From Nitrososphaerota archaeon (GTDB taxonomy: Archaea; Thermoproteota; Nitrososphaeria; Nitrososphaerales; Gagatemarchaeaceae), in NCBI GenBank assembly GCA_029785825.1, contig JAFLYY010000001.1, positions 434,001-498,000 of the forward strand: a DNA stretch of 64,000 bases, in the 5' to 3' direction. A program made the position numbers and the translations under genes. Shown here piece by piece: positions 1 through 64,000 of this stretch (the stretch's first letter is position 1; each line of letters starts with the position of its first letter). The notes below the pieces were generated by a model. That model searched no databases. It was not told the origin of the DNA and worked only from the letters and a program-made list of their open reading frames with translations.

Positions 1-418
<418 letters not shown>

Positions 419-493
419 GACCCTCTGAGGCAAGGCAGGACTCGGGTCTGCCTCCCATCTGCCAGGATATATCTGTGAAGTGCCGAATGCTTT

Positions 494-1006
494 CTACGCT
501 GAGCTTGGCCGCCTTCCATCTCGGAGAGGGGTTTTCGGGACGCGCCTCAGCCCCTCCCCGTCGAGCCGGTAGACGTACCACTCGGACAGCCGTCTGGCGC
601 CGAGGCTCTCGTAGAACCCGAGCGCCTTCTCGTTCCAGGCAAGGACTGACCACTCCATGCGCCCGCACCCCTGGGCGATGGCTTCGTCGACGCACCTCCT
701 GAAGAGAGCGAGGCCGACCCCGCGCTTCCTTTGCTCCTCGCGCACGAAGAGGTCCTCCAGGTAGAGGGTCGGTCTGGCCAAGAATGAAGAGTAGGAGTAG
801 AAGTAGAGGGCATAGCCGACCAGCGCGCTCCCCTCCGAAGCTACGAACAGGCGGACGCGCTTCCTCACGAACACGTCCTTCAGTATCCTCCGCTTTGCCG
901 CCTCTGACGGAGGCGTCAGCCGCTCGAACTCGGCGAGTGACCTCAGCAGCTTCAGGAACTGGGGGGAGTCCGACCTCCTCCCTTTCCGTATCTGGACGGC
1001 GGGCAC
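494..1006 (-). CDS. GNAT family N-acetyltransferase
   Basis: A 170-residue acetyl-CoA-dependent acetyltransferase of the Gcn5-related fold. Seen: the motif A region VREEQRKRGVGLALF, where the glycine-rich loop binds the pyrophosphate of CoA, and the C-terminal NEKALGFYESLGAR motif. Length and the LYLEDLFVREEQR lead resemble diamine/spermidine N-acetyltransferases, so a small amine or amino-group substrate is likely but not proven. The GTG start is the only canonical codon just before the conserved beta strand (VQIRKG). It lies downstream of, and on the same strand as, the SHOCT protein gene, with a gap of about 65 nt. Confidence 0.85.
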   Translation of the reverse strand: MPAVQIRKGRRSDSPQFLKLLRSLAEFERLTPPSEAAKRRILKDVFVRKRVRLFVASEGSALVGYALYFYSYSSFLARPTLYLEDLFVREEQRKRGVGLALFRRCVDEAIAQGCGRMEWSVLAWNEKALGFYESLGARRLSEWYVYRLDGEGLRRVPKTPLRDGRRPSSA

Positions 1007-1071
1007 GGCACTGATGGCCGCCTGGCAGGCGCAATAAATCGGTTGAGAGTCGAAAAGAGCGTGGCCAGGAG

Positions 1072-1443
1072 CTAGTGCTGCTCCAGGTCCCTCATCATCT
1101 GGTCGAATTGGTCCTTCGTGATCTCGCCCTTGGCGTACCTCTGGCGGAGGATTTCGCGGGCGTCCCCGTAGCCGTAGCCGTAGCCGTGCCTCCAACCCCG
1201 TCCTCCCCATCCCCAGAACACGAACCGGAAGACGAAGAAGACGAAGATGATGAAGAAGATGGACCCGAACGGGAAGAACCACCAGCCGTAGAACGGCGCC
1301 CCGTAATAGGTCATCATCGGGGCGTAGGGTCTGAAGAAGAAGGAAGCGGCCAGCGCAACAAGCACGATCGCAGCGAACGCGACCAAGAGCCATGCGAAGG
1401 CGTGCCTGCCCCTGACGTGACCACTGTCGTACGTCGATTGCGT
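1072..1443 (-). CDS. Small membrane protein with C-terminal SHOCT domain (ACG start proposed)
   Basis: About 123 residues. It has two hydrophobic helices (LLVAFAAIVLVALAASFFF, then a second one after a Pro/Tyr/Trp-rich turn), a Gly/Tyr/Arg loop and a C-terminal SHOCT helix pair (AREILRQRYAKGEITKDQF). SHOCT domains are short oligomerisation or docking modules of unknown precise role. The frame is open well upstream of the only canonical codon, a TTG inside the first helix, which would remove the cytoplasmic N-terminus. An ACG with GGAGG nine nt upstream (1453-1457) gives QSTYDSGHVRGRH before the helix and is proposed as the start. It is divergent from the PadR gene, so it may be that regulator's target. 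Confidence 0.7.
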   Translation of the reverse strand, partial: TQSTYDSGHVRGRHAFAWLLVAFAAIVLVALAASFFFRPYAPMMTYYGAPFYGWWFFPFGSIFFIIFVFFVFRFVFWGWGGRGWRHGYGYGYGDAREILRQRYAKGEITKDQFDQMMRDLEQH

Positions 1444-1508
1444 CTGTTCACTCCTCCTTGGCCAGGGGCTCTGGCGGCGGTCTCTTAAGCGTATCGAAAT
1501 ACCAAAAT

Positions 1509-1535
1509 GGAATATCAGAAAGATATTCCTATAAG
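1509..1535 (+). promoter_or_regulatory. Promoter with palindromic operator of the PadR gene
   Basis: A perfect 8-bp inverted repeat, GGAATATC at 1509-1516 and GATATTCC at 1522-1529 with a 5-nt spacer, directly abuts a TATAAG box at 1530-1535. The box is 25-30 nt before the PadR ATG, the spacing of a leaderless archaeal promoter. PadR proteins bind such dyads, often at their own promoters. Autoregulation, and possibly control of the divergent SHOCT/GNAT genes, is inferred. Confidence 0.6.
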
Positions 1536-1559
1536 CGCCTCTCCCGACGAGGCGACTCG

Positions 1560-1988
1560 ATGTGGCCGTTCAAGTTCGCCATGGGGAGACGGCGGAAGCG
1601 CGGGCTTCCGCACATGGTGATGTATCTGCTCTCGTCTTCCCCCAAGAACGGCGTCGAGCTCATGGACGGTGTCCAGTCCATCACCCGCGGCTGGTGGCGC
1701 CCCACTCCTGGCTCGATCTACCCACTGATGAAAGAGATGACCGACCAGGGGTTGGTGAGGAAGCTGGATGACGGACGATTCGAGCTGACGGCGAAGGGGA
1801 GGTCAGAGGCTGGCGGCTTCGGTCCGGGCCCCCAGCGTCCTCAGACCATGGACGACGCACTGGGACAGGTCCAGAGCCTGGTTTCGTACATGGAAGACCT
1901 CAAGCGTTCGGGGAGGGAACCGCTGGGAGACCGTTCTGACAGGCTGAAGGACCTGGCGAAGCGTCTGTCCGACCTCCAGGAAGGGTAG
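1560..1988 (+). CDS. PadR family transcriptional regulator
   Basis: A 142-residue winged-helix regulator. Seen: HMVMYLLSSSPKNGVELMDG (helix-turn-helix start), TPGSIYPLMKEMTDQGLV (recognition helix with the family's P-G-x-I/V-Y-P-x-L pattern), a wing (DDGRFELTAKG) and a C-terminal amphipathic helix (YMEDLKRSG...LKDLAKRLSDL) for dimerisation. A TATA box 25-30 nt upstream makes the ATG the likely leaderless start. The 3' end overlaps the convergent channel gene by 89 bp. The ligand is unknown. Confidence 0.88.
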   Translation: MWPFKFAMGRRRKRGLPHMVMYLLSSSPKNGVELMDGVQSITRGWWRPTPGSIYPLMKEMTDQGLVRKLDDGRFELTAKGRSEAGGFGPGPQRPQTMDDALGQVQSLVSYMEDLKRSGREPLGDRSDRLKDLAKRLSDLQEG

Positions 1989-2355
1989 GGGCTCCCACTC
2001 CGTGCAGCTCCTTCCCGACCTCCTCCACCATCTCCTCCCCCTCCCTCATGACCGCTCCCAAGAAGGGACCGAACAGGAACAACAGCGCCGTGATGACCGT
2101 CCCCACTGAGATGAAAGCGAGGACGGACGAGAAGATCTTTCCGGCCGGGTCGCTGACCAGGAGGTTGCTCGGGGGCCCCTGCCCCGTCGCTATGAAACTG
2201 GTGAAGTAGAACGAGTCGAGCAGGGTCCACCCCTCTATGAAGTGCATCGTCACCGTCCCCACGACCTCTACCCCGACGATGAGCGCAAAGGAGTACGCAG
2301 CCCTGACCCAGAACGACTTCGGTACCCTCCTCCGCCTCGGTGCCTTCGCGTTCAA
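1900..2355 (-). CDS. Two-helix ion channel-like protein (Ion_trans_2 type) with atypical filter
   Basis: A 151-residue protein with a first membrane helix (SFALIVGVEVVGTVTM), a re-entrant pore helix (DSFYFTSFIATGQGPP) and a second helix (FSSVLAFISVGTVITALLFLF), the layout of a minimal two-TM potassium channel. The filter reads TGQG rather than TVGYG, so K+ selectivity is uncertain. The C-terminal ~30 residues are Pro/Gly/Ser-rich and overlap the PadR gene on the other strand. The TTG start follows a TTTTAAA element that may also serve the divergent flavin reductase. Transport function is inferred from topology only. Confidence 0.65.
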   Translation of the reverse strand: MNAKAPRRRRVPKSFWVRAAYSFALIVGVEVVGTVTMHFIEGWTLLDSFYFTSFIATGQGPPSNLLVSDPAGKIFSSVLAFISVGTVITALLFLFGPFLGAVMREGEEMVEEVGKELHGVGAPTLPGGRTDASPGPSACQNGLPAVPSPNA

Positions 2356-2384
2356 ACGGCTGCTCTAGTGCCGTCCCTGCCAAC

Positions 2385-2393
2385 GTTTTAAAC
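2385..2393. promoter_or_regulatory. Shared divergent promoter element
   Basis: The palindromic sequence GTTTTAAAC sits 34 nt from the minus-strand channel TTG and 32 nt from the plus-strand flavin reductase TTG. One AT-rich box in an otherwise GC-rich gap could act as TATA in both directions. Inference from spacing only. Confidence 0.4.
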
Positions 2394-2420
2394 AGCACAG
2401 GAGGGCGAGGTGAGACCGGT

Positions 2421-2942
2421 TTGGAAGGGGACATACAAGCCGGCCTGAAGCACGCCATGAGGGTCTACCCCCAGGGGGTCACGGTGGTCACCGCCGGAGG
2501 CAGGGGAGGCCCCGTGGGCCTTACCGTCAGCTCCTTCACCAGCGTGTCGCTGGACCCACCTTTGGTCCTCGTCTCCATAGCCAAGAGCTCGGGGGTGTAT
2601 GAAGAGCTGAAGGGAGCGCAGGCGTACGCAGTGAACTTCCTCGCTGACGACCAGAAGACCGTGTCCGACCGGTTCGCCGGGAGGACGGGCGGGAAGGACA
2701 GGTTCGAAGGGATACGGTTCGCCAGGGGGGCGACGGGTTCCCCCGTCATCGCAGGAGCGCGGGCTGTCTTGGAGTGCAAAGCCTGGAAGCTCTATGACGG
2801 CGGAGACCACTCCCTGTTCGTCGGAGAGGTGGTGGCCGCCAGGACCCTCAACTCGAAGAGGCCGTTGGTGTACTATTCCCAGCAGTACACCACCACGGAG
2901 CACATAGAGTACCCCGCCCCTCCCTCCGACATAGTCTGGTAG
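2421..2942 (+). CDS. Flavin reductase, HpaC-like component
   Basis: A 173-residue protein of the flavin reductase-like FMN-binding family, which supplies reduced flavin to a separate oxygenase. Seen: YPQGVTVVTA near the N-terminus, GLTVSSFTSVSLDPPLVLVS (flavin-binding S-S-F-x-S-V-S-x-x-P-P), YAVNFLADDQ and DHSLFVGEV with the family's conserved H. The TTG is chosen because it gives the normal short lead before the first strand. The neighbouring minus-strand HpaB-type oxygenase and extradiol dioxygenase make it the likely reductase partner of that oxygenase. Direct NAD(P)H specificity cannot be read from sequence. Confidence 0.85.
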   Translation: MEGDIQAGLKHAMRVYPQGVTVVTAGGRGGPVGLTVSSFTSVSLDPPLVLVSIAKSSGVYEELKGAQAYAVNFLADDQKTVSDRFAGRTGGKDRFEGIRFARGATGSPVIAGARAVLECKAWKLYDGGDHSLFVGEVVAARTLNSKRPLVYYSQQYTTTEHIEYPAPPSDIVW

Positions 2943-3048
2943 CCTTCGGCGCCGTTTCTCCGTGTCTTCGAAGATCTCTCCACACGTGGCCTTGCTTTCA
3001 GCGCAAGGTTTCTCCCCAGCGATGGTTGTGCCACGGGATGCCTGGGGG

Positions 3049-4047
3049 TCAGCGCGCGGAGAGGAGGTAGTCGGGCCTGTCTTTGGTGACCGGCGCATGG
3101 ACCTCCTCGAACCCCCCTGACTCCGACTTCACGGGCATCGCCTCGTTGAACCAGCTTTCGGGGGTCGGCGCGCCCCAGAACGTCTGCCTCTGCGGGTCGT
3201 TCAGCTTCCACCTGATGGGGACCCAGTCCGGGTCCGCGCTGATGTAGTCTCCCGTGTAGAGCTCTATCCTGTTCCCGTCCGGGTCCCTCAGGTAGAGGAA
3301 GAAGGCGTTGGAGACCCCGTGCCTCCCAGGGCCCCGCTCCACGCTCTTCAGGTACCCCATGGATGCCAGGAGGTCCGCGGCGTCCATGATGGAGCTCCTG
3401 TCTGCCACGGTGAACCCCGCATGGTGGACCCTGGGTCCTTTTCCTGTGGTGAGGGCAATGTCGTGGCAGGTGTGCTTCCTCCTCAGCCAGGCCGCCCAGA
3501 GCTCCGGCTTCGACCCCTCCGTCTCGGTCACCTCGGTGCACCCGAAGCCGAGGGAGTCCACATACCAGGCGTATGCGGAAGCCGCGTCAGGGAGCATGAC
3601 GTTGAAGTGGTCGAGCCTCATCACCTTCGCCCCCCGGTAGCTCTCGAACTTCTGGAGCATCCATTCCTCCCCCGTCATCTTGGAGTAGAACTCCACGGGG
3701 AACCCGAACTGGTCCCTGACGCGCAGCGCCCTCCCCTGGCCCCTCTCCTCTTCCGCTTCGACCCACCTGGAGCCGAGGCCCTTCGACCTCGCCAGCTTCT
3801 CGATGGCCTTCAGCCCCTCTTCGCTGGATACCCTGAACGCGAAGTGCCCGACACCAGGTTTCTCCGCCTCCGTCAGGGTCAGGCAGTGATGGCTCCTGTC
3901 CTCAAGGCCCCGGAGATAGACGTGCCCTGAATCGGACTCGGTCACCACGAAGCCCAGCGCATCCACGTAGAACCTCTTCGCCGCGTCGAGGTCCTTCACC
4001 AGGAACTCTATGTGCCCCGCCTTGACGATGTCGAACCCGGGGTCCAA
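3049..4047 (-). CDS. Extradiol ring-cleavage dioxygenase, homoprotocatechuate 2,3-dioxygenase-like
   Basis: A 332-residue type I extradiol dioxygenase made of two vicinal-oxygen-chelate domains, plus a C-terminal lid (PDWVPIRWKLNDPQRQTFWG). It opens a catechol ring next to the hydroxyls using Fe(II) or Mn(II) and O2. Seen metal ligands: H147 (RLDHFNV), H208 or H209 (RVHHAGF) and E262 (NRIELY); H195 (CHDIAL) matches the acid-base His of the homoprotocatechuate enzymes. Length and lid also fit that group. It starts at a TTG four nt past the HpaB stop, so both are one operon: hydroxylation, then ring opening. The exact catechol is inferred. Confidence 0.88.
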   Translation of the reverse strand: MDPGFDIVKAGHIEFLVKDLDAAKRFYVDALGFVVTESDSGHVYLRGLEDRSHHCLTLTEAEKPGVGHFAFRVSSEEGLKAIEKLARSKGLGSRWVEAEEERGQGRALRVRDQFGFPVEFYSKMTGEEWMLQKFESYRGAKVMRLDHFNVMLPDAASAYAWYVDSLGFGCTEVTETEGSKPELWAAWLRRKHTCHDIALTTGKGPRVHHAGFTVADRSSIMDAADLLASMGYLKSVERGPGRHGVSNAFFLYLRDPDGNRIELYTGDYISADPDWVPIRWKLNDPQRQTFWGAPTPESWFNEAMPVKSESGGFEEVHAPVTKDRPDYLLSAR

Positions 4048-4051
4048 AGCG

Positions 4052-5500
4052 TCAGTCCTTCCTGTGGAGCAGCTCTTTCACCCGTTCCTTGTACGGCTCC
4101 TTGTTGTACCAGCCGTAGTAGGCGCTGGCCATCCTCACGGGGTCCCCGAAGAAGAACCTCTCGTAGAGGTCCTGCCTCCCCCCGAACGAGCTCCCGGACG
4201 CGTCCCAGGCCAGCTTGAAGAGGCGTATCCTCTCCTCGCCGTCTGCAAGCTTCGCCTGGTAATACCGGTCCACGTCGGGCCTTGCCGGCGATCTCATTAT
4301 CTCTTCAGGAGGGATGGCCATGAGCCCGCTCGCTCCCAGCAGCTTCAGCATCGAAGCCATGGTTGGGGCGATCCTCGGCCACAGGTTGCGGGCCGAGTTG
4401 AGTGGGACGTAGTCTGGAGTCATAAGCCCCCACCTGCTCGCGCTCGCGTTCCCCTCGCTCGCTCCTAGGAATGCCTTCATCGTTTCAGCGATCAGAAGTA
4501 TCTCGGAGACCTTCTCCTGCACCTGGGGGAACTGGTCAGCCCCGATCGTCTCGGCCACGAGGGTCGCCAGGCCCGCCATGAACTCTGCCTTGGATGCCTC
4601 CCGCACCGTGGCCTGGTGCGCCATGAAGGCTATCGCGTCCGTGGCTTCGCTCACCCGGTTTGCTTTCTCGGGGTCTTCGAGGATGAACACCCTCTCCCAT
4701 GGGACCACAACGTCGTCAAAGACCACGACCGCGTCCTGCTCGTCGAACCGCGACGCGAGGGGGTGGTCGTACGCCGACTCCGAAGCGAACGACTCCCTGC
4801 AGATGAACTTCAGCCCCCTGGCGCTCACGGGGAGCGCGAAGGCTACGGAGTATGGCATGTCGTCCTGCCCCGACCTTATCACGGTCGACGGGAACACCAT
4901 GATCTCGTCGGCGATGGGGAGGGTAGCGAGCATCCTCGCCCCCCTTATCACGACCCCTTCCCCTGTCTTTTCCACCACCCTTGCCGCGATGAACGGGTCG
5001 GCCTGCTTGGACGGCCCTACGCTCCTGTTGGCCTGAGGGTTGATCAGCGTGTGCGTCAGGAGCAGGTCGTTCTCTCTGATGTGCTCATAGTAGTTCCTGA
5101 CGTTGGAGGCGTAGTCCCTCCCGTCCTTGCCGAAGAAGTCAGCCGCGGCCGCCATGGCCATCATCGAGCTGTTCAGGTAGTCTGCCGTCCTCCCCATTAT
5201 CCCCCCTGAGTAGTCGGCCCAGGCCTTCATCATCCGGGTTCTCTGCGCCAGCTCTTCCTTGGTGTGCGGCTGCATGTAGCTCGTTCCAACGGGCTCCCCC
5301 GTCTTCGGTGACTCGTACGTCATGAACCCCTTCAGGTCGGGCTTGAGCTGCATGTCGTATAGGGCCGCGATGGACCTCGCGACCCCTCTGAACGCGGGGT
5401 GTTCTGACACCCCGCCTGTGATCTTCTTGTCGCCGTACCAGATTTCACGGGGTGTCGCGTCGAGCTTTTCCAGGAACTCCCTGCCGCTTCTCGCTCCCAT
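4052..5500 (-). CDS. hpaB: FAD-dependent aromatic monooxygenase, 4-hydroxyphenylacetate 3-hydroxylase large subunit type
   Basis: A 482-residue acyl-CoA-dehydrogenase-fold oxygenase that uses reduced FAD from a partner reductase to ortho-hydroxylate a phenol. R104, Y108 (GRTADYLNS) and H150 (LLLTHTLINPQ) match the substrate-binding Arg, Tyr and His of the thermophilic HpaB enzymes. The cysteine/histidine ligands of 4-hydroxybutyryl-CoA dehydratase, a sister family common in Thaumarchaeota, are absent. First gene of an operon with the extradiol dioxygenase. CAATTAGAT about 32 nt upstream is a plausible TATA box for the ATG. The true substrate could be another para-substituted phenol. Confidence 0.9.
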   Translation of the reverse strand: MGARSGREFLEKLDATPREIWYGDKKITGGVSEHPAFRGVARSIAALYDMQLKPDLKGFMTYESPKTGEPVGTSYMQPHTKEELAQRTRMMKAWADYSGGIMGRTADYLNSSMMAMAAAADFFGKDGRDYASNVRNYYEHIRENDLLLTHTLINPQANRSVGPSKQADPFIAARVVEKTGEGVVIRGARMLATLPIADEIMVFPSTVIRSGQDDMPYSVAFALPVSARGLKFICRESFASESAYDHPLASRFDEQDAVVVFDDVVVPWERVFILEDPEKANRVSEATDAIAFMAHQATVREASKAEFMAGLATLVAETIGADQFPQVQEKVSEILLIAETMKAFLGASEGNASASRWGLMTPDYVPLNSARNLWPRIAPTMASMLKLLGASGLMAIPPEEIMRSPARPDVDRYYQAKLADGEERIRLFKLAWDASGSSFGGRQDLYERFFFGDPVRMASAYYGWYNKEPYKERVKELLHRKD

Positions 5501-5597
5501 CTGTCCTACGTCTCGCGCTCTGCGGGAATCTAATTGAACTTTGTGAGGCGGCCGGGATGATTCTTAAACTGTCGATGATGACGGGGCGAAATCTCAG

Positions 5598-6830
5598 TTG
5601 TTGACGGACTCCCCGCAGGCGCCCACCTCAGCGGAATCTCCTCACCGTCGGCGGGCCCTCCTCGTCCTCTCCCTGTACCAGATGCTGTCCAACAACAGGT
5701 CCAGCCTCTTCACGGTCTACTTCGTCCTCTATGTCGTCCAGAGGGACGGGGTCTCGGTGGCCGCCGGTCTCGCCGCCTTCTCTGCCGCCTACGTAGCTTC
5801 CAGCCTGGCTGGCCCTTTCGCCGGTCGGCTCTCCGACAGGCTCGGACGGCGCAGGCTGGTGCTCATCCTGTCGGAGGTCTCCTCTCTCCCCTTCTTCGTC
5901 CTGATACCTTTCGTCGGCGGATTCCTCGGCGTAAGTCTCTTTTTCCTCGCGGGAGAGACACTCCTCTCGTTGGGGGGAGCGGCTCTCCAGGCGTACGTGG
6001 CTGACGTCACTTCTAACAGAGAACGGGGGAGGGGATACGGTTTCATCAGTGCGGTCGGGGCGCTGGGATCTGTAGCCGGGGTCCTGTCAGCCGGGCTCGT
6101 GGCAGAGTGGTTCGGCCTCGACTCGATCTTCTACCTCGTAGGGTTCTTCATCGTCGCCGACCTGACGCTGCTCGTGTTCGCGCTCCCAGAGAGCAGGGTC
6201 CTCGCGGCGGCGAAGAGGAGGCCCCTGGGCGAGATGAAAGGGGTCGTGGTCTTCGCGCTGGCTACCTCCATCAGGACCCTGGGGACCGGGGCCGTGACCG
6301 CCTTCATAGGGACGTACGCCTACTTCCTCGGAGCCGACCCCCTCGAGGTGAGCCTGGTGGCTGTCGCTGGGATGGCGACCACCGTCCTGCTCGGGACCAG
6401 GCTAGGGGGGAAGGTCGACTCCATAGGCGAGATACGGGGATACCTGTACGGGACGTTGGCGGTCGGAGCCTCGCTCGCGCTGTTCATAGTCGCGGGGACC
6501 TGGTCGGAGCTCTTGCCTGGCAGGGTGATCTATGCCGCCGGGTTCGGGCTCCTGAGCCCGGCCATGCTCAGCTGGGTCTCAAAGAGCGCGCCCCCTGGGA
6601 GGACGGCCGAATACCTCGGGGTCTTCTCCCTGGTCAACTCGACCCTTTGGAGCCTGGGGCCGATCCCCGGTGCTGTGGTGGTGAGATACTTCGGGAGCCT
6701 CGGGCTCTTCGTGTTCGCCATCGGCGCTACGCTGGCTTCGGTCGTGGTGGTCTACGCCCTTTACCCCACCAAGAAGTCTCAGGCTGGGCTCGGCGCGCCC
6801 GTGGGGGCCTCACCCGTCGATGCGGGGTGA
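5598..6830 (+). CDS. Major facilitator superfamily transporter
   Basis: A 410-residue permease with about 12 hydrophobic helices. The signature A loop between helices 2 and 3 is visible as GRLSDRLGRRRLVL, and a half-repeat occurs after helix 8 (GGKVDSIGEIRG). A long basic loop (ESRVLAAAKRRPLGEMKG) separates the two halves. Two consecutive TTG codons follow a TTCTTAAAC box by about 30 nt, and the first is used here. It is divergent from hpaB and convergent with the FAH-family gene, overlapping it by 21 bp. Uptake of an aromatic acid or export of a drug are both possible; the position beside ring-degradation genes favours the former weakly. Confidence 0.85.
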   Translation: MLTDSPQAPTSAESPHRRRALLVLSLYQMLSNNRSSLFTVYFVLYVVQRDGVSVAAGLAAFSAAYVASSLAGPFAGRLSDRLGRRRLVLILSEVSSLPFFVLIPFVGGFLGVSLFFLAGETLLSLGGAALQAYVADVTSNRERGRGYGFISAVGALGSVAGVLSAGLVAEWFGLDSIFYLVGFFIVADLTLLVFALPESRVLAAAKRRPLGEMKGVVVFALATSIRTLGTGAVTAFIGTYAYFLGADPLEVSLVAVAGMATTVLLGTRLGGKVDSIGEIRGYLYGTLAVGASLALFIVAGTWSELLPGRVIYAAGFGLLSPAMLSWVSKSAPPGRTAEYLGVFSLVNSTLWSLGPIPGAVVVRYFGSLGLFVFAIGATLASVVVVYALYPTKKSQAGLGAPVGASPVDAG

Positions 6831-7715
6831 AACGGGGTTGACCAGCTTGCCTATCCCTGAAATCTCCAACTCTAGGACGCCTCCTCTATCAGGGAGTAGA
6901 TACTCCGTAGGGTCCATCTCTCCGAGAGCTTCCCTGGTCCAGCCTACGCTGCCGCATGACAGGACGTCGCCCGGCTCCAGGGTCAGGAACCCCGAAACAT
7001 AGGACGCTATGGCCGCCGGGCCGAAAAGGTACTCTGAGGTGGAGCCTTCCTGCACCAGGGTCCCGTCGAACCTCGTCGTCATTCCGAGCCCTCTCAGGTC
7101 CTCGATCTCGTCAGGGGTCATCACCCAGGGCCCCATGGGGCAGAACCCGTCGTGGTTCTTGGAACGGAAGAGCGGGCCCCTCATCGTCGCCTTCCGTATC
7201 GCCCCCGAGCCCCTGTCCCGCCTGTACGCTTCGTAGGCGTCGGCCCGCGAGTCGGCCGGAGCCGTAACGTCGTTCAGGACGGTGTACCCAAAGATCGCGG
7301 ACGCTGCCTCCTCCTCTGTGGCCCTCGAGATCCTCTTCCCAACCACGGCTGCGAGCTCCACCTCCGGCCTCACGCCTCCCAGGGGTGCCGCTATCGTCGC
7401 CCCGGGGCCCACCACGGTGCTCGGGGCCTTCATGTCCAGCCTCGGCCACTCGAGCCGGACGTCGCTGCCGCCGAGCATCGCCTGGGTGTTGACTATAGCA
7501 GCCAGGATCTTCCCGGGCCTGGGGACAGGCGCCATCAGGCGGACTTCGCTCAGCCTGTGCCTCAGACCCCCCTTCTCGACCTTCCTCGGGTCCGTCCCTG
7601 ACTCGACCACTGAGCCGACGCTCCGGTGGCCCCTGACCTCGATGACATCGGGGCCTTCGACAACCCCTGCCCTGTATCCAGAGCTCCCCGGAGGTTCGTA
7701 GGTGCAGAGTCGCAA
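6810..7715 (-). CDS. Fumarylacetoacetate hydrolase family protein
   Basis: A 301-residue protein of the FAH family, which cleaves C-C bonds or decarboxylates/isomerises products of ring opening such as 5-oxopent-3-ene-1,2,5-tricarboxylate. Seen: the metal ligands in RPEVELAAVVG and LNDVTAPADSR, the lysine motif FRSKNHDGFCPMGPW and the closing GDVLSCGSVGWT. The N-terminal ~90 residues form the variable lid. The TTG is placed 28 nt from an AT-rich box shared with the divergent gene, giving a leaderless start. With HpaB and the extradiol dioxygenase this fits an HpaG/HpaH-like step; the substrate is inferred. Confidence 0.85.
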   Translation of the reverse strand: MRLCTYEPPGSSGYRAGVVEGPDVIEVRGHRSVGSVVESGTDPRKVEKGGLRHRLSEVRLMAPVPRPGKILAAIVNTQAMLGGSDVRLEWPRLDMKAPSTVVGPGATIAAPLGGVRPEVELAAVVGKRISRATEEEAASAIFGYTVLNDVTAPADSRADAYEAYRRDRGSGAIRKATMRGPLFRSKNHDGFCPMGPWVMTPDEIEDLRGLGMTTRFDGTLVQEGSTSEYLFGPAAIASYVSGFLTLEPGDVLSCGSVGWTREALGEMDPTEYLLPDRGGVLELEISGIGKLVNPVSPRIDG

Positions 7716-7737
7716 CGGGCCCCGAGCGCGTGCCCAA

Positions 7738-7751
7738 CCCTTTTTACCCTT
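7738..7751. promoter_or_regulatory. Symmetric divergent promoter
   Basis: A single CCCTTTTTACCCTT element lies midway between the minus-strand FAH-family TTG (7715) and the plus-strand decarboxylase GTG (7770), about 27-28 nt from each. Both genes could use it as a TATA box for leaderless transcripts, so they would be co-regulated. The function is inferred from spacing. Confidence 0.5.
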
Positions 7752-7769
7752 TGGACCTCCGAGGGCGCT

Positions 7770-8516
7770 GTGCTCGACCACCCGCTCGTCCCCGGCCCTG
7801 ACTCGGCCGTCGAGAAGGGCCCCTGGCACTATGGCGCGGACTACGTCACGGTGTACTTCAGAGGGGAGAGAGACGCCCTTTCTGACCTCCTCCCAAAACC
7901 ATTCGAGGTGGCCGATGGGACCTGCATGGGGTACGTCTGCGAGATAGTGTCGGTGGCCGAGTCTGCCGCAGACATGGCCGCATATCGCCCGGACAGGACC
8001 GTCTACGACGAGGCGGCGGTCGGGGTGAAGTGCACCTACAAGGGGCGGACGGGGGTCTACTTCCCGGTGATGTGGGTCACCACCGAGTGGTCCCTATTGA
8101 GGGGGCTCCTGAACGGCTACCAGAAGAGGCTCGCGGACAAGATCTCGATGACGAAGCTCCACCCGCTCAACCCAGGCATGAAGGGGGTCGCGGCCGGGAG
8201 CAGGTTCGGGGGGTTCTGCATGAAGGGGCCGGAGCAGACCATCTCCCTCCAGGTGCAGGTCGAGAGGGAGGTCGCCCCCGACGCGCTCCCGAAGTTCGGC
8301 GCTACCTTCGGGACGAGGAGGTATCCGAAGACGGACGAGAGCCAGGGGACCGTCGACGAGCCCGTCGAGATCGCAAAGGCGAACTCCAGGGTGTCTGACG
8401 CGTGGGTCGGGACCGGCTCGCTGAAGACGACCCTCGGGGTGGGAAAGATAGAGCCCGTCTCGGGCGCGGTCTACCGGAGCGGGTTCACGATCCTGGGCTC
8501 GAAGGTCCTGCGGTAG
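7770..8516 (+). CDS. Acetoacetate decarboxylase family protein
   Basis: A 248-residue protein. Members either decarboxylate acetoacetate through a Schiff-base lysine or act as other (de)carboxylases and hydratases on keto acids. Seen: HYGADYVTVYFRGE, DGTCMGYVCEIVSV, the barrel strand VYFPVMWVTTEWSLLRG followed by GYQKRLADKISMT, where K in QKRLADK takes the place of the catalytic lysine, and the C-terminal SGAVYRSGFTILGSKVL. The GTG start is 26 nt after TTTTTA. Shared promoter spacing with the FAH-family gene suggests the same catabolic route. It may not act on acetoacetate. Confidence 0.8.
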   Translation: MLDHPLVPGPDSAVEKGPWHYGADYVTVYFRGERDALSDLLPKPFEVADGTCMGYVCEIVSVAESAADMAAYRPDRTVYDEAAVGVKCTYKGRTGVYFPVMWVTTEWSLLRGLLNGYQKRLADKISMTKLHPLNPGMKGVAAGSRFGGFCMKGPEQTISLQVQVEREVAPDALPKFGATFGTRRYPKTDESQGTVDEPVEIAKANSRVSDAWVGTGSLKTTLGVGKIEPVSGAVYRSGFTILGSKVLR

Positions 8517-8597
8517 GCCCCTCGCCTGAGCCCGAACCTGCCAAGTTGACGGTTGAACGGGCGATGTCATGAGGTGTCAAAGATCGGTTGACGCTTG

Positions 8598-8867
8598 TCA
8601 GTAGGGCTGTGAAGGACCGCCAGCAGGGAATGGGTGTTCGCTTGGATTGCAGCCAAAGCTCAGTCCGAACCAGTAAGGCGAGTACACAGTCCCAACGCCT
8701 ATGGTCGCACATCCGAACGACTGATAGACCTGGTATCTCGGCGCGTTAGTGGAACAGACGAGGGGAGAACAGGCCGCCGTTTCCTGATACACTATCGGAG
8801 CCATGAAGAAGACCGCCAAGACAACAGCCGCGGCGACGCCGATTCCCACCTTGGTGACGCATCTCAC
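8598..8867 (-). CDS. Small membrane-anchored hypothetical protein
   Basis: An 89-residue protein, not recognised. One N-terminal membrane helix (VGIGVAAAVVLAVFFMAPIV) follows a short basic stretch (MRCVTK), so the rest is probably outside the cell. That part carries four cysteines (C33, C38, C53 and C73 by my count) and a Tyr/Phe/Gly-rich end (VYSPYWFGLSFGC). The cysteines could form disulfides. GCTAAACTAG about 30 nt upstream is a plausible TATA box. The 3' flank (8517-8597) and 5' flank (8868-9044) hold nothing else I can name. Confidence 0.5.
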   Translation of the reverse strand: MRCVTKVGIGVAAAVVLAVFFMAPIVYQETAACSPLVCSTNAPRYQVYQSFGCATIGVGTVYSPYWFGLSFGCNPSEHPFPAGGPSQPY

Positions 8868-9044
8868 GCCAAGCGGACGCGGAAGCGCCCTAGTTTAGCC
8901 CACTGTTCAGAACGCCCGACTGGAGCGTCCTGGACTACGGCCTACTTGTCTTCCCTCTCAACCTTGACTCCGGCACGTTGCGCGGAGCACGTGAAGAGAT
9001 GACGAGCGCAGACCGCATGCCGGAGAAACCGGTCCTCCGGGCCA

Positions 9045-10169
9045 CTAGCGCCCTTTCTTGATCTGGACCCCCCTCTGATGCAGCTCACTCAGAAGGGTCC
9101 GCACCAGCTTCCCGGTGACAGCCCTCTCTGGAGGTATCACCCCCTCCCCCTGGACCTCCCCTTCCCCGAGCATCTGCGTGACGATGGAGCCCGTATAGGC
9201 CGTGGTCTTCCCCATGGAGGTCACCCCGTTCGCCTCGTCGTACCTGTCGACCATGTCATAGACGATGCTCCCCTTCCTCCCTTTCGCGATGACGCGCATG
9301 ACGGTTATGTCCTTAGGCTCCCCCTCGGAGAGCTTCTTGCCCAGCACTGCCCAGGACACCTCGAGCGGAGACGCCTGCGCCTCCCCTGCCCTGACCTTCT
9401 CTCGTGAGAAGTAGCCTGACTCCTGGAGCAGCTTCATCTTCTCCGCGTGTCCCGGCCACCTGAGAGTTATCTCGTCGAGGACTCTCATCCCCCTCATGGT
9501 GTAGACGAGGCTGGCGAGGCCGTCCGTGCAGAACCCCTCCAGGGTCCCGATGGGGGGCGGGAACTCGTAGGTGTCGACCGTGTCGAAGGGCCTTACCTTC
9601 ACCATCTTCCCTCCCCTGAACACCCTGGCGTCGTCGGTGTACTCCCTCAGCAGCCCCACGATGGAGAAGACCAGCTTGTATCCGTAGGGGGGGAGAGGCT
9701 TCTGGGGGATCCCTCCGACGAGGATATGCCCTTCATCGCCGCCGCCGAGCTCCTGGAGGGCGTCCGTCAGGAGTATCCCCCCGAGTCCGGGGGCGACGCC
9801 GCACCCCGGGATCAGCGTCGCGCCGGTCTTCCTCGCCTCCCCGTCGAGCGCCATCTGCTCGTCCTCGAAGGCTATGTTCACCATCTTCGTCCCTGCCTGG
9901 ACCGCAGCCAGGTCTGACAGGTGCACTATCCCATGAGGGAGCGCCGACGCAGCGGCGTCGAACCGCTTCAGAAACGAGACCACCTTGCTCTTCTCCCTGA
10001 TGTCCAAGAGCTCGACCCTGAGCTTCTTCCCTGGCGAGCGCTTCTTCAACGCCCGCAGACGCTCTTCGTCTACGTCGGCGACCACGACCTCGTCGACCCC
10101 CTCAGACCTGGAGAGGTCCCAGCCGATCACGGACCCCATCAGCCCGGACCCCAGCACCGCTGCCTTCAT
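9045..10169 (-). CDS. Saccharopine dehydrogenase-like oxidoreductase
   Basis: A 374-residue NAD(P)-dependent dehydrogenase of the saccharopine dehydrogenase/homospermidine synthase superfamily. Seen: Rossmann start AVLGSGLMGSVIGWDLS, DVDEERLRAL after strand 2, a conserved AFEDEQMALDGEARKTG segment, and GCGVAPGLGGIL, typical of archaeal lysine-dehydrogenase-like members. The C-terminal domain (residues ~125-330) is the catalytic/dimer domain. The substrate is unknown. The ATG directly starts the Rossmann strand. The gene is separated from its neighbours by about 60 and 40 nt and has no obvious operon partner. Confidence 0.8.
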   Translation of the reverse strand: MKAAVLGSGLMGSVIGWDLSRSEGVDEVVVADVDEERLRALKKRSPGKKLRVELLDIREKSKVVSFLKRFDAAASALPHGIVHLSDLAAVQAGTKMVNIAFEDEQMALDGEARKTGATLIPGCGVAPGLGGILLTDALQELGGGDEGHILVGGIPQKPLPPYGYKLVFSIVGLLREYTDDARVFRGGKMVKVRPFDTVDTYEFPPPIGTLEGFCTDGLASLVYTMRGMRVLDEITLRWPGHAEKMKLLQESGYFSREKVRAGEAQASPLEVSWAVLGKKLSEGEPKDITVMRVIAKGRKGSIVYDMVDRYDEANGVTSMGKTTAYTGSIVTQMLGEGEVQGEGVIPPERAVTGKLVRTLLSELHQRGVQIKKGR

Positions 10170-10230
10170 GGCTCGCTGGTCCTCGGTGCGCGGTTATTGA
10201 GCTGAGCGGAGAAGCCGCGAAGAGGCGGAC

Positions 10231-11538
10231 CTAGGCGGGCGCCTGGGCGGCGAAGATCTCCATGGTCTCCGCTATCCAGATCATCCCCTTCCTCAGGTTC
10301 TCCAGCTTGAGGTTCTCGTTGGGAGCGTGTATCCCTCCGTCAGTCGCGGACACGCCGATGTCTACCGACGGCATCCCATACCTCCTGGTGAACAGGTAAA
10401 GGGGGCCCGTCCCCGGGGAGCCAAGCTCGACCACGGGCTTCCTGCCGTACGTCTTCTCGGCAGCCACTATCGCCGCCTGCGCGAAGGGGTCCTTGTAGGA
10501 CGTCCTGGCTGCCGGCTCCATGCTCTCCTGTTTGATCTCCACGTCGGCGAAGCCCTTGTCGTCCAGATACTTCCTCAGCTTCTTCAGAAGCTCATCCGGG
10601 TCCTGCTCCGGGACGAGCCGAAAGTCCATCTTCACGTGTATCTCCTTCGGGAGGACGGTCTTCGACCCGGGCCCGGTGTACCCCGCCCAGATGCCCGCGA
10701 TGTTCCCCGTGGGCCTCTGCACGAGCGCCTTCTTCGCAAGTTCGTCCTCCATCCCCCCGGTGAACTTCTCCGCGGCATAGTTCTTCCTGTAGCCGTCTCC
10801 GTCGAAAGGCATCTCGTTCAGTACGGAGAGCTCGTCTTCAGCCAGGTTGGTCACCCCGTCGTACCACCCGGGGACGAGGATCCTCTCGTCTTCGTCCTTG
10901 AGGATGTTCAGCAGCCTGACCATCCTCCAGGGGGCGCTCGGCAGTATCGCAGCGAGGCTGCTGTGGGCGTCCTGCGAAAGCGACTTCAGCGTGAGCTCGA
11001 CGTAGATCATCCCCTTCACCCCGAGGGTGACCGTGGGGGTCCCGGCGGAGTCGACTGTCCCGTACTCCCAGATGACGGCGTCTGCTTCAAAGAGCTCGGG
11101 GTACTTGGAAATGTAGTCTCCCAGGTGGCCGCTCCCGACCTCTTCCTCCCCTTCGAAGCAGAACTTCACGTTGCAGGGGATGTCCCCGTCCGCCTTCATG
11201 AACGACTCCACTACCTTGAGCCTGGCGACCAGCTCCCCCTTGTCATCGGAGACCCCCCTCCCATAGATGACCCCGTCCCTGATCTCCGGCTTGAACGGAG
11301 GAGACTTCCAGAGCTCCAGCGGCTCCTCGGGCTGGACGTCGTAGTGGTTGTAGAACAGCAGCGTCTTGCCTGGCTTCTTGGAGCGGATCTCCCCGAAGAC
11401 CAGTGGGGCGACCCCGTCCAGCTTCAGGACCTTCGTCGTGGCTCCTATCTCCTTCAGCATCTTCTCGACCAGGACAGAGCATTCCGCTACGCCCTCGTTC
11501 CTCGCGGACACGCTCCTCTGCGACGCGAGGCGGACCAC
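10231..11538 (-). CDS. M20 family metallopeptidase (ArgE/DapE/CNDP type), N-terminus unresolved
   Basis: At least 435 residues. Two-zinc ligands are visible: H in FYNHYDVQPEEP, D in GRGVSDDKGE, the catalytic EE in FEGEEEVGSG, and H in DGGIHAPNEN near the C-terminus. The dimerisation lid (AHSSLAAILPSAPWRM) is intact. Cleaves a dipeptide or acyl-amino acid; the exact substrate is open. The first GTG used here drops a helix that M20 proteins normally have: the same frame upstream encodes EGFRRYVGDNIHAFADE but has no ATG, GTG, TTG or ACG start. CTTTATCTC near 11638 implies transcription from about 11610, so a frameshift, sequence error or CTG start is likely. Confidence 0.8.
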   Translation of the reverse strand: MVRLASQRSVSARNEGVAECSVLVEKMLKEIGATTKVLKLDGVAPLVFGEIRSKKPGKTLLFYNHYDVQPEEPLELWKSPPFKPEIRDGVIYGRGVSDDKGELVARLKVVESFMKADGDIPCNVKFCFEGEEEVGSGHLGDYISKYPELFEADAVIWEYGTVDSAGTPTVTLGVKGMIYVELTLKSLSQDAHSSLAAILPSAPWRMVRLLNILKDEDERILVPGWYDGVTNLAEDELSVLNEMPFDGDGYRKNYAAEKFTGGMEDELAKKALVQRPTGNIAGIWAGYTGPGSKTVLPKEIHVKMDFRLVPEQDPDELLKKLRKYLDDKGFADVEIKQESMEPAARTSYKDPFAQAAIVAAEKTYGRKPVVELGSPGTGPLYLFTRRYGMPSVDIGVSATDGGIHAPNENLKLENLRKGMIWIAETMEIFAAQAPA

Positions 11539-11750
11539 TTCATCGGCGAAGGCGTGGATGTTGTCGCCTACGTACCGTCTGAAACCTTCGCTTACCAGCC
11601 CTCGAACACCTGCGGGTGGCCCCCACGCATGCGGAGATAAAGGTTGGAGCCGGCAAAGAAGACTACAGCCGGGTCCGCATGTGGCCGGAGAGCCCCTCCT
11701 GCACCCTTAAATCCCGATATGTCTGCAGGAGATATATCTTGAGGAATGCT

Positions 11751-12245
11751 ATGCCGGCCGGAAAAGGTCGCCAGGTCCCGGCAGCCAGGGGCTCGCCTCT
11801 CCGCTTCGATGGAGGGTCGCTCCTGACGGACTTTTCCAGGTTCTATGTCCTCCTCCTGCTCTACGAGGGGGGGAAGCACGGTTACGAGATAATGTCCAGC
11901 ATCGAGCAGAGGCTCGGTCGGACCGCGAGCCCCGGCATGGTGTACCCGTTCCTCCGGCTGCTGGAGGGGCAGGGGTACGTCTCGCGCAAATCGGTGACCG
12001 TCGGCCGCAAGGCGAGGAAGGTGTACTCCCTCACGCAGCAGGGGAGGGCTTTCTGCGACAGGCTCTTCGGTCAGTTCGCGGGAATCGTGTCAAGCGCCAT
12101 CGAGCCTACCCTGCAGGTGTGCGCCCACTGCGGGTGCAGGGTCTACAAAGACGCCCACCTGGAGGAGGTCGGAGGGAAGGAGCTCGCCTTCTGTTGCAGG
12201 TCCTGCGCGAGCACCTACGTAAGAGAAACGGGGAGGGGAAGGTGA
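11751..12245 (+). CDS. PadR-like regulator with C-terminal TRASH/YHS metal-binding domain
   Basis: A 164-residue regulator. The N-terminal winged helix (LLLLYEGGKHGYEIMSSIE, then TASPGMVYPFLRLLEGQG and the wing GRKARKVYSLTQQG) is PadR type. The C-terminal ~40 residues hold the cysteine pairs CAHCGC and FCCRSCAS, a treble-clef metal sensor like those in archaeal CopT/CopR regulators. It sits upstream of the copper ATPase, with its stop two nt before that gene's proposed start, so it is probably the copper-responsive regulator of this operon. A loose dyad (GATAT at 11716, ATATC at 11734) near the start may be its operator. Sensing copper rather than another soft metal is inferred. Confidence 0.82.
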   Translation: MPAGKGRQVPAARGSPLRFDGGSLLTDFSRFYVLLLLYEGGKHGYEIMSSIEQRLGRTASPGMVYPFLRLLEGQGYVSRKSVTVGRKARKVYSLTQQGRAFCDRLFGQFAGIVSSAIEPTLQVCAHCGCRVYKDAHLEEVGGKELAFCCRSCASTYVRETGRGR

Positions 12246-12246
12246 C

Positions 12247-14340
12247 ACGGCCACAGACCCGGTCTGCGGCATGTACGTCGAGGAGTCCCCCGGAGCCCTG
12301 CACGCCGAGGTGAACGGGAGGACCTACTACTTCTGCGCCGAGTCGTGCCTCCGGACGTTCATCGCGCCGACCCTCGAGCTCAGGTCCCTGAAGAGGGACA
12401 TCGCCCTCGGATTCGCCCTCGGCATCCCAATCCTGGCCCTGACGTACCTTACCGTCTTCCCTGCGGGGTTCCCCACAGGTCTGCTCCTCCTCGCGCTGGC
12501 GACCCCGGTCCAGTTCATCGCAGGCAGGAGGTTCTACGAAGGGGCGTGGAACGCGATCAAGATGCGCTCCTCTAACATGGACACCCTGGTCGCCGTGGGG
12601 ACCTCAGCGGCCTACTTCTACAGCCTCGTCTTCGTCCTCTTCCCGGCCGAGTTCCCCTATGGGGGGCTCTTCTTCGACGCCTCTTCCCTCGTGGTCGCCC
12701 TCATACTGGTCGGGAGGCTGCTGGAGCAGACGGTCAAGGTGAGGGCCAACGGCGCCATGATGAAGCTGGGCGAGCTGCAGCCGAGCACCGCGACGGTGAT
12801 CGGCCCCGACGGGGGCGAGGTTGAGACCCCGGTCGAGAAGGTGGCGGTGGGCGACCTCTTCCTCGTCCGTCCCGGGGAGAGGGTGGCGACGGACGGTGTG
12901 GTAGTCGAGGGGCGCTCCTTCGTCGACGAGAAGATGATCAGCGGCGAGAGCATCCCCGTGGAGAAGTCCGCAGGGAGCCAGGTGACCGGCGCTACCGTCA
13001 ACGGCTCTGGGGCGCTGAGGGTGAAGGCGACCAGGGTAGGGGCTGACACCACCCTATCTAGGATAATCCAGATCGTCCAGGACGCCCAGAGCACCAAGGC
13101 CCCGGTGGAGCGCCTCGTGAACACCGTGGCCGCTTACTTCGTCCCGATAGTGGTCGCGGTCTCTCTGGCCTCTTTCGCGCTCTGGGTGTCCGTGGGCGGC
13201 AAGTCCGTCAGCTTCGCGTTCACCGCGGCGGTCGCCGTCCTGGTGATCGCCTGCCCCTGCGCTCTGGGCCTCGCCACCCCTGCGGCCATCGCTGTCGGCG
13301 CCGGAAAGGGGGCCGAAAACGGGATACTGATCAGGGGAGGGGAGTACCTGGAGCGGACGCAGAAGATCGACACCGTCGCCTTCGACAAGACAGGGACTCT
13401 CACAAGGGGAGAGCCTGAAGTGACTGACGTCATCGCCGTGGAGGGGGGAGACCCCAAGGAAGTAGTCAGGCTGGCAGCCGCGGCCGAGCGGAGCTCGGAG
13501 CACCCGCTCGCTTCCGCCGTCCTCAGGAGGTACGCCTCCGACTTTCCAGGAGCGCCCTTGCCAGACTCCTCGGCCTTCCAGGCCCTCCCTGGCCTCGGGG
13601 TGAGCGCGTCGTATTCTGGGAAGCGACTTCTGGTGGGGAACCTTCAACTCCTCCGAAAGAGCGGAACAGCAGTAGGAGAGGAGCTTTCGAGGAGGATGGA
13701 TGTCCTTCTCAGCCAGGGGAAGACCGTCGTACTGCTCGCCCAGAACGGGGCGCTGAAGGGGGTCGTCGCTGTGGCGGACGCCGTAAAGCCGTCAGCCAGG
13801 GAGGCCATCTCAGGCCTCCAGAAGATGGGGCTCGAGACCGTCATGATAAGCGGGGACAACCAGACCACCACCGCGGCGATAGCGAAGGAGCTCGGGATTG
13901 GAAGGTATTTCGCAGAGGTCCTCCCAGAACAGAAGGCGTCGATAGTGAAGATGCTCCAGGAACAGGAGCGGAGAAAAGTCGCCATGGTGGGAGACGGGAT
14001 AAACGACGCTCCGGCGCTGGCGCAGGCCTACGTAGGCATAGCCATAGGCTCCGGGTCGGATGTGGCCGTGGAGACGGGAGGGCTGATACTGATGAGGGAC
14101 GACCCCCGGGACGTGGTCGCCGGTATACAGCTCTCGAGGAAGACGATGTCGAAGGTGAAGCAGAACCTCTTCTGGGCCTTCGTCTACAACGTGGCCCTGA
14201 TCCCGGTGGCTGCCGGGCTCCTCTACCTCCTCGTCGGGGTCCTCCTCAACCCGATCCTGTCGGGGGCCGCAATGGCGATGTCGTCCGTCACCGTAGTCAC
14301 GAACTCGCTCACCCTGAGGAGGTTCAGACCGAAGCTTTGA
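12247..14340 (+). CDS. copA: Copper-translocating P1B-type ATPase with N-terminal YHS domain (ACG start proposed)
   Basis: A 697-residue export ATPase that moves Cu(I) out of the cytoplasm. Order: YHS metal-binding domain (DPVCGM...YYFCAESCLRTF, residues ~4-38), helices 1-4, actuator domain (ISGESIPVEKS), CPC in helix 6 (residues 336-338), phosphorylation site DKTGT (D380), SSEHP nucleotide-domain motif, GDGINDAP (~582-589) and the last two helices. CPC indicates Cu(I) or Ag(I). The conserved DPVCG precedes the first ATG, and no ATG, GTG or TTG is in frame after the upstream TAA. An ACG gives ATDPVCGM, with GGAGG 10 nt upstream. It overlaps the next gene by 4 nt. Confidence 0.92.
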   Translation, partial: TATDPVCGMYVEESPGALHAEVNGRTYYFCAESCLRTFIAPTLELRSLKRDIALGFALGIPILALTYLTVFPAGFPTGLLLLALATPVQFIAGRRFYEGAWNAIKMRSSNMDTLVAVGTSAAYFYSLVFVLFPAEFPYGGLFFDASSLVVALILVGRLLEQTVKVRANGAMMKLGELQPSTATVIGPDGGEVETPVEKVAVGDLFLVRPGERVATDGVVVEGRSFVDEKMISGESIPVEKSAGSQVTGATVNGSGALRVKATRVGADTTLSRIIQIVQDAQSTKAPVERLVNTVAAYFVPIVVAVSLASFALWVSVGGKSVSFAFTAAVAVLVIACPCALGLATPAAIAVGAGKGAENGILIRGGEYLERTQKIDTVAFDKTGTLTRGEPEVTDVIAVEGGDPKEVVRLAAAAERSSEHPLASAVLRRYASDFPGAPLPDSSAFQALPGLGVSASYSGKRLLVGNLQLLRKSGTAVGEELSRRMDVLLSQGKTVVLLAQNGALKGVVAVADAVKPSAREAISGLQKMGLETVMISGDNQTTTAAIAKELGIGRYFAEVLPEQKASIVKMLQEQERRKVAMVGDGINDAPALAQAYVGIAIGSGSDVAVETGGLILMRDDPRDVVAGIQLSRKTMSKVKQNLFWAFVYNVALIPVAAGLLYLLVGVLLNPILSGAAMAMSSVTVVTNSLTLRRFRPKL

Positions 14341-14618
14341 GCGGGCTCCCGACGAAGACGGCCACCGCGAGGTTCTCCGTCTCGAGCGTGAGCTGCGTCG
14401 CCTGCACCCCTGCCTTCAGGAAGGGGCTGTCGCGGTCGGAGGGCGTCCTGGACGTAAGAGAGCTGCCGATGCTGAACATGGTCGTGGTCGAGTTCGACCC
14501 CGCCAGGACGGACGAGGCGAAGATAAGGAGGGAGGTCGAAGCCGTGTCAGCGAAGGCAGGGTTCAAAGGGAAGGTCATCTTCCCGGGCAAGAAGAAGGAG
14601 GTGATTACGAAGCGATGA
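14337..14618 (+). CDS. Heavy-metal-associated (HMA) domain protein
   Basis: A 93-residue ferredoxin-like HMA domain protein, a small copper chaperone or accessory of the ATPase. The CxxC metal site is SCVACTP near residues 19-25, and the fold pattern VVVEFDP...EVEAVSAKAGFKG follows. A Lys-rich tail ends the protein. The TTG overlaps the copA stop (TTGA), so it is translationally coupled. The loop lacks the usual M-x-C start (it reads V-S-C), but the cysteine pair is intact. Confidence 0.8.
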   Translation: MSGLPTKTATARFSVSSVSCVACTPAFRKGLSRSEGVLDVRELPMLNMVVVEFDPARTDEAKIRREVEAVSAKAGFKGKVIFPGKKKEVITKR

Positions 14619-14761
14619 CAGCCGTGGATCCCATCTGCAGGATGAAGGTCGACGAGAAGGGAGCGAAGTTCACCTCCAGCTACGACGGGAAGGCCTACTA
14701 CTTTTGCAGCTCAGGGTGCAAGAGGACCTTCGACAACGACCCGAAGAAGCACGCCGACTGA
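14615..14761 (+). CDS. Small YHS-domain protein
   Basis: A 48-residue stand-alone YHS metal-binding domain, closely like the one on the N-terminus of the ATPase: DPICRM at residues 5-10, YYFCSSGC at ~29-36 and KRTFDNDPKKH at the end. The ATG overlaps the previous stop (ATGA), so this is the fourth gene of the copper operon. Likely job: a soluble copper carrier or buffer. Being so short it is easily missed, but the cysteine pattern and coupling make it convincing. Confidence 0.85.
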   Translation: MTAVDPICRMKVDEKGAKFTSSYDGKAYYFCSSGCKRTFDNDPKKHAD

Positions 14762-14978
14762 GCCCTCCGGACGCCTCTGAGCCCGGTTGCCAACCGTGAG
14801 AATCGCACCCCGGGCTTAAAGGGGGTGCGGAGCCGTTCTGGTCGGAACCCCAATGGAGCCCCGACTTGGCGCCGAGACGGGCCCGCGTGGTACCCGCCGC
14901 TCTGTCCGGACGGGGCCCCCCGAAGGATGCGCCTCCGCCGCAAGGACAAAAATAGCCGGCCGCAGGCAGCCCGCTCCC

Positions 14979-16310
14979 TTGCCGAAGAAGGCCACGGAGG
15001 ACGAGTTCTCGAGGAGGGCCCTCGGGTATTCGAAGTTCTACGGCGGTAAGGTGGGGTTCGCCCCCAAGGTCCCCGTGAGGTCTCTCGATGACTTCTCCAT
15101 CTGGTACACGCCAGGGGTGGCCGCCGTCTCCAAGGCCATCCAGGCCGAACCAGGGCTCTCCTTCGAATACACGGGAAGGTGGAACACCATCGCCATAGTG
15201 TCCGACGGGAGCCGGGTCCTCGGCCTGGGGAACATAGGACCGGAGGGGGCCCTCCCGGTCATGGAAGGGAAGGCACTGATATACAATTACCTCGGCGGCG
15301 TGAACGCCATCCCGCTCCCCGTGAGGACCAAGACGGAGGAGGAGCTGATCTCCATCGTGAAGGCGCTCGAGCCTTCCCTCGGCGGGGTCAACCTGGAGGA
15401 CATCGAGTCCCCGAAGTGCTTCGAGGTCCTGGACCGGCTGCGGGCGGAGATGGAGATCCCTGTCTGGCACGACGACCAGCAAGGGACCGCAGGGGTGACG
15501 CTCGCGGGGCTCTTCAACGCCCTCGAGGTCACCGATCGGAAGCTCGCGGGGACGAGAGTGGTCCTGTGCGGGTCCGGGGCAGCAAACGTAGCCACGGAGC
15601 GGCTCCTGGTCGAAGCGGGCTCCGACCCGAGGGACATCATAGTGGTCGACTCCAAGGGGATACTTCACCCGGAAAGGGAGGACATCGACCAGCTCATGCT
15701 GAAGAACAAGTGGAAGTACGAGATCGCCATCCGCACCAACGGGGACAGGGTCACCGGAGGGCTGAAAGAAGCGCTCCGGGGGTCCGACGTGCTCGTGGCC
15801 GCCGCCCACCAGGGGCCCGCCGCCATCAAGCCAGATGAGATAGCCGTGATGAACCGGAGGTCTATCGCCTTCTTCCTTGCTAACCCTGTCCCGGAGATGC
15901 TCCCCGCGGAGGCCCACGCAGCGGGCGCGGAGGTCGTCGCGACGGGGAGGTCGGACTACCCCAACCAGGTCAACAACAGCCTCCTGTTCCCGGCGATATT
16001 CAGGGGCGCCCTGGACGTGAGGGCCAGGACCATCACAGACTCGATGGTCATACAGGCTGCGACGGAGCTGGCCGGGTTTGCCAGAGAAAAAGGGCTGAGC
16101 CCTGACTACATCATGCCCACCATGGTCCAATGGGAGGTCTACCCGCGGGTCGCGACCAGGGTAGGGCAGGCGGCGGTCAGGGAGGGGGTGGCGAGGAAGA
16201 AGCTGACTGAGGACGAGTCGATGCGCGCCGCCATGGCGACCATCGAGAGGTCGAGGAAGGTGATGAACCAGCTGAGGAGCGGGGGGCTGATAGTTGATCC
16301 GCCAGAATAG
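14979..16310 (+). CDS. Malic enzyme (malate dehydrogenase, oxaloacetate-decarboxylating)
   Basis: A 443-residue NAD(P)-dependent enzyme that converts malate to pyruvate and CO2. Seen: SIWYTPGVAAVS, VSDGSRVLGLGNIGPEGALPV (16-20 residue core of the substrate domain), the metal/substrate motif PVWHDDQQGTAG, the Rossmann loop VVLCGSGAANVA and FFLANPVPE. It lacks the C-terminal phosphotransacetylase domain of some bacterial forms, as in archaeal malic enzymes. The TTG is ~28 nt after ACAAAAATAG, giving a leaderless start. The following GNAT gene begins 34 nt later. Confidence 0.93.
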   Translation: MPKKATEDEFSRRALGYSKFYGGKVGFAPKVPVRSLDDFSIWYTPGVAAVSKAIQAEPGLSFEYTGRWNTIAIVSDGSRVLGLGNIGPEGALPVMEGKALIYNYLGGVNAIPLPVRTKTEEELISIVKALEPSLGGVNLEDIESPKCFEVLDRLRAEMEIPVWHDDQQGTAGVTLAGLFNALEVTDRKLAGTRVVLCGSGAANVATERLLVEAGSDPRDIIVVDSKGILHPEREDIDQLMLKNKWKYEIAIRTNGDRVTGGLKEALRGSDVLVAAAHQGPAAIKPDEIAVMNRRSIAFFLANPVPEMLPAEAHAAGAEVVATGRSDYPNQVNNSLLFPAIFRGALDVRARTITDSMVIQAATELAGFAREKGLSPDYIMPTMVQWEVYPRVATRVGQAAVREGVARKKLTEDESMRAAMATIERSRKVMNQLRSGGLIVDPPE

Positions 16311-16344
16311 ACGTAAATCGGCTGAGCTGGAAGCGGGGGCCAGG

Positions 16345-16806
16345 ATGCAGCTAAGGCATGCCAAGAAAGAGGACCTGGACGCCATCTCAGACCTGATCGT
16401 AAGGACCAAGCGCCTGAACAACGAGTTCGACCCGCTGTTCGCCGTGGTGTCTGACGCGAAGGCCAGGGCGGAGAAGTACGTCCAGTCGACGCTCGGTGCG
16501 CCTGGACACCTCCTGCTGGTGGCCTCTGAAGGGGCCAAAGTGGTGGGGGTAATCAGGGCGGAGACGAGGGAACGGATATTCTACGAGCCCCACAAGGAGG
16601 GGCGTATCACCGACTTCTACATTCTCCCCGAGTACAGGCGCAAGGCGCTCGGTCACGAGATGCTGGAGAAAGCGTCAGCCGAGCTGAAGAAGCTTGGCGT
16701 CGAGATCGTCGTGGCGGACGTCCCTGCCCAGAACGAGATAGCCAACAGGTTCTACGCCAAGCGCGGGTTCAGAGCCCTGACGCACCAGTTCGGGAAGATT
16801 CCCTAG
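16345..16806 (+). CDS. GNAT family N-acetyltransferase
   Basis: A 153-residue acetyltransferase. Seen: LRHAKKEDLDAISDLIV (strand 1 and helix 1), RITDFYILPEYRRKALGHEML (motif A; R-R-K-A-L-G replaces the usual R-x-x-G-x-G/A) and AQNEIANRFYAKRGF (motif B). The ATG gives the standard N-terminus; a TTG 51 nt earlier overlaps the malic enzyme and adds an unlikely basic lead. It overlaps the convergent small zinc-ribbon gene by 4 nt. The substrate is unknown. Confidence 0.82.
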   Translation: MQLRHAKKEDLDAISDLIVRTKRLNNEFDPLFAVVSDAKARAEKYVQSTLGAPGHLLLVASEGAKVVGVIRAETRERIFYEPHKEGRITDFYILPEYRRKALGHEMLEKASAELKKLGVEIVVADVPAQNEIANRFYAKRGFRALTHQFGKIP

Positions 16807-16955
16807 TAGTCGAGCAGCGTACCGAGCTGTAGGTCGTCGGCTGGTCCCAGAAGCATTCCGCAGCGGTAGCATACGAAGTTGGAGCCGGTCCTGGCGGGGA
16901 CGTGCTCCTGAGTCTTGAGGCAGTACGTCTCCTCAGCGACCGCTGTTAAGAGCAT
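16803..16955 (-). CDS. Small zinc-ribbon-like protein
   Basis: A 50-residue protein too short for most gene callers. It holds C...H...CYRC (YCLKTQEHVPARTG then FVCYRCGMLL), a possible single zinc site. An ATTTAAAATTC TATA-like box lies about 28 nt upstream of the ATG, which supports a real leaderless gene. No family name is assigned. Confidence 0.5.
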   Translation of the reverse strand: MLLTAVAEETYCLKTQEHVPARTGSNFVCYRCGMLLGPADDLQLGTLLDY

Positions 16956-17022
16956 CAAGCGTTGGACCTGGGTTCGGATATTTAAAATTCGACAACACAT
17001 CGACAGAGTTTCGACAATCGCC

Positions 17023-17778
17023 TTAGTATTTCTTCGTGACTATCCCCTTGAGGGTCCCTCCCCCGTTGATTTCCAGCACAGTCTCGAAGGAACGAAGGTC
17101 CTCCACGGCGAGCCCCCCGCTCGCCTCCCACTCCCTGAACGACGCGTCGTTGGAGACCTCGGCCCGGAGCCTGTGGATCGAATTCAGGGCGAACGTCCTC
17201 GCTTTGCCTGTGAGGTCCTTCCCGTCAACCACGACCTTGAGGAGGCCGGTGTCCTGGCTCTCCACCGTCACGAGCCGGGTGTACCTCTTGTAGAGCCTTC
17301 CGAGGACGAACCCGAAGACCCCTGTCCAGAGGACGAGGAATGCAGACGTCAGGGCGGAAACCTCCAGGTTGAAGAAGAAGCCGACGGGGACGAAGGTGAC
17401 CAGGACGACGGCGAGCAGGGCCGCGATTATCTCACCTTTCACAGTCGGGCTCCCGGTGGGGAGGGAGTCGTAGTAGATCCCGAGGATCCCCGCAAACGCA
17501 AGGCCGACGAAAAACCCCACGAATGACCAGACGGGGACGGCGAGCGATGCCACGAGAGAGAGGCACTGCGCTGCGCTCGTGCCGTTCACGGAGGGAACGA
17601 GGGGACAGGCAGACGCCAAGGTCGTGTTCCCATAGACCGTGGACCCATGGCTCTCCACCCATGCCAGGAACTCAGACTGCAGCGCATATAGGAGGGCGAC
17701 GTTGAAGATCGCCAGCCCACCGAAGTATAGGATCCCACCTAGGGTCCCTGCCTTTATCCCAGCGAAGAACGAACCCAA
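17023..17778 (-). CDS. Membrane protein of unknown function
   Basis: A 251-residue protein, not recognised. Four or five hydrophobic segments fill residues ~8-165 (GTLGGILYFGGLAIFNVALL; LSLVASLAVPVWSFVGFFVG; IIAALLAVVLVTFVPVGFFF; ALTSAFLVLWTGVFGFVLG). An extracytoplasmic loop has two cysteines (ACPLVP and AQCLSL). A soluble C-terminal domain of about 80 residues (DTGLLKVVVDGKDLTGKART...LKGIVTKKY) follows. The start is 10 nt from the end of the peroxiredoxin gene on the same strand, so they may be cotranscribed. Confidence 0.65.
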   Translation of the reverse strand: MGSFFAGIKAGTLGGILYFGGLAIFNVALLYALQSEFLAWVESHGSTVYGNTTLASACPLVPSVNGTSAAQCLSLVASLAVPVWSFVGFFVGLAFAGILGIYYDSLPTGSPTVKGEIIAALLAVVLVTFVPVGFFFNLEVSALTSAFLVLWTGVFGFVLGRLYKRYTRLVTVESQDTGLLKVVVDGKDLTGKARTFALNSIHRLRAEVSNDASFREWEASGGLAVEDLRSFETVLEINGGGTLKGIVTKKY

Positions 17779-17788
17779 TGCCTGTTTC

Positions 17789-18265
17789 CTACGACTTCAG
17801 TGCAGCCAGGACCTCCGCCTCGTGTCCCTTGGGAGATACCTTCCTGAACACTTTCTTGATCTTCCCGTCCGGCCCTATCACGAAGGTGGACCTCTCCGTC
17901 CCCATGTACTTCCGACCGTAGTTCACCTTCTCCTTCCAGGCGCCGTACAGCCCATGGACCTTCAACTCTTCGTCGCTGAGCAGCGTGAAGTTCAGCGAAT
18001 ATTTGTCGATGAACTTGGCGTGCGACGTGAGGGAGTCTTTGCTCACGCCTAGGACCACGGCGTCGAGCTTGTCGAACTTCGGGAGGTTGTCCCTGAAGGC
18101 GCAGGCTTCGACCGTGCACCCAGGGGTGTCGTCCTTCGGATAGAAGTAAAGAACGACCGGCTTCCCTTTGAACGAGCTGAGCCTCACGCTCCCTCCCACC
18201 GACGACGGCAGCTCGAAGTCAGGGGCGGAGTCTCCCGCTTTGAGCTCCTTTGGCATGGCCTTCAT
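17789..18265 (-). CDS. bcp: Peroxiredoxin, BCP/PrxQ type
   Basis: A 158-residue thiol peroxidase that reduces H2O2 and organic hydroperoxides with thioredoxin. Seen: FYPKDDTPGCTVEACAFRD with peroxidatic C50 and resolving C55 five residues on, the PrxQ arrangement; VLGVSKDSLTSHAKF; LLSDEELKVHGLYGAW; and the strand RSTFVIGPDGKIKKVF. Full family length. The ATG is followed by a second possible one at residue 4. It is the first gene of a possible pair with the downstream membrane protein. Confidence 0.93.
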   Translation of the reverse strand: MKAMPKELKAGDSAPDFELPSSVGGSVRLSSFKGKPVVLYFYPKDDTPGCTVEACAFRDNLPKFDKLDAVVLGVSKDSLTSHAKFIDKYSLNFTLLSDEELKVHGLYGAWKEKVNYGRKYMGTERSTFVIGPDGKIKKVFRKVSPKGHEAEVLAALKS

Positions 18266-18405
18266 GGACCCCTCCGCTTTAAGCCGTCAGAAAAAGCTAC
18301 CCATCAGTCGCTGGTGCTCGGGCATCCTGGGGTGTTGTCTCAGCCGCCGGCATCTGCGCCCGGACTCGGCAACCTTAATGCCTGGCCGGGCCACCCGTCC
18401 GTCGG

Positions 18406-19251
18406 TTGTCTATCGACGTCCACGTCCACCCATGGACGCGCGAGTTCATGAAGAAGAACGGCCCTATAATGAAGGCCTGCAACTTCTTCAAGCTGGACCT
18501 CGCCAGCCTGCCGAAGTCGGCCGTAGAGCTCATCGACGAGATGGACGAGGCAGGTGTTTCAAAGGCGGTCATCCTCGGACAGGACACCCATGCGACGAAG
18601 AACCCGGCGTTCAGGCACTACAGCATCAGGAACGAGGAGGTGGCCTCGCTGGCGGCGAAGTCAGGTGACAGGCTCATCCCGTTCGCGGGAGTCGACCCAA
18701 ACGCGGGAAGGGATGCCGTCAGGGAGCTCAAACGGTCGGTCAGGGAGCTCGGGATGCGCGGGCTGAAAGTGCACAGCAGCGCCAACTCCGTCTACCTCAA
18801 CGACAGGAAACTGATGTTCCCGATCTACGAGTACTGCCAGGAAGCGGGACTGCCGGTCCTTGTGCACACGGGGACCACGGGGCTGGGAGACACGGAGATC
18901 AGATACAGCAAGACCGAGCTGGTCGACGAGGTCTGCTCCGCGTTCCCTGACCTCAAGGTCGTGATGGCCCACTTCGGTTGGCCCTGGCCCAACGTCGCCA
19001 TGGCCATCGCCCTGAGGCACCCCAACGTTTTCATCGACGTTTCCGGGTGGAAACCCAGGTACATCCCGCCGGAGATATTCCCATACCTTAACGGCATCCT
19101 CCGGGACCGTTTCCTCTTCGGGACCGACTACCCGATGCTGAGGCACAAGGAGTGGATGGAGGACTTCAGGACCACCCTGGAGAAGAGGCTGAAACCGGGG
19201 GTCGCCCAGAAACTTCTCTCGGGGAACGCGAAGAGGCTCTTCGCCCGCTAG
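18406..19251 (+). CDS. Amidohydrolase family metal-dependent hydrolase (ACMSD-like TIM barrel)
   Basis: A 281-residue amidohydrolase-2 protein. Seen: IDVHVHPW (metal HxH), GLKVHSSANSVYLND, PVLVHTGTTG (third His), KVVMAHFGWPWP, and FLFGTDYPM with the catalytic Asp. This family decarboxylates or hydrolyses aromatic and dicarboxylic acids, e.g. aminocarboxymuconate semialdehyde. The TTG is 30 nt after CCTTAATG, a leaderless start. It could belong to the ring-degradation functions nearby, but the substrate is unknown. It overlaps the convergent DUF2203 gene by 4 nt. Confidence 0.82.
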   Translation: MSIDVHVHPWTREFMKKNGPIMKACNFFKLDLASLPKSAVELIDEMDEAGVSKAVILGQDTHATKNPAFRHYSIRNEEVASLAAKSGDRLIPFAGVDPNAGRDAVRELKRSVRELGMRGLKVHSSANSVYLNDRKLMFPIYEYCQEAGLPVLVHTGTTGLGDTEIRYSKTELVDEVCSAFPDLKVVMAHFGWPWPNVAMAIALRHPNVFIDVSGWKPRYIPPEIFPYLNGILRDRFLFGTDYPMLRHKEWMEDFRTTLEKRLKPGVAQKLLSGNAKRLFAR

Positions 19252-19664
19252 GGCTGGATGAGCTGTAGTTTCAGCGGCTTGCGCCCCGGAAATCCTTCAT
19301 GGGGGGTGTGCCAGTACGAGACCTCACGCTCTCCGTACTTCCAGCACAGCAGGACGCCTTCTCCGTACCTTTCGGCTGGAAAATCGACCAGCCCGTAGTC
19401 GAGGTCCTTCACCTCCACACCGAGATCCTCCAGCTCAGCAATCTTCCTCGTCATGTCTTCGACCAGCGCGTCGAGCTGCGCTGCCTTCTCAGCCACCTCC
19501 ATCGGCCTGAACCCGATCACGTCGTACTTCTCGATCTCGCCGTGCAGCTTTGCCACCAGCCTCTTTCGCTCGACCAGCTCCTTCACCTTCGGCTTTATGT
19601 CGGAGAGGAGCTTGGAAGCCTCCTGGGGCGTGAAGAGATGCGTCTCCTGGTTTTCGAATGCCGT
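19248..19664 (-). CDS. DUF2203 family protein (ACG start proposed)
   Basis: A 138-residue protein. The conserved C-terminal block is clear: DYGLVDFPA, LLCWKYGEREVSYWHTPHEG and FPGRKPL. The N-terminal helix that the family carries (HLFTPQEASKLLSDIKP) lies upstream of the first GTG (19586). That frame has no ATG, GTG or TTG back to a TAG at 19668-19670. An ACG at 19662-19664 gives AFENQETHLFTPQEA and has GGAGG 11 nt upstream (19676-19680), so I place the start there. Function unknown. Confidence 0.78.
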   Translation of the reverse strand, partial: TAFENQETHLFTPQEASKLLSDIKPKVKELVERKRLVAKLHGEIEKYDVIGFRPMEVAEKAAQLDALVEDMTRKIAELEDLGVEVKDLDYGLVDFPAERYGEGVLLCWKYGEREVSYWHTPHEGFPGRKPLKLQLIQP

Positions 19665-19837
19665 GGTCTAATTCGCCTCCGGCACTTTGCGCGAGAGCAA
19701 TAAGAAACTTCCAACTGTAAAACTGGTGACCAAGAGAGGCTCTTCCGTTGACCCAAAGAGTCCCCATCGAACGCGGTCCGGGCTCCGCATCTCCGGCGCC
19801 TGCCATCGTTAATAATTCCGGGCTCGGCGGGGCTGCG

Positions 19838-20380
19838 TTGTACACGCGGACAGGGGACAGGGGGGAGACGTCACTCTTCGGTTCGCGGCGGGTCCGCAAG
19901 GACGACCCCCGGGTCGAAGCCTACGGCACCGTCGACGAGCTGAACTCCATGCTCGGGGTCGTGGCCGCAGGCTCCAGGGACCCGTCACTGAGGCGGACCA
20001 TGAAAGAGATCCAAGACCTCCTCTTCGTCGCAGGAGGGGACGCGGCGACGGAGCTCGACTCCTCCAGGGCGGTCCCGAGGATCACCCATGCAGACACCGT
20101 GAGGTTGGAGGACCTGACAGACGGGCTCGCAAAGAAGCTCCCGAGGCTAGCCAGCTTCGTCCTTCCAGGAGGGACCCCTACGGGGGCCATGCTCCACCTC
20201 GCCCGCTCTGTCTGCAGGAGGGCCGAGAGGAGGATGGTCGCCGCCTCTGCCGTCGAGAAGATGAACCCAGAGCTGGTCCCGTTCTTCAACAGACTCTCGT
20301 CCTTCCTCTTCAACGCCTCCCGTTGGGAGAACAGGAAGTCGGGAAAGAAGGAAGAGACTTGGAAGCCTAGGCCAGGTTGA
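19838..20380 (+). CDS. Cob(I)yrinic acid a,c-diamide adenosyltransferase, PduO/ATR type
   Basis: A 180-residue ATP:cob(I)alamin adenosyltransferase that makes adenosylcobalamin. Seen: the N-terminal ATP loop YTRTGDRGETSLFGSRRVRK, EAYGTVDELNSMLG, FVLPGGTPTGAMLHLARSVC and RRAERRM, and NRLSSFLFNASRW, all hallmark segments of the PduO family. The TTG falls 26 nt after GTTAATAATT. It overlaps the convergent aldehyde dehydrogenase by 14 bp. It would serve B12-dependent enzymes such as methylmalonyl-CoA mutase elsewhere in the genome. Confidence 0.93.
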   Translation: MYTRTGDRGETSLFGSRRVRKDDPRVEAYGTVDELNSMLGVVAAGSRDPSLRRTMKEIQDLLFVAGGDAATELDSSRAVPRITHADTVRLEDLTDGLAKKLPRLASFVLPGGTPTGAMLHLARSVCRRAERRMVAASAVEKMNPELVPFFNRLSSFLFNASRWENRKSGKKEETWKPRPG

Positions 20381-21827
20381 CGGAGACGTTCTTGACCCTC
20401 ACGTAGCTCTGGACCGAGTCCATCCCCTGCTCCGAGGAGTTCCCGCTGCTCTTGAACCCGCCGAAGGGGGTCTGCGGGAACGTGACCGGCTCTTCGTTGA
20501 CAGTGACTATCCCTGACTCCAGCTTCCCCGCGACGCTGTGGGCTCTCCTCAGGTCGTCGGTCCAGACGCCGGCCCAGAGGCCGTACTTCGAGTCGTTCGC
20601 TTTCCGCACGGCGTCGTCCTCCCCCTTGAACGTGGTGACCGCCAGGACAGGGCCGAATATCTCCTCGCGGTGGACCTTCATGTCCCGTGTGACGCCGTCC
20701 AGGATGGTCGGCCTGTAGAAGTAACCTGACCTCAGCCCGTCGTCCTCCGGGGCGGCTCCGCCAGCAGCCACCTTGGCCCCCTCCTCGATCCCCGACTCGA
20801 CGTACCCTGCCACCCGCTTCCTCTGGGAGTCCGCCACAAGCGGCCCCATGGCGGTCTCCGGCCTGAGCCCGTCACCAAGCTTCATCGAGTTCGCGCCTTC
20901 GACCAGCCTCTGGAGCAGCGCGTCCTTGACTTCTTCCTCGACCAGGAGCCGCGAACCAGCCCAGCACATCTGGCCGGCGTTGGTGAATATCCCGTTGAGC
21001 ACAGCTGCCGCCGCCTTCCCGGCGTCCGCGTCGGCGAAGACTATGTTCGGGTTCTTCCCGCCGAGCTCAAGTATCACACGTGAGAGGTTCTCGGCCGCGA
21101 GCCCCATCACCTTCGTCCCCGTCTCGACCGACCCGGTGAGTGCCGTGAGCCTGACGTCGGGGTGACTTATCAGCGCCCCTCCGACTTCGTCCCCTCCCCC
21201 GGTGACCACGTTCACCACCCCGTCCGGGAGCCCCGCTTCCTTGCAGAGCTCGGCGAACTTCAGCAGCGTCAGTGGTGTGAACGACGCAGGCTTCCCCACG
21301 ACGGTGTTCCCCGCTGCGAGCGCCGGGGCCATGCTCCTCGCGGCCATCACCAGCGGGTAGTTCCAGGGGACCACGTGGGCCGTGACCCCAAGGGGCTCCT
21401 TCACCGTGTAGTCGAGCCTCTTCCCCGGGACCGGGATGGTGCTCCCCTGGATCTTGTCTGCGAGGCCGGCGAAATATTCGAAGTGCCTCGCAGCCATGGC
21501 CACGTCCCCCTTGGCCTGGCCCAGGGGCTTGCCGTTGTTGAGCGTCTCCAGCTTTGCGAGGTCTGCCAGCCTTTCCCTCAGGGACTGCGCGACCTTGTAC
21601 AGCAGCCTCCCCCTCTTGCTCGGGTCGATCTCCCTCCACGAAGGGTCCTCGAACGCACGCCTGGCGCTGTCCACGGCAGCCCTCGCGTCTTCGGGGTCCC
21701 CCTTCGGCACGTGCCCGAGGACCCTCCCGGTGGCCGGGTTGAAGACGGGATACCTCCTCCCCGAGTGAGAGGGGACCCACGCTCCGCCGACGAACATCTC
21801 GTAGTCCGGGACCGCCTCGGTTTGCAT
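20367..21827 (-). CDS. NAD(P)-dependent aldehyde dehydrogenase
   Basis: A 486-residue ALDH-superfamily enzyme. Seen: N155 in PWNYP, K179 in GKPA, general base E254 in LELGGKNP and nucleophile C288 in GQMCWAGSR; the end motif NEEPVTFPQTPFGGFKSSG is of the betaine-aldehyde / 5-carboxymethyl-2-hydroxymuconate-semialdehyde dehydrogenase type. It could therefore be the HpaE step of the aromatic route. GGTTATCAC 30 nt upstream may be its own TATA box. It follows the thiolase by 34 nt on the same strand, so cotranscription is also possible. Confidence 0.92.
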   Translation of the reverse strand: MQTEAVPDYEMFVGGAWVPSHSGRRYPVFNPATGRVLGHVPKGDPEDARAAVDSARRAFEDPSWREIDPSKRGRLLYKVAQSLRERLADLAKLETLNNGKPLGQAKGDVAMAARHFEYFAGLADKIQGSTIPVPGKRLDYTVKEPLGVTAHVVPWNYPLVMAARSMAPALAAGNTVVGKPASFTPLTLLKFAELCKEAGLPDGVVNVVTGGGDEVGGALISHPDVRLTALTGSVETGTKVMGLAAENLSRVILELGGKNPNIVFADADAGKAAAAVLNGIFTNAGQMCWAGSRLLVEEEVKDALLQRLVEGANSMKLGDGLRPETAMGPLVADSQRKRVAGYVESGIEEGAKVAAGGAAPEDDGLRSGYFYRPTILDGVTRDMKVHREEIFGPVLAVTTFKGEDDAVRKANDSKYGLWAGVWTDDLRRAHSVAGKLESGIVTVNEEPVTFPQTPFGGFKSSGNSSEQGMDSVQSYVRVKNVSVNLA

Positions 21828-21861
21828 CTCTGGCTGCGCGCCGTTTGTGTGTGATAACCCT

Positions 21862-23058
21862 TTACTTCACGAGCTCGAAGGCGGTGGAGATCCCCTGGCC
21901 GACCCCGATGCACATCGTGGCGAGCCCATACCTCTCCCCTCTCCGCTTCATCTCGTGCAGGAGGGTGGTGGCTATCCGCGCGCCGCTGCAACCGAGCGGG
22001 TGCCCCAGCGCTATGGCCCCGCCGTTAGGGTTGACCTTGTTCAGTTCGAACCCGGGCATCTCGGCCGTGCATGCGAGGACCTGGGCCGCGAACGCCTCGT
22101 TGAGCTCCACGACCCCGAACTCTTCGAGGCTCATCCCAAGCCGGGAGAGGAGCTTGCGGGTCGAGTGGACAGGCCCGATCCCCATGAAGCTGGGGTGGAC
22201 CCCCGCGGTCGCAGACCCCAGAACCCTGGCCATCGGCTTCGCTCCGAGCGAGCTGGCCTTCTCCTCGCTCATCAGCACGAGGGCCGCGGCCCCGTCGTTG
22301 ATCCCGGACGAGTTCCCCGCCGTAACCGTCCCTCCCTCGCGGAAGGCGGGCTTCAGCCTCGAGAGCTTCTCCATGGAGGTGTCGGGCCTGGGTCCCTCGT
22401 CCTCGGACACCCCCTCAGGGTTCTCCTTCGTGCTCACCGGGACCAGTTCATCTTTGAATCGCCCCGACCTGGTCGCCTCGACGGCCTTCCTGTGGCTGGC
22501 CAGGGCGAACTCGTCCTGCGCCAAACGCCCGATCTTGTACTTCTCGGCGAGGTTCTCGGCCGTCTCCCCCATGGACAGCGGCGGGTAGTCTTCGGGGAAC
22601 GCCGGGTTGACGAACCGCCACCCGATAGTCGAGTCCACCAGTCCCGCGCCTCCCCTCGCGTATCCGGATTCCGGCTTGAGAGTCACCAGGGGGGCCCGCG
22701 TCATGCTCTCGACCCCTCCCGCCAGGAGCACGTCTCCCTCTCCGGCCGCTATCACCCTGGCAGCAGAGTTGACCGCCTCCAACCCTGACCCGCAGAGCCT
22801 GTTCACCGTCGCCGCGGGGACCGAGTAGGGGATCCCTGCGAGGAGGGTGGCCATCCTTGCGACGTTCCTGTTGTCCTCCCCCGCCTGGTTGGAGCACCCG
22901 AAGTAGACGTCGTCGACGGACTTCCCGTCCACCCCCGACCTCTCCAGCGCCCTCCTGAGGACGAGAGCCCCGAGGTCGTCCGGCCTCACCGACTTCAGCG
23001 ACCCGGCGTACTTGCCGATGGGGGTCCTGAGAGCTTCAACGACGACGACCCCTTTCAT
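21862..23058 (-). CDS. Acetyl-CoA acyltransferase (thiolase)
   Basis: A 398-residue thiolase. Seen: nucleophile C89 in NRLCGSGLEAV, the NEAFAA motif, H and C in ALGHPLGCSGAR and the C-terminal MCIGVGQG. GGVESMTRAPLV and GIGPVHSTRKLL resemble beta-ketoadipyl-CoA thiolases (PcaF/PaaJ), but acetoacetyl-CoA or 3-ketoacyl-CoA thiolase cannot be excluded. The ATG at 23058 starts the family sequence. GAGATAAG 27 nt upstream may be a TATA box. RHS-derived sequence begins immediately upstream, and the two crotonase genes of the same strand lie on the far side of the 14-kb RHS island. Confidence 0.92.
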   Translation of the reverse strand: MKGVVVVEALRTPIGKYAGSLKSVRPDDLGALVLRRALERSGVDGKSVDDVYFGCSNQAGEDNRNVARMATLLAGIPYSVPAATVNRLCGSGLEAVNSAARVIAAGEGDVLLAGGVESMTRAPLVTLKPESGYARGGAGLVDSTIGWRFVNPAFPEDYPPLSMGETAENLAEKYKIGRLAQDEFALASHRKAVEATRSGRFKDELVPVSTKENPEGVSEDEGPRPDTSMEKLSRLKPAFREGGTVTAGNSSGINDGAAALVLMSEEKASSLGAKPMARVLGSATAGVHPSFMGIGPVHSTRKLLSRLGMSLEEFGVVELNEAFAAQVLACTAEMPGFELNKVNPNGGAIALGHPLGCSGARIATTLLHEMKRRGERYGLATMCIGVGQGISTAFELVK

Positions 23059-23093
23059 GGTCCACGCGGACCTTCTCGGGCTTATCTCCTTTG

Positions 23094-23440
23094 CTGACGC
23101 GGTGGTGTATTCCACGATTTGGCTTCGTAGTCTCCGCTCCAAGAGAGAAGGAACCTTCCGCGGCTGTGCCCGCTCCCCATTCGGCGGTGGCAGCCGTAGT
23201 CAGGTCCGCCACAGGGTCCCACCACTCGTGCCCGTTCACGTCGACGATCTTCATGGGGTTGTCCCTTGCGTACATGTAGCGGTTCAGGCTCATCGGGTTC
23301 TGAAGTCGAACCGACTACCGAGTCCTCCGTGATGAACCTCCCCGTCGTCGGGTCGTAGTACCTAGCCCATATGTAATACAAACCTGTCGCCGAGTCGTAT
23401 GGCTTCCCAGTGTACATGAACTCTTCGTGCCCCACCATGT
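23094..23440 (-). pseudogene. RHS core fragment A, frameshifted
   Basis: The minus strand encodes GHEEFMYTGKPYDSATGLYY and RYYDPTTGRFITEDSVVGST, then shifts frame near 23300 into MSLNRYMYARDNPMKIVD and NGHEWWDPVADLTTA. This is the RHS-associated core of the same subtype as fragment J (32.2 kb). After LTTA the tail is lost and the sequence runs into the thiolase promoter. The fragment begins inside the 3' end of the preceding partner gene (23498-23986). Not expected to be functional. Confidence 0.75.
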
Positions 23441-23497
23441 CGGACTTCTCCCCGACAGGGAGGAAGATAGCAGAGAAGCGCGCGAGGAAGAGGTTGC

Positions 23498-23986
23498 TCA
23501 TGATGGGCCTCGTGCTCGCAACTTTTGGGTCAGCCACGAATACAGGTTGGTACCAAGCCTCCTGCTCTTTGCGTTCTTCTGAATCACAAGAACTGAACTG
23601 GCACCCTTAATTTTTATCAGCAGCTGCGGCCGCAGACCAAAGGTAATGCTGGGAGGGATGGTCCGAGCCAGGCTCACTTCTTCGACGTCTCCGTAGCCTA
23701 GGGATTTGTGGCCCCCGGGCATCCAGATTTCAAAAGAATCGTCTCGAAAGACCGACCTCTTTATGACGAATGCGTGATTCAACCTGTAGACTTCCACACT
23801 GAGCCAGACCGCAATGAATAGTGTTATGACTCCGGGGATGTGGTTAGGGGTAGGACTCGGAGGAAGGAACAGACCGAAGGCGAAGACGAAGAGAATGACT
23901 GCGGCGGCCAGCGTAATCAATGTATCCGCAAGCAAAGAAACCTCGAAGACCACTGAGGGTCCAAGTTGCCTTGATTTCGCGTTCAT
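23498..23986 (-). CDS. Small membrane protein, partner of RHS tail B (PH-like family 1)
   Basis: A 162-residue protein with two membrane helices (LITLAAAVILFVFAFGLFL; VITLFIAVWLSVEVY), then a beta-rich domain of bacterial-PH type (FEIWMPGGHKSLGYGDVEEV...QLLIKIKGASSVLVI) ending in LYSWLTQKL. It is clearly related to the gene at 33000-33464, with the same layout and the same LYSWL end. It starts 7 nt after the RHS tail B stop, the position of an immunity gene in RHS/CDI modules. That role is inferred; no family is named. Confidence 0.6.
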   Translation of the reverse strand: MNAKSRQLGPSVVFEVSLLADTLITLAAAVILFVFAFGLFLPPSPTPNHIPGVITLFIAVWLSVEVYRLNHAFVIKRSVFRDDSFEIWMPGGHKSLGYGDVEEVSLARTIPPSITFGLRPQLLIKIKGASSVLVIQKNAKSRRLGTNLYSWLTQKLRARGPS

Positions 23987-23993
23987 TCACCTT

Positions 23994-24854
23994 CTAAGAC
24001 TCGGCAAGTAGACTCTCCAGCTGACTGTAGATGGCGTCGTCTAGGGCGGGGTCCTCTTGGAGACGAAGTTCAACGTAGGTGCCCACGCTGCCCGCTAAGA
24101 GAAAACCAGCCGCTGTGGACGCACCAAAGTCGAAGAAGCCAAACACAAACTGCACAGTAGCTGCTGCGAGGGTACCTGCAGCCAACGAGTCTGGGACGCG
24201 TTCATTCATCGCATTGTTTGAGACATCATACTCTATCACCAACGGCAGCAGCGCATATGCGATTGCCGTTTGAAGAGCGCCAACAGTTCCAAGTGAACCA
24301 GCAAGAATAGGCATAAGCCAGACCGGGATTTCAAGGCCTGGCGTATTGGTATAAATCAAGAAGGTCAATAAAGTGATTATGTCTTTCTCCGTGTGGTGAC
24401 TGGTTTGTGAGGGCGAGGAAGCCGTTTGCGTCGTAGTGGTGGTGGTCGTGCATTGCGGGTTTGCCGGGTCCGAACCGCAATACGGCGTACCCCCACCATC
24501 CCCTGTTGAGACGGCCATCACGTGCCCAGTCGGGTCCACGTACCTCATCGGGTTGTCTTCGGCGTAGAGGTACCTGTTCTGGGAGAGAGGGTCCGTGAGG
24601 GTCCCGTTGTAGGAGTCCTCCGTGATGAACCTCCCCGTGGTCGGGTCGTAGTACCTCGCCCCTTCGTAGTAGAGCCCCGTCGACTCGTCGAGGAGCTTCC
24701 CTGTGTACTGGAACAGCTCCTCCCCCACCATCGCGTAGTCCATCCCGTAGGGGACGTAGTTCGAGCTGAAGGAAGAGACAATTGACGCGGGCATCACAAG
24801 TCTGGTGCTCCCAAGCGCGTCTTCGTGCAGGTACCTGATGCTGAAGTTCACCAT
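23994..24854 (-). CDS. RHS C-terminal fragment B with hydrophobic tail
   Basis: 286 residues from the first ATG; the same frame extends upstream (SIGGSTTTKRFYAGGLQLAG) to a TAG near 24902, so the N-terminal RHS shell is missing. Residues 1-110 are the RHS-associated core (HEDALGSTRLVMPAS, VPYGMDYAMVGEELFQYTGK, YYDPTTGRFITEDSYNG, YLYAEDNPMRYVDPTGH). The tail after a Thr-rich linker is hydrophobic (IITLLTFLIYTNTPGLEIP; LAGSLGTVGALQTAIAYALL; TLAAATVQFVFGFFDFGAST), unlike nuclease toxins. A membrane-acting or membrane-anchored effector is possible. A partner gene follows at once. Confidence 0.65.
   Translation of the reverse strand: MVNFSIRYLHEDALGSTRLVMPASIVSSFSSNYVPYGMDYAMVGEELFQYTGKLLDESTGLYYEGARYYDPTTGRFITEDSYNGTLTDPLSQNRYLYAEDNPMRYVDPTGHVMAVSTGDGGGTPYCGSDPANPQCTTTTTTTQTASSPSQTSHHTEKDIITLLTFLIYTNTPGLEIPVWLMPILAGSLGTVGALQTAIAYALLPLVIEYDVSNNAMNERVPDSLAAGTLAAATVQFVFGFFDFGASTAAGFLLAGSVGTYVELRLQEDPALDDAIYSQLESLLAES
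24517..24809 (-). repeat. 293-bp RHS core repeat, left copy
   Basis: Reading the minus strand from AGCACCAGAC to CACGTGAT, every base matches the plus-strand copy at 33614-33906 when compared by eye. A third copy at 30673-30915 matches 243 bp with one difference. Flanking sequence diverges sharply on both sides. This suggests recent duplication or gene conversion of the core. Confidence 0.85.
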
Positions 24855-25212
24855 CCCCGCCAGTTGGAGTCCACCTGCATAGAAGCGTTTCGTGGTGGTG
24901 GAGCCCCCGATGGAGTTCGTCTCCTAGCGGACGTTCACCCCGACAGATGCCCGGGGGGCCGGCCGCTGGGACCGAAAGGGGAAACGGGTTGGACTCGGCA
25001 AGGAGGCAAGCCAGTGATCAGGAGGCAGGGTGAATCCCAATTCCCGAGGTACACTCGGCCGTCCAAATGAAGTTGTTCAGCAAGACCTGCCGTGGAGGAA
25101 ACGAGAGGCCACGCGAGTTACCTCCTGCCGACCGAACCTCTGACCTTTAAGGGACTCGCGCGGTGGAAGAGGACCCTCGAATGGGACCACACACCGCGGA
25201 ATTCTGCTCAAA
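24855..25212. other. Intergenic stretch without recognisable gene
   Basis: About 360 nt between the RHS fragment B start and partner gene C. The right end of the minus-strand reading continues the RHS repeat of fragment B (to the TAG near 24902). The remainder has a CTTTAAAGG-like spot near 25146 but no convincing frame. No RNA gene was recognised. Confidence 0.5.
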
Positions 25213-26088
25213 TCAGAGCTCCGATGGGTCTCTACCGTGATATCTGCTTTGGGCCAATCTGAGCGGAACGAGCGTGGCAACAACTGTCATGAGAACCACA
25301 CCGACTGACTGGATGGGCAGAACTGGGCCCAAAAGGCCTCCGGCGGCAATCGAACCTACAGTTGTAAGATTACCGATGAACAAGCCGACAGAAGCAACCC
25401 ACCTCGGGACGGGTGTCATGAACGAAGGTTTCCAGATTCCATAGACACCTGGTGCGTCCAAGAAAAGTAAGAAACCCGCTTGAGAAGTCGCGAACGAAAA
25501 CGCCTGAGAAGTGGGGATTTGAAAGAGGAAATAGTTGCTAGTTAACCATAGCGCTCCCCCAAAAACTGTTAACCCCAAGAGAAGAAGAGCAGACGCCTTC
25601 CGAACTATCGAAAATGCCGACTCATCGCGTTCAGGCGTCTCTGTCGGAGTCGCCTGGCTCTCCCTCGACGCGATGAGAGCCAAGAAGCCTTCTCGTTGGG
25701 GTGCCGCTATCTTGGCTTTGTGGACCTTCCCATGAATGGAGAAGCTAACAGTTTTTCCTCTGAGCCGGAACCTATCCACCTGCGAAAGAGGGATTCTGAC
25801 GGCGCCATTGCGGGCAGCCAACGCCTCTAGTGGGAGCTTGGTCAGGCGTCCACGGGCTCGGGAAGAGACGAAAGCGAGCACGAGCCAACTGCCGATTCCC
25901 GCTGCAAGACCCTCGATGAACCCTCCTAGCGTTCCTGTTGCCAGATTGACTGTAACCAACATCGTTACGAAGAGCACGAAAAAGTAGACCGGCGAGACGA
26001 CCTGAACGCTGATAATCGCGTTCTCTGTAAACCAATAGCTCCTGACAAAATAGTAGTGTGCCAACAAGTGGGTAGTCGAGTCACTCAA
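25213..26088 (-). CDS. Polytopic membrane protein, partner of RHS tail C (family 2)
   Basis: A 291-residue protein beginning SDSTTHLLAHYYFVRSYWF, with two N-terminal helices (VSPVYFFVLFVTMLVTVNLA; GGFIEGLAAGIGSWLVLAFV), a cytoplasmic beta-rich segment (IPLSQVDRFRLRGKTVSFSI) and four more helices. It is a clear homologue of 27639-28493 (AHYSFTTSYWFTE, LSDVGQMTLKGREVRF, PLPRWFAFVALAFLNLSTV). The TTG overlaps the tail C stop (TTGA), so the two are translationally coupled. An immunity or membrane-receptor role is inferred from position. Confidence 0.65.
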   Translation of the reverse strand: MSDSTTHLLAHYYFVRSYWFTENAIISVQVVSPVYFFVLFVTMLVTVNLATGTLGGFIEGLAAGIGSWLVLAFVSSRARGRLTKLPLEALAARNGAVRIPLSQVDRFRLRGKTVSFSIHGKVHKAKIAAPQREGFLALIASRESQATPTETPERDESAFSIVRKASALLLLGLTVFGGALWLTSNYFLFQIPTSQAFSFATSQAGFLLFLDAPGVYGIWKPSFMTPVPRWVASVGLFIGNLTTVGSIAAGGLLGPVLPIQSVGVVLMTVVATLVPLRLAQSRYHGRDPSEL

Positions 26089-26615
26089 AGCAATCCAAAG
26101 ATCCCGGTCATCACCGTGCCATAGCCTTCGTCCCAAGCGGTCTCCACTCCCAAAGGTGTTGCATTCGGTCCGGCGAGTTCCAGATACGCTAATGCTGACG
26201 CATCACCCGCAGCAATCGCAGCGTCAAAGGGGATCGCACCTTCCTCAGCAAAAGCGGTAACAAGAACTCCCGCGACGGCGGTTCCGTAGAGATATGAAAG
26301 ATACTTCGAATCTGCTTGCTCGCAAGTGGCCGAACCCTGACACAAAGGCAACGAAGGCGTAGTCGATGAGGGCTGCACGCAGTCCCTCACTTCTCCCTGC
26401 TGGCAGGTCCGCTCGTCGCTCGTCGTCGTTGTCGTCACGGTGGTCATGGTGGCCGTCGACGTCGGCGTGGAGACTGTGCAGTACGACCTCTGAGCAGTGT
26501 CCGGCGCCGAGCCTGGAATCAGATGGTGCCCGAGGGGCCGACGTGCCTCGGGAGGTCGTCCACCTCGTAGACCGTTGTAGGTGTCCTGGGTGACGAACCT
26601 CCCGACGGAGAGCAT
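26085..26615 (-). CDS. RHS C-terminal fragment C with tail of the GPNATP family
   Basis: 176 residues. Only the last piece of an RHS core remains (SVGRFVTQDTYNG), followed by degraded core and a Thr/Ser linker (TATMTTVTTTTTSDERTC). The tail has RTCQQGEVRDCVQPSSTTPS, a hydrophobic segment (YLYGTAVAGVLVTAFAEEGA) and AGPNATPLGVETAWDEGYG. The same tail type is seen in fragments E, F and H. The first codons lie inside the 3' end of the preceding partner gene D. Its stop overlaps the partner gene start by 3 bases (TTGA). Confidence 0.6.
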   Translation of the reverse strand: MLSVGRFVTQDTYNGLRGGRPPEARRPLGHHLIPGSAPDTAQRSYCTVSTPTSTATMTTVTTTTTSDERTCQQGEVRDCVQPSSTTPSLPLCQGSATCEQADSKYLSYLYGTAVAGVLVTAFAEEGAIPFDAAIAAGDASALAYLELAGPNATPLGVETAWDEGYGTVMTGIFGLL

Positions 26616-26899
26616 TTGTTGGCCGCTGTTGGGTGTGACTGTTTCTTAAGGTATCGTCGTACCCATAAGACCCAGAACAAACCTCCCAGCAATGCCACGG
26701 CTATTTCGATAATGGGTGAAGCCTGTGGGAACATGTCGGAAGACTTGACTGACTCGGCAACTATCAAAAGGACAAAAACAAGTATGACCAGCCTAATCAT
26801 GAGTGGCCGGATGTCAGCAGGTTTCATCGTGATAATATCGGGCCCTTTCGTTTCCGATTTGTATGGAGTCAATTTGGGATAGCTTCGTTCCAGCTTCAT
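26519..26899 (-). CDS. Small two-helix membrane protein, partner of RHS tail E (family 3)
   Basis: 126 residues. ADIRPLMIRLVILVFVLL and SPIIEIAVALLGGLFWVLWV are membrane helices joined by a short loop (AESVKSSDMFPQA). The degenerate copy at 34739-34938 has MKPFQFRPITVRLIMLVLAL and the same loop. It starts 10 nt after the tail E stop. The last ~35 residues read through RHS-derived sequence of fragment C in another frame, so the original protein may have ended near RRYLKKQSH. An immunity-like role is inferred only. Confidence 0.55.
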   Translation of the reverse strand: MKLERSYPKLTPYKSETKGPDIITMKPADIRPLMIRLVILVFVLLIVAESVKSSDMFPQASPIIEIAVALLGGLFWVLWVRRYLKKQSHPTAANKCSPSGGSSPRTPTTVYEVDDLPRHVGPSGTI

Positions 26900-26909
26900 T
26901 CTCTCAACT

Positions 26910-27281
26910 TCAAGGCAAATTGCTTATGATGTCTCCAAGCCACTGTGAGAAGATATTTAGGGGTGTAGAAGCAAAAGCCCCCTCGGACGTCGCATTCGGA
27001 CCTTCAGTGGCTGTGTATACGGCTGCATCCCACGTGGAGGCAGCAAGTCCACCTGTTGTTGAAGCGAAGGCAGCCGGAACAATCGCACCGACGCCAGTCA
27101 GCGCGAGAGGCGCTGTAACCACCGAAGCGAGAGCTGACGCAACAGTCAACACTCCAAGTAGAGCGACAGCGAGGCCAGCTTGGACTTCGCCCGGGCTCGG
27201 AAGAGATACTTCTGGCGAGCCATCGAAACCCGTCCCAAGGCAATGGACGTCTCCTTCAGGGCACTGAACTTCTGTCGTCAC
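26910..27281 (-). CDS. Headless RHS tail E (GPNATP family)
   Basis: 123 residues starting TTEVQCPEGDVHCLG, the same linker as fragment H. Alanine-rich hydrophobic helices follow (GLAVALLGVLTVASALASVV; APLALTGVGAIVPAAFAST), then EGPNATSEGAF and a C-terminal IFSQWLGDII. The RHS core that should precede it is absent. Instead the sequence meets tail F head to head at a GTCGAC palindrome (27304-27309). Translation would need a start in the remaining linker, so expression is doubtful. Confidence 0.5.
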   Translation of the reverse strand: MTTEVQCPEGDVHCLGTGFDGSPEVSLPSPGEVQAGLAVALLGVLTVASALASVVTAPLALTGVGAIVPAAFASTTGGLAASTWDAAVYTATEGPNATSEGAFASTPLNIFSQWLGDIISNLP

Positions 27282-27282
27282 G

Positions 27283-27642
27283 GTGGTCGTGGTGGCCGTC
27301 GATGTCGACGAGCGGACCTGCCGGCAGGGAGAGGTGAGGGACTGCGTGCAGCCCTCATCGACTACGCCTTCGCTGGATAGCTTGTGTCAGGATTCACTCA
27401 CATGCCAGCAGGCAATCCTCATGTATGAGGGGCCACTAGGCTCCACAGGCGGCGTTGGGGTGGCTACTGTCGAGCTAGGACCCCTAGCATGGCTCAACGA
27501 TGGAGCTATGGTGGTGGGGGATGCCATGGCTCTGTACTACATTCAGAGTTACGGCCCACAAGCGACACCAACCGGTGTACTACAACGGTTTGAGAGCGGA
27601 TACTCGAATTTCCTCGAACCGTTCCGAGAAGACATCATGTGA
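27283..27642 (+). CDS. Headless RHS tail F (GPNATP family)
   Basis: 119 residues. After an antisense piece of tail E linker come ERTCRQGEVRDCVQPSSTTPS, a helix (VATVELGPLAWLNDGAMVVG), GDAMALYYIQSYGPQATPTG and FESGYSNFLEPF. It is strongly similar to tail C, down to the cysteine pairs. No RHS core precedes it. The stop overlaps the partner start by 4 nt (GTGA). As it lacks its shell it should not be deliverable; it may be a stored module. Confidence 0.55.
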   Translation: MVVVAVDVDERTCRQGEVRDCVQPSSTTPSLDSLCQDSLTCQQAILMYEGPLGSTGGVGVATVELGPLAWLNDGAMVVGDAMALYYIQSYGPQATPTGVLQRFESGYSNFLEPFREDIM

Positions 27643-28493
27643 GTACGATGGCCAACCCGCTACAGGCGCACTATTCTTTCACAACGAGCTACTGGTTCAC
27701 AGAAGACGAAATACTCTGGATTCGAGTCGTCCCTGTAGCCTATTTCTTTGTGATTGCCGGGGTCATCGCGGTCTTCTTCTTCGTTTTCACCGGCTCCTTT
27801 GGTGGGCTGGAGGCAGGCGCTGTCAGCTGGGCAATCCTCACGCTAGTGTCGAAGCGATCCCGCAGGGGGCTTGCCGGAGCCTCGGTGGATGCCTTAGCTG
27901 ACGAGCGGGGGCTGCACAGAATCCTTCTCTCAGATGTCGGTCAGATGACGCTCAAAGGAAGGGAGGTGCGATTCTTGTTCGGCGGGAAGCGCTACAGAGC
28001 CAGCATGAGCGAAGCTGACCGGAGTCAATTCGAGGCTCTCCTCTCCATGCACGCTAAACAGTTAGCCCTGACCACTGTAGTAGCCCCGAAGCCCGAGGCC
28101 GTCGCACGACGCTCCAAGAACCTCACTTGGATTATAGCCGTGGCCCTCTATGGTATCTTAATGGGTTGGCTTGGGTTGGTCGCGTTTTCGTTTGGAGCGT
28201 TCACCGGGCCTGCAGGGCTTTGGTTCGGGGGCTCCGACCTGGCTGTTGCCTCGTTCTTCAACGCGGTCATCTTCATCGGCGCAGTTAAGCCAGTCTTGAT
28301 GTCCCCGCTACCACGCTGGTTTGCGTTTGTGGCGCTTGCGTTCCTCAACCTGTCAACCGTGTTTGATCTGGTGGGGGGGTCATACTTCTTTGCCTTTGAT
28401 TTGGCACTCAAGACGTTAGGAATCCTGCTTCCGGCTGCCATCCTTGGCCGGGTGGCGTATCATCGCCTAGCGGACGACCTTGGCGTGGAATAA
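27639..28493 (+). CDS. Polytopic membrane protein, partner of RHS tail F (family 2)
   Basis: A 284-residue homologue of the partner at 25213-26088: same AHYSFTTSYWFTEDEI start, two helices, a central soluble part (RILLSDVGQMTLKGREVRFLF) and four C-terminal helices (WIIAVALYGILMGWLGLVAF; SFFNAVIFIGAVKPVLM; FAFVALAFLNLSTVFDLVGG). The GTG overlaps the tail stop; an ATG three codons on is an alternative. The matching pair order and coupling in two places support a functional unit. Confidence 0.65.
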   Translation: MSTMANPLQAHYSFTTSYWFTEDEILWIRVVPVAYFFVIAGVIAVFFFVFTGSFGGLEAGAVSWAILTLVSKRSRRGLAGASVDALADERGLHRILLSDVGQMTLKGREVRFLFGGKRYRASMSEADRSQFEALLSMHAKQLALTTVVAPKPEAVARRSKNLTWIIAVALYGILMGWLGLVAFSFGAFTGPAGLWFGGSDLAVASFFNAVIFIGAVKPVLMSPLPRWFAFVALAFLNLSTVFDLVGGSYFFAFDLALKTLGILLPAAILGRVAYHRLADDLGVE

Positions 28494-28822
28494 GCAAGGC
28501 CAATCTATCGCCTGGCGGCGATGTTCCTAACTATATTCTCAGCCGTGTGGGACACGGACGCCTAAAGGGGCAGTTCTCCTTGCCTTCTCTGCACTAGTGA
28601 GCCGTCACTTGCACCAATATCGGCAGGGACTCGTACCCGGAAGTCGATAAACCCGGGGGCCACACCACCTCAGGTGTAGGCCTATCACGCGCTCCTCTAT
28701 TGCTTCCCCTGACCTGACCTTCTTACGGCCGGCCTGGCCTCCTCAGTTTCAGTAGGCGCTGACCGGGCTGCTTGGCATCGACTGCCCTAGCCATCTAGGG
28801 CGCGTTCACCCAATATTCGCCG
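28494..28822. other. Intergenic stretch without recognisable gene
   Basis: About 330 nt after partner F. I see no sensible frame on either strand and no tRNA or rRNA pattern. ACACC and GGTGT halves near 28660-28680 could form a short hairpin. It separates the RHS modules from an ATPase/PIN segment. Confidence 0.4.
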
Positions 28823-29194
28823 GTGGTCTCGAAGGGCGGCGTCGAAGGGTCAGAGGAATCGGAAGGCCGGGGGGCGGCGAAGGTCCTGAGGCTGACCGAG
28901 GTTCCGCTGATCAAGGAGCCCCTCAAGGAGAAGGAGGCTGAAAGGCTGTCCCTCATCTCCTCGCCGACGGTGAGAAGCCTCGGAGTAGCTTTTACGCCGG
29001 GGAAGACTGATTTCCTCATCTCATCGCACTCGATGCCCGACCTGAACAGGTACCTGGCCCTCCTGAAGTCGGTGTACGGCGAGTTGAGCGTGGTCGGCGA
29101 CCAGTCGAAGCCAGCCTTCCTGAGGGAGATTCCGAGGATCGTAGGGTTACCCACTGCGATTCGCAACGACGCGCCATCTCCATCGTTAGGCTGA
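28823..29194 (+). CDS. Hypothetical protein fragment
   Basis: 123 residues, not recognised. The middle looks like real protein (AERLSLISSPTVRSLGVAFT; DLNRYLALLKSVYGELSVVG), with strand-helix alternation like the N-terminal domain of conjugation-type ATPases. I cannot prove that. The ends look random. It may be a remnant of the same mobile gene as the P-loop fragment at 30060. Confidence 0.35.
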   Translation: MVSKGGVEGSEESEGRGAAKVLRLTEVPLIKEPLKEKEAERLSLISSPTVRSLGVAFTPGKTDFLISSHSMPDLNRYLALLKSVYGELSVVGDQSKPAFLREIPRIVGLPTAIRNDAPSPSLG

Positions 29195-29250
29195 CAATAT
29201 CTCAGGAATTCCGTGTCTGGAACGTTCTGTTCGCGCGCGATTGAGGATAG

Positions 29251-29421
29251 TCAGCGCTTGGCCGCGCGAATTCTCGCCATCTTGGCGAGGCCGGTGTAGA
29301 CCTGGCCAGCGGCTTTCAGGTACTCCCTCCGTTCTACGGGTTCCATCTCCTTCATCTCCTTGGAAAGCTCGGAGCGTACTTTCTCCAGGTCGCGCCGGGT
29401 CACGTCGTTTCGCTTAGCCAA
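29251..29421 (-). CDS. Small basic protein coupled to the PIN gene
   Basis: 56 residues, rich in Arg, Lys and Glu and probably all-helical (RRDLEKVRSELSKEMKEMEP, VERREYLKAAGQVYTGLAKM). The TTG precedes the PIN stop by a few bases (TTGGCTAAG), so the frames overlap and are likely cotranslated. Possible antitoxin, but VapB-like antitoxins usually lie upstream, and no DNA-binding motif is evident. Confidence 0.5.
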   Translation of the reverse strand: MAKRNDVTRRDLEKVRSELSKEMKEMEPVERREYLKAAGQVYTGLAKMARIRAAKR

Positions 29422-29899
29422 GCCCCAGATACCTCTCGACTTCGGTCGGGTCCCAGACTATTAAGCTTGCAAGGCCAGCAGAGGAATTCACCTTGTTGAT
29501 CTTCATTGCGACCTTTCCATTGAAGTGCCCTCTGTCCCACGAGGCAAGGCAGTCGCACCTCAGCAGCGTCGCAGAGGCATAGTGCATCAGGTCGATGAAC
29601 CTTCCAACTCCCAGAATCCTGTGAGAAAGGTACTGGTCCACAAGATTCCAAAGCCAGTCATCCAGATTCTCTACCGCTTCGATCTCGTGCTCTTCGACGG
29701 TCCTTGCGAGCCGCGAAGCCGCCTCGCTGCCGCGCATCTCCGCTGCCTTCGCCGCTTCGAGGAAGAAGGGAGGGCCGATGGCCGTCGGGATGCTCCGGTT
29801 CCTGAGATGACGCAGGAACCGGACAGACTCGGAGTGGAACTCGTCCTGATCATCCGCCGTCGCGATTACCACCGAGGTGTCGACGTACACCTTCGTCAA
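29414..29899 (-). CDS. PIN-domain ribonuclease (VapC-like)
   Basis: A 161-residue PIN domain, a Mg-dependent RNase fold common in VapC toxins. Acidic residues at the expected places: D7 (VYVDTSVVIA), E48 (FFLEAAKAA), D103 (FIDLMHYASA) and D122 (ASWDRGHF). The TTG is about 29 nt after a CTTATCTC box, so it may be leaderless. No VapB is seen upstream; a 56-residue protein overlaps its 3' end. It lies within the RHS island. Confidence 0.82.
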   Translation of the reverse strand: MTKVYVDTSVVIATADDQDEFHSESVRFLRHLRNRSIPTAIGPPFFLEAAKAAEMRGSEAASRLARTVEEHEIEAVENLDDWLWNLVDQYLSHRILGVGRFIDLMHYASATLLRCDCLASWDRGHFNGKVAMKINKVNSSAGLASLIVWDPTEVERYLGLG

Positions 29900-30059
29900 A
29901 CGTATCGACCAGAGGTCATCTCACAGCTTATCTCGGCAGCCGCACTTGAGCGCTCATGTCGTAGTAGAGAATCGGGGAGAGAGCAGGTCGTACCGATGCG
30001 GCGCCAAATCAGCGCTCAGCCCTGTTAAATCCCGACCTGCCTTCTCCGACTGATTCCGA

Positions 30060-30254
30060 TTGGGCCAGACCCTCGACAGCGACGACACGAAGTTCCACAT
30101 GCTCGTCACCGGCGGGACCGGGAGCGGCAAGACCAACGCCGTCCTGCACATGCTCAAGCTCCTCTTCAGCAAGAAGGAGGAAGGGAAGCCGCATTTCTTA
30201 GAATCTGGGGTCCGAGCAAGACGAGGAGACTTGTTGAAATTGGCGATGCTGTAG
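30060..30254 (+). pseudogene. 5' end of a P-loop ATPase gene, truncated
   Basis: The TTG, 30 nt after TGTTAAATCC, starts QTLDSDDTKFHMLVTGGTGSGKTNAVLHML, where GGTGSGKT is a Walker A loop followed by a helix, as in HerA/VirB4-type (DUF87) DNA-translocating ATPases. After GKPHFL the frame degenerates and stops within 20 codons. No Walker B follows. It is probably a mobile-element remnant cut by rearrangement. Confidence 0.6.
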
Positions 30255-30672
30255 ATTTGATGCAAAGCAATCATCAACTATTACCCGAATTCGCAAGCAA
30301 GCTGTATCTGGGCGGAGAAAACGCCATGGGCGGAACTTATTTTTGCCAAGCATGCGGGATGGCAACATGTTCTATTACAGCCTAGGAGGCATCTTGGATT
30401 TCATCACCTACCCTCCAGGCTACAGAAAAGAAGATGTTGTCGGGTGTGCGAAAAGGCATTCCTTCGGAGATACGCTCAAAAGTATCGGGTAAGATTCTGG
30501 GTCATCCTCCATATACGTGGTGCCCCTACGAGGAGAGTAGTGATATTCTTACCAAGCTAGAAGCCGAATCACCAAAGCTGCAAGTCGTTCTTGACTGCCC
30601 TCCAGTTGTTGCTTGGCGGATCAACGAGCTTCCAATGGTCAATTCCTCATCGAAAGGAATGCTGCGCTCACG
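30255..30672. other. Rearranged stretch before RHS fragment G
   Basis: About 420 nt of lower GC. Short plausible frames exist, e.g. AVDLMQSNHQLLPEFASKLY then YFCQACGMATC (30250-30380), and a 46-codon frame at about 30349-30489 with FYYSLGGILDFITYP. None is long or recognisable. The sequence meets the RHS core abruptly at 30673, so it looks like debris from rearrangement. Confidence 0.4.
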
Positions 30673-31436
30673 ACGTCCCCTACGGGATGGACTACGCGAT
30701 GGTGGGGGAGGAGCTGTTCCAGTACACAGGGAAGCTCCTCGACGAGTCGACGGGGCTCTACTACGAAGGGGCGAGGTACTACGACCCGACGACGGGGAGG
30801 TTCATCACGGAGGACTCCTACAACGGGACCCTCACGGACCCTCTCTCCCAGAACAGGTACCTCTACGCCGAAGACAACCCGATGAGGTACGTGGACCCGA
30901 CTGGGCACGTGATCGTGGCAGTCGGGAGCGGCGGCGGAGCAACCACTCAGCCAGAGGATTTCATGACCTGGTTGGCGAACAGTGGATTCTTCAATGACCC
31001 TGTGCACCAGACTCAGTTGGCGTTTGTGGTCGTTGACGCGGCGGCGCTCACTCTTCAGGCGTCCGATATTGAGTTATTCAGGGATGGTATCGCTAATGCG
31101 GCGATAAGAGTCCTGTTTTCGGGAGGTAAGCTTTCATACTCCGCCCAACAGCTAGTGGGTGATATCTACAACAACAACCTTCCTGGTGTTCTCGCCGCTG
31201 GATATGGGGTCGCAGGGAATGCCATCCACATTTTTGTTAACGGTCTCACCATCTGGGATAGGCTCGCTTTTGTCGCTGCCGTCGGATTGAACTGGGGCGG
31301 GGACGTAATTACTGAAGGAGATCTGGACTTCGCGGGCAACGCGCTCACGGGATCCGCTCTAGCCCTAGACGCGGGTATTTTGGCGTACGAGATGGCATCC
31401 GCTTATGATCAGTATCTCTCATCGTACAGCTCCTGA
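30591..31436 (+). CDS. RHS C-terminal fragment G with alanine-rich tail
   Basis: 281 residues if read from the first start, but only from 30673 is it RHS: VPYGMDYAMVGEELFQYTGK, YYDPTTGRFITEDSYNG, NRYLYAEDNPMRYVDPTGH. A Gly linker (VIVAVGSGGG) shared with fragment I leads to a tail (FMTWLANSGFF; QLAFVVVDAAALTLQASDIE; NALTGSALALDAGILAYEMA) homologous to the fragment I tail. The first ~27 residues are foreign sequence joined at 30673. The partner gene starts 10 nt downstream. Confidence 0.62.
   Translation: MTALQLLLGGSTSFQWSIPHRKECCAHDVPYGMDYAMVGEELFQYTGKLLDESTGLYYEGARYYDPTTGRFITEDSYNGTLTDPLSQNRYLYAEDNPMRYVDPTGHVIVAVGSGGGATTQPEDFMTWLANSGFFNDPVHQTQLAFVVVDAAALTLQASDIELFRDGIANAAIRVLFSGGKLSYSAQQLVGDIYNNNLPGVLAAGYGVAGNAIHIFVNGLTIWDRLAFVAAVGLNWGGDVITEGDLDFAGNALTGSALALDAGILAYEMASAYDQYLSSYSS
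30673..30915 (+). repeat. RHS core repeat, middle copy
   Basis: 243 bp matching the core at 33672-33914 region and its inverted copy near 24.5-24.8 kb with a single base difference seen by eye (GACGACGGG against GACCACGGG). It ends in the linker just after CACGTGATCG. Confidence 0.8.
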
Positions 31437-31446
31437 GTGATGTGGC

Positions 31447-31968
31447 TTGGACGGCTCCTTCACCGCGCTCGGGTATGAGGACATCTCTCCCACCAACCCC
31501 CTATATTTCGTCCCAGCCGCAGGGATCCTGCAACTCCTCATACTGCTCGTGATAAGTACTGAAGGCGGGCCCGATTTCCTGTTTACGAACATCCCGCTCA
31601 TCGGCGACCCGTTTCCAATCTCCTTCTTGGCGTTCCTAATCTCCACTGTTTTTGAGGCAGTGGTAGTCAGGCATCGCAGGAAACCTCCATCCACGCTGAA
31701 TATCTCTTATTACGACCGAAGGCGGACGGGAGGCCAACTTGCTCTCTCATATTCGATACCCGGTGGTAAGACCCGAACTTCCATCGCCGTACGGAAGGTG
31801 AAATGGTATCCGACCAAGCCACTAACTCGGGTGGCTCATACCGTCGAGGGAAGAGTAAATGGCACAACGTCATCCATGATGGTGCTTTTCAAGAAACCAA
31901 GAATCTTCCTCTTGTTGGGCTTCTCAAGCGCCGAAGAGATGAACGAGGTCTACGAGTTGCTCAGATGA
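31447..31968 (+). CDS. Small membrane protein, partner of RHS tail G (family 4)
   Basis: 173 residues from a TTG. It starts DGSFTALGYEDISPTNPLYF, with helices PAAGILQLLILLVISTE and FPISFLAFLISTVFEAVVV, then a beta-rich domain (LNISYYDRRRTGGQLALSYS; RIFLLLGFSSAEEMNEVYEL). It is homologous to 36673-37179 in both halves (VGYE start, LGF...VYE-LL end). It follows a tail that is also homologous, so tail and partner families travel together. Role inferred. Confidence 0.62.
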   Translation: MDGSFTALGYEDISPTNPLYFVPAAGILQLLILLVISTEGGPDFLFTNIPLIGDPFPISFLAFLISTVFEAVVVRHRRKPPSTLNISYYDRRRTGGQLALSYSIPGGKTRTSIAVRKVKWYPTKPLTRVAHTVEGRVNGTTSSMMVLFKKPRIFLLLGFSSAEEMNEVYELLR

Positions 31969-32994
31969 GCTCCTTCGGACCTCTGACTTCGAAGGTGGTC
32001 AAATCCAAGGCACATTATCTCCGTCAGGACACTCCGGAGAGCAAGAAGCTCGTCGCGAGCGCCTCGCCCGTCACTCCTTTCAGCTTCGGATACCTCCCCT
32101 TCCGAGTGAAGTATCAGACGGCAGGGCACGAGGAGTCCAGGTACAAGGGGAAGCCGCGCGACAAGACGACAGGTTTGTGTTGCATGGGGCGAGGGACTAC
32201 GACCCGACCACGGGGAGGTTCATCACTGAAGACTCGGTAGTCGGCTCCACAAGCGACCCGATGAGCCTGAACCGCTATATGTACGCCTGGGACAACCCCA
32301 TGAAGATCGTCGATATGAACGGGCATGAGTGGTGGGACCCTGTGGCGGACCTGACGACCGCCGCATCCGATGTGGTTGGTGCAGCAACCGACGTGGCGAA
32401 GGCGGCGTCGAACGCGTGGAACAGCCTTCCGCCCGCTACATCGAATGCTGTTAGCTCGGTAATCAACACAGCTTCCACGGTTGGAAACACGGTTTCTATG
32501 GTCGTCCGGTCGACAGGGAGTTGCGTTCAGTCGACTATCTCCCAAGCGTCTCAGAGCATCTCTTCGAGCCTTGGCAGTCTGTCCGAAGCCGTTGCGGGGA
32601 CACTGACCACTGTGCGGTCATCGCGCATCATCGGACAGATAGGGAAGGCCGTGTTATCGTGCTTAGCGGGCGCCTGCGGGGCCACCGCGGTCGCGGCAGC
32701 AGCAGGAATAGTTGCTGCTTCTACAGGTGCCCTAGTCGGGGGGCGGTCGCCGCTGGAACGGGGGCGGCCGCATTTACTGTAGGAGCTTTTGTCGCCGTTG
32801 GCTTGCTTTCAATTGGAGCAGGATTCGCACTCGGCTACACAATCAAGAATGGCGTCAGCTCAACTCCACAAGGTGCCTGGAAAGCATTTGGAGCTGGAGT
32901 TACAATTATCCAACACCCAGAGGATCCGATCGAGACGCCTTCATACTGGCCATCGTCTCTTCCACCGCTCCCGGGGCCACTTTCCTTCTGGTAA
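31965..32994 (+). pseudogene. RHS C-terminal fragment J, frameshifted twice
   Basis: Starts within the last codons of the preceding partner gene. RHS repeat remnants (HYLRQDTPESKKLVASAS; KYQTAGHEESRYKGKP) shift frame near 32175 to ARDYDPTTGRFITEDSVVGS, NRYMYAWDNPMKIVD and NGHEWWDPVADLTTA, the subtype of fragment A. The Ala/Ser/Val-rich tail shifts again at a six-G run (32738-32743) and then reads VGAFVAVGLLSIGAGFALGY to a TAA. The tail is complete only if the G run is corrected. The partner gene starts 5 nt after the stop. Confidence 0.65.
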
Positions 32995-32999
32995 TTTCA

Positions 33000-33464
33000 A
33001 TGGACCAAGACAGACATGGTAGGCACGGCGGAGACTCGCTTTTCAAATATTCGCTCATTCCATTGCTAGTTGTCTGCCTCTTCTTACTGGCAGTCTTCTT
33101 TCCAATCTTGATAGGGACCGTCTTCTTCACCCCCAATCTTGTTGCGGGTTTGTTCTATTTTGTGTTGGACTTCTTGCTTGCCGGGTCGGCTTTGCGATTT
33201 TATTCCTATGACGTCCATCAAGCAAGTTTCTTCGACGACTACTTCATTGTTCGAGGCAGAGGCCCGAGGAGGAAGTTTCGGTACGAACAAGTTGCAAAGG
33301 TCGAGAAAGTTACCGTGGCTCCCATCTTGACAAACCGCACCCAAGTTCGCATCAATCTGCTAGACGAAGCTCCAATCTTGATTCCGGGGAATCTCCGTAA
33401 CAGAAAATTGAAAGCTGATTTGTATTCTTGGCTGTCTGGCCGAGTCCAGAGACGCGCTCCATAG
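33000..33464 (+). CDS. Small membrane protein, partner of RHS tail J (PH-like family 1)
   Basis: 154 residues: two helices (YSLIPLLVVCLFLLAVFFPI; LVAGLFYFVLDFLLAGSAL), then a PH-like beta domain (FFDDYFIVRGRGPRRKFRYE, VRINLLDEAPILIPG) ending DLYSWLSGRV. It is homologous to 23498-23986. The ATG is 5 nt past the tail J stop. Intact even though its tail is frameshifted, as expected if loss of the partner would be harmful; that reading is inference. Confidence 0.62.
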   Translation: MDQDRHGRHGGDSLFKYSLIPLLVVCLFLLAVFFPILIGTVFFTPNLVAGLFYFVLDFLLAGSALRFYSYDVHQASFFDDYFIVRGRGPRRKFRYEQVAKVEKVTVAPILTNRTQVRINLLDEAPILIPGNLRNRKLKADLYSWLSGRVQRRAP

Positions 33465-33493
33465 ACGGCTAGCCCTACCAGGCTTGGACCCGG

Positions 33494-34399
33494 GTGGGCA
33501 ATATGCACGCGAAGAGTACGACCATTTTTGCGAAATACTTCTATGCAGGAGGCATCCAGGTGGCGCAGATGGTGAACTACACCACATACTACCTCCACCA
33601 GGATGCTTTAGGAAGCACCAGACTTGTGATGCCCGCGTCAATTGTCTCTTCCTTCAGCTCGAACTACGTCCCCTACGGGATGGACTACGCGATGGTGGGG
33701 GAGGAGCTGTTCCAGTACACAGGGAAGCTCCTCGACGAGTCGACGGGGCTCTACTACGAAGGGGCGAGGTACTACGACCCGACCACGGGGAGGTTCATCA
33801 CGGAGGACTCCTACAACGGGACCCTCACGGACCCTCTCTCCCAGAACAGGTACCTCTACGCCGAAGACAACCCGATGAGGTACGTGGACCCGACTGGGCA
33901 CGTGATCGCGATACTCGGAGGAGGAGGGTCCGACCTGCTGTCGCCGTCCCAGATTTTGGACCTGCTCTCTTCCGCCGCGTCCAAGGCCATCCAAGCGATA
34001 CAGCAGGTGATAGGTTCCCTGGCGAGCCCGTTCGGGTTCTCGTCGACGTCGATGGCCACCACGACCACCGTGACGACAGAAGTTCAGTGCCCTGAAGGAG
34101 ACGTCCATTGCCTTGGGATTAATGGCTACCCTTCTACACCTCTTCCGAGCCTGGGCCAGGTTAATTGGAATTGGAACGCTGCGCTTTCCTTGTTGGTGCT
34201 TGTCGGAGGAGCTATGGTGACGACAGGGGCCATTTTGACGGGTAATGCGCCGGCGGCACTTGGTACTGCTGATGGCGATTACTAGGTACTAGATTACCTA
34301 ACCGGGACCCCGAATCCAAACCCTGGGGTTGCTATGGAGAAATGGGAGTATGGTGCTCTAGGAGGACTTGTTGGAGGATACCTTCTTACGTTCATGTAG
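33494..34399 (+). pseudogene. RHS C-terminal fragment H, frameshifted near its end
   Basis: The most complete cassette: FYAGGIQVAQMVNYTTYYLH, QDALGSTRLVMPAS, core identical in DNA to fragment B, VDPTGH, then a linker (MATTTTVTTEVQCPEGDVHC) as in tail E and a short hydrophobic tail. The frame stops at 34283-34285, but the next frame continues VLDYLTGTPNPNPGVAMEKW and ALGGLVGGYLLTFM to a TAG at 34397-34399, matching the ends of tails C and F. So a frameshift near 34280 has truncated it by about 37 residues. Confidence 0.65.
33614..33906 (+). repeat. 293-bp RHS core repeat, right copy
   Basis: Plus-strand copy of the element at 24517-24809, identical by eye, in opposite orientation and 8.8 kb away. 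Similarity begins at AGCACCAGAC and ends at CACGTGAT. Recombination between the two would invert the island centre. Confidence 0.85.
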
Positions 34400-34410
34400 C
34401 GGTAGTCCAC

Positions 34411-34719
34411 ATGAGATTCGATGGCACAATCGTGATTAAGAACGAGGGCTCTTCGGGCGGGTTAATCGTTGGATCAATTCTCTGCCGGGTCATAGTGATT
34501 ACCATCTTGGTTGACGTCATTGCACTTGTCGTGGTTTTCTTCGCGGCGGGCATGGCGCCGGAGCTGGCAAATGCGGCGGAAGGAGCTGCTATTGGAGCCA
34601 CAATCTATACCATTACAGCTCGGAGAAGAGCTACAATCAAAGGAGTGGTAGGCTGTGCGGTCTTGAGTTCGGTAATATTGGGAAGCTATCCACTGTTGTT
34701 CTCGTCCAAGATTCCATAG
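34411..34719 (+). CDS. Small membrane protein downstream of RHS tail H
   Basis: A 102-residue protein, not recognised. Helices: GGLIVGSILCRVIVITILVD running into VIALVVVFFAAGM, then EGAAIGATIYTI and GVVGCAVLSSVILGSYPLL. It starts 11 nt after the corrected tail H stop, the position of a partner gene. No second copy in the window, unlike the other partners. Confidence 0.5.
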   Translation: MRFDGTIVIKNEGSSGGLIVGSILCRVIVITILVDVIALVVVFFAAGMAPELANAAEGAAIGATIYTITARRRATIKGVVGCAVLSSVILGSYPLLFSSKIP

Positions 34720-34738
34720 GAAAGCGGGCGTGGTAGAA

Positions 34739-34938
34739 ATGAAAGGGTCTTGTATTGCCAAGATGAAACCTTTCCAATTCCGGCCAATCACGGTAAGGTT
34801 GATTATGCTTGTTCTTGCCCTTTCGCTAGCCGCCGAATCAAGCATGATGACATATTCAAGCATGTTCAGCCATTGTCGAAATATCTGCAGCCTAGTTGGG
34901 AGGTTTTCTCTGGGTCCTATGGTAACGACAACATTAAC
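34739..34938 (+). pseudogene. Degenerate family 3 partner gene, cut by the IS element
   Basis: MKPFQFRPITVRLIMLVLAL and AESSMMTYSSMFS match the partner at 26519-26899. Then a frameshift and in-frame TAG and TAA follow, with IVEISAA and LGGFLWVLW still legible in another frame. The match resumes after the IS (from 35966) into the same RHS junction as in fragment C. So the IS landed in an already decaying copy. Confidence 0.65.
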
Positions 34939-35959
34939 TGTAGAGTATCACGATTGTTGTCCGCTTTTGTTAGCAGCATCCTTGTCCGCTAACGTCGCCT
35001 CCCTTTGTTGAAGAGTCTCTTGTCGTCGTAGACCTCTGCGGGCGTCCTCCACCCTAGGGCCTGGCTCTTCCTCCACTGGTTGTATCTCCTGTCGAACTTC
35101 CTCAGTTCTCTCTTGAAGTGGGTCAGGGAGGAGAACCTGACCTGCGATATCAGCTCGCCCCACAGGACCTTGTGGTGGCTCTCGATCTTGCCTCTGCCTC
35201 TCGAATAGTACGGCTTGCCGAAGATCGGTCTGATGTGGTGCCTGGCCAGCTCCGCCTTGAACACCTTCGCGACGAACTGCTTCCCATTGTCAAGGTACAT
35301 CTCCCTCGGTGTCCTTCCCCTGCGGAGCGCGCGGTTCAGGGCGTCTATCGACTCATTGGCGCTCTTGTGGAGGTACGCTCCCGGCCCCACCCTATAGCGC
35401 GACCTGGCGTCCGTGAACCCTGTCACGTAGACCTTCCCCACGCCCGCTATGCGGAACTAGAAGGTGTCGCCCTGCCACATCGGGCCCACGTGGTACCTCT
35501 GGAAGCGCTTCAAGGGCTGGGGCTTCGGCTTGACCCTGACGAGCATCCCGTGGCGCTTGATGACCCTATGGACCGTCATCCAGTGGCAGGGCAGGTCGTG
35601 CTGGAACTTGATGCGCCGGGCTCCCCATGGGGGGCGCTTCTGCTTGAGCTTCAGGATTCTGTCTTCCAGGCTCTTGGAAAGGGAGTTGCCCGGGTGTCGT
35701 GGACCGGGCCTCCCTGGCATGAGCTTCTCCATTCCACCACTCTCGTAGGCTCTGATCCACCTCCTCAGGGTCCTCTCCGTTATCCCGTAGACCGAGCAGA
35801 TGTCCTCCTGCTGTCTGACATCCTCTTTGTACAAGAGGACCGCTCTCATTCGTACCTCTATGGCGGAGTCTCTCCCCATGCACGGGGTCGAGGCATCGCT
35901 TGGTGTAAGCGGACAACAATCCTGTTACGCTAACCGGACAACATTGCTGTTACTCTACA
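34939..35959 (-). mobile_element. Complete IS element with 6-bp target duplication
   Basis: A 1021-bp element with imperfect terminal inverted repeats of about 45-50 bp. Both ends begin TGTAGAGTA and carry two TTGTCCG-type motifs (TTGTTGTCCGC and TTGTCCGCT on the left). The direct repeat ATTAAC flanks it at 34933-34938 and 35960-35965, so the boundaries are secure. The single transposase gene runs on the minus strand and is split by an in-frame TAG, so this copy is probably not autonomous. Confidence 0.88.
34989..35879 (-). pseudogene. DDE transposase with in-frame amber stop
   Basis: The N-terminal 140 residues hold a helix-turn-helix (LYKEDVRQQEDICSVYGITE, RTLRRWIRAYESGG) and the segment PPWGARRIKFQHDLPCHWMT. 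After MWQGDTF comes TAG (35457-35459), and the same frame continues FRIAGVGKVYVTGFTDARSR, DNGKQFVAKVF and RGRGKIESHHK, the integrase-core (rve) D-D-E pattern of IS3/IS481-like transposases. Only this one codon separates two otherwise intact halves of about 295 residues in total. A TAC (Tyr) to TAG change would explain it. Confidence 0.85.
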
Positions 35960-35994
35960 ATTAACAAACGGTTACACTCTGCCGCGGCCAGCAA

Positions 35995-36663
35995 ATGACA
36001 TCCGTCAGGAGGTTCATCACTGAAGACTCCTACAACAGGACCCACACGGACCCTCTCTCCCAGAACAGGTACGTCTACGCCGAAGACAACCCGATGAGGT
36101 ACGTCGACCCGATGGGGCACGTGATCGTGGCAGTCGGGAGCGGGGGCGGGACCACGAGTACACAGACGACTCCTACCCCCATGGATGAAGCCGATTGGAT
36201 TCCCAAGGTCTATATCCCAAGTCACTTGGTGCAGCTAGCAACAACAGTGGTTGGCGGAATCACACTGGTTTGGGACCCCGCCCTGGGGAGCTATATGGGA
36301 TATACCTCACTGAGGCTGCGGTCGATGTGTTGGCCCAAGGCATGTTGGCGGTAGCCGATGTTGGCTTCTCAGGTGACATAGCCACCGACAACATCTCCGG
36401 AGCTGCCACAATCCTCGTCGGATACTCGTCGGACATTTTAGGAACCTTCTGGAACGGCCTCAACTTCCTGCAAAAGGCCGAAATCGTCGCCGAAGGTGCT
36501 GGCTATTATGGCTTGGATGCCCTGACGGGGGGGAACTCTGTCGGAAGCCGCGTTAGCCGCCGGCGCTACCGCGCTTGGCTGGGGTCTCGGAACTTATTTC
36601 GCCGAGGCAAACAATGCTTATCAGATGTACGCGGTGAGTTGCGAGTGGGGGGGTACCTGCTAG
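35995..36663 (+). pseudogene. RHS C-terminal fragment I, two compensating frameshifts
   Basis: Core remnant RRFITEDSYNRTHTDPLSQN and YVYAEDNPMRYVDPMGH, the Gly linker VIVAVGSGGG, then WIPKVYIPSHLVQLATTVVG. Near 36290 the frame must shift to read IYLTEAAVDVLAQGMLAVAD and YYGLDALTGG. At a seven-G run (36527-36533) it shifts back to the first frame: TLSEAALAAGATALGWGLGT, then YFAEANNAYQMYAVSCEW, to a TAG. The rebuilt tail is homologous to that of fragment G. The partner gene starts 9 nt later. Confidence 0.65.
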
Positions 36664-36672
36664 GTTTTGGGC

Positions 36673-37179
36673 ATGAAGACAGGGAGGTTCGACGCAGTCG
36701 GTTACGAAACGCCACCTGCCAGTATCACTCTCTTTCTGACGCTAGTCGGCACCCTACAGATTTTTCCGGTGCTGGCCCTCTCGGAATTTAGTGGAACATA
36801 TCTCTGGCTATACACCAAGCTGGTTTTTCCTTCATGTCTGATATTGATTCTTTCACTTCTGATTGCTGCCTACATCAACAGGAGACTGACGAGGGAGAAC
36901 TCGATCGGAGCCTATTCAGTCGATTTCGCTGACAACGGAAGAGGGGAGCTCGAGTTGTCCTACGCCAACACTCGCGGGGTGAGGAGGGAACACTTGGTGC
37001 CCAAATCTGTGACGATTAACCGGGTGCTTTGGCGAACGAATTGGAAGGGCGGACAGCCTGTGGATGGCGTAGTCGCTGCACTTGGAATCAAGTTCAAACA
37101 TCGCAGAGGCAGACTGCACTTGGGCTTTCCTACCGAGCAGGTGATGCGCGATGTGTACGAGATTCTACGACAGAGTTGA
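36673..37179 (+). CDS. Small membrane protein, partner of RHS tail I (family 4)
   Basis: 168 residues. KTGRFDAVGYETPPASI, helices FLTLVGTLQIFPVLALSEF and LVFPSCLILILSLLIAAYI, then a beta-rich domain (AYSVDFADNGRGELELSYAN; RLHLGFPTEQVMRDVYEILR). Homologous over its length to 31447-31968. ATG chosen; a TTG two codons earlier is also possible. Intact although its tail is frameshifted. Confidence 0.62.
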   Translation: MKTGRFDAVGYETPPASITLFLTLVGTLQIFPVLALSEFSGTYLWLYTKLVFPSCLILILSLLIAAYINRRLTRENSIGAYSVDFADNGRGELELSYANTRGVRREHLVPKSVTINRVLWRTNWKGGQPVDGVVAALGIKFKHRRGRLHLGFPTEQVMRDVYEILRQS

Positions 37180-37323
37180 AGTCTGTTACCTGCATGGAGG
37201 ATTGCGGCGCAGGTCCTGAGATCCTTATGCTGGCAGGTACATCGAAGCGGGGTAGGACGGCCGGAAGCCCATCCACGACCACGACCGGTCATGGATTCTT
37301 GCGACGCAGCATGGCGTGCTAGG

Positions 37324-38118
37324 CTATTCTCCGGTGAAGTGGGGGTCCCGCTTGTCGAAGAACGCCCTGACCCCCTCTACATGGTCCCGGGTCCTCCCCG
37401 CGATGTCCTGGAGGTACATCTCGTACTCCAGGGCCGAGTCCATGTCCACCACCACAGCCCTGTTCATCGCCCTCTTCGTCAGCCCCATAGCCTTCGTGGG
37501 TCCCTTCGCCAGCCGCTCGGCTATCTTCGCCGTCTCGCGTCTGAACGCGTCTTCGGGGAAGACCCAGTTTACCAGCCCGAGGCTCATCGCCTTCGCCGCG
37601 TCTATCGGCTCTCCCAGGAGCCCCACTTCCATGGCCTTCCCGATCCCCAGGATGCGGGGGAGCCAGAAGCTCGTCCCGGAGTCCGGGGCCAGCCCGACCT
37701 TGATGAACGCCTCGTGGAAGGTCGCCTTCTCCGAGGCCGCCCTGAGGTCGCAGGCCAGGGCGAGCCCCAGTCCGGCGCCCGCCGTGGTGCCGTTGACCGC
37801 CGCCAGCACGGGCTTCTCCATCCTCCGAATCCTCCCGACGATGGGGTTGTACTTCAGCTTCAGCACCTCGCCGAGGAGCGCCGGCTTGCCGCTGTCGTAG
37901 GCCGCCCTGTTGGTGTTCAGATCCTCGCCGACCGAGAACGCCTTCCCTTCCCCCGTCAGCACGAGGCACCGGATTTCAGGGGACTTCTCCCCCTCCTTCA
38001 GCGCCTCCAGAAGGTCGGCCCCCATCTGCTCGTTGAACGCGTTGAGCTTCTCAGGGCGGTTCAGGGTCACCCAGAGGACCCCGGACGCCGCCTCGACCTT
38101 CACCGTCTCGTAGCCCAT
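37324..38118 (-). CDS. Enoyl-CoA hydratase/isomerase family protein (PaaG-like)
   Basis: A 264-residue crotonase. Seen: TLNRPEKLNAFNEQM, the oxyanion-hole segment GKAFSVGEDL, NGTTAGAGLGLALACDLR, and the helix KVGLAPDSGTSFWLPRILG, whose PDSG wording resembles the ring-epoxide isomerase PaaG of phenylacetate degradation. The C-terminal end (AFFDKRDPHFTG) is standard. The ATG follows the stop of the upstream crotonase with no gap, so the pair is one operon. The reaction (isomerase or hydratase) is inferred. Confidence 0.88.
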   Translation of the reverse strand: MGYETVKVEAASGVLWVTLNRPEKLNAFNEQMGADLLEALKEGEKSPEIRCLVLTGEGKAFSVGEDLNTNRAAYDSGKPALLGEVLKLKYNPIVGRIRRMEKPVLAAVNGTTAGAGLGLALACDLRAASEKATFHEAFIKVGLAPDSGTSFWLPRILGIGKAMEVGLLGEPIDAAKAMSLGLVNWVFPEDAFRRETAKIAERLAKGPTKAMGLTKRAMNRAVVVDMDSALEYEMYLQDIAGRTRDHVEGVRAFFDKRDPHFTGE

Positions 38119-38895
38119 CTACTTCCCCCTGAACTCCGGCTTCCGCTTGTCCATGAAGGCGTGCATCCCCTCCTTGGCGTCCTCTGACGCGAACAGCATG
38201 TAGAACAGCTCCCTCTCGAAGTCGAGCCCGTCGGAGAGCCCCATCTCGAAGGCTTTGTTGACCGCCATCTTGGCCAGCTTGACAGCTACCGGAGACTTCG
38301 TCGCTATCTCCGCCGCCACCTTCTTGGCCTCCGCTACGCACGCCTCTTTGGGCACCACCCGGCTGACCAGCCCCAGCGTCTTCGCCTCCTCTGCCCCGAT
38401 CCTCCTGTCCGAGAGGATCATCTCCATGGCCTTCGACTTCCCCACGGCCCTCGTCAGCCTCTGGGTCCCGCCCCCTCCGGGGATGACCCCGATGTTGATC
38501 TCTGGCTGCCCCAGCTGGGCCGTGTCGGCCGCGACGAGTATGTCGAGGCTCATGGCAAGCTCCAGCCCCCCTCCCAGGGCGAACCCCGTGATGGCCCCCA
38601 CGAGCGGCTTGGGGTAGTGCCCCACCTTGTCCCAGAGCGGGAAGAAGTGCTCCCCCATGACCATCTGCACCGCGGTCATGTCTGCCATCTCCTTGATGTC
38701 GGCGCCCGCCGAGAACGCCCTGTCGTTCCCCGCGATGACCACGCTCCTTACGCCGTCGTCCTTCTCGAACGCCCCCAGGGCGGAGATGAGCTCTGACACC
38801 ATCTTCGTGCTGAGCGCGTTCAGGGCCTGGGGCCTGTTGAGCGTGATTGTCGCCACCTGGCCTTCCTTCGAAACGGCGATCGTCTCGTAGTCCAT
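38119..38895 (-). CDS. Enoyl-CoA hydratase
   Basis: A 258-residue crotonase that hydrates trans-2-enoyl-CoA. Seen: TLNRPQALNALSTKM, oxyanion-hole segment DRAFSAGADIKEMA, the two catalytic glutamates in GGGLELAMSLDI and GQPEINIGVIPGGGGTQRL, and MDKRKPEFRGK at the end. TTTTTAG about 29 nt upstream of the ATG may be its TATA box. First gene of the pair with the PaaG-like protein; with the thiolase and the 3-hydroxyacyl-CoA dehydrogenase it completes a beta-oxidation-type set. Confidence 0.92.
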   Translation of the reverse strand: MDYETIAVSKEGQVATITLNRPQALNALSTKMVSELISALGAFEKDDGVRSVVIAGNDRAFSAGADIKEMADMTAVQMVMGEHFFPLWDKVGHYPKPLVGAITGFALGGGLELAMSLDILVAADTAQLGQPEINIGVIPGGGGTQRLTRAVGKSKAMEMILSDRRIGAEEAKTLGLVSRVVPKEACVAEAKKVAAEIATKSPVAVKLAKMAVNKAFEMGLSDGLDFERELFYMLFASEDAKEGMHAFMDKRKPEFRGK

Positions 38896-39007
38896 GTCGC
38901 TTCAGCGCCCGGGGCGGCGCTAAAAACCCTCCCCGACGCACCCCCTCCAGTCGGGCGGCGGCGGACTCCTGGGGAGATTAAAAGCGGAATCCCTCCCCAG
39001 GGGGGCG

Positions 39008-39412
39008 TTGGCACGATGGCACGAGCAGAGGCTCCGGGTCCGCTACGAAGAGACGGACACCATGGGGGTCGTTTACTACGCGAAGTACATGGTCTGGATG
39101 GAGGTCGGGAGGGTCGGCCTCCTCAGAGACCTCGGCTTCGGATACCGGGAATGGGTCAGGCGCGGCCTGGAGTTCCCCGTGGTGCAGGCTCACGCGGACT
39201 ACAAGTCCCCCGCACGCTTTGACGACGAGATACTCGTCAAGACCCGCATCGCGTCCATAGGGTCGAGCAGCATCCGCTTCGAGAACGAGATCTACAAGCT
39301 CCCGGAAGAGGCTCTCCTCGCCACCGGTCACACCGTCCACGTGCTGACCGACAAGATAGGGGAGAAGGTCCCCTTCTCGCCGGAACTCAGGGCCCTGCTC
39401 ACTTCGTCTTAG
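39008..39412 (+). CDS. Acyl-CoA thioesterase, 4HBT/YbgC hot-dog type
   Basis: A 134-residue hot-dog fold thioesterase. Seen: VRYEETDTMGVVYYAKYMVW with the catalytic Asp of the 4-hydroxybenzoyl-CoA thioesterase family (TDTMG), PVVQAHADYKSPARFDDEI and a terminal TGHTVHVLTD strand. The TTG is 27 nt after GATTAAAAG. Divergent from the hydratase pair, and overlaps the convergent dehydrogenase by 14 bp. Its substrate may be an aromatic or short acyl-CoA. Confidence 0.88.
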   Translation: MARWHEQRLRVRYEETDTMGVVYYAKYMVWMEVGRVGLLRDLGFGYREWVRRGLEFPVVQAHADYKSPARFDDEILVKTRIASIGSSSIRFENEIYKLPEEALLATGHTVHVLTDKIGEKVPFSPELRALLTSS

Positions 39413-40289
39413 TGGATCCCGGGGAGCCCCACTCGTAGAACCCCTTCCCGCTCTTCCTCCCAAGCAGCCCCGCCCTGACCATCTGTTTCAGGAGCGGGCT
39501 TGGCCTGTACTTGGAGTCTTCGAACTCGCCGGTGAAGACCTGGGCGATGTTTAGCGTGGTGTCCAGCCCGACATAGTCGAGCAGTTGCAGGGGCCCCATC
39601 GGCCAGTTCAGCCCGAGCCTGACCGCTTTGTCTATGTCCTCGGGGTCCGCCACCCCTTCCTGGACCAGGAAGACCGCTTCGTTGAGGGCGGGGACCAGTA
39701 TCCTGTTCACTATGAACCCCGGCGAGTCGACCTTGCACAGGACCGTCTCCTTTCCAAGCTTCGACGACGTCTCTCTCACCTTCTTCACGGTCTCGTCCGA
39801 GGTCTTCTTCCCCCTGATGATCTCTACCAGCGGCATGAGCTGGGGCGGGTTGAAGAAGTGCATCCCGCAGACCTTCTCGGGCCTCTTGGTCGCCGAGCCG
39901 AGGAGGGTGATGCTGATGGACGAAGTGTTCGACGCTAGGATGGTGTCGGGCCCTGCGACCTCTGCCAGCCTCCGGTAGAGCTCCAGCTTGAGCTTCGGGT
40001 CCTCGGTCGCCGCTTCTATCACCAGCTGGCTCCCCTTCACCGCCTCGGAAAGGTCGAGGGTCGGCGAGATCCGCTTCAGGGTCTCTTCGCCCTGCTCCTT
40101 CGTCAGCTTCCCCTTCTCGACGAACTTTCCGACCGAGTCGGAGATCATCTTCATCCCGCGGTCGAGGAACCCCTTATCCACGTCCAGAATGGACACGTCA
40201 TATCCTCCCGTCTGCGACGCCACCTGGGCGATACCGTGCCCCATCAGCCCGGCTCCCAGAACCGTCACCTTTCCTGCGCCAGATACCAT
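39399..40289 (-). CDS. 3-hydroxyacyl-CoA dehydrogenase (3-hydroxybutyryl-CoA type)
   Basis: 296 residues. NAD-binding start VTVLGAGLMGHGIAQVASQ, ATEDPKLKLELYR, catalytic His in GMHFFNPPQLMPLVE, the helix SPGFIVNRILVPALNEAVF and the C-terminal LGLNWPMGPLQLLDYVGLD. Single-domain length, as in Hbd/PaaH proteins. The ATG at 40289 is 28 nt from AAGATTAAG, so the in-frame codons further upstream are not used. Works with the hydratases and thiolase; it may also serve the aromatic CoA route. Confidence 0.93.
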   Translation of the reverse strand: MVSGAGKVTVLGAGLMGHGIAQVASQTGGYDVSILDVDKGFLDRGMKMISDSVGKFVEKGKLTKEQGEETLKRISPTLDLSEAVKGSQLVIEAATEDPKLKLELYRRLAEVAGPDTILASNTSSISITLLGSATKRPEKVCGMHFFNPPQLMPLVEIIRGKKTSDETVKKVRETSSKLGKETVLCKVDSPGFIVNRILVPALNEAVFLVQEGVADPEDIDKAVRLGLNWPMGPLQLLDYVGLDTTLNIAQVFTGEFEDSKYRPSPLLKQMVRAGLLGRKSGKGFYEWGSPGSTKTK

Positions 40290-40421
40290 GGCCTGGATTC
40301 CTTCGTCGGCCGTCTTAATCTTTGGGTTTGCGGCCGCGGGCCCACCCTGTCCATCAGACACGGCCCCGCCTCCGTCTGCGGAGACAGGACCCAGGGTCGG
40401 TCGACCGCGGCAAGAGGAGCG

Positions 40422-41261
40422 CTAGCCCTTTGCGGAGCGCTCGAACAGGATGTGGGAGAGGATTCTGCCGAACCCAGACTCTCTAAGGGCATGTATGATG
40501 GGTGACCCCTGCGGGACAAGGGCCCTGCGCTCGGCTGTTCCAGCCCCGCCAAGCAAGGTCCTGGCCAGGCGGGCGGCGTCGTCAGGGGTCCCGCCCAGGA
40601 AGCCGACCTCCCGCCACGACCCCTCGCCTTCGCCGCCGGACCGCATCACCGCCACCGCTCCACCATGCCACCAGACGGCGCCTTCGTCGACCAGCGACTT
40701 GACCACGTCTGGTTTGAGCGACGCCGCGCCCCAGTTGTGCCAGAACACGCCCCGACCCATCACGAACTCAGGCGACCCCTGGAGCATGCCAAGGGCTCTC
40801 ACTGCCTCATGAGGCGGGACCCGCTCTCCCCATGTCCCCTTCCTCATCCCGTTCCGGGGCTCGTAGACGCTGAACCTCGCGACCTCGTCGAACTTTATCC
40901 TGGCGATCTGCCTGTGAGCGGTCTTGTTGCGCGAGCCGCTGGTCAGCCTGAAGACCTCGGCTCCTCTTTCCCTCGCAACTCGCATTGAGTTCTCACCGAG
41001 CATCGAGGCCAGCCCTCTCCCTCGGTAGTCGGGGTGGACCCTCACCCCTTCAAGCCAGGCGGACCCGTCCTCCTGGAACCTCAGCCTGTTCATCCCCACG
41101 GGGACTCCGTCTACCTCCACCACGAACATCCTGTTCCTCGGGTCCTTGAGCCAGTCGTCCCACACGCTCGGGATGTAGTCGTGCCCTCCCCAGACGTTCC
41201 TGATGAAGCTCATCAGCGGTTCCCTGTCAGAGGCCCGTGCGGGACGGACGACCGCGTCCAT
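40422..41261 (-). CDS. GNAT family acetyltransferase with C-terminal extension
   Basis: 279 residues. The N-terminal ~150 are a GNAT domain (VRPARASDREPLMSFIRNVW; WLEGVRVHPDYRGRGLASML with motif A R-G-R-G-L-A; SRNKTAHRQIARIKFDEV). The remaining ~130 residues form a second, degenerate domain (HEAVRALGMLQGSPEF; FWHNWGAASLKPDVVK) seen in some archaeal GNAT proteins. TTCATAAG 27 nt upstream supports the ATG. Substrate unknown. Confidence 0.82.
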   Translation of the reverse strand: MDAVVRPARASDREPLMSFIRNVWGGHDYIPSVWDDWLKDPRNRMFVVEVDGVPVGMNRLRFQEDGSAWLEGVRVHPDYRGRGLASMLGENSMRVARERGAEVFRLTSGSRNKTAHRQIARIKFDEVARFSVYEPRNGMRKGTWGERVPPHEAVRALGMLQGSPEFVMGRGVFWHNWGAASLKPDVVKSLVDEGAVWWHGGAVAVMRSGGEGEGSWREVGFLGGTPDDAARLARTLLGGAGTAERRALVPQGSPIIHALRESGFGRILSHILFERSAKG

Positions 41262-41343
41262 GGCGCTGCATCGCCGGGCTTCGGCTTATGAACCCGCACC
41301 TTTGCTAAAGGATAAGAAGCAAGCCAAGGGCATGCCCTTCCGG

Positions 41344-41441
41344 GCCGGGTTGGCAGAGTGGTTATTGCGCGGGCCTTGAGACCGTCGCAAGCGAGCCCGT
41401 GACCGTCATCGGTCGCGTAGGTCCGAATCCTACACCCGGCG
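41344..41441 (+). tRNA. tRNA-Ser (UGA) with 13-nt intron
   Basis: A type II tRNA. Acceptor GCCGGGT pairs with ACCCGGC, then G73; CCA is not encoded. D stem GCAG/TTGC (41353-41356, 41365-41368), anticodon stem CGGGC/GCCCG, anticodon TGA at 41377-41379, long variable arm GACCG-TCAT-CGGTC (41401 on) and T arm GTAGG/CCTAC with loop TCCGAAT. The anticodon loop is 20 nt, so 41381-41393 is an intron at the canonical 37/38 site. Discriminator G fits serine. Confidence 0.92.
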
Positions 41442-41461
41442 CCTGCTGTCTCTACTTCTCT

Positions 41462-41827
41462 TCAGCTCAGCTTGACCAGCTGCTGCGCCTCTGCGACCGG
41501 GACCACGACCACTGCGGTCCCGAAAGCGATGATCTCGTCCATGGTCGTGCCGATCTCCGTCGAGTCGAACATCACGCTCACCACGGCGTTGGCGCCGAGC
41601 GCCTTCGCGTGGTCCGCCAGCCTGTCGAGGGCCTGTTGCCTGGCCTGGTGGGCCATCTCGGTGTACTCGTTGATCTCCCCTCCTCTGATGGTCCTGAGCC
41701 CGGCCATCAGGTTCCCCCCGATCCCTCGCGACCTGACGGTTATCCCGTAAGTGAGGCCAAGGACCTTGTCTACCTTGTACCCGGGCATGTAGTTGGTCGT
41801 CAGGAGCGGTATGGAAGTGGTTGACAT
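41462..41827 (-). CDS. YbjQ/UPF0145 family protein
   Basis: A 121-residue protein of the YbjQ family (PF01906), a small pentameric alpha/beta fold of unclear function sometimes called heavy-metal-binding. Seen: YKVDKVLGLTYGITVRS, GGEINEYTEMAHQARQQALD, AKALGANAVVSVMFDSTE and FGTAVVVVPV. GTTATAAAC about 28 nt upstream favours the second of two ATG codons. It lies beside the tRNA gene on the opposite strand. Confidence 0.85.
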   Translation of the reverse strand: MSTTSIPLLTTNYMPGYKVDKVLGLTYGITVRSRGIGGNLMAGLRTIRGGEINEYTEMAHQARQQALDRLADHAKALGANAVVSVMFDSTEIGTTMDEIIAFGTAVVVVPVAEAQQLVKLS

Positions 41828-41880
41828 GAAGAGCGACATGCCGAGGCTTCGTTATAAACGGTGTTGGGCCTTCACCTGGC

Positions 41881-42618
41881 TCAGCTCTCGCGCCACTTCA
41901 TCTTGAAGGAGACAAGGAGGAGCATCACGAGGGTGGCCGCGACCAGGACCGCGAACCCCTGGACGGGCGCGATTGTGTAACCGAGCCCTATGGCTCCCTG
42001 GAAAAGGGACGACGCCTCGGTAGTGGGTATCACCTCCGCCAGGGGCCTCAGATACACAGGGAGCGCGTCCACAGAGTAGTAGACGGGCGGGAGGACGGAG
42101 AGGAAGGTGGTGATGAACCCGTTGATGACGAAAGCGTTCTGGGTGTTGGGGGCGTAAGCCGAGAAGAAGAAGCCGAGGCTGGTGGTCGTCACCCAGAGGA
42201 GCATCACCACCCCGAAGGCTGACCCAAGCGCAGCCGCCGTCGCGCCCTGTTCTGCGATGAGCCCGAAAAGTATGACGAGTGCTGGGGCGCCGAATATCAG
42301 CTCGGAGAGCGCCACCCCGAACATGTAGACGAGCGGGGAGACGGGCGAGGCGACGACCATGTCCTGGAGCCTGTTCTGGATCTTGTAGGAGGCCAGGTCG
42401 GTGCCGACGAAGAGCCCCAGCTCCGTGACCACCATCGTCAGGGCGCCGGCGAGCCCGTAGGGGAGGGCGGTCCCGTTGCTGGCGACGAGGAGGATGAAGA
42501 GGAGCGTGAACGGCTGAGAGAAGACGAAGGCCACGAAGAGCGGGTTCCTGATCATCGGGGTGAACCCGAGGTAGTACATTATGGCCCAGAGCGAGCGGAG
42601 GGTCTGCCTACCCTTCAT
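41881..42618 (-). CDS. ABC-2 type transporter permease
   Basis: A 245-residue permease with six helices (FVAFVFSQPFTLLFILLVAS; GLAGALTMVVTELGLFVGTD; MFGVALSELIFGAPALVILF; FGVVMLLWVTTTSLGFFFSA; NGFITTFLSVLPPVYYSVDA; GFAVLVAATLVMLLLVSFKM) and the ABC-2 segment SVLPPVYYSVDALPVYLRPL. Overlaps the ATPase gene by 11 bp, so the two form one exporter. Cargo unknown; drug, lipid or heme-related export are all possible. Confidence 0.88.
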   Translation of the reverse strand: MKGRQTLRSLWAIMYYLGFTPMIRNPLFVAFVFSQPFTLLFILLVASNGTALPYGLAGALTMVVTELGLFVGTDLASYKIQNRLQDMVVASPVSPLVYMFGVALSELIFGAPALVILFGLIAEQGATAAALGSAFGVVMLLWVTTTSLGFFFSAYAPNTQNAFVINGFITTFLSVLPPVYYSVDALPVYLRPLAEVIPTTEASSLFQGAIGLGYTIAPVQGFAVLVAATLVMLLLVSFKMKWRES

Positions 42619-43528
42619 GCTCTCCCTTCTCCGACTCCCCCACTATGTCGACGAACACGTCGTCCAGGGTCACGGGGGCTATGGCGATGCTTGCCCCCCT
42701 CTCCACCGCGGTGTCCCCAAGCTTGCGGGCGCCGTCGGCGTCAGTCAGCACCCTGTGCCTTCCGGCTATAGGCACCACGTGACCGTAAGCCCCGAGTTCG
42801 TTCTGGGTGAACTTGTCGAAGACGTCCACCCTTGTCGACCTGCTCGTCACGGCCGCCTTCACGCTCCGGGGGGTCCCGGCCGCCATGACCTTCCCCTTGT
42901 CGATGATGACCAGGTTGTCAGACAGCGCCTCCGCTTCGTCCATGTAGTGGGTCGTGAGGATTATCGTCTTCCCTGCCTTCTTGAGGAGCGTGAGCTGGTC
43001 CCAGACCTTCCTCCTCGACAGGGGGTCGAGCCCGATGGAGGGCTCGTCCAGGTAGATGAGCTCCGCGTCGGTCCTGAGCGCCATGGCGACTATCACCCTC
43101 TGCTTGAGCCCTCCAGAGAGCCAGTCGGAGTTGGTGTCCGCCACGTCGCTCAGCTCCAGGTCGTCGAGGGCCCGCTGGGCGCGCTCCTCCGCCTCCGCCT
43201 TCTCCATCCCCCGCATCCGAAGGCTCAGGAGGATGTGGTCTCTGGGGGTGAGCGGGTACACGGTCTCCGCTTCCTGGGGGGTCATGGCGATTTTCTCACG
43301 GAGCTCCTTGGCCTGCTTCACAGCGTCCAGCCCCAGGACGGTGATGCTCCCCGACGAAGGCAGGAGCTGGGTGCTCGCTATCCTGAGGAAGGTGGTCTTC
43401 CCCGCACCGTTCCGGCCGAGCATTGTGAATATCTGCCCCGACGCGATGTCGAGGTCCACCCCGTCTAGGGCGGGCCGCTTGGCTTTCCTGTAGGTCTTCG
43501 AGAGGGCGCGTGCCTGAAGGGCGAGCAT
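42608..43528 (-). CDS. ABC transporter ATP-binding protein (DrrA/NatA type)
   Basis: 306 residues. Walker A GRNGAGKTT, Q-loop MTPQEAETVYPLTP, signature LSGGLKQRV, Walker B AELIYLDEPSIGLDP and H-loop ILTTHYMDEAEALSDN. A C-terminal regulatory part (~80 residues) ends in LDDVFVDIVG. It partners with the downstream permease. It lies 64 nt after hemH on the same strand, so it may be the tail of the heme operon, though no clear link to heme is visible. Confidence 0.93.
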   Translation of the reverse strand: MLALQARALSKTYRKAKRPALDGVDLDIASGQIFTMLGRNGAGKTTFLRIASTQLLPSSGSITVLGLDAVKQAKELREKIAMTPQEAETVYPLTPRDHILLSLRMRGMEKAEAEERAQRALDDLELSDVADTNSDWLSGGLKQRVIVAMALRTDAELIYLDEPSIGLDPLSRRKVWDQLTLLKKAGKTIILTTHYMDEAEALSDNLVIIDKGKVMAAGTPRSVKAAVTSRSTRVDVFDKFTQNELGAYGHVVPIAGRHRVLTDADGARKLGDTAVERGASIAIAPVTLDDVFVDIVGESEKGEHEG

Positions 43529-43592
43529 GGCAGGGACCTCCAGGCTGTTGCTCGGTCTGTATTATCTTGTCCCCGGCGTTGCGTCGACCGGC

Positions 43593-44492
43593 CTAGGCGA
43601 ACCCGTTGGCTTCCGCTATCTGGACGAGCGCCGCCACCATCTCGGGCGAGTCATTTGGAGACCTGCACCTCACCAGTTCCGCCCCCCTCTCCTTCGCCCA
43701 TCCTCTGCACTCTACGTCCAAGTCATAGAGCACCTCGAGGTGGTCTGACACGAATCCGATCGGCGCCGAGATGAACTTCCTCTTCCCGGCGTCGAAAAGG
43801 GTCTGGAGATGGTCGAGGATGTCAGGGCCGAGCCACGGCTCTCCCGTCTTGCTCTGGCTCTGGAACGCGAAGGTCCAATCTTTCCACCCCGCGGCCTTGG
43901 CGACCAGGTCCGAGGTCTCGAGGAGCTCGGCTTTGTAGGGGTCCCCCTCGCGGATGATCCGCTCAGGTAGGCTGTGCGCGGAGAAGACGACGGACGCATC
44001 CGGGCCCAGCGACTTCGCCGCCTCTCTGATCCGGCCCGCCCACATGGAGACCAGCCCGGGGTTGTCATGCCAAGACTTCACGAAGGTGACCTTGAAGTGC
44101 CCGCCAAGCTTCGAGTTAGCCTCGTCCACCGCCCTGGCGTATCCCCCGACGCCTATCCCCGAGTAGTGGGGCGCGAGCGCGACGCAGAGCAGCTCGGTGA
44201 CCCCCTCAGCCTTCGCCTTCGCCATGACGTCCGCGACGAACGGGGGAGAGTGCTTCATCCCGGCGAAGACCTTGGCCCCTCCCCTCGATTTCAGCGCCAG
44301 TTCCAGCGCCGCAGCCTGATTTTCGGTGATCGCAAGGAGAGGGGTACCTCCGCCTATCGCCACGTACCTGGCGACCAGGTCGTCGAGCTGTTCCTTGGTC
44401 GGCTTCGTCCCGCGACGTATGTGGGTGTAGTACGCCTCCACCTGGTCGAGAGACGCAGGACCCCCGTAGGCCATCAGGAGCACCCCTCTCAT
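43593..44492 (-). CDS. hemH: Ferrochelatase
   Basis: A 299-residue enzyme that inserts Fe(II) into a porphyrin. Seen: VLLMAYGGPASLDQVEAYY, HYSGIGVGGYARAVDEA, the catalytic His in VVFSAHSLPERII, and PIGFVSDHLEVLYDLDVE with the conserved Glu. AGGAGG about 9 nt before the ATG directs translation; the start is 4 nt after the hemE stop. Since a HemQ gene is in the same operon, it may act on coproporphyrin III (CpfC role) rather than protoporphyrin IX. Confidence 0.93.
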   Translation of the reverse strand: MRGVLLMAYGGPASLDQVEAYYTHIRRGTKPTKEQLDDLVARYVAIGGGTPLLAITENQAAALELALKSRGGAKVFAGMKHSPPFVADVMAKAKAEGVTELLCVALAPHYSGIGVGGYARAVDEANSKLGGHFKVTFVKSWHDNPGLVSMWAGRIREAAKSLGPDASVVFSAHSLPERIIREGDPYKAELLETSDLVAKAAGWKDWTFAFQSQSKTGEPWLGPDILDHLQTLFDAGKRKFISAPIGFVSDHLEVLYDLDVECRGWAKERGAELVRCRSPNDSPEMVAALVQIAEANGFA

Positions 44493-44496
44493 ATCG

Positions 44497-45516
44497 TCAT
44501 GACCTCCTGCCGTGGACCAGTTCGACCACCCTCCTGAGGTTCTCGGGAGGGGTGTCTCTGAGCACTCCGTGTCCCAGGTTGAACACGTGCCCCCTCCTCC
44601 CCGAGGCTTCTTCAAGTATGCGGGACACTTCGCTCTCCATCCGGGTGCCCCCGGCTGCAGCCACGGAGGGGTCGAGGTTCCCCTGCACCCCCTTCGTCCC
44701 GCCCGTCCTCTCCCATACCGACCCTATCGGCACCCTCCAGTCGACGCTGACGACGTCGCACCCGGTGCTGGCGAACGCCTCGACCAGCGCTGAAGACTGG
44801 GCGCAGAAGTGGATGGCGGGGACCTTCCCTCCGATCGCGCCGAAGATCTCCGACGTCCATCCTTCCGCATACGCCCGGTAGTCAGAAGGGCCGAGGCACC
44901 CGACCCAGCTGTCGAAGAGCTGCACGGCGTCCACGCCTGCCCTGACCTGCGCCTCGAGGTAGCTCGCCGCCACCTTCGCGAGCTTCGACATCAGAAGGCT
45001 CCAGGTGTCGGGTTCTGCATACATCAGGCGCTTGGTCTTCTGGAAGTCCCGCGTGGGGCTCCCTTCTATGAGATAGCTAGCCAGGGTGAACGGCGCCCCT
45101 GAAAATCCCACGAGCGGGACTCCGCCCAGCTTGGTCTTCGCGAGCCTTATCGTCTCGAGGACGTTGGGTACGTGCCTTTCGGGGTCGAAGTCCCCCAGAG
45201 CTTCGACGTCCTGCCTGCTTTCTATCCGGTCCTCTATCACGGGCCCGACGTTCTCCTCGATCCTGAACTTCACCCCGATCCCTTCCAGCGGGAGCATGAT
45301 GTCAGCGAACATCACCGCGGCGTCCACCCCCAACTCTTTGACCGGGTCGACTGTAACGTCTGACGCGAGCTTCGGGTCGTTGGCGATCTCCAGCATCCCC
45401 TTCGTGGACCTGAGCTTCCTGTAGCTGGGGAGGTACCTCCCTGCCTGCCGCATGAACCACACCGGGGTGTGGTCGACCTGCTTCCTCCTGCAGGCGTCTA
45501 GGAAGGCGCCCTCCGT
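44497..45516 (-). CDS. hemE: Uroporphyrinogen decarboxylase (ACG start proposed)
   Basis: A 339-residue enzyme that removes four carboxyls from uroporphyrinogen III to give coproporphyrinogen III. Seen: WFMRQAGRYLPSYRK (substrate-binding Arg), VMFADIMLPLEGIG with catalytic Asp, GFSGAPFTLASYLIEG, LFDSWVGCL and FNLGHGVLRDTP. The conserved N-terminus FLDACRRKQVDHTPV lies before the first canonical codon (a GTG at 45462). After a TAA upstream the frame has only ACG (45514-45516) at the expected place, with GGGAG 10 nt before it. From ACG the length is normal. Confidence 0.93.
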   Translation of the reverse strand, partial: TEGAFLDACRRKQVDHTPVWFMRQAGRYLPSYRKLRSTKGMLEIANDPKLASDVTVDPVKELGVDAAVMFADIMLPLEGIGVKFRIEENVGPVIEDRIESRQDVEALGDFDPERHVPNVLETIRLAKTKLGGVPLVGFSGAPFTLASYLIEGSPTRDFQKTKRLMYAEPDTWSLLMSKLAKVAASYLEAQVRAGVDAVQLFDSWVGCLGPSDYRAYAEGWTSEIFGAIGGKVPAIHFCAQSSALVEAFASTGCDVVSVDWRVPIGSVWERTGGTKGVQGNLDPSVAAAGGTRMESEVSRILEEASGRRGHVFNLGHGVLRDTPPENLRRVVELVHGRRS

Positions 45517-45523
45517 CCTCTGC

Positions 45524-46801
45524 TCACTCCCTGAGCGCGGCTCTTACCGCGCTGACGGCCTTCCTGACCTCGGCGTCTCCATGGGCCAGCGAAACGAAGA
45601 GGGTCTCAAAGGCCGACGGGGGGAGATAGACCCCCGACTCGAGCATCTTCCAGAAGAACCGGCCATACGCACCGGCGTCGGTCTTCTTCGCGCTGGCGAA
45701 GTCGGTCACTTCCCCGTCGCAGAAGAAGAGCCCTAGCATCGACCCGAACCTGTTCAGCGTCATCTCCCTTCCTTCCCTGTCCGCTGCATCGCGGATCCCT
45801 TCCTCCAGCGCTTTCGCATTCCTTTCGAGGCGGGCGTACCCCTTCGCGTCGAGCAGCTCTAAGGTTTTCAGCCCTGCGGCCATAGCCACCGGGTTCCCAG
45901 AAAGGGTCCCCGCCTGGTACACCGGCCCTTCGGGAGAGACTGACGCCATGACGTCCTTCTTCCCTCCGTAGGCGCCCACGGGGAACCCTCCGCCGATCAC
46001 CTTGCCGAGGGTGGTCAGGTCAGGCTTCACGCCGAACGCTCCTTGTGCCCCCCCAGGGCCGACCCTGAACCCGGTGATCACCTCGTCGAACACGAGGACG
46101 GAGCCGCTGTCCGTGCAGGCCTCCCTAAGGGAGCGGAGGAACCCCTTCCTGGGGAGTACGACCCCCATGTTCCCCGCGATCGGCTCGACGATGGCGGCCG
46201 CTATCTCTTCTCCTTCTCTCCTGAACTCAGCCTCCACCGCCTCCGCGTCGTTGAACGGCAGCGTGACGGTGTCCCCGATGGCCCCCTGGGGCACTCCGGC
46301 GGACGCCGGTATGTCGAACGTCGCCAACCCTGAGCCCGCCTTGGCGAGGAAGAGGTCGGCGTGCCCGTGGTAGCACCCTTCGAACTTCACCACCTTGCTC
46401 CTTCCGGTGTATCCTCTGGCCGCCCTGACCGCCGACATGGTCGCCTCCGTCCCGGAGTTGACGAACCTGACCTTCTCGATGGACGGGACCGACGCGCATA
46501 TCCTCTCAGCCAGGAGGACTTCGTCCCTGGTCGGAGCGCCGAAGCTCGTCCCCGACAGCGTCTTCTTGCTGACATATGAGATCACCCGGGGGTCAGCGTG
46601 GCCGAGGATCATCGCCCCCCACGAGCAGACGAAGTCTACGTACCTGTTGCCGTCCTCGTCCCACACGTAGGGGCCCTTCCCTCTGGAGATGAAGCGCGGG
46701 GTCCCTCCGACGGCCTTGAACGCGCGCACGGGGCTCGACACGCCGCCCACCATAACCTTCGACGCCCTGCCGTAGAGGGAGTCTGACTTTCTGCTCTTCA
46801 A
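45524..46801 (-). CDS. hemL: Glutamate-1-semialdehyde 2,1-aminomutase
   Basis: A 425-residue PLP enzyme that makes 5-aminolevulinate from glutamate-1-semialdehyde, the second step of the C5 route started by HemA. Seen: GGVSSPVRAFKAVGGTPRFI, NSGTEATMSAVRAAR, FEGCYHGHADLFLAKAGSG, the PLP Asp in LVFDEVITGFRVG and the PLP lysine in LGKVIGGGFPVGAYGG. TTG start 7 nt after the hemQ stop. Ends 7 nt before the hemE ACG. Confidence 0.95.
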   Translation of the reverse strand: MKSRKSDSLYGRASKVMVGGVSSPVRAFKAVGGTPRFISRGKGPYVWDEDGNRYVDFVCSWGAMILGHADPRVISYVSKKTLSGTSFGAPTRDEVLLAERICASVPSIEKVRFVNSGTEATMSAVRAARGYTGRSKVVKFEGCYHGHADLFLAKAGSGLATFDIPASAGVPQGAIGDTVTLPFNDAEAVEAEFRREGEEIAAAIVEPIAGNMGVVLPRKGFLRSLREACTDSGSVLVFDEVITGFRVGPGGAQGAFGVKPDLTTLGKVIGGGFPVGAYGGKKDVMASVSPEGPVYQAGTLSGNPVAMAAGLKTLELLDAKGYARLERNAKALEEGIRDAADREGREMTLNRFGSMLGLFFCDGEVTDFASAKKTDAGAYGRFFWKMLESGVYLPPSAFETLFVSLAHGDAEVRKAVSAVRAALRE

Positions 46802-46808
46802 GGAATCT

Positions 46809-47504
46809 TCACCCCAGGAGCCTGACCAGCTCGTCGCGGTCGACGGCGGCGCAGGTGAAAATGGGGGTCTCCCTTTCAGTGTATTTGCTGGCCTCCGACG
46901 TCCTGAGCTCCTCTACCAGGTCCAGGAACTCCCCCGGGTCGTCTCCCTCGAATGCGAGGACGAACTCCTGGTCGTCCAGCCCGAATGAGTATCCGGTGTT
47001 GATCTTGATGGACGGGTACTTGTGCCCGACCCTGAAGTGCTCTGCCATGATCCTCTGCCGCTCGGCGAAAGGCAGGCTGTACCACTCCCGCTTCTTGACG
47101 AGAGGGTAGACGAAGGCGTACTTCGCCCCGCGCGCTGGCGCGTCCTCCGACCCTTCCTGTCCAGGGTGCTTGTGTGCCCCGACGTACTTCGACCTCCTTG
47201 TCATGGCCAGGAACGAATAGGGGGTCTCCAGGTGCCTCCCCAGCCCGGAGGCGAGGAGGTCGGACACGAACCCCTGCACCCGCGCCAGGTCGTCAGACAC
47301 GATCCAGATCATGAAGTCCACGTCTCCCCGCGTGCCGACCAGGCTGTAGTACCTGAGGTCCATCGACCCCGAGTACCTTTCGAGCACTCCGAGGAACTCC
47401 TCCGCCCCCTTGCGCTTCGAGCCTGCGTCGAGAGAGCGCCACTCTCTCGCCGCTTTGAAGAAGGCATAACGCATGAATCTCCTCTTCCCCGCCCCCTCCT
47501 CCAT
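46809..47504 (-). CDS. hemQ: Chlorite dismutase family protein, HemQ (coproheme decarboxylase) type
   Basis: A 231-residue protein of the Cld/HemQ fold. Seen: FMRYAFFKAAREWRSLD, LVGTRGDVDFMIWIVSDDLA, FVYPLVKKREWYSLPFAE, RIMAEHFRVGHKYPSI with a candidate heme-ligand His, and NTGYSFGLDDQEFVLAFE. True chlorite dismutases have a distal Arg I cannot place; position inside the heme operon favours coproheme decarboxylase, which turns coproheme into heme b. The ATG overlaps the hemB stop by one base (TGATG) with GGAGG 7 nt upstream. Confidence 0.9.
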   Translation of the reverse strand: MEEGAGKRRFMRYAFFKAAREWRSLDAGSKRKGAEEFLGVLERYSGSMDLRYYSLVGTRGDVDFMIWIVSDDLARVQGFVSDLLASGLGRHLETPYSFLAMTRRSKYVGAHKHPGQEGSEDAPARGAKYAFVYPLVKKREWYSLPFAERQRIMAEHFRVGHKYPSIKINTGYSFGLDDQEFVLAFEGDDPGEFLDLVEELRTSEASKYTERETPIFTCAAVDRDELVRLLG

Positions 47505-48499
47505 CACCATCCCTCCTTCAGCCACAGAGCGGCCTGCTCGGCGAAGTATGTGATTATGATGTCCGCTCCGGCCCGCCTTATCCCGGTCAGGACCTCGAAC
47601 ACCGCCGACTTCTCGTCGAGCCAGCCGTTGAGGACGGCTGCCTTCACCATCGAGTACTCCCCGCTCACGTTGTAGGCGGCCAGGGGGGCCCCGAACTTCC
47701 TTCTCGCTTCAGATATGACGTCCAGATACGCCAGCGCAGGCTTCACCATCACCACGTCCGCCCCCTCGCTTATGTCCTGCTGGATCTCTTTCATGGCTTC
47801 CCTCCTGTTCCCCGGCTGCATCTGATAGCTCCGCCTGTCTCCGAAGGCAGGCGCCGACCCAGCGGCGCTCCTGAACGGCTTGTAGAACGCCGACGCATGC
47901 TTCGCGGAGTACCCCATCAGGACGGTGTCGTCCAGCCCCGCTTCCTGCAGCCCCGACCTTATGGCCCGGACCTGGCCGTCCATCATCGCGCTGGGGGCCA
48001 CTACGTCCGCCCCGGCCCTCGCATACTCGACCGCCGCCCTGGCGAGGAGAGGAAGGGTCCTGTCGTTGTCGACCACGTCTCCTTCGAGGACCCCGCAGTG
48101 GCCGTGGGACGTGTATTCGCAGAGGCACACGTCGGCCATCATCACGAGCTCTGGGAACGAGGGGCGCACGGACCGCAGGGTCCGCGGGATGATGCCGTCC
48201 CCGTCGTAGGCCCCTGTCCCTCTTTCGTCCTTCGCGCCCGGGACGCCGAACAGGAGGATGCCCCTCACCCCGGCCGCGACCAGCTTCTCGAGCTGTTTAG
48301 GGAGCCTGTCCACGGAGAACCGGTACACCCCCGGCATCCCGTCGATCTCTTCCACCCTGTCCTTACCGTCCGCAACGAAGACCGGAGAGACGAGCATGTC
48401 GGCGTTGAGCCTCGTCTCCATGAACATCCTTCTGATCGGCTCGCTCTTCCGGAGCCGCCTGGCTCTGCTGTCGAGGCGGAGCCCGTGGGCTTCAGTCAT
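47504..48499 (-). CDS. hemB: Porphobilinogen synthase (5-aminolevulinate dehydratase)
   Basis: A 331-residue enzyme that condenses two 5-aminolevulinates. Seen: MMADVCLCEYTSHGHCG, the cysteine-rich zinc site; Schiff-base lysines in MGYSAKHASAFYKPFR and VMVKPALAYLD; and YQMQPGNRREA. The three-cysteine motif indicates a Zn-dependent rather than Mg-only enzyme. Overlaps hemD by 8 bp upstream and abuts hemQ downstream. Confidence 0.95.
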   Translation of the reverse strand: MTEAHGLRLDSRARRLRKSEPIRRMFMETRLNADMLVSPVFVADGKDRVEEIDGMPGVYRFSVDRLPKQLEKLVAAGVRGILLFGVPGAKDERGTGAYDGDGIIPRTLRSVRPSFPELVMMADVCLCEYTSHGHCGVLEGDVVDNDRTLPLLARAAVEYARAGADVVAPSAMMDGQVRAIRSGLQEAGLDDTVLMGYSAKHASAFYKPFRSAAGSAPAFGDRRSYQMQPGNRREAMKEIQQDISEGADVVMVKPALAYLDVISEARRKFGAPLAAYNVSGEYSMVKAAVLNGWLDEKSAVFEVLTGIRRAGADIIITYFAEQAALWLKEGW

Positions 48500-49253
48500 G
48501 GAACGCCAACTCCTTCACCATCTGTACCAACCCGTCCACCGTATGTCTTCGAGGATATGACACTTCCGTGAACCCTGCGGCCTTCGCAGCCTTCCCTGTG
48601 ACCGGTCCTATGCAGGCCGCTGTCGCCAGATTGGCGATGCGCCCGAACTCCTCCTCGCCGAGCCTCTCCCGCAGTCCCATGACCTCCGACGGACTCGCGA
48701 ACACCACGACTTGGGTCCCCGCGACGGCGCGGGGGTCTAAGGCCCCTCGGGGGACGGTTGTCTGATAGGCGGCGACGTCGGTTACTTCGAACCCCCGCTC
48801 CGCGAGGCGGACGGCCAGAGCCTTGTCCCCTATGTCCGCCCTGAAGAGGAGGACCCGCTTCCCGCGGTCGTCTGGGAGCCCTTCTCCCAGGGCCTCGGTG
48901 CGGTACTCATCCGGGACGTACTCGACCCGTCGGCCGGCCCGCTCCAGGGCGCTCGCTGTGCTCGAGCCTACCGCCGCCAGCTTCGGCATCCTCTTCGGGG
49001 GGGCAATCCCGACCTGCTTCAGCCTGGTTTCGAACACCGCCGCCGCCCTCGGCGAAGTGAAGACAGCCCAGTCGTACGACTCCACGTCTCGGAGCGCTTT
49101 GTCCGCCGACCTCCAGTCGGCAGGCTCCTCGAAACGGATCGTCTCCACCGTCAAGCACGAAATGCCGGTCCCCGCCAGCTTCGACTGGACTTCTTCGTTC
49201 CCTTCCCTGGACCGGGCAACAAGGACGCTCCGCGCGACCCCCCGTCGTTTCAT
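48492..49253 (-). CDS. hemD: Uroporphyrinogen-III synthase
   Basis: A 253-residue two-domain protein that cyclises hydroxymethylbilane with inversion of ring D. The family is poorly conserved, but VFTSPRAAAVFETRLKQV, LAAVGSSTASALERAGRRVEYVP (core of the first hinge), VLLFRADIGDKALA, and FASPSEVMGLRERLG plus ACIGPVTGKAAKAAGF near the end are characteristic. ATGA overlap with hemC and an 8-bp overlap with hemB fix its place in the operon. Confidence 0.9.
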   Translation of the reverse strand: MKRRGVARSVLVARSREGNEEVQSKLAGTGISCLTVETIRFEEPADWRSADKALRDVESYDWAVFTSPRAAAVFETRLKQVGIAPPKRMPKLAAVGSSTASALERAGRRVEYVPDEYRTEALGEGLPDDRGKRVLLFRADIGDKALAVRLAERGFEVTDVAAYQTTVPRGALDPRAVAGTQVVVFASPSEVMGLRERLGEEEFGRIANLATAACIGPVTGKAAKAAGFTEVSYPRRHTVDGLVQMVKELAFHD

Positions 49254-50182
49254 GCGCGCATCCCTTCCAGTATCTGCCGCCCGCCAGAGTCTCTCAGCGT
49301 GGCCGCCAGCTTCCTCCCCACCGACCTGGGGTCGTCGACCGCCCCCCTGGCGCTCTTCCGGACCAACCTCCTCCCCTCAGGGTCTGCTACGACCCCCACG
49401 ACCGTCAGGGTGCCGTCTCTGGCTTCAGCATAGGCCCCGAGAGGGACGTTGCAGTCTCCCCCGAGTTCCTCCGACAGAGCCCTCTCGCACTCGCTGGCGG
49501 CCCGCGTCCGGGGGTCGTCTACCCTGCGGACGAGCTCTGTCAGCTCCCGGTCGTCCTTCCTTGTCTCGACGGCTATGATCCCCTGGCAGACTGCAGGGAC
49601 CATCTCCTGCGGCTGGAAGAGCTGGCTTATCCTGCCGCCGAGGTCTAGCCTCTCGAGGCCGGCCGCCGCCAGGACCACCCCGTCAAGCCCCCCGCTCCCC
49701 AGCTTGCCCAACCTCGTCTCGACGTTTCCGTGCACCTCGACCACTTCGAGGTCCGCCCTGGCGGCAAGGAGTTGGGACCTCCTCCTCACGCTCGAAGTCC
49801 CCACGCGGGCCCCCTTCTTCAGCTCCGCGAAGCGCGCCCCGCTCGCCGAAACGAGGGCGTCCCTGGCGTCCCCGCGGACGGGGGTAGCAGCGACGACGAT
49901 GGCCTGGTCTATCTCGGCAGGGATGTCCTTCATGCTGTGCACCGAGATGTCGACCCGGCCGTCGACCAGCGCCCTGTCTATCTCTCCCGTGAATGCCGTC
50001 TTCCCGTCCAAGTCCCCGCGCCGCTCCTGCGGGAGGGTGTCCCCAGATGTCTTGATCGCGACGGGGACGACCTCCACTCCTCTGACGGCGTTCTGGAGCA
50101 GGTCTATCACAATCTTGGTCTGCGCTAGGGCGAGCCTGCTCCCTCGCGTCCCTACCAGGAGCCTACTCCGCGTCGGTACCAC
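49250..50182 (-). CDS. hemC: Hydroxymethylbilane synthase (porphobilinogen deaminase)
   Basis: A 310-residue enzyme that polymerises four porphobilinogens. Seen: VGTRGSRLALAQT, catalytic Asp in SVHSMKDIPAE, GTSSVRRRSQLLA, and C244 (GGDCNVPLG), which carries the dipyrromethane cofactor. The GTG overlaps the hemA end by 20 bp. An ACG three codons later would give the more usual short lead (RSRLLVGTRGS), so the true start is open. Confidence 0.95.
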   Translation of the reverse strand: MVPTRSRLLVGTRGSRLALAQTKIVIDLLQNAVRGVEVVPVAIKTSGDTLPQERRGDLDGKTAFTGEIDRALVDGRVDISVHSMKDIPAEIDQAIVVAATPVRGDARDALVSASGARFAELKKGARVGTSSVRRRSQLLAARADLEVVEVHGNVETRLGKLGSGGLDGVVLAAAGLERLDLGGRISQLFQPQEMVPAVCQGIIAVETRKDDRELTELVRRVDDPRTRAASECERALSEELGGDCNVPLGAYAEARDGTLTVVGVVADPEGRRLVRKSARGAVDDPRSVGRKLAATLRDSGGRQILEGMRA

Positions 50183-51443
50183 CGGCCCCGAAGACTGAGC
50201 CGAGGAGGTCCAGCTTCTCTTCTTCCGTAAGGCTGGCGTGCGTGTTCCGCGCGAACCTGGTCGGTCTCGCCAGGATCTTGCTGACGATCCGGCGACCCAT
50301 GGCGTCGACGACGTGCTTGTCCCTCCATGAAAGGTTCCCGAGCCTGCTCACCGCTCTCTTCAGCTCCTCTTCCCTCACTGCTTCGGCCCAGGAATACAGG
50401 TTCGCCAGGGTAGCGGACATCCTGGTCTGGACGAGCCACTGGTAGAACTCATGCGCTTCCTTGGCCACGGCCCCGTCGGCTACCTTCAGGTGAGGGTTGA
50501 CCTTCCACGGGCTGGCCATCTTCGCCAGGTCGTCCAGGTTGAAGAGCTTCACGTTGGGAAGCTCCTTGACCGAGTCAGATACGTTCCTGGGCATCCCCAG
50601 GTCCACCACCACCCTGGCCTTCCTGCCTGAGAGGTCGGAAGCGGAGAGGACTGGCCTGCGGGCGGTAGTGGCTGAGATTATGACGTCGCACCTCTTTGCG
50701 ACCTTCTTCAGGTCGGGGTACTTGACGAGAGTGCACCATTCGAGCCCGGCGGGCGGGACCTTCCTCCTGGACACGACGTAGAGCCTCTTCGCCTTCCCCT
50801 TCAGCCTGCGGGCTGCGAGCCGTATCATCTTCCCAGTGCCTATGAGCATCACCGACTTCTTCTCGGCCCCGGCTCGGTCGACGGCGTCCAGTGCAAGGTC
50901 GCTCAGAGAAGCTTCGCCAGGGGCGAAGCCGTAGGCTTCCCGGACCCTCGACCCGACGCGGTATGCGCGGTCGAAGAGAGGAGACAGCATCCCCTTGGAG
51001 TTCCCCTTCTTCCTCGAGCTCACACCTGCCCCCCTGACCTGAGAGAGGATCTGAGGTTCGCCGACGACGACCGACTCGAGCCCTGACGCTACCCTGAACA
51101 GGTGTTCGACCGCCTTCTCGCCTTCCAGCCTGTAGAGCTCGCTGTCGCCCCCGGCGATGCCCGTCGCGTCCTGGAGGTGCCTCAGAAGGGAGACGTAGGA
51201 CTTTTTGGGTTCACTGGAGACGAAGTACAGCTCGAACCTGTTGCACGTCGAAAGGAGAGCGGACTCGTCTGCCGCGAGCGCATCTTCGACGTGGTCTTCG
51301 GTCGCGTTCCTCGCCAGCGCTTCCCGGAACTGGATCCCAGAGGACTTGTACGAGGTGCCTATCAGGGCCAGCTGAGGAACGGCGGGGGGGACCGGAGAGC
51401 CCCTGGAGACAGAGGAATCTTGCACGCGCTGCTGTGTCCTCAA
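50163..51443 (-). CDS. hemA: Glutamyl-tRNA reductase
   Basis: A 426-residue NADPH enzyme that makes glutamate-1-semialdehyde from Glu-tRNA; first step of C5 tetrapyrrole synthesis. Seen: nucleophile C67 in LLSTCNRFELYF, GLESVVVGEPQILSQV, Rossmann loop VMLIGTGKMIRLAARRL, VVDLGMPRNVSDSV and a C-terminal dimer helix. First gene of hemACDBQLEH. The TTG is ~34 nt after TTTTATTTAAC, a likely promoter for the operon. The first ~22 residues are a non-conserved Ser/Pro-rich lead. Confidence 0.95.
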   Translation of the reverse strand: MRTQQRVQDSSVSRGSPVPPAVPQLALIGTSYKSSGIQFREALARNATEDHVEDALAADESALLSTCNRFELYFVSSEPKKSYVSLLRHLQDATGIAGGDSELYRLEGEKAVEHLFRVASGLESVVVGEPQILSQVRGAGVSSRKKGNSKGMLSPLFDRAYRVGSRVREAYGFAPGEASLSDLALDAVDRAGAEKKSVMLIGTGKMIRLAARRLKGKAKRLYVVSRRKVPPAGLEWCTLVKYPDLKKVAKRCDVIISATTARRPVLSASDLSGRKARVVVDLGMPRNVSDSVKELPNVKLFNLDDLAKMASPWKVNPHLKVADGAVAKEAHEFYQWLVQTRMSATLANLYSWAEAVREEELKRAVSRLGNLSWRDKHVVDAMGRRIVSKILARPTRFARNTHASLTEEEKLDLLGSVFGAGGTDAE

Positions 51444-51774
51444 CGGCTGTCTTCTTCGCGGCCCCCTGCGATTTTATTTAACGTTTGTTACACACGCTCA
51501 TGGTCAGCCTTGCCCCTCGACCCCAAAAGGGCCCGCCGTGTTTGAGGGCGGTCCCCTCCCCCGCTCACGTCCGCATGAATCAACTCGAGGATGCAGAAGC
51601 GCGCCACCGCCCCCCTCGTGAACCGCCTACTTGGCGCCCGGGGCCAGGAACGAGGAGGAACAGCAAGCCCGGGTCGGAGGGCCGCGAAGGGGACCATGGC
51701 GTCGTCGGGGGGGCGGCGGAAAGACCACGGCCTGCTCCGGAGCGGTGACGATGGGAAGACGCTCGTTCCAGCCG
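51444..51774. other. Gap between hemA and the HerA-like gene
   Basis: 331 nt. Its left end holds TTTTATTTAAC (51472-51482), the presumed hemA TATA box. The rest is extremely GC-rich with several complementary runs (CCCGGG copies near 51640 and 51670). An 82-codon plus-strand frame from an ATG at 51500 is Arg/Pro/Gly-rich and does not look like a protein. A structured RNA is possible, but I recognise no family. Confidence 0.4.
51472..51482 (-). promoter_or_regulatory. Promoter of the heme operon
   Basis: TTTTATTTAAC is the only AT-rich run in a GC-rich gap, 29-39 nt before the hemA TTG. It probably drives the whole eight-gene operon. Archaeal TATA function is inferred from spacing and base composition. 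Confidence 0.5.
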
Positions 51775-53379
51775 CTACGCGGCCAGTTCCTTTCCGCTGC
51801 GGCCGTCCACCAGCACCTGCCTACGCCTCCTCCTGACCACGAGCCCGACCTTGAACACCGGGTATAGGAACGGCTCGAAGCTCTCTACGTCGGCTCCCTC
51901 CCACAGTCCCTTTACCACGTCTCTGACGTCCGACTCCTTGATCTTCGGAGGGACGACCTTCGCCCTCCGCGTGTCCACGGCGCCGAGCTCGAGGGGGGCG
52001 GACTCGGATGGGAGGGGCGGGAGGTCCGTCAGCCGCCTGTACAGCTTCCTATTCCTCACCTCCACGGTCCTCACGAGCCGCCTGTCGTTCAATGCGCCCA
52101 GGACCCTGGACACCCCTCCCTTGGACTCGCCCAGGGCGCTGGCTATGTCGAGCGCGCTCCTGTCCATGTCCGGCCTGGTCTCCCTCAGCACCTCGACCTG
52201 CAGCGTGGTCAGCCCCAGGAGCTTCTCGAAGCCTCTCCTCACCTCCAGCCCCCGGCCCACCGTCACCTGCCGCCCGGACGAGCCGTCAAGGTAGGCGTAC
52301 ACCGTCTCGAACCTCCGCTTCAACAGGCCGCGCCTCACCCTGACCCCGAGCTGTATCAGGGTCATCAGCTGCAGGCTCACGTCGGTCACCGTCTCCCGTG
52401 GGCCGAAGATCCCATGGCTCCTCTCCCGCCGCACCATCACAGGTATGTCGTCCGTCTTCAGAGAGGGCTCGAGGCCGGGGCTTGTCTTCGTCTCCTCGAT
52501 GCCGCGCCTCTCCACGGGTTCCTCCTCGCTTCGCGTCCCCTCGGCCACCATTCCGGGTCCGACGTACTTCTTCACCAGGCGCTTCCTCAGCGAGGGGGTC
52601 ACTCCGCCGGGCTTCGTCACCCTCTCCTTTATGGTGAGCAGCGCCGGGGTTGGGGAGAACCCTCCCATGGCGAAGAACTGGCCTGCCCTCAGCGAGGTGA
52701 GCTCCTTCGGGAGCCCCTTCCCGGGAAAGAACTGGGCCACCGACTGCAGGTCGTTCTGGATGATGAGCTTCCCTATCAGCTGGTTGCCGCACTGGCTCAG
52801 GACGTTCTTGTCCACAAGGGAAGGGCGCTGAGAGCAGATCATCAACCCCAACCCTCTCTTCCTCCCGCGGCGGGCTACCTCGGCGAAAATCGGGACCCTC
52901 TGCCCTGCCTGCGGGACGAACTTATCGGCTTCTTCCACCACCACTAGATACGGGGTCCTCCTTTCGGTGAGGGCGGCGTACAGCTCTTCCATGAACGTCG
53001 CGACCTTGCCATTGGGGTCGGTGAGGTCCGAGACGTCAAGGATGAGCGGCGATATGTCGGGGGCCTGCTTGGCCAGGTCTTTCAAGTCCGCCCCTTCCCA
53101 TGAGTAGTCGCACCCCTGCTCCTCTCCCACCCAGATGGCATCGAACTTCTCCTTGAGGCCGGTGTGCTCCCCCTCTGTGTCTATGATGGCGAAGGGTATC
53201 CCGTTCCGGCAGAGCTCCTCGCAGATGACCCCCACGGCGTAGCTCTTGCCGCTCCCGCTGCTCCCCAGGACGCAGGTCCTCCCGGTGGCCACCAGGTTGG
53301 CATCGACCGCGAACGGGGCCCCTCCCACGGCCCCGATGCCGAGGACAGGCTCCCCCTGAGGGTCGGACAATCTCTCCAT
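51775..53379 (-). CDS. HerA-like P-loop ATPase (DUF87) with C-terminal winged helix
   Basis: 534 residues. VLGIGAVGGAPFAVDANLVA leads to Walker A (VLGSSGSGKSYAVGVI), an acidic strand (FAIIDTEGEHTGL), Walker B (YLVVVEEADKFVP), sensor region GLGLMICSQRPSLVDKNVLS and the arginine-finger-like GQFFAMGGFSP. The C-terminal ~190 residues include a helix-turn-helix (ALDIASALGESKGGVSRVLG). HerA-type ATPases pump or remodel DNA, usually with NurA in archaeal end resection. No NurA is adjacent, so it may be a related DNA translocase or a regulator. Confidence 0.85.
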   Translation of the reverse strand: MERLSDPQGEPVLGIGAVGGAPFAVDANLVATGRTCVLGSSGSGKSYAVGVICEELCRNGIPFAIIDTEGEHTGLKEKFDAIWVGEEQGCDYSWEGADLKDLAKQAPDISPLILDVSDLTDPNGKVATFMEELYAALTERRTPYLVVVEEADKFVPQAGQRVPIFAEVARRGRKRGLGLMICSQRPSLVDKNVLSQCGNQLIGKLIIQNDLQSVAQFFPGKGLPKELTSLRAGQFFAMGGFSPTPALLTIKERVTKPGGVTPSLRKRLVKKYVGPGMVAEGTRSEEEPVERRGIEETKTSPGLEPSLKTDDIPVMVRRERSHGIFGPRETVTDVSLQLMTLIQLGVRVRRGLLKRRFETVYAYLDGSSGRQVTVGRGLEVRRGFEKLLGLTTLQVEVLRETRPDMDRSALDIASALGESKGGVSRVLGALNDRRLVRTVEVRNRKLYRRLTDLPPLPSESAPLELGAVDTRRAKVVPPKIKESDVRDVVKGLWEGADVESFEPFLYPVFKVGLVVRRRRRQVLVDGRSGKELAA

Positions 53380-53502
53380 CACCCTCCGGGACTCCGGTAA
53401 ATCCGTTGTGGATTGGTCGACCCTCCGCGTCCCGCGAACCTTTTTTATCGCAAATCGTCGCGGGGGTCCCGTGACCTCCAGCCGGGGACCGGTGGGGCGG
53501 CG

Positions 53503-53976
53503 ATGAGCTCCAACCCGCAGAGCCTCCAGGACAGGTACGCGCCGAACAGCGTCTGCTTCGGCTGCGGCCCGAAGAACGGGAAGGGGCTGAGGGTCAAGAG
53601 CGTCCCCATGGGGGACGCGGTCATTGCAGACTGGACGCCGGGGGAGGAGCATGTCGCCTTCGGGACGTACGGGAGCGGCGGCATAATCTCTGTCCTCTTG
53701 GACTGCAACGGGAACTGGGCGGGGGCCTACGCTTTGATGAAGGCGAAGGGGTTAGACGCTCCGCCCGGGACCGTCACCGCCGAGTACACGGTGAGGTTCC
53801 TGCGGCCCAGCCCCATCGACAGGCGGTGGAGGCTGACCGCCTGGGCGACGAAGATGGACGGGGACAGGGTGAACGTATCCGAGGAGCTGAGCGTCGGGGG
53901 GACGGTGACCGCTACGATGACCGGTCTTTTCGTAGCTGTAAAGGAAGGGCACCCGGCCTTCGACCGCTGGCGGTAG
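53503..53976 (+). CDS. Hot-dog fold thioesterase (PaaI/4HBT-like)
   Basis: 157 residues. The N-terminal CFGCGPKNGKGLRVKS (C-x-x-C-x-x-x-N-x-x-G-L) is typical of a PaaI-like subgroup, followed by HVAFGTYGSGGIISVLLDCN, YTVRFLRPSPIDRRWRLTAW and a final strand TATMTGLFVAVK. TTTTTTATCG upstream could serve this gene and the divergent HerA-like gene. Probably hydrolyses an acyl-CoA; substrate unknown. Confidence 0.8.
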   Translation: MSSNPQSLQDRYAPNSVCFGCGPKNGKGLRVKSVPMGDAVIADWTPGEEHVAFGTYGSGGIISVLLDCNGNWAGAYALMKAKGLDAPPGTVTAEYTVRFLRPSPIDRRWRLTAWATKMDGDRVNVSEELSVGGTVTATMTGLFVAVKEGHPAFDRWR

Positions 53977-53990
53977 GGAGGGCCCCGACC

Positions 53991-55385
53991 GTGGGAAAGG
54001 AGGAATTCCCGAGGACCGCCCGCGCCCTGGGTGAAGCCTACAGGACCGGGGGAGCGACCCCGGAGGAGGCGCTCAGGTGGTTCCTCGAGAGGATCGCCGC
54101 CCTGAACCCGCGGATCAACGCCTTCATCACCGTCCTGAAGGACGAGGCCGAGAGGGCTGCGGCTCGGTCGTCGCGGAGGTTCAAGGACGGGCGACCCCTC
54201 GGACCCCTCGACGGCGTCCCGGTGGCGGTGAAGGACATCTTCTACATCGACGGCGTGGAGTGCACCGCCGGGTCGAAGATCCTGGCTGGCAACGTCGCCC
54301 CCTACGACTCGCCCGTCGTGCGGAGGCTGAAGGAAGCAGGCGCGATAATCCTGGGGACCACCAACCTCCACGAGTTCGCCGCGGGGACCACCAGCGTCAA
54401 CCCCCACTTCGGCGCGGTGAGGAACCCCTGGAGCGAAGGTCACATCGCCGGCGGGTCCAGCGGAGGGTCGGCCGCCGCGGTCGCTTCTGGGATGGCGCCG
54501 GCGGCCCTCGGGACGGACACCGCGGGCTCCGTGAGGATCCCTGCCGCCCTTTGCGGGGTCGTGGGCCTGAAGCCCACCTACGGCCGGGTCAGCAGGCTGG
54601 GGGTGGTCCCGCTGGCGGCTTCTCTCGACACGGTGGGGGTCCTGACGTCTTCGTGCTGGGACGCGGCGGTGCTCCTGGGCGCCATCGCCGGAGGAGAGAA
54701 GGGGGACGTCACCACGGTCGAGCGCGAAGTCCCGGACTACGCCTCGCTTTCGGCTCGCGTCACGGGCGCGAGGGTCGGCATCGTGAAGGAGTATTCTCAG
54801 GACGCCCTTGACCCGGCTGTCGAGGAGAACTTTCGGGGCTTCGTCGCGGGTCTCGGGAAGGCCGGGTTCTCGGTCTCCGAAGCTCGGCTCGACGGGATCT
54901 CCGAGGTCTACGAGCGCTGGGTCCCCGTACGCAGGGCGGAGGCGACCGCCTTCCACCTCAGGTGGCTTCAGAGCACCCCAGAGCTCTATGGTGACGACGT
55001 CCGCCGTCTCCTGGAGCAGGGGAAGGGCGTCATGGCGGTCGACTACGTGAACGCGGTGAACGCACGCCCTTCGTATATGGAGAGGTTCGCCGCCTCCATG
55101 AAGGGCTTCGACGTCCTCGCCGTCCCATGCACGGCGATCCCGGCCCCGAAGATCGGGCAGGAGACAGTCAACCTCGGAGGGAAGGAGGTCCCGGTCTATT
55201 CGGCGCTGAACAGGCTGACGCTGCCCTTCAACTACGTCGGATTCCCCGTGATTTCCATCCCATCAGGGGCGACCGGAGGGCTCCCGCTGGGGGTCCAGCT
55301 CGTGGGGAAGCTCTTCGACGAGGAGACGGTCCTGGCCGTCGCCGGAGCCTATGAGGCGAGGGTCGGCCCCTTCCCTCACCCGTGA
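53991..55385 (+). CDS. Amidase signature family protein (GatA-like)
   Basis: 464 residues with the Ser-cisSer-Lys triad: Lys in GVPVAVKDIFYIDG, cis-Ser in AGGSSGGSAAAVASG and nucleophile Ser in GTDTAGSVRIPAALCG; then GLKPTYGRVSRLGV. Could be the GatA subunit of Glu-tRNA amidotransferase or a stand-alone amidase. No gatB or gatC is adjacent, and the N-terminus is longer than in GatA. The GTG has GGGAGG about 9 nt upstream and follows the thioesterase stop by 14 nt, so the two are cotranscribed. Confidence 0.88.
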   Translation: MGKEEFPRTARALGEAYRTGGATPEEALRWFLERIAALNPRINAFITVLKDEAERAAARSSRRFKDGRPLGPLDGVPVAVKDIFYIDGVECTAGSKILAGNVAPYDSPVVRRLKEAGAIILGTTNLHEFAAGTTSVNPHFGAVRNPWSEGHIAGGSSGGSAAAVASGMAPAALGTDTAGSVRIPAALCGVVGLKPTYGRVSRLGVVPLAASLDTVGVLTSSCWDAAVLLGAIAGGEKGDVTTVEREVPDYASLSARVTGARVGIVKEYSQDALDPAVEENFRGFVAGLGKAGFSVSEARLDGISEVYERWVPVRRAEATAFHLRWLQSTPELYGDDVRRLLEQGKGVMAVDYVNAVNARPSYMERFAASMKGFDVLAVPCTAIPAPKIGQETVNLGGKEVPVYSALNRLTLPFNYVGFPVISIPSGATGGLPLGVQLVGKLFDEETVLAVAGAYEARVGPFPHP

Positions 55386-55427
55386 CCCGACTTGTTAATA
55401 TCTGACCGGAGACTCCCCATCGCTCGC

Positions 55428-55799
55428 ATGAAGCTAAGCTGGGGGGTCGGGTTCGTGGTCGCCGTCCTCCTTTCGACGGCGGCTGGGCTCCTCGGGGTGG
55501 TGGGGGCTAAGGGAGCCCTTTCACTCGCGCTCCTCTTGGTCGGCGCGTGGACTTTGCTTTCAGCCTTCGTCATAGTGGATAGGGAAGACAGGACTTTCTA
55601 CACCGGTTGGGGGATCGTCCTCGCCGGTCTCTCGCTCTCTTACGTCATCCCCTTCCGCTACGCCTTGGGGCTCGTCCTCATCGCCGTGGTCGTCCTGATA
55701 GTGGCGACGGTGACCTTCGGGAGAGCCCCGAGGATGAGCGCCGCAGCGGCCCCTCCTCCTTCCACCACCGGAGAGACCCCCGCCGCGACCGCTATCTAG
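55428..55799 (+). CDS. Four-helix membrane protein of unknown function
   Basis: 123 residues. Helices: WGVGFVVAVLLSTAAGLLGV, LSLALLLVGAWTLLSAFVIV, GWGIVLAGLSLSYVIPF and ALGLVLIAVVVLIVATVTF, with an Ala/Pro/Thr-rich tail. A CTTGTTAATATC box about 30 nt upstream supports the ATG. It overlaps the convergent pyrC end by 8 bp. Not recognised. Confidence 0.6.
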   Translation: MKLSWGVGFVVAVLLSTAAGLLGVVGAKGALSLALLLVGAWTLLSAFVIVDREDRTFYTGWGIVLAGLSLSYVIPFRYALGLVLIAVVVLIVATVTFGRAPRMSAAAAPPPSTTGETPAATAI

Positions 55800-57063
55800 C
55801 CAGCTCTCCGTCGTCCAGCACGGGCTCTCCGCCGACTATTGTGTACCTGGCCCGCCCGGGGAACTCCCTCCCTTCGTAGGGGGACCATCCGCATCTGCTC
55901 TGGACGTCGTCCCGCCTGACTACCTCCGGCGAGCGGAGGTCGAGGACGGTGAAGTCCGCCCTCTTGCCGGGGGATATCTCGCCCCTGTCGCGGAGGCCGA
56001 GGTATGCGGCCGGGTTGGACGACGCGACCCTGGCTATGACGGTCGGGTCCACGCCCTGGTCTCTTATCAGCCAGGATACCACATGGGAGTAGTCGTCGAG
56101 CCCCGGGACGCCTGCAAGCCCCTGGTCCTCCTTCTCCTCTTCGAGGTGGGGGGCATGGTCGGTGACAAGGAAAGAGACTGACGAGTCCCCCACCCCTTCC
56201 AGGAGCGCCCCCCTGTCCTCCTCTCCCCTGAGGGGAGGGTTAGTCCTCAGCAGCCTGTTGTCCAGGAGCGCCCTCCTGCTGAAGTAGAGGTGGTGGAGCG
56301 AAGCCTCGCAGCTCAGCCGCAGCCCCTCTTCGACCCCCGACCTGACCAGCCTCAGGGTGTCGGCGACTGACGCATGGCAGATGTTAACCCTGAGCCCTTT
56401 CGTCTCTCTCAGGGCGGCCACGACCCTCCTCACCGCCTCCGTCTCTGCGCGGGGCGGCCTGGCGTCGGGGTACGTCTCGGCCCCTGACGCCTCCCCCATC
56501 TTCGCCTCAGATTCGTCCAAGACCTCCTGGTCCTCACAATGGACGCTCAAGGGCCTCCCGGTCGCGGCGACCGCTCCGAAGACCCGGCCGAGGGCGCCCG
56601 TCGGGAGAGCCCTCGCTCCCGTCGTCTCAGACATGTACAGCTTGTACCCGACCACCCTGCCGGAGATGCTCGCGACGTCCTCCATCTTCTCTCCGACCCC
56701 CCCGTTGAGCATCACGCCGACCACCGCCTTCTCCCTCGCGAGGCGGGCTTTGATGTCGAGCGCTTCCCTGGTCGTGGCGGGGGTCGGGTTGTTCGGCATG
56801 TCGACCACGGCGGTGACCCCTCCGTGGGCGGCCGCTCTCGTCCCGGTCCTGAAGTCCTCCTTCCGCTCCCATCCGGGTTCCCTCAGGTGCACGTGCAGGT
56901 CGATGAACCCGGGGAATATCAGGCACCTCCCGGCGTCGATCCTCCTCGAGCCTTTCAGGGCTCGCCCGATCTCCCTGACGAGTCCGTCGCTCACTCCAAC
57001 CTCCAGGTCTTCGACCCCCCCGGGGGTCACGACCCTGCCCCCGAGGACGAGGTCGTGCTCCAT
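55792..57063 (-). CDS. pyrC: Dihydroorotase
   Basis: A 423-residue amidohydrolase-fold enzyme that closes carbamoyl-aspartate to dihydroorotate. Seen: zinc site HVHLREPG, DMPNNPTPATT, bridging Lys in GYKLYMSETTG, His in VHCEDQ and ICHASVADTL, catalytic Asp in VTDHAPHLEEEK and GLDDYS. Class I (long) type. Begins 5 nt after pyrI; third gene of pyrBIC. Confidence 0.94.
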   Translation of the reverse strand: MEHDLVLGGRVVTPGGVEDLEVGVSDGLVREIGRALKGSRRIDAGRCLIFPGFIDLHVHLREPGWERKEDFRTGTRAAAHGGVTAVVDMPNNPTPATTREALDIKARLAREKAVVGVMLNGGVGEKMEDVASISGRVVGYKLYMSETTGARALPTGALGRVFGAVAATGRPLSVHCEDQEVLDESEAKMGEASGAETYPDARPPRAETEAVRRVVAALRETKGLRVNICHASVADTLRLVRSGVEEGLRLSCEASLHHLYFSRRALLDNRLLRTNPPLRGEEDRGALLEGVGDSSVSFLVTDHAPHLEEEKEDQGLAGVPGLDDYSHVVSWLIRDQGVDPTVIARVASSNPAAYLGLRDRGEISPGKRADFTVLDLRSPEVVRRDDVQSRCGWSPYEGREFPGRARYTIVGGEPVLDDGELAR

Positions 57064-57068
57064 GGGCG

Positions 57069-57557
57069 CTAAGTCCTCACGTGGTCAGGGACCTTCTCGA
57101 ACCCGAGGAGGGTGTCGCAGTACTGGCACTGCAGGAGCCTCTCCTCTTTCAGGGTGACGAACCTTGAGACCACGGGCTCCCTCTCGGTGTTGGATATACA
57201 GTTCAGCTCCGGGCACTTTACCCTCTCCTCTATCGCGTCAGGCACCTTGGGAGAGTACTTCGAGACCTTCCCCTCGTCGATGTAGTTGACGGTGATGTTG
57301 GGGAAGACCAGACAAAGGATGTCGGAGTCGCGCTCGTCCACGTGCCAGCTGTCTATCTTGATGATGTCCTTCCTGCCGAGGTGCTTCGAGGTGACGTTCT
57401 GTAAGATGACCACCGACACGTCTGCCTGCATCCTGGCCAGCTTGTCCAGCCTGAGGACGCGCGAGACCATGTCTGCCCTCCAGTCGGGGATGTGGTCTAT
57501 GACCGTCCCTTCCTCTATCCTGCTCACGAGCATCCTCTCTCTTTCAGGCGCGGCCAC
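57069..57557 (-). CDS. pyrI: Aspartate carbamoyltransferase regulatory chain
   Basis: 162 residues. The N-terminal allosteric domain (EGTVIDHIPDWRADMVSRVL; SKHLGRKDIIKIDSW) binds nucleotides, and the C-terminal zinc domain has four cysteines (CPELNC, CQYC) that contact the catalytic trimer. The GTG shares a base with the pyrB stop (TAGTG). Its presence implies feedback control of the pathway by CTP/ATP. Confidence 0.94.
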   Translation of the reverse strand: MAAPERERMLVSRIEEGTVIDHIPDWRADMVSRVLRLDKLARMQADVSVVILQNVTSKHLGRKDIIKIDSWHVDERDSDILCLVFPNITVNYIDEGKVSKYSPKVPDAIEERVKCPELNCISNTEREPVVSRFVTLKEERLLQCQYCDTLLGFEKVPDHVRT

Positions 57558-58498
57558 TATCTTCCACCTCCGAGTATGAGGTTCAACAGCACCATCCTCA
57601 ACGGGAGACCTCCGGCGGCCTGGACGAAGTACTGGGCGTAGTTGGTCTCGTCGATGTCCGTGGAGAGCTCGTCCACCCTAGGCAGGGGGTGGAGGACCTT
57701 GAGGGAAGGTTTCGCGTCCTTAAGCGACTCCAGGTTGACTTCGTACATCCCCTTCACCCTCTCGTATTCTGTGGGGTCTGGGATCCGCTCCTTCTGTATC
57801 CGGGTGACATAGAGGACGTCGAGCCCCGCCGCGACGTCCTTCAGCGTACGCTCCGTCCTCGGGGTGACTCCCCGATGCTTCAGGAACTGCGACACCTCCG
57901 TGCGCATCTGCAGCGCCTCGGGGGCGATGAACGTGATCTCGACGTCGAAGTTGGAGAGGGCGTAAGCCAGAGAGGAGGACGTCCTGCCATACCGGAGGTC
58001 TCCCAGCATCCCCACCTTGAGCCCGTCGATCCGCCCGAACGCCTTGTGGATGGCGTAGAGGTCCACCATCGCCTGGGTGGGGTGCTCCCTGCTCCCGTCC
58101 CCGGCGCTTATGACAGGGACGTCGGTGTTCTCAGCGGCGAACCTCGCGGCGCCCATCTTGGAGTGCCTGATGATGAAGACGTCCGCCCCGTACCCCTCGA
58201 ACATCCTGACCGTGTCGTGGAGCGTTTCCCCCTTCGTTATCGACGATCCTGTTGGCCCTGCGAACCCGGACACCCGCATCCCCAGCTTCTCTGCCGCTAT
58301 CTGGAAGCTCGAATAGGTCCGCGTGGACGGCTCGAAGAACAGGAGAGCCGCCAGCTTACCTCTGAGGGCCCCGTCCAGGCTCCCCCGATTGCTCTCAAGG
58401 TCGTGTACGGCATTCAGCACCTTCTCGAACTGGTCGCGCTTGAAGTCCCGGGCGCTCACCACATCCCTCCCCAGGAAGTCGACGTTCGGCGCCATCAA
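57557..58498 (-). CDS. pyrB: Aspartate carbamoyltransferase catalytic chain
   Basis: 313 residues; transfers the carbamoyl group to aspartate. Seen: FFEPSTRTYSSF (S-T-R-T carbamoyl-phosphate site), the FAGPTGSSITKGETL loop, GDGSREHPTQAMVDLYA, GDLRYGRTSSSLA and VLHPLPRVDELSTD. First gene of pyrBIC. Start TTG or the ATG right after it; GGTTAATGACA 20-30 nt upstream is the likely TATA box. Confidence 0.95.
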   Translation of the reverse strand: MMAPNVDFLGRDVVSARDFKRDQFEKVLNAVHDLESNRGSLDGALRGKLAALLFFEPSTRTYSSFQIAAEKLGMRVSGFAGPTGSSITKGETLHDTVRMFEGYGADVFIIRHSKMGAARFAAENTDVPVISAGDGSREHPTQAMVDLYAIHKAFGRIDGLKVGMLGDLRYGRTSSSLAYALSNFDVEITFIAPEALQMRTEVSQFLKHRGVTPRTERTLKDVAAGLDVLYVTRIQKERIPDPTEYERVKGMYEVNLESLKDAKPSLKVLHPLPRVDELSTDIDETNYAQYFVQAAGGLPLRMVLLNLILGGGR

Positions 58499-58756
58499 GC
58501 GAAGCCCCCGGGTGGATGGTTAATGACAGTTCCTGACCAAGTGCCGTCTCCCCAGAATCGCCCTATGGGAATTTTTGAACCCGCTCTTTAACTGACTCTG
58601 GTGGCGATTTAAGCCTTGGGCCGTGTCGCGTCTGTTCTGACGCCGCTCTGACTTCGGCCGCGGACCCTGGTTTCGCGAACGCAAGCCAGATCCAGTCCGG
58701 ACTTTTTCAAGCGCCAAATCCTTAAAAGTTGAATTCATGAGCTGCCTCTTCTTAGA
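58499..58756. promoter_or_regulatory. Divergent control region between pyrB and carA
   Basis: 258 nt. GGTTAATGACA (58518-58528) is placed for leaderless pyrB transcription on the minus strand. CTTAAAAGTT (58721-58730), 27-36 nt before the carA GTG, is placed for carA on the plus strand. Two more AT-rich boxes (CTTTAACTG near 58586, GATTTAAGCC near 58605) lie between. No operator or RNA switch was recognised, but the arrangement would allow joint control of both arms. Confidence 0.5.
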
Positions 58757-59920
58757 GTGCTCTCGCCGAGAAAAGAAGCGCTGCTTCTCCTCGAGGACGG
58801 TTCTACCTTCTTTGGACAGGGACTCGGGGCGGAAGTCGACGTCGTAGGCGAGGTCGTCTTCAGCACCGGGATGGTCGGGTACCTGGAGTCGATGTCCGAC
58901 CCTTCTTATGCGGGGCAGATACTCGCGTTCACCTATCCGCTCATAGGCAACTACGGGGTCCCTCCATACTCGCATAAGGACGCCTACGGGCTCCCAAGGT
59001 TCTTCGAGTCAGATTCGATAAAGGTGAAGGGGATCGCCGTCCAGGAGGCTTGCGAGGCCCCCAGCCACTGGGCGTCGAAGAGGACCGTGGCGAAGTGGAT
59101 GGAGTCCGAAGGCATCCCTGGAATCCAGGGGGTCGACACGAGGGCCCTCGTCACCCGGTTGAGGGAGTCCGGGGTCATGATGGGGATCATCGCCAACTCC
59201 GCTGGCGCCAAGGACAGGGAGGCTGCTGCCGAGCTTCTTTCCAAGGCGGGGCGCTATTCCTCCCAGAACCTCGTCAGAGGCGTGTCGGTGGCGAAACCCG
59301 TGGTGCACGGCGCCGCCGGGCCGCGGGTCGCCCTGCTCGACTGCGGGACGAAGTACGGGATAGTGAGGAACCTCCTCAGGAGGGGGTTCCAGGTGGTCCG
59401 CCTCCCCTATGACTCGAGCTACTCCACCGTGATGAAGAGCGACCCCGTGGGGGTCGTGGTCTGCAACGGGCCGGGAGACCCTGTCATGCTCACTGAGACG
59501 GCGAAGAGCGTCGGGGTCCTCGTGGACTCCGAGGTCCCGGTCTTGGGCGTCTGCCTCGGGGAGCAGGTGGTCGGCATGTCTCAGGGGGTGGAGACCTTCA
59601 AGCTGAAGTACGGCCACAGGGGGCAGAACAAGCCCTGCGTCGACCTGACGACCGGGCGCGGATACGTCACCAGCCAGAACCACGGCTACGCCCTCTCGGA
59701 AAAGTCGCTGGAGGGGACAGAGCTCAAACGGTGGTTCGTAAACGCGGACGACGGGACCGTGGAGGGGGTCTACCACCAGGCCAGGCCGTGCATAGCCGTC
59801 CAGTTCCATCCAGAGGCGACCCCCGGACCGTACGACACGGAGTTCGTCTTCGACAGGTTCGCCGACATGACCCGGGGGGTCAGTCCCAGGGGTGGGGAGC
59901 TACGAAGCGTGAAAGTGTAG
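58757..59920 (+). CDS. carA: Carbamoyl-phosphate synthase small (glutaminase) subunit
   Basis: 387 residues; releases ammonia from glutamine for CarB. Seen: N-terminal LEDGSTFFGQGLG, FSTGMVGYLESMSDPSYAGQ, GIQGVDTRALVTRLRESG, glutaminase nucleophile in LGVCLGEQVVG and His/Glu in AVQFHPEATPGP. Leaderless GTG. Followed by carB, which starts inside its last codons. Confidence 0.95.
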   Translation: MLSPRKEALLLLEDGSTFFGQGLGAEVDVVGEVVFSTGMVGYLESMSDPSYAGQILAFTYPLIGNYGVPPYSHKDAYGLPRFFESDSIKVKGIAVQEACEAPSHWASKRTVAKWMESEGIPGIQGVDTRALVTRLRESGVMMGIIANSAGAKDREAAAELLSKAGRYSSQNLVRGVSVAKPVVHGAAGPRVALLDCGTKYGIVRNLLRRGFQVVRLPYDSSYSTVMKSDPVGVVVCNGPGDPVMLTETAKSVGVLVDSEVPVLGVCLGEQVVGMSQGVETFKLKYGHRGQNKPCVDLTTGRGYVTSQNHGYALSEKSLEGTELKRWFVNADDGTVEGVYHQARPCIAVQFHPEATPGPYDTEFVFDRFADMTRGVSPRGGELRSVKV

Positions 59921-62900
59921 AGAAGGTCCTCGTCATAGGGAGCGGGGCCATCAAGGTCGGCGAGGCGGGGGAGTTCGACTACTCAGGGAGCCAGTGCCTG
60001 AAGGCGCTGAAGGAGGAGGGGGTGGTCTCGGTCCTGGTCAACCCCAACATAGCGACCATCCAGACCAGCTCCCAGTTCTCTGACCGCATCTACTTCGTCC
60101 CCGTGTCTGTCCCCTCGGTCTCCAAGGTGATTGAGAAGGAGCGGCCGGACGGAATCCTTCTCGGCTTCGGGGGGCAGACGGCCCTCAACTGCGGCATCGG
60201 GCTTTCGGAAGCAGGAGTCCTCGAAAAGTGGGGGGTGAAGGTCCTGGGGACCCCGGTCCGAGGGATCCAGCTCACCGAGGACAGGGACCTCTTCAAGCAG
60301 ACGATGCTCGGGTGCGATGTCCCCGTCCCGAAGAGCCTCGCCGTCTATTCCTTCGACGAAGCGAAGAAGGCGACCGACGAGCTCGGCTTCCCGGTCATCA
60401 TCCGGGTCGCCTACACCTTGGGCGGGAAGGGGGGCGGCGTCGCACGGAACCTCGAGGAGCTCGCCATCGTCGTCGAGCGAGGACTGAACAGCTCCATCGC
60501 CCACCAGGTGCTCGTGGAGGAATATCTCGGGGGATGGAAGCAGATCGAGTATGAGATCATGAGAGACAGAGAGGGCAACAGCGTCACCGTCTGCAACATG
60601 GAGAACATGCTCGGGATGAGGGTCCACACCGGCGACAACATCGTCATAGCTCCGTCGCAGACCCTGACGAACGCCGAGTACCACCTCTTGCGGACCGCAT
60701 CTCTGAGGGCGGCGAAGACATGCGGCATAGTGGGGGAGTGCAACATCCAGTTCGCCCTCCACCCTGGGTCGGAGAGGTATGCCGCAATCGAGATCAACGC
60801 CCGCCTGTCGAGGTCGTCCGCGCTGGCTTCCAAGGCCACGGGTTACCCCCTCGCCTACATCGCGGCCAAGCTGGCGCTCGGCTACCATCTGACGGAGCTG
60901 AAGAACAAGGTGTCGGGCACCACCTCCGCCCTGTTCGAGCCGTCCCTGGACTACCTGGTCGTGAAGATGCCGCGGTGGGACACGGTCAAGTTCGACGGCG
61001 CGACCAGGAACATCGGGACGTCAATGAAGTCCATCGGGGAGGTCATGGCCGTCGGGAGAGGGTTCGAGGAGGCCATACAAAAGGCGGCCCGGATGGCCAA
61101 CCCCCAGCACGACGGGGTGGTGCGGGCAGGGAAGGCCCCCGACCGCTCCGGCGCCCTGAGCCGCATCGAGCGCCCCACGGACACGATCGCGTTCGACCTG
61201 GCCGAGGCCCTCCGCACGGGGCTCGACGAGAAGGACGTTTCCGAGAGGAGCGAAGTCGACCCTTGGTTCGTCAGCAAGTTCAAGAACGTCACCGACTTCC
61301 ACGCCTACCTGGAAGGCCAGCCTCCGGGATCGGTCCCGAGCAGGGAGACGCTGGCGAAGGCGAAGAAGCTGGGCTTCTCAGACAGGCAGATCGGGCGCCT
61401 CCTCGGGATCGGGGAGGACAGGGTGAGGGAGGCACGTGTCCGGATGGGCGTCACCCCCCTAACCAAGGTGATCGACACGCTCGCGGCCGAGTGGCCTTCG
61501 AAGACCAACTACCTCTATCAGACGTTCGACGCGTCCGTCGACGAGGCGCCTCCCTCGGGGAGGAAGAAGGTCATGGTCCTCGGCGCGGGCCCCTACAGGA
61601 TCGGGAGCTCCGTAGAGTTCGACTGGGGGACCATGAACATGGCCTGGGCCCTGAAAGGGCTGGGGTACGAGGTGGTCGTGGTCAACTGCAATCCGGAGAC
61701 GGTGTCGACGGACTTCGACATGAGCGACAGGCTCTACTTCGAGGAGCTGACGGTGGAGCGGCTGCTCGCCATCTATGACAGAGAGAAGCCTGAGGGGATG
61801 GTCCTCTGCGTCGGGGGGCAGACCCCCAACGACGTCGCGGAGTCCCTGGAGAAGAGAGGGGTCACCATCCTAGGGACGTCGTCTCAGTCCATCGAGACCG
61901 CCGAAGACAGGACGAAGTTCAGCGCCCTCCTCGACCGCCTCGGCATCCCCCAGCCTGCCTGGGGGTCGTTCCGCTCCCCCGCCGAAGCCGCCACGTTCTG
62001 CTCCAGGGTGGGGTACCCCGTCGTGGTGAGGCCGTCCCACGTGCTGAGCGGGTCGGCCATGAGGGTCATCTGGGACCCTTCCGAGCTGGAGACCTACATC
62101 ACCAGGGCCGCCATGGTCAACCCTGACTTCCCTGTCGTGGTGAGCGGGTTCGTTGAGGGGGCCCGCGAGGTGGAGGTGGACGCGGTCTCCGACGGCAAGG
62201 ACACGGTCATAGGAGCGATCATAGAGCATGTGCAGGACGCGGGGATACACTCCGGGGACGCGATAATGTCCATCCCGACCGTCTCCATCACGAAGGCGGC
62301 CAAGGAGAAGATCAGGGTCTATACGAAGGGGATAGCGAGGGAGCTGAAGGCGAAGGGGCCGCTCAACATTCAGTTCCTCGTGAGAGGGGCGTCGGTCTAT
62401 GTCATCGAGTGCAACCTGAGGGCGTCGAGGTCCCTCCCATACGTCTGCAAGGCGACCGGGGTGAACCTCATCGACGTGGTGGCTCCCGTCATGGAGGGGG
62501 GGTCGCTCAAGAGGAAGACCGACGTTGAGGAACCCAAGCGGTTCGCGGTCAAGGCCCCAATGTTCTCCTTCCTCCAGATGGACGGCGCGGACCCCAAGCT
62601 TGGGGTCGAGATGCGCTCGACCGGGGAGGTCGCATGCTTCGGGGACACCTTCCCGGAGGCGCTGGCTCAGGCCTTCCTCGCCACTGGACACAAGATGCTG
62701 AAGAAGGGAGACGTGGGGCTCCTGCTCCTCGAGCGGTGGCAGGACGGGGCCGGCCCCGCCCCCTTGGTCGAGCGCTTCAAAGAGCAGGGAATCGAGATAA
62801 TGCAGCTGGACGAAGCGTCCCTCGGCCCCAGGCTCGCTGAGGTACAGGGGCTCATCTCCGCAGGGAAGGTCTCCTTCGTCCTCTCCTTCAACGCGAACTC

Positions 62901-63015
62901 CAACGTCGACTCCGACCTGTTCCACTCGGTGAGGCGCAAGGCTGTGGACCTGCAGGTCCAGGTCATATCGACCAGGGAGGAGGCGGAAGCCCTGCTCCTC
63001 TGCGTCGGCAGGTAG
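59902..63015 (+). CDS. carB: Carbamoyl-phosphate synthase large subunit (ACG start proposed)
   Basis: A 1037-residue enzyme with two ATP-grasp halves (from VLVIGSGAIKVGEAGEFDYSG and from VMVLGAGPYRIGSSVEFDWG), each with a PGP-type loop, NPNIATIQTS / NCNPETVSTDFD, GFGGQTALNCG / CVGGQTPNDVA, VIRVAYTLGGKGGG / VVRPSHVLSGSAM and ECNLRASRSLPYV. An MGS-like C-terminal domain follows. The family N-terminus (KRESVEKVLVIG) has no ATG, GTG or TTG near it; the nearest in frame is ~170 nt upstream, inside carA. An ACG (59902-59904) is in the expected place, with GGGGTG 7 nt before it. Confidence 0.95.
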   Translation, partial: TKRESVEKVLVIGSGAIKVGEAGEFDYSGSQCLKALKEEGVVSVLVNPNIATIQTSSQFSDRIYFVPVSVPSVSKVIEKERPDGILLGFGGQTALNCGIGLSEAGVLEKWGVKVLGTPVRGIQLTEDRDLFKQTMLGCDVPVPKSLAVYSFDEAKKATDELGFPVIIRVAYTLGGKGGGVARNLEELAIVVERGLNSSIAHQVLVEEYLGGWKQIEYEIMRDREGNSVTVCNMENMLGMRVHTGDNIVIAPSQTLTNAEYHLLRTASLRAAKTCGIVGECNIQFALHPGSERYAAIEINARLSRSSALASKATGYPLAYIAAKLALGYHLTELKNKVSGTTSALFEPSLDYLVVKMPRWDTVKFDGATRNIGTSMKSIGEVMAVGRGFEEAIQKAARMANPQHDGVVRAGKAPDRSGALSRIERPTDTIAFDLAEALRTGLDEKDVSERSEVDPWFVSKFKNVTDFHAYLEGQPPGSVPSRETLAKAKKLGFSDRQIGRLLGIGEDRVREARVRMGVTPLTKVIDTLAAEWPSKTNYLYQTFDASVDEAPPSGRKKVMVLGAGPYRIGSSVEFDWGTMNMAWALKGLGYEVVVVNCNPETVSTDFDMSDRLYFEELTVERLLAIYDREKPEGMVLCVGGQTPNDVAESLEKRGVTILGTSSQSIETAEDRTKFSALLDRLGIPQPAWGSFRSPAEAATFCSRVGYPVVVRPSHVLSGSAMRVIWDPSELETYITRAAMVNPDFPVVVSGFVEGAREVEVDAVSDGKDTVIGAIIEHVQDAGIHSGDAIMSIPTVSITKAAKEKIRVYTKGIARELKAKGPLNIQFLVRGASVYVIECNLRASRSLPYVCKATGVNLIDVVAPVMEGGSLKRKTDVEEPKRFAVKAPMFSFLQMDGADPKLGVEMRSTGEVACFGDTFPEALAQAFLATGHKMLKKGDVGLLLLERWQDGAGPAPLVERFKEQGIEIMQLDEASLGPRLAEVQGLISAGKVSFVLSFNANSNVDSDLFHSVRRKAVDLQVQVISTREEAEALLLCVGR

Positions 63016-63021
63016 GCAGCC

Positions 63022-63543
63022 TTGGGTGGCTCAGAGCCGGTCGACCGCGTCGACGAAAACGATTCGATAGTCGGCTCCTCAACTGTCGGCGAGTGCGTGG
63101 AGAGGGGGCTCATCCACAGGGCTGTCGCCGTGGTGGTCGAGAGGCCCGGAGGAAAGATCCTCTTGCAGAGGAGAAGCACCAGGGACAACTGGCAGCCGGG
63201 CATGTGGACCCTTTCGTGCACGGGACACGTAAGGAAGGGAGAGACCTACGAAGCGGCTGCGAACCGCGAGCTCATGGAAGAGCTGGGGATCACCGCCGAG
63301 CTGGCTTTCCTGAAGAAGTATCTCCTCCCTCCCATAGTGGAAGGGTCCCGGACTGAGCACGAGTGGGTGGCCCTGTTCGCCGGGGCTTCGGGAGCAGAGG
63401 TACGCATCGACCCAGTGGAGCTCGACTCGGTGAAGGAGTTCACCCCGCGCGAGCTGCAGTCGGAGATGGACGGGGCGCTCATCACCCCCGACGCTGTCAT
63501 GCTGCTCCGCGAGTACCGCAAGTTCGCCAGGCCCACCGGCTGA
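63022..63543 (+). CDS. NUDIX hydrolase, isopentenyl-diphosphate isomerase-like
   Basis: 173 residues. PVDRVDENDSIVGSSTVGEC then LIHRAVAVVV is the N-terminal layout of type I IDI and related NUDIX proteins. The NUDIX box starts at GHVRKGE and ends RELMEELGI, with all its conserved Gly, Glu and Arg residues. LQRRSTRDNWQPGMWTLSCT precedes it. Archaea usually use the type II FMN isomerase, so a different diphosphate substrate is equally likely. TTG start 6 nt after the carB stop, so it may be cotranscribed. Confidence 0.85.
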   Translation: MGGSEPVDRVDENDSIVGSSTVGECVERGLIHRAVAVVVERPGGKILLQRRSTRDNWQPGMWTLSCTGHVRKGETYEAAANRELMEELGITAELAFLKKYLLPPIVEGSRTEHEWVALFAGASGAEVRIDPVELDSVKEFTPRELQSEMDGALITPDAVMLLREYRKFARPTG

Positions 63544-63586
63544 CCCTCGACATCTTATTACAAGGCCCCATGCGGCCCCGCAACGG

Positions 63587-63979
63587 ATGGACCCGCTGGA
63601 AGAGATCGGCTCCCACATCGCCGGCGCCTCGAGGGCGGTCGTGATCTCTGCAAGGGACGTGGACCTGAGGCCCTCCTCGGGGGACAACAGGCTGTTCATA
63701 CTGAAGATCGGCGAGGGCTCCCTCGCCGCCGGCGGGAGGGGCGGAGGCTTCGGAGAGCGCAGAGTGACCGCGGTCTTCTGCTACGGCCTTTCCGGCGGGG
63801 CCTGGTCCAAGCTGTTCGAAGCTGGGGAAGGCGAGGCGGACGGCTTCGAGGTCCCCTACTATGTCTCGAGGCTCCCTATGACGCTGGCAGACGGAACGGA
63901 GGAGATGGGGTACGGGGTGGTGGACCCGGACCTCGTAAGGACCCTGTCTGCGAAAGCGAGAGTCACCGACTCCCAATGA
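63587..63979 (+). CDS. Hypothetical protein
   Basis: 130 residues, not recognised. Soluble, mixed alpha/beta: EIGSHIAGASRAVVISARDV, RLFILKIGEGSLAAGGRG, RRVTAVFCYGLSGGAWSKLF, FEVPYYVSRLPMTLADGTEE. CATCTTATTAC about 30 nt before the ATG supports a leaderless gene. Ends 21 nt before the window edge. Confidence 0.6.
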   Translation: MDPLEEIGSHIAGASRAVVISARDVDLRPSSGDNRLFILKIGEGSLAAGGRGGGFGERRVTAVFCYGLSGGAWSKLFEAGEGEADGFEVPYYVSRLPMTLADGTEEMGYGVVDPDLVRTLSAKARVTDSQ

Positions 63980-64000
63980 GGAGCGCTCCGGCGCCAAACA

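Follow-up and report, generated by a model that had tools for sequence, protein, structure and literature searches.

Bacterial rhs/CDI loci contain orphan C-terminal toxin/immunity modules. The island analysed here is like such loci in its conserved core, variable tails and small downstream genes (Zhang et al. 2012, PMC3482391), and in its displaced headless modules and core recombination, but unlike them it is archaeal, has no intact parent gene in its genome, and combines hydrophobic tails with membrane-protein partners. Among polymorphic toxin systems, most immunity superfamilies have been reported absent from archaea (PMC3482391). A precedent for a membrane-acting RHS tip is Tse5 of Pseudomonas aeruginosa, an RHS pore-forming toxin with which the archaeal system would have in common the RHS shell, a membrane-acting tip (as proposed for the archaeal tails) and a cognate immunity gene (PMC10684867); Tse5, however, belongs to type VI secretion, whereas the full-length archaeal proteins have a signal peptide, and no sequence relation was found between them. 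The VARTIG modules of Thermococcales share an archaeal polymorphic-toxin-like layout, with a large protein, a hypervariable C-terminus and variable downstream genes, but are built on immunoglobulin domains rather than RHS, and are not known to include headless tip/membrane-partner cassettes (PMC8416519). No immunoglobulin Pfam match was obtained in the tails, partners or full RHS proteins studied here.

We judge it probable that the island is an accumulation of C-terminal RHS tips, displaced together with their immunity genes, from an archaeal polymorphic-toxin system exported by Sec; the modules would be membrane-acting and partly decayed with immunity retained, and this is the most economical explanation. 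The arrangement is already known from bacteria, and none of the libraries searched gave a match to the tail or partner families. The genes suggest a weapon system directed at membranes, of a kind little studied in archaea. Little is known of how archaea antagonise one another, and these co-varying tip and membrane-partner families, present in shell-bearing and shell-less genomes, are candidates for asking if archaeal cells attack the membranes of other archaea and if a PH-like membrane protein can protect them.

Headless RHS cassettes between two metabolic genes

The window, a 64-kb stretch of a 1.97-Mb assembly (8 contigs, 100% complete), contains the island at positions 23059-37323 (~14 kb), with cassettes on both strands (Table 1). 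The thiolase gene of about a dozen relatives lies only 64-170 nt after the hydratase gene, the two flanks being direct neighbours, which indicates that the island was inserted between them. In another species (genome G013), part of this island adjoins the same hydratase gene. Nine same-genus hydratase loci (L133, L135, L140, L142, L143, L147-L149 and L152) showed no thiolase within the ~1.4 kb covered, which makes the site a possible insertion hotspot. A gene for a PIN-domain protein (PF01850, 29414-29899, minus strand) separates the two halves of the array, and a short fragment of a HerA/FtsK/T2SSE-like P-loop ATPase (30060-30254, plus strand) is found just before cassette G.

Table 1. Features of the island and its flanks, with positions in the window; tail-to-partner spacing was read from the sequence.
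Feature	Position	Strand	Description	Evidence or remark
Left flank	21862..23058	-	thiolase	gene ends 23058
A	23060..23537	-	RHS core remnant, frameshifted, tail lost against thiolase gene; ORFs 23082-23537 and 23036-23293	TIGR03696 46 + 17.6 bits, two frames
Bp	23498..23986	-	partner of B, family P1 (membrane helices + predicted PH-like domain), 162 aa	homolog of Hp and of L043, L048, L049 partners
B	23994..24854	-	headless RHS core + hydrophobic tail, intact, 286 aa	TIGR03696 E 3.6e-19; 7 nt to Bp
Cp	25213..26088	-	partner of C, family P2, ~291 aa	33% identical to Fp over 275 aa; start overlaps C stop
C	26085..26615	-	tail, truncated core, Thr-rich Cys-pair linker, GPNATPLGV motif	49.6% identical to F
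D	26519..26899	-	partner of E, family P4 (grouped by eye), small membrane protein	starts 10 nt past E stop
E	26910..27281	-	core-less tail, 123 aa, EGPNATSEGA motif	tail profile match
F	27283..27642	+	core-less tail, GPQATPTGV motif	similarity to C, tail profile, motif
Fp	27639..28493	+	partner of F, family P2, 284 aa	4-nt overlap with F stop
G	30591..31436	+	headless core + tail, intact, 281 aa	TIGR03696 E 3.2e-19; 10 nt to Gp
Gp	31447..31968	+	partner of G, family P3, 173 aa	90% identical to orphan copy in G013
H	32122..32995	+	core + tail, frameshifted	ORFs in different frames; about 5 nt to Hp
Hp	33000..33464	+	partner of H, family P1, 154 aa	AlphaFold2 model: two membrane helices + PH-like domain
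I	33494..34399	+	core + tail, in-frame TAG at 34283-34285, tail continuing to 34399	TIGR03696 E 2.9e-19
Ip	34411..34719	+	partner of I, 102-aa membrane protein, no family assigned beyond itself	start 11 nt past tail stop
P4 copy	34757..34990	+	truncated second copy, partner family P4 (grouped by eye), beside IS transposase	MKPFQFRPITVRLIMLVLALSLAAES resembles MKPADIRPLMIRLVILVFVLLIVAES of D (by eye)
IS transposase	34989..35879	-	in two frames (HTH + rve domains)	Pfam PF13551, PF13683, PF00665
J	35995..36663	+	short core + tail, frameshifted near G run	TIGR03696 27.5 bits; about 9 nt to Jp
Jp	36673..37179	+	partner of J, family P3	29% identical to Gp
Right flank	37324..38118	-	enoyl-CoA hydratase	gene from 37324

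Seven RHS-core fragments were found in the island (A, B, C, G, H, I and J), as the initial annotation had proposed, with E and F core-less. TIGR03696 exceeded its cut-off at five places (E 1e-11 to 1e-20), far above chance, with weaker matches elsewhere, all within the island; the profile-level matches are those of A, B, G, H, I and J, and the shorter core of C was found by BLAST. The cores of B and G are 99% identical over 244 nt and diverge after it, those of B and I are 93% identical over 379 nt, and G, I and J have 142 nt in common at 92-94%. Cores up to 99% identical are thus followed by tails that are mostly unrelated, that is, a variable tail after a conserved core. At least eight variable, mostly hydrophobic tails have a membrane-protein gene next to them, starting between 4 nt inside and ~12 nt past the tail stop. 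The earlier description of almost every tail being followed within 0-12 nt by an intact membrane-protein gene therefore stands with this range, except that A is without a tail and the 3′ end of D runs into the C core fragment.

The absence of a full-length YD-repeat gene, claimed at the outset for the island, extends to the whole genome. No further RHS core above the TIGR03696 cut-off was found in the genome outside the island, and when a relative's full-length RHS protein (L039, 1965 aa) was compared with the whole genome, only residues 1635 onward matched, and only in the island; a YD-repeat shell with an export signal is absent from this genome by that comparison. The island by itself is hence not a complete RHS polymorphic toxin system, as the shell is missing, and what is present is the headless cassette layout of an orphan RHS tip/immunity module, the immunity role being putative. 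Use of the tips by an RHS shell elsewhere in this genome was rejected on the same comparison.

Full-length RHS genes and tail-partner pairs in relatives

Full-length secreted RHS genes are present in genomes of the same genus. One of these genomes (G023) encodes a 1965-aa RHS protein with a signal peptide, YD repeats and a hydrophobic tail ending GPSPQGAFSAF..., and the gene overlaps a P2 gene; a 1528-aa open RHS frame with the same tail/partner layout is found in another genus (G178, locus L122). PF05593 was detected in L039, L040 and L192, and signal peptides were read in L039 and L040. In another family of the order (G099), an RHS gene is followed by tail-partner cassettes in tandem. In G125, from another genus, a full RHS gene and a headless cassette lie 2.5 kb apart in opposite orientation and have 380 bp in common at 100%, on a contig that contains masked stretches; with that reservation, the identical bases are direct evidence of displacement or tip exchange through the core. 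The idea that the cassettes serve as a reservoir for an RHS shell elsewhere thus fits G125 and fails for the present genome. Two other loci of this set have their own features: the full-length RHS gene L040:4427-10543 (plus strand) has a soluble tail resembling a PD-(D/E)XK nuclease by eye, and L041:7323-8732 (minus strand), which overlaps a preceding full-length RHS gene, encodes a subtilase-family protease with a predicted signal peptide and a C-terminal membrane helix.

A mechanism can be proposed in which the RHS shell would carry one tip at its C-terminus, with the cognate membrane-protein gene next to it as in the clearest relatives, and recombination in the common core would switch tips, so that old tips would remain as headless core-tail-partner cassettes. 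The source genome has such cassettes on both strands and lacks the shell. The tips may insert into the target cell membrane via a hydrophobic hairpin, the partners may block this insertion within the membrane, and immunity would be kept against neighbours as the tips decay.

In other genomes, too, tails are found with partners and the two tend to vary together, which agrees with the original proposal of displaced RHS tip cassettes with cognate small membrane-protein genes. Homologous tails were found with homologous partners both in the window (C/F with P2, G/J with P3) and in relatives (L048/L049a with P1, L098a/L127 with P2). Across 22 pairs, which are non-independent, the tail and partner similarity matrices were correlated in a Mantel test (Spearman 0.24, p 0.001; clipped Pearson 0.23, p 0.005). 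The tails of H, L042 and L046 have similar starts and unrelated partners, a point against the pairing and also the pattern that a common pre-toxin region ahead of differing tips would give. RHS is present in 9/17 genomes with P1 vs 22/300 overall (p 1.8e-7, uncorrected for relatedness), and in 5/8 within the genus (p 0.03). In G020, where a P1 gene was first found without an RHS core, a matching tail with AGPNATPGEA lies directly upstream. Pairs of these types are found again in other genera and families. Both findings that could have spoken against the proposal, namely tails and partners failing to co-occur in other genomes or partners belonging to a known unrelated membrane family, were looked for; co-occurrence was found and no such family, and partner homologs occur also without RHS in several genomes.

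Decay of tips and retention of partners

The core-tail genes B and G are intact. The H and J tails are frameshifted, that of I has an in-frame stop, A has a frameshifted core and has lost its tail, and C and the partner gene D are truncated. Such lesions, together with the IS transposase inside the island and its GC content of 56% vs 64% around, would suit a decaying graveyard of duplicated RHS ends shuffled by IS elements and devoid of present function. We regard this as quite unlikely, since most partners and several tails are still open, the same pair types recur in other genera and families, and comparison of two species shows purifying selection on the partner Gp. In G013, Gp is kept while its tail is reduced to the final ~11 codons, and a transposase gene now lies upstream. 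Comparison of the two Gp copies gave dN 0.054 and dS 0.177 (dN/dS about 0.3), with fewer non-synonymous changes than under neutrality (p 0.0004), and part of this divergence may predate the tail loss in G013. That several tips have decayed while partners remain open fits displaced modules whose immunity would be retained against neighbours, as seen in one island and few cases.

Features of the tails and partner families

From their sequences, toxicity, membrane action and immunity of the tail/partner pairs are proposed, and membrane action is likely because tips and partners are both hydrophobic and the partners are membrane-located. A C-terminal pattern [TNS]P.[GEDA][AVYL], typically GPxATPxGA, was found in 15/27 tails, against a mean of 1.5 and a maximum of 7 in 2000 shuffled trials, a contrast that overstates independence because the motif was chosen from the same 27 tails, some of them related. 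This possible anchoring or docking signal, on tails of which many have long hydrophobic stretches, can also be read differently: the tails would be membrane anchors, the partners membrane receptors or assembly factors, and RHS a variable surface structure for recognition or adhesion rather than a toxin, in line with the signal peptides of the full RHS proteins and the prediction of membrane helices plus a PH-like domain for one partner family. This seems rather unlikely to us, as it leaves unexplained both the purifying selection on a partner whose tail is down to ~11 codons and the retention of partners by headless tails without a signal peptide, and a full-length RHS protein of the same genus (L040) has a soluble, nuclease-like tail (by eye).

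The partners form families P1 (Bp, Hp and relatives), P2 (Cp, Fp) and P3 (Gp, Jp), with Ip alone. Searches of Pfam, NCBIfam and PADLOC assigned neither tails nor partners to a credible family, and P1 had no Pfam match; in profile-profile comparison P1 joined neither P2 nor P3, and the link between P2 and P3 was weak (39.7% probability). The AlphaFold2 model of Hp, for which the alignment included Bp, has a mean pLDDT of 88.8 and shows two long helices, then a strand-rich domain and a C-terminal helix. In Foldseek searches of the PDB, its top matches were mostly PH folds (Rtt106, Vps36, SSRP1, GRK2), with a TM of about 0.35 and no E value below 0.006, so that the P1 C-terminal domain is likely PH-like; the PH-like partners of the initial annotation are borne out, as a prediction, for this one family. 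No viral structure was a useful match in Foldseek, and a viral-contig scan with the Fp partner found nothing.

For the tails, the model of E (pLDDT 58.7, two long helices) was too weak for a fold search and is at most consistent with a hairpin, and the tail profile had no meaningful match among solved structures. In a phylum-wide sample the tail profile found no genome besides the source genome, and P1 was found in two others. We tentatively propose, as possible rather than probable, a lineage-restricted archaeal RHS-tip superfamily that would put a hydrophobic hairpin into archaeal membranes, be marked by GPxATPxGA and be neutralised by small membrane-protein families, one of them PH-like, which would make an undescribed membrane-directed toxin/immunity class.

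Several genomes also have P1 and P2 homologs with neither RHS nor a recognisable tail. L124:2819-4114 and L126:4193-4780 encode P2-like membrane proteins whose N-termini have zinc-ribbon-like cysteines, and RHS is not nearby. Since P1 and P2 also occur alone, some with such cysteines, ordinary membrane proteins may have been the source of the partner families, with L124 and L126 as possible relatives of that source. On the tail side, the linkers of B, C, E, F and I are rich in Thr and contain two cysteines close together (CPEGDVHC, CQQGEVRDC, CGSDPANPQC); E and I are 47% identical over 77 aa, mainly in the linker, and some of these linkers are common to tails of different type.
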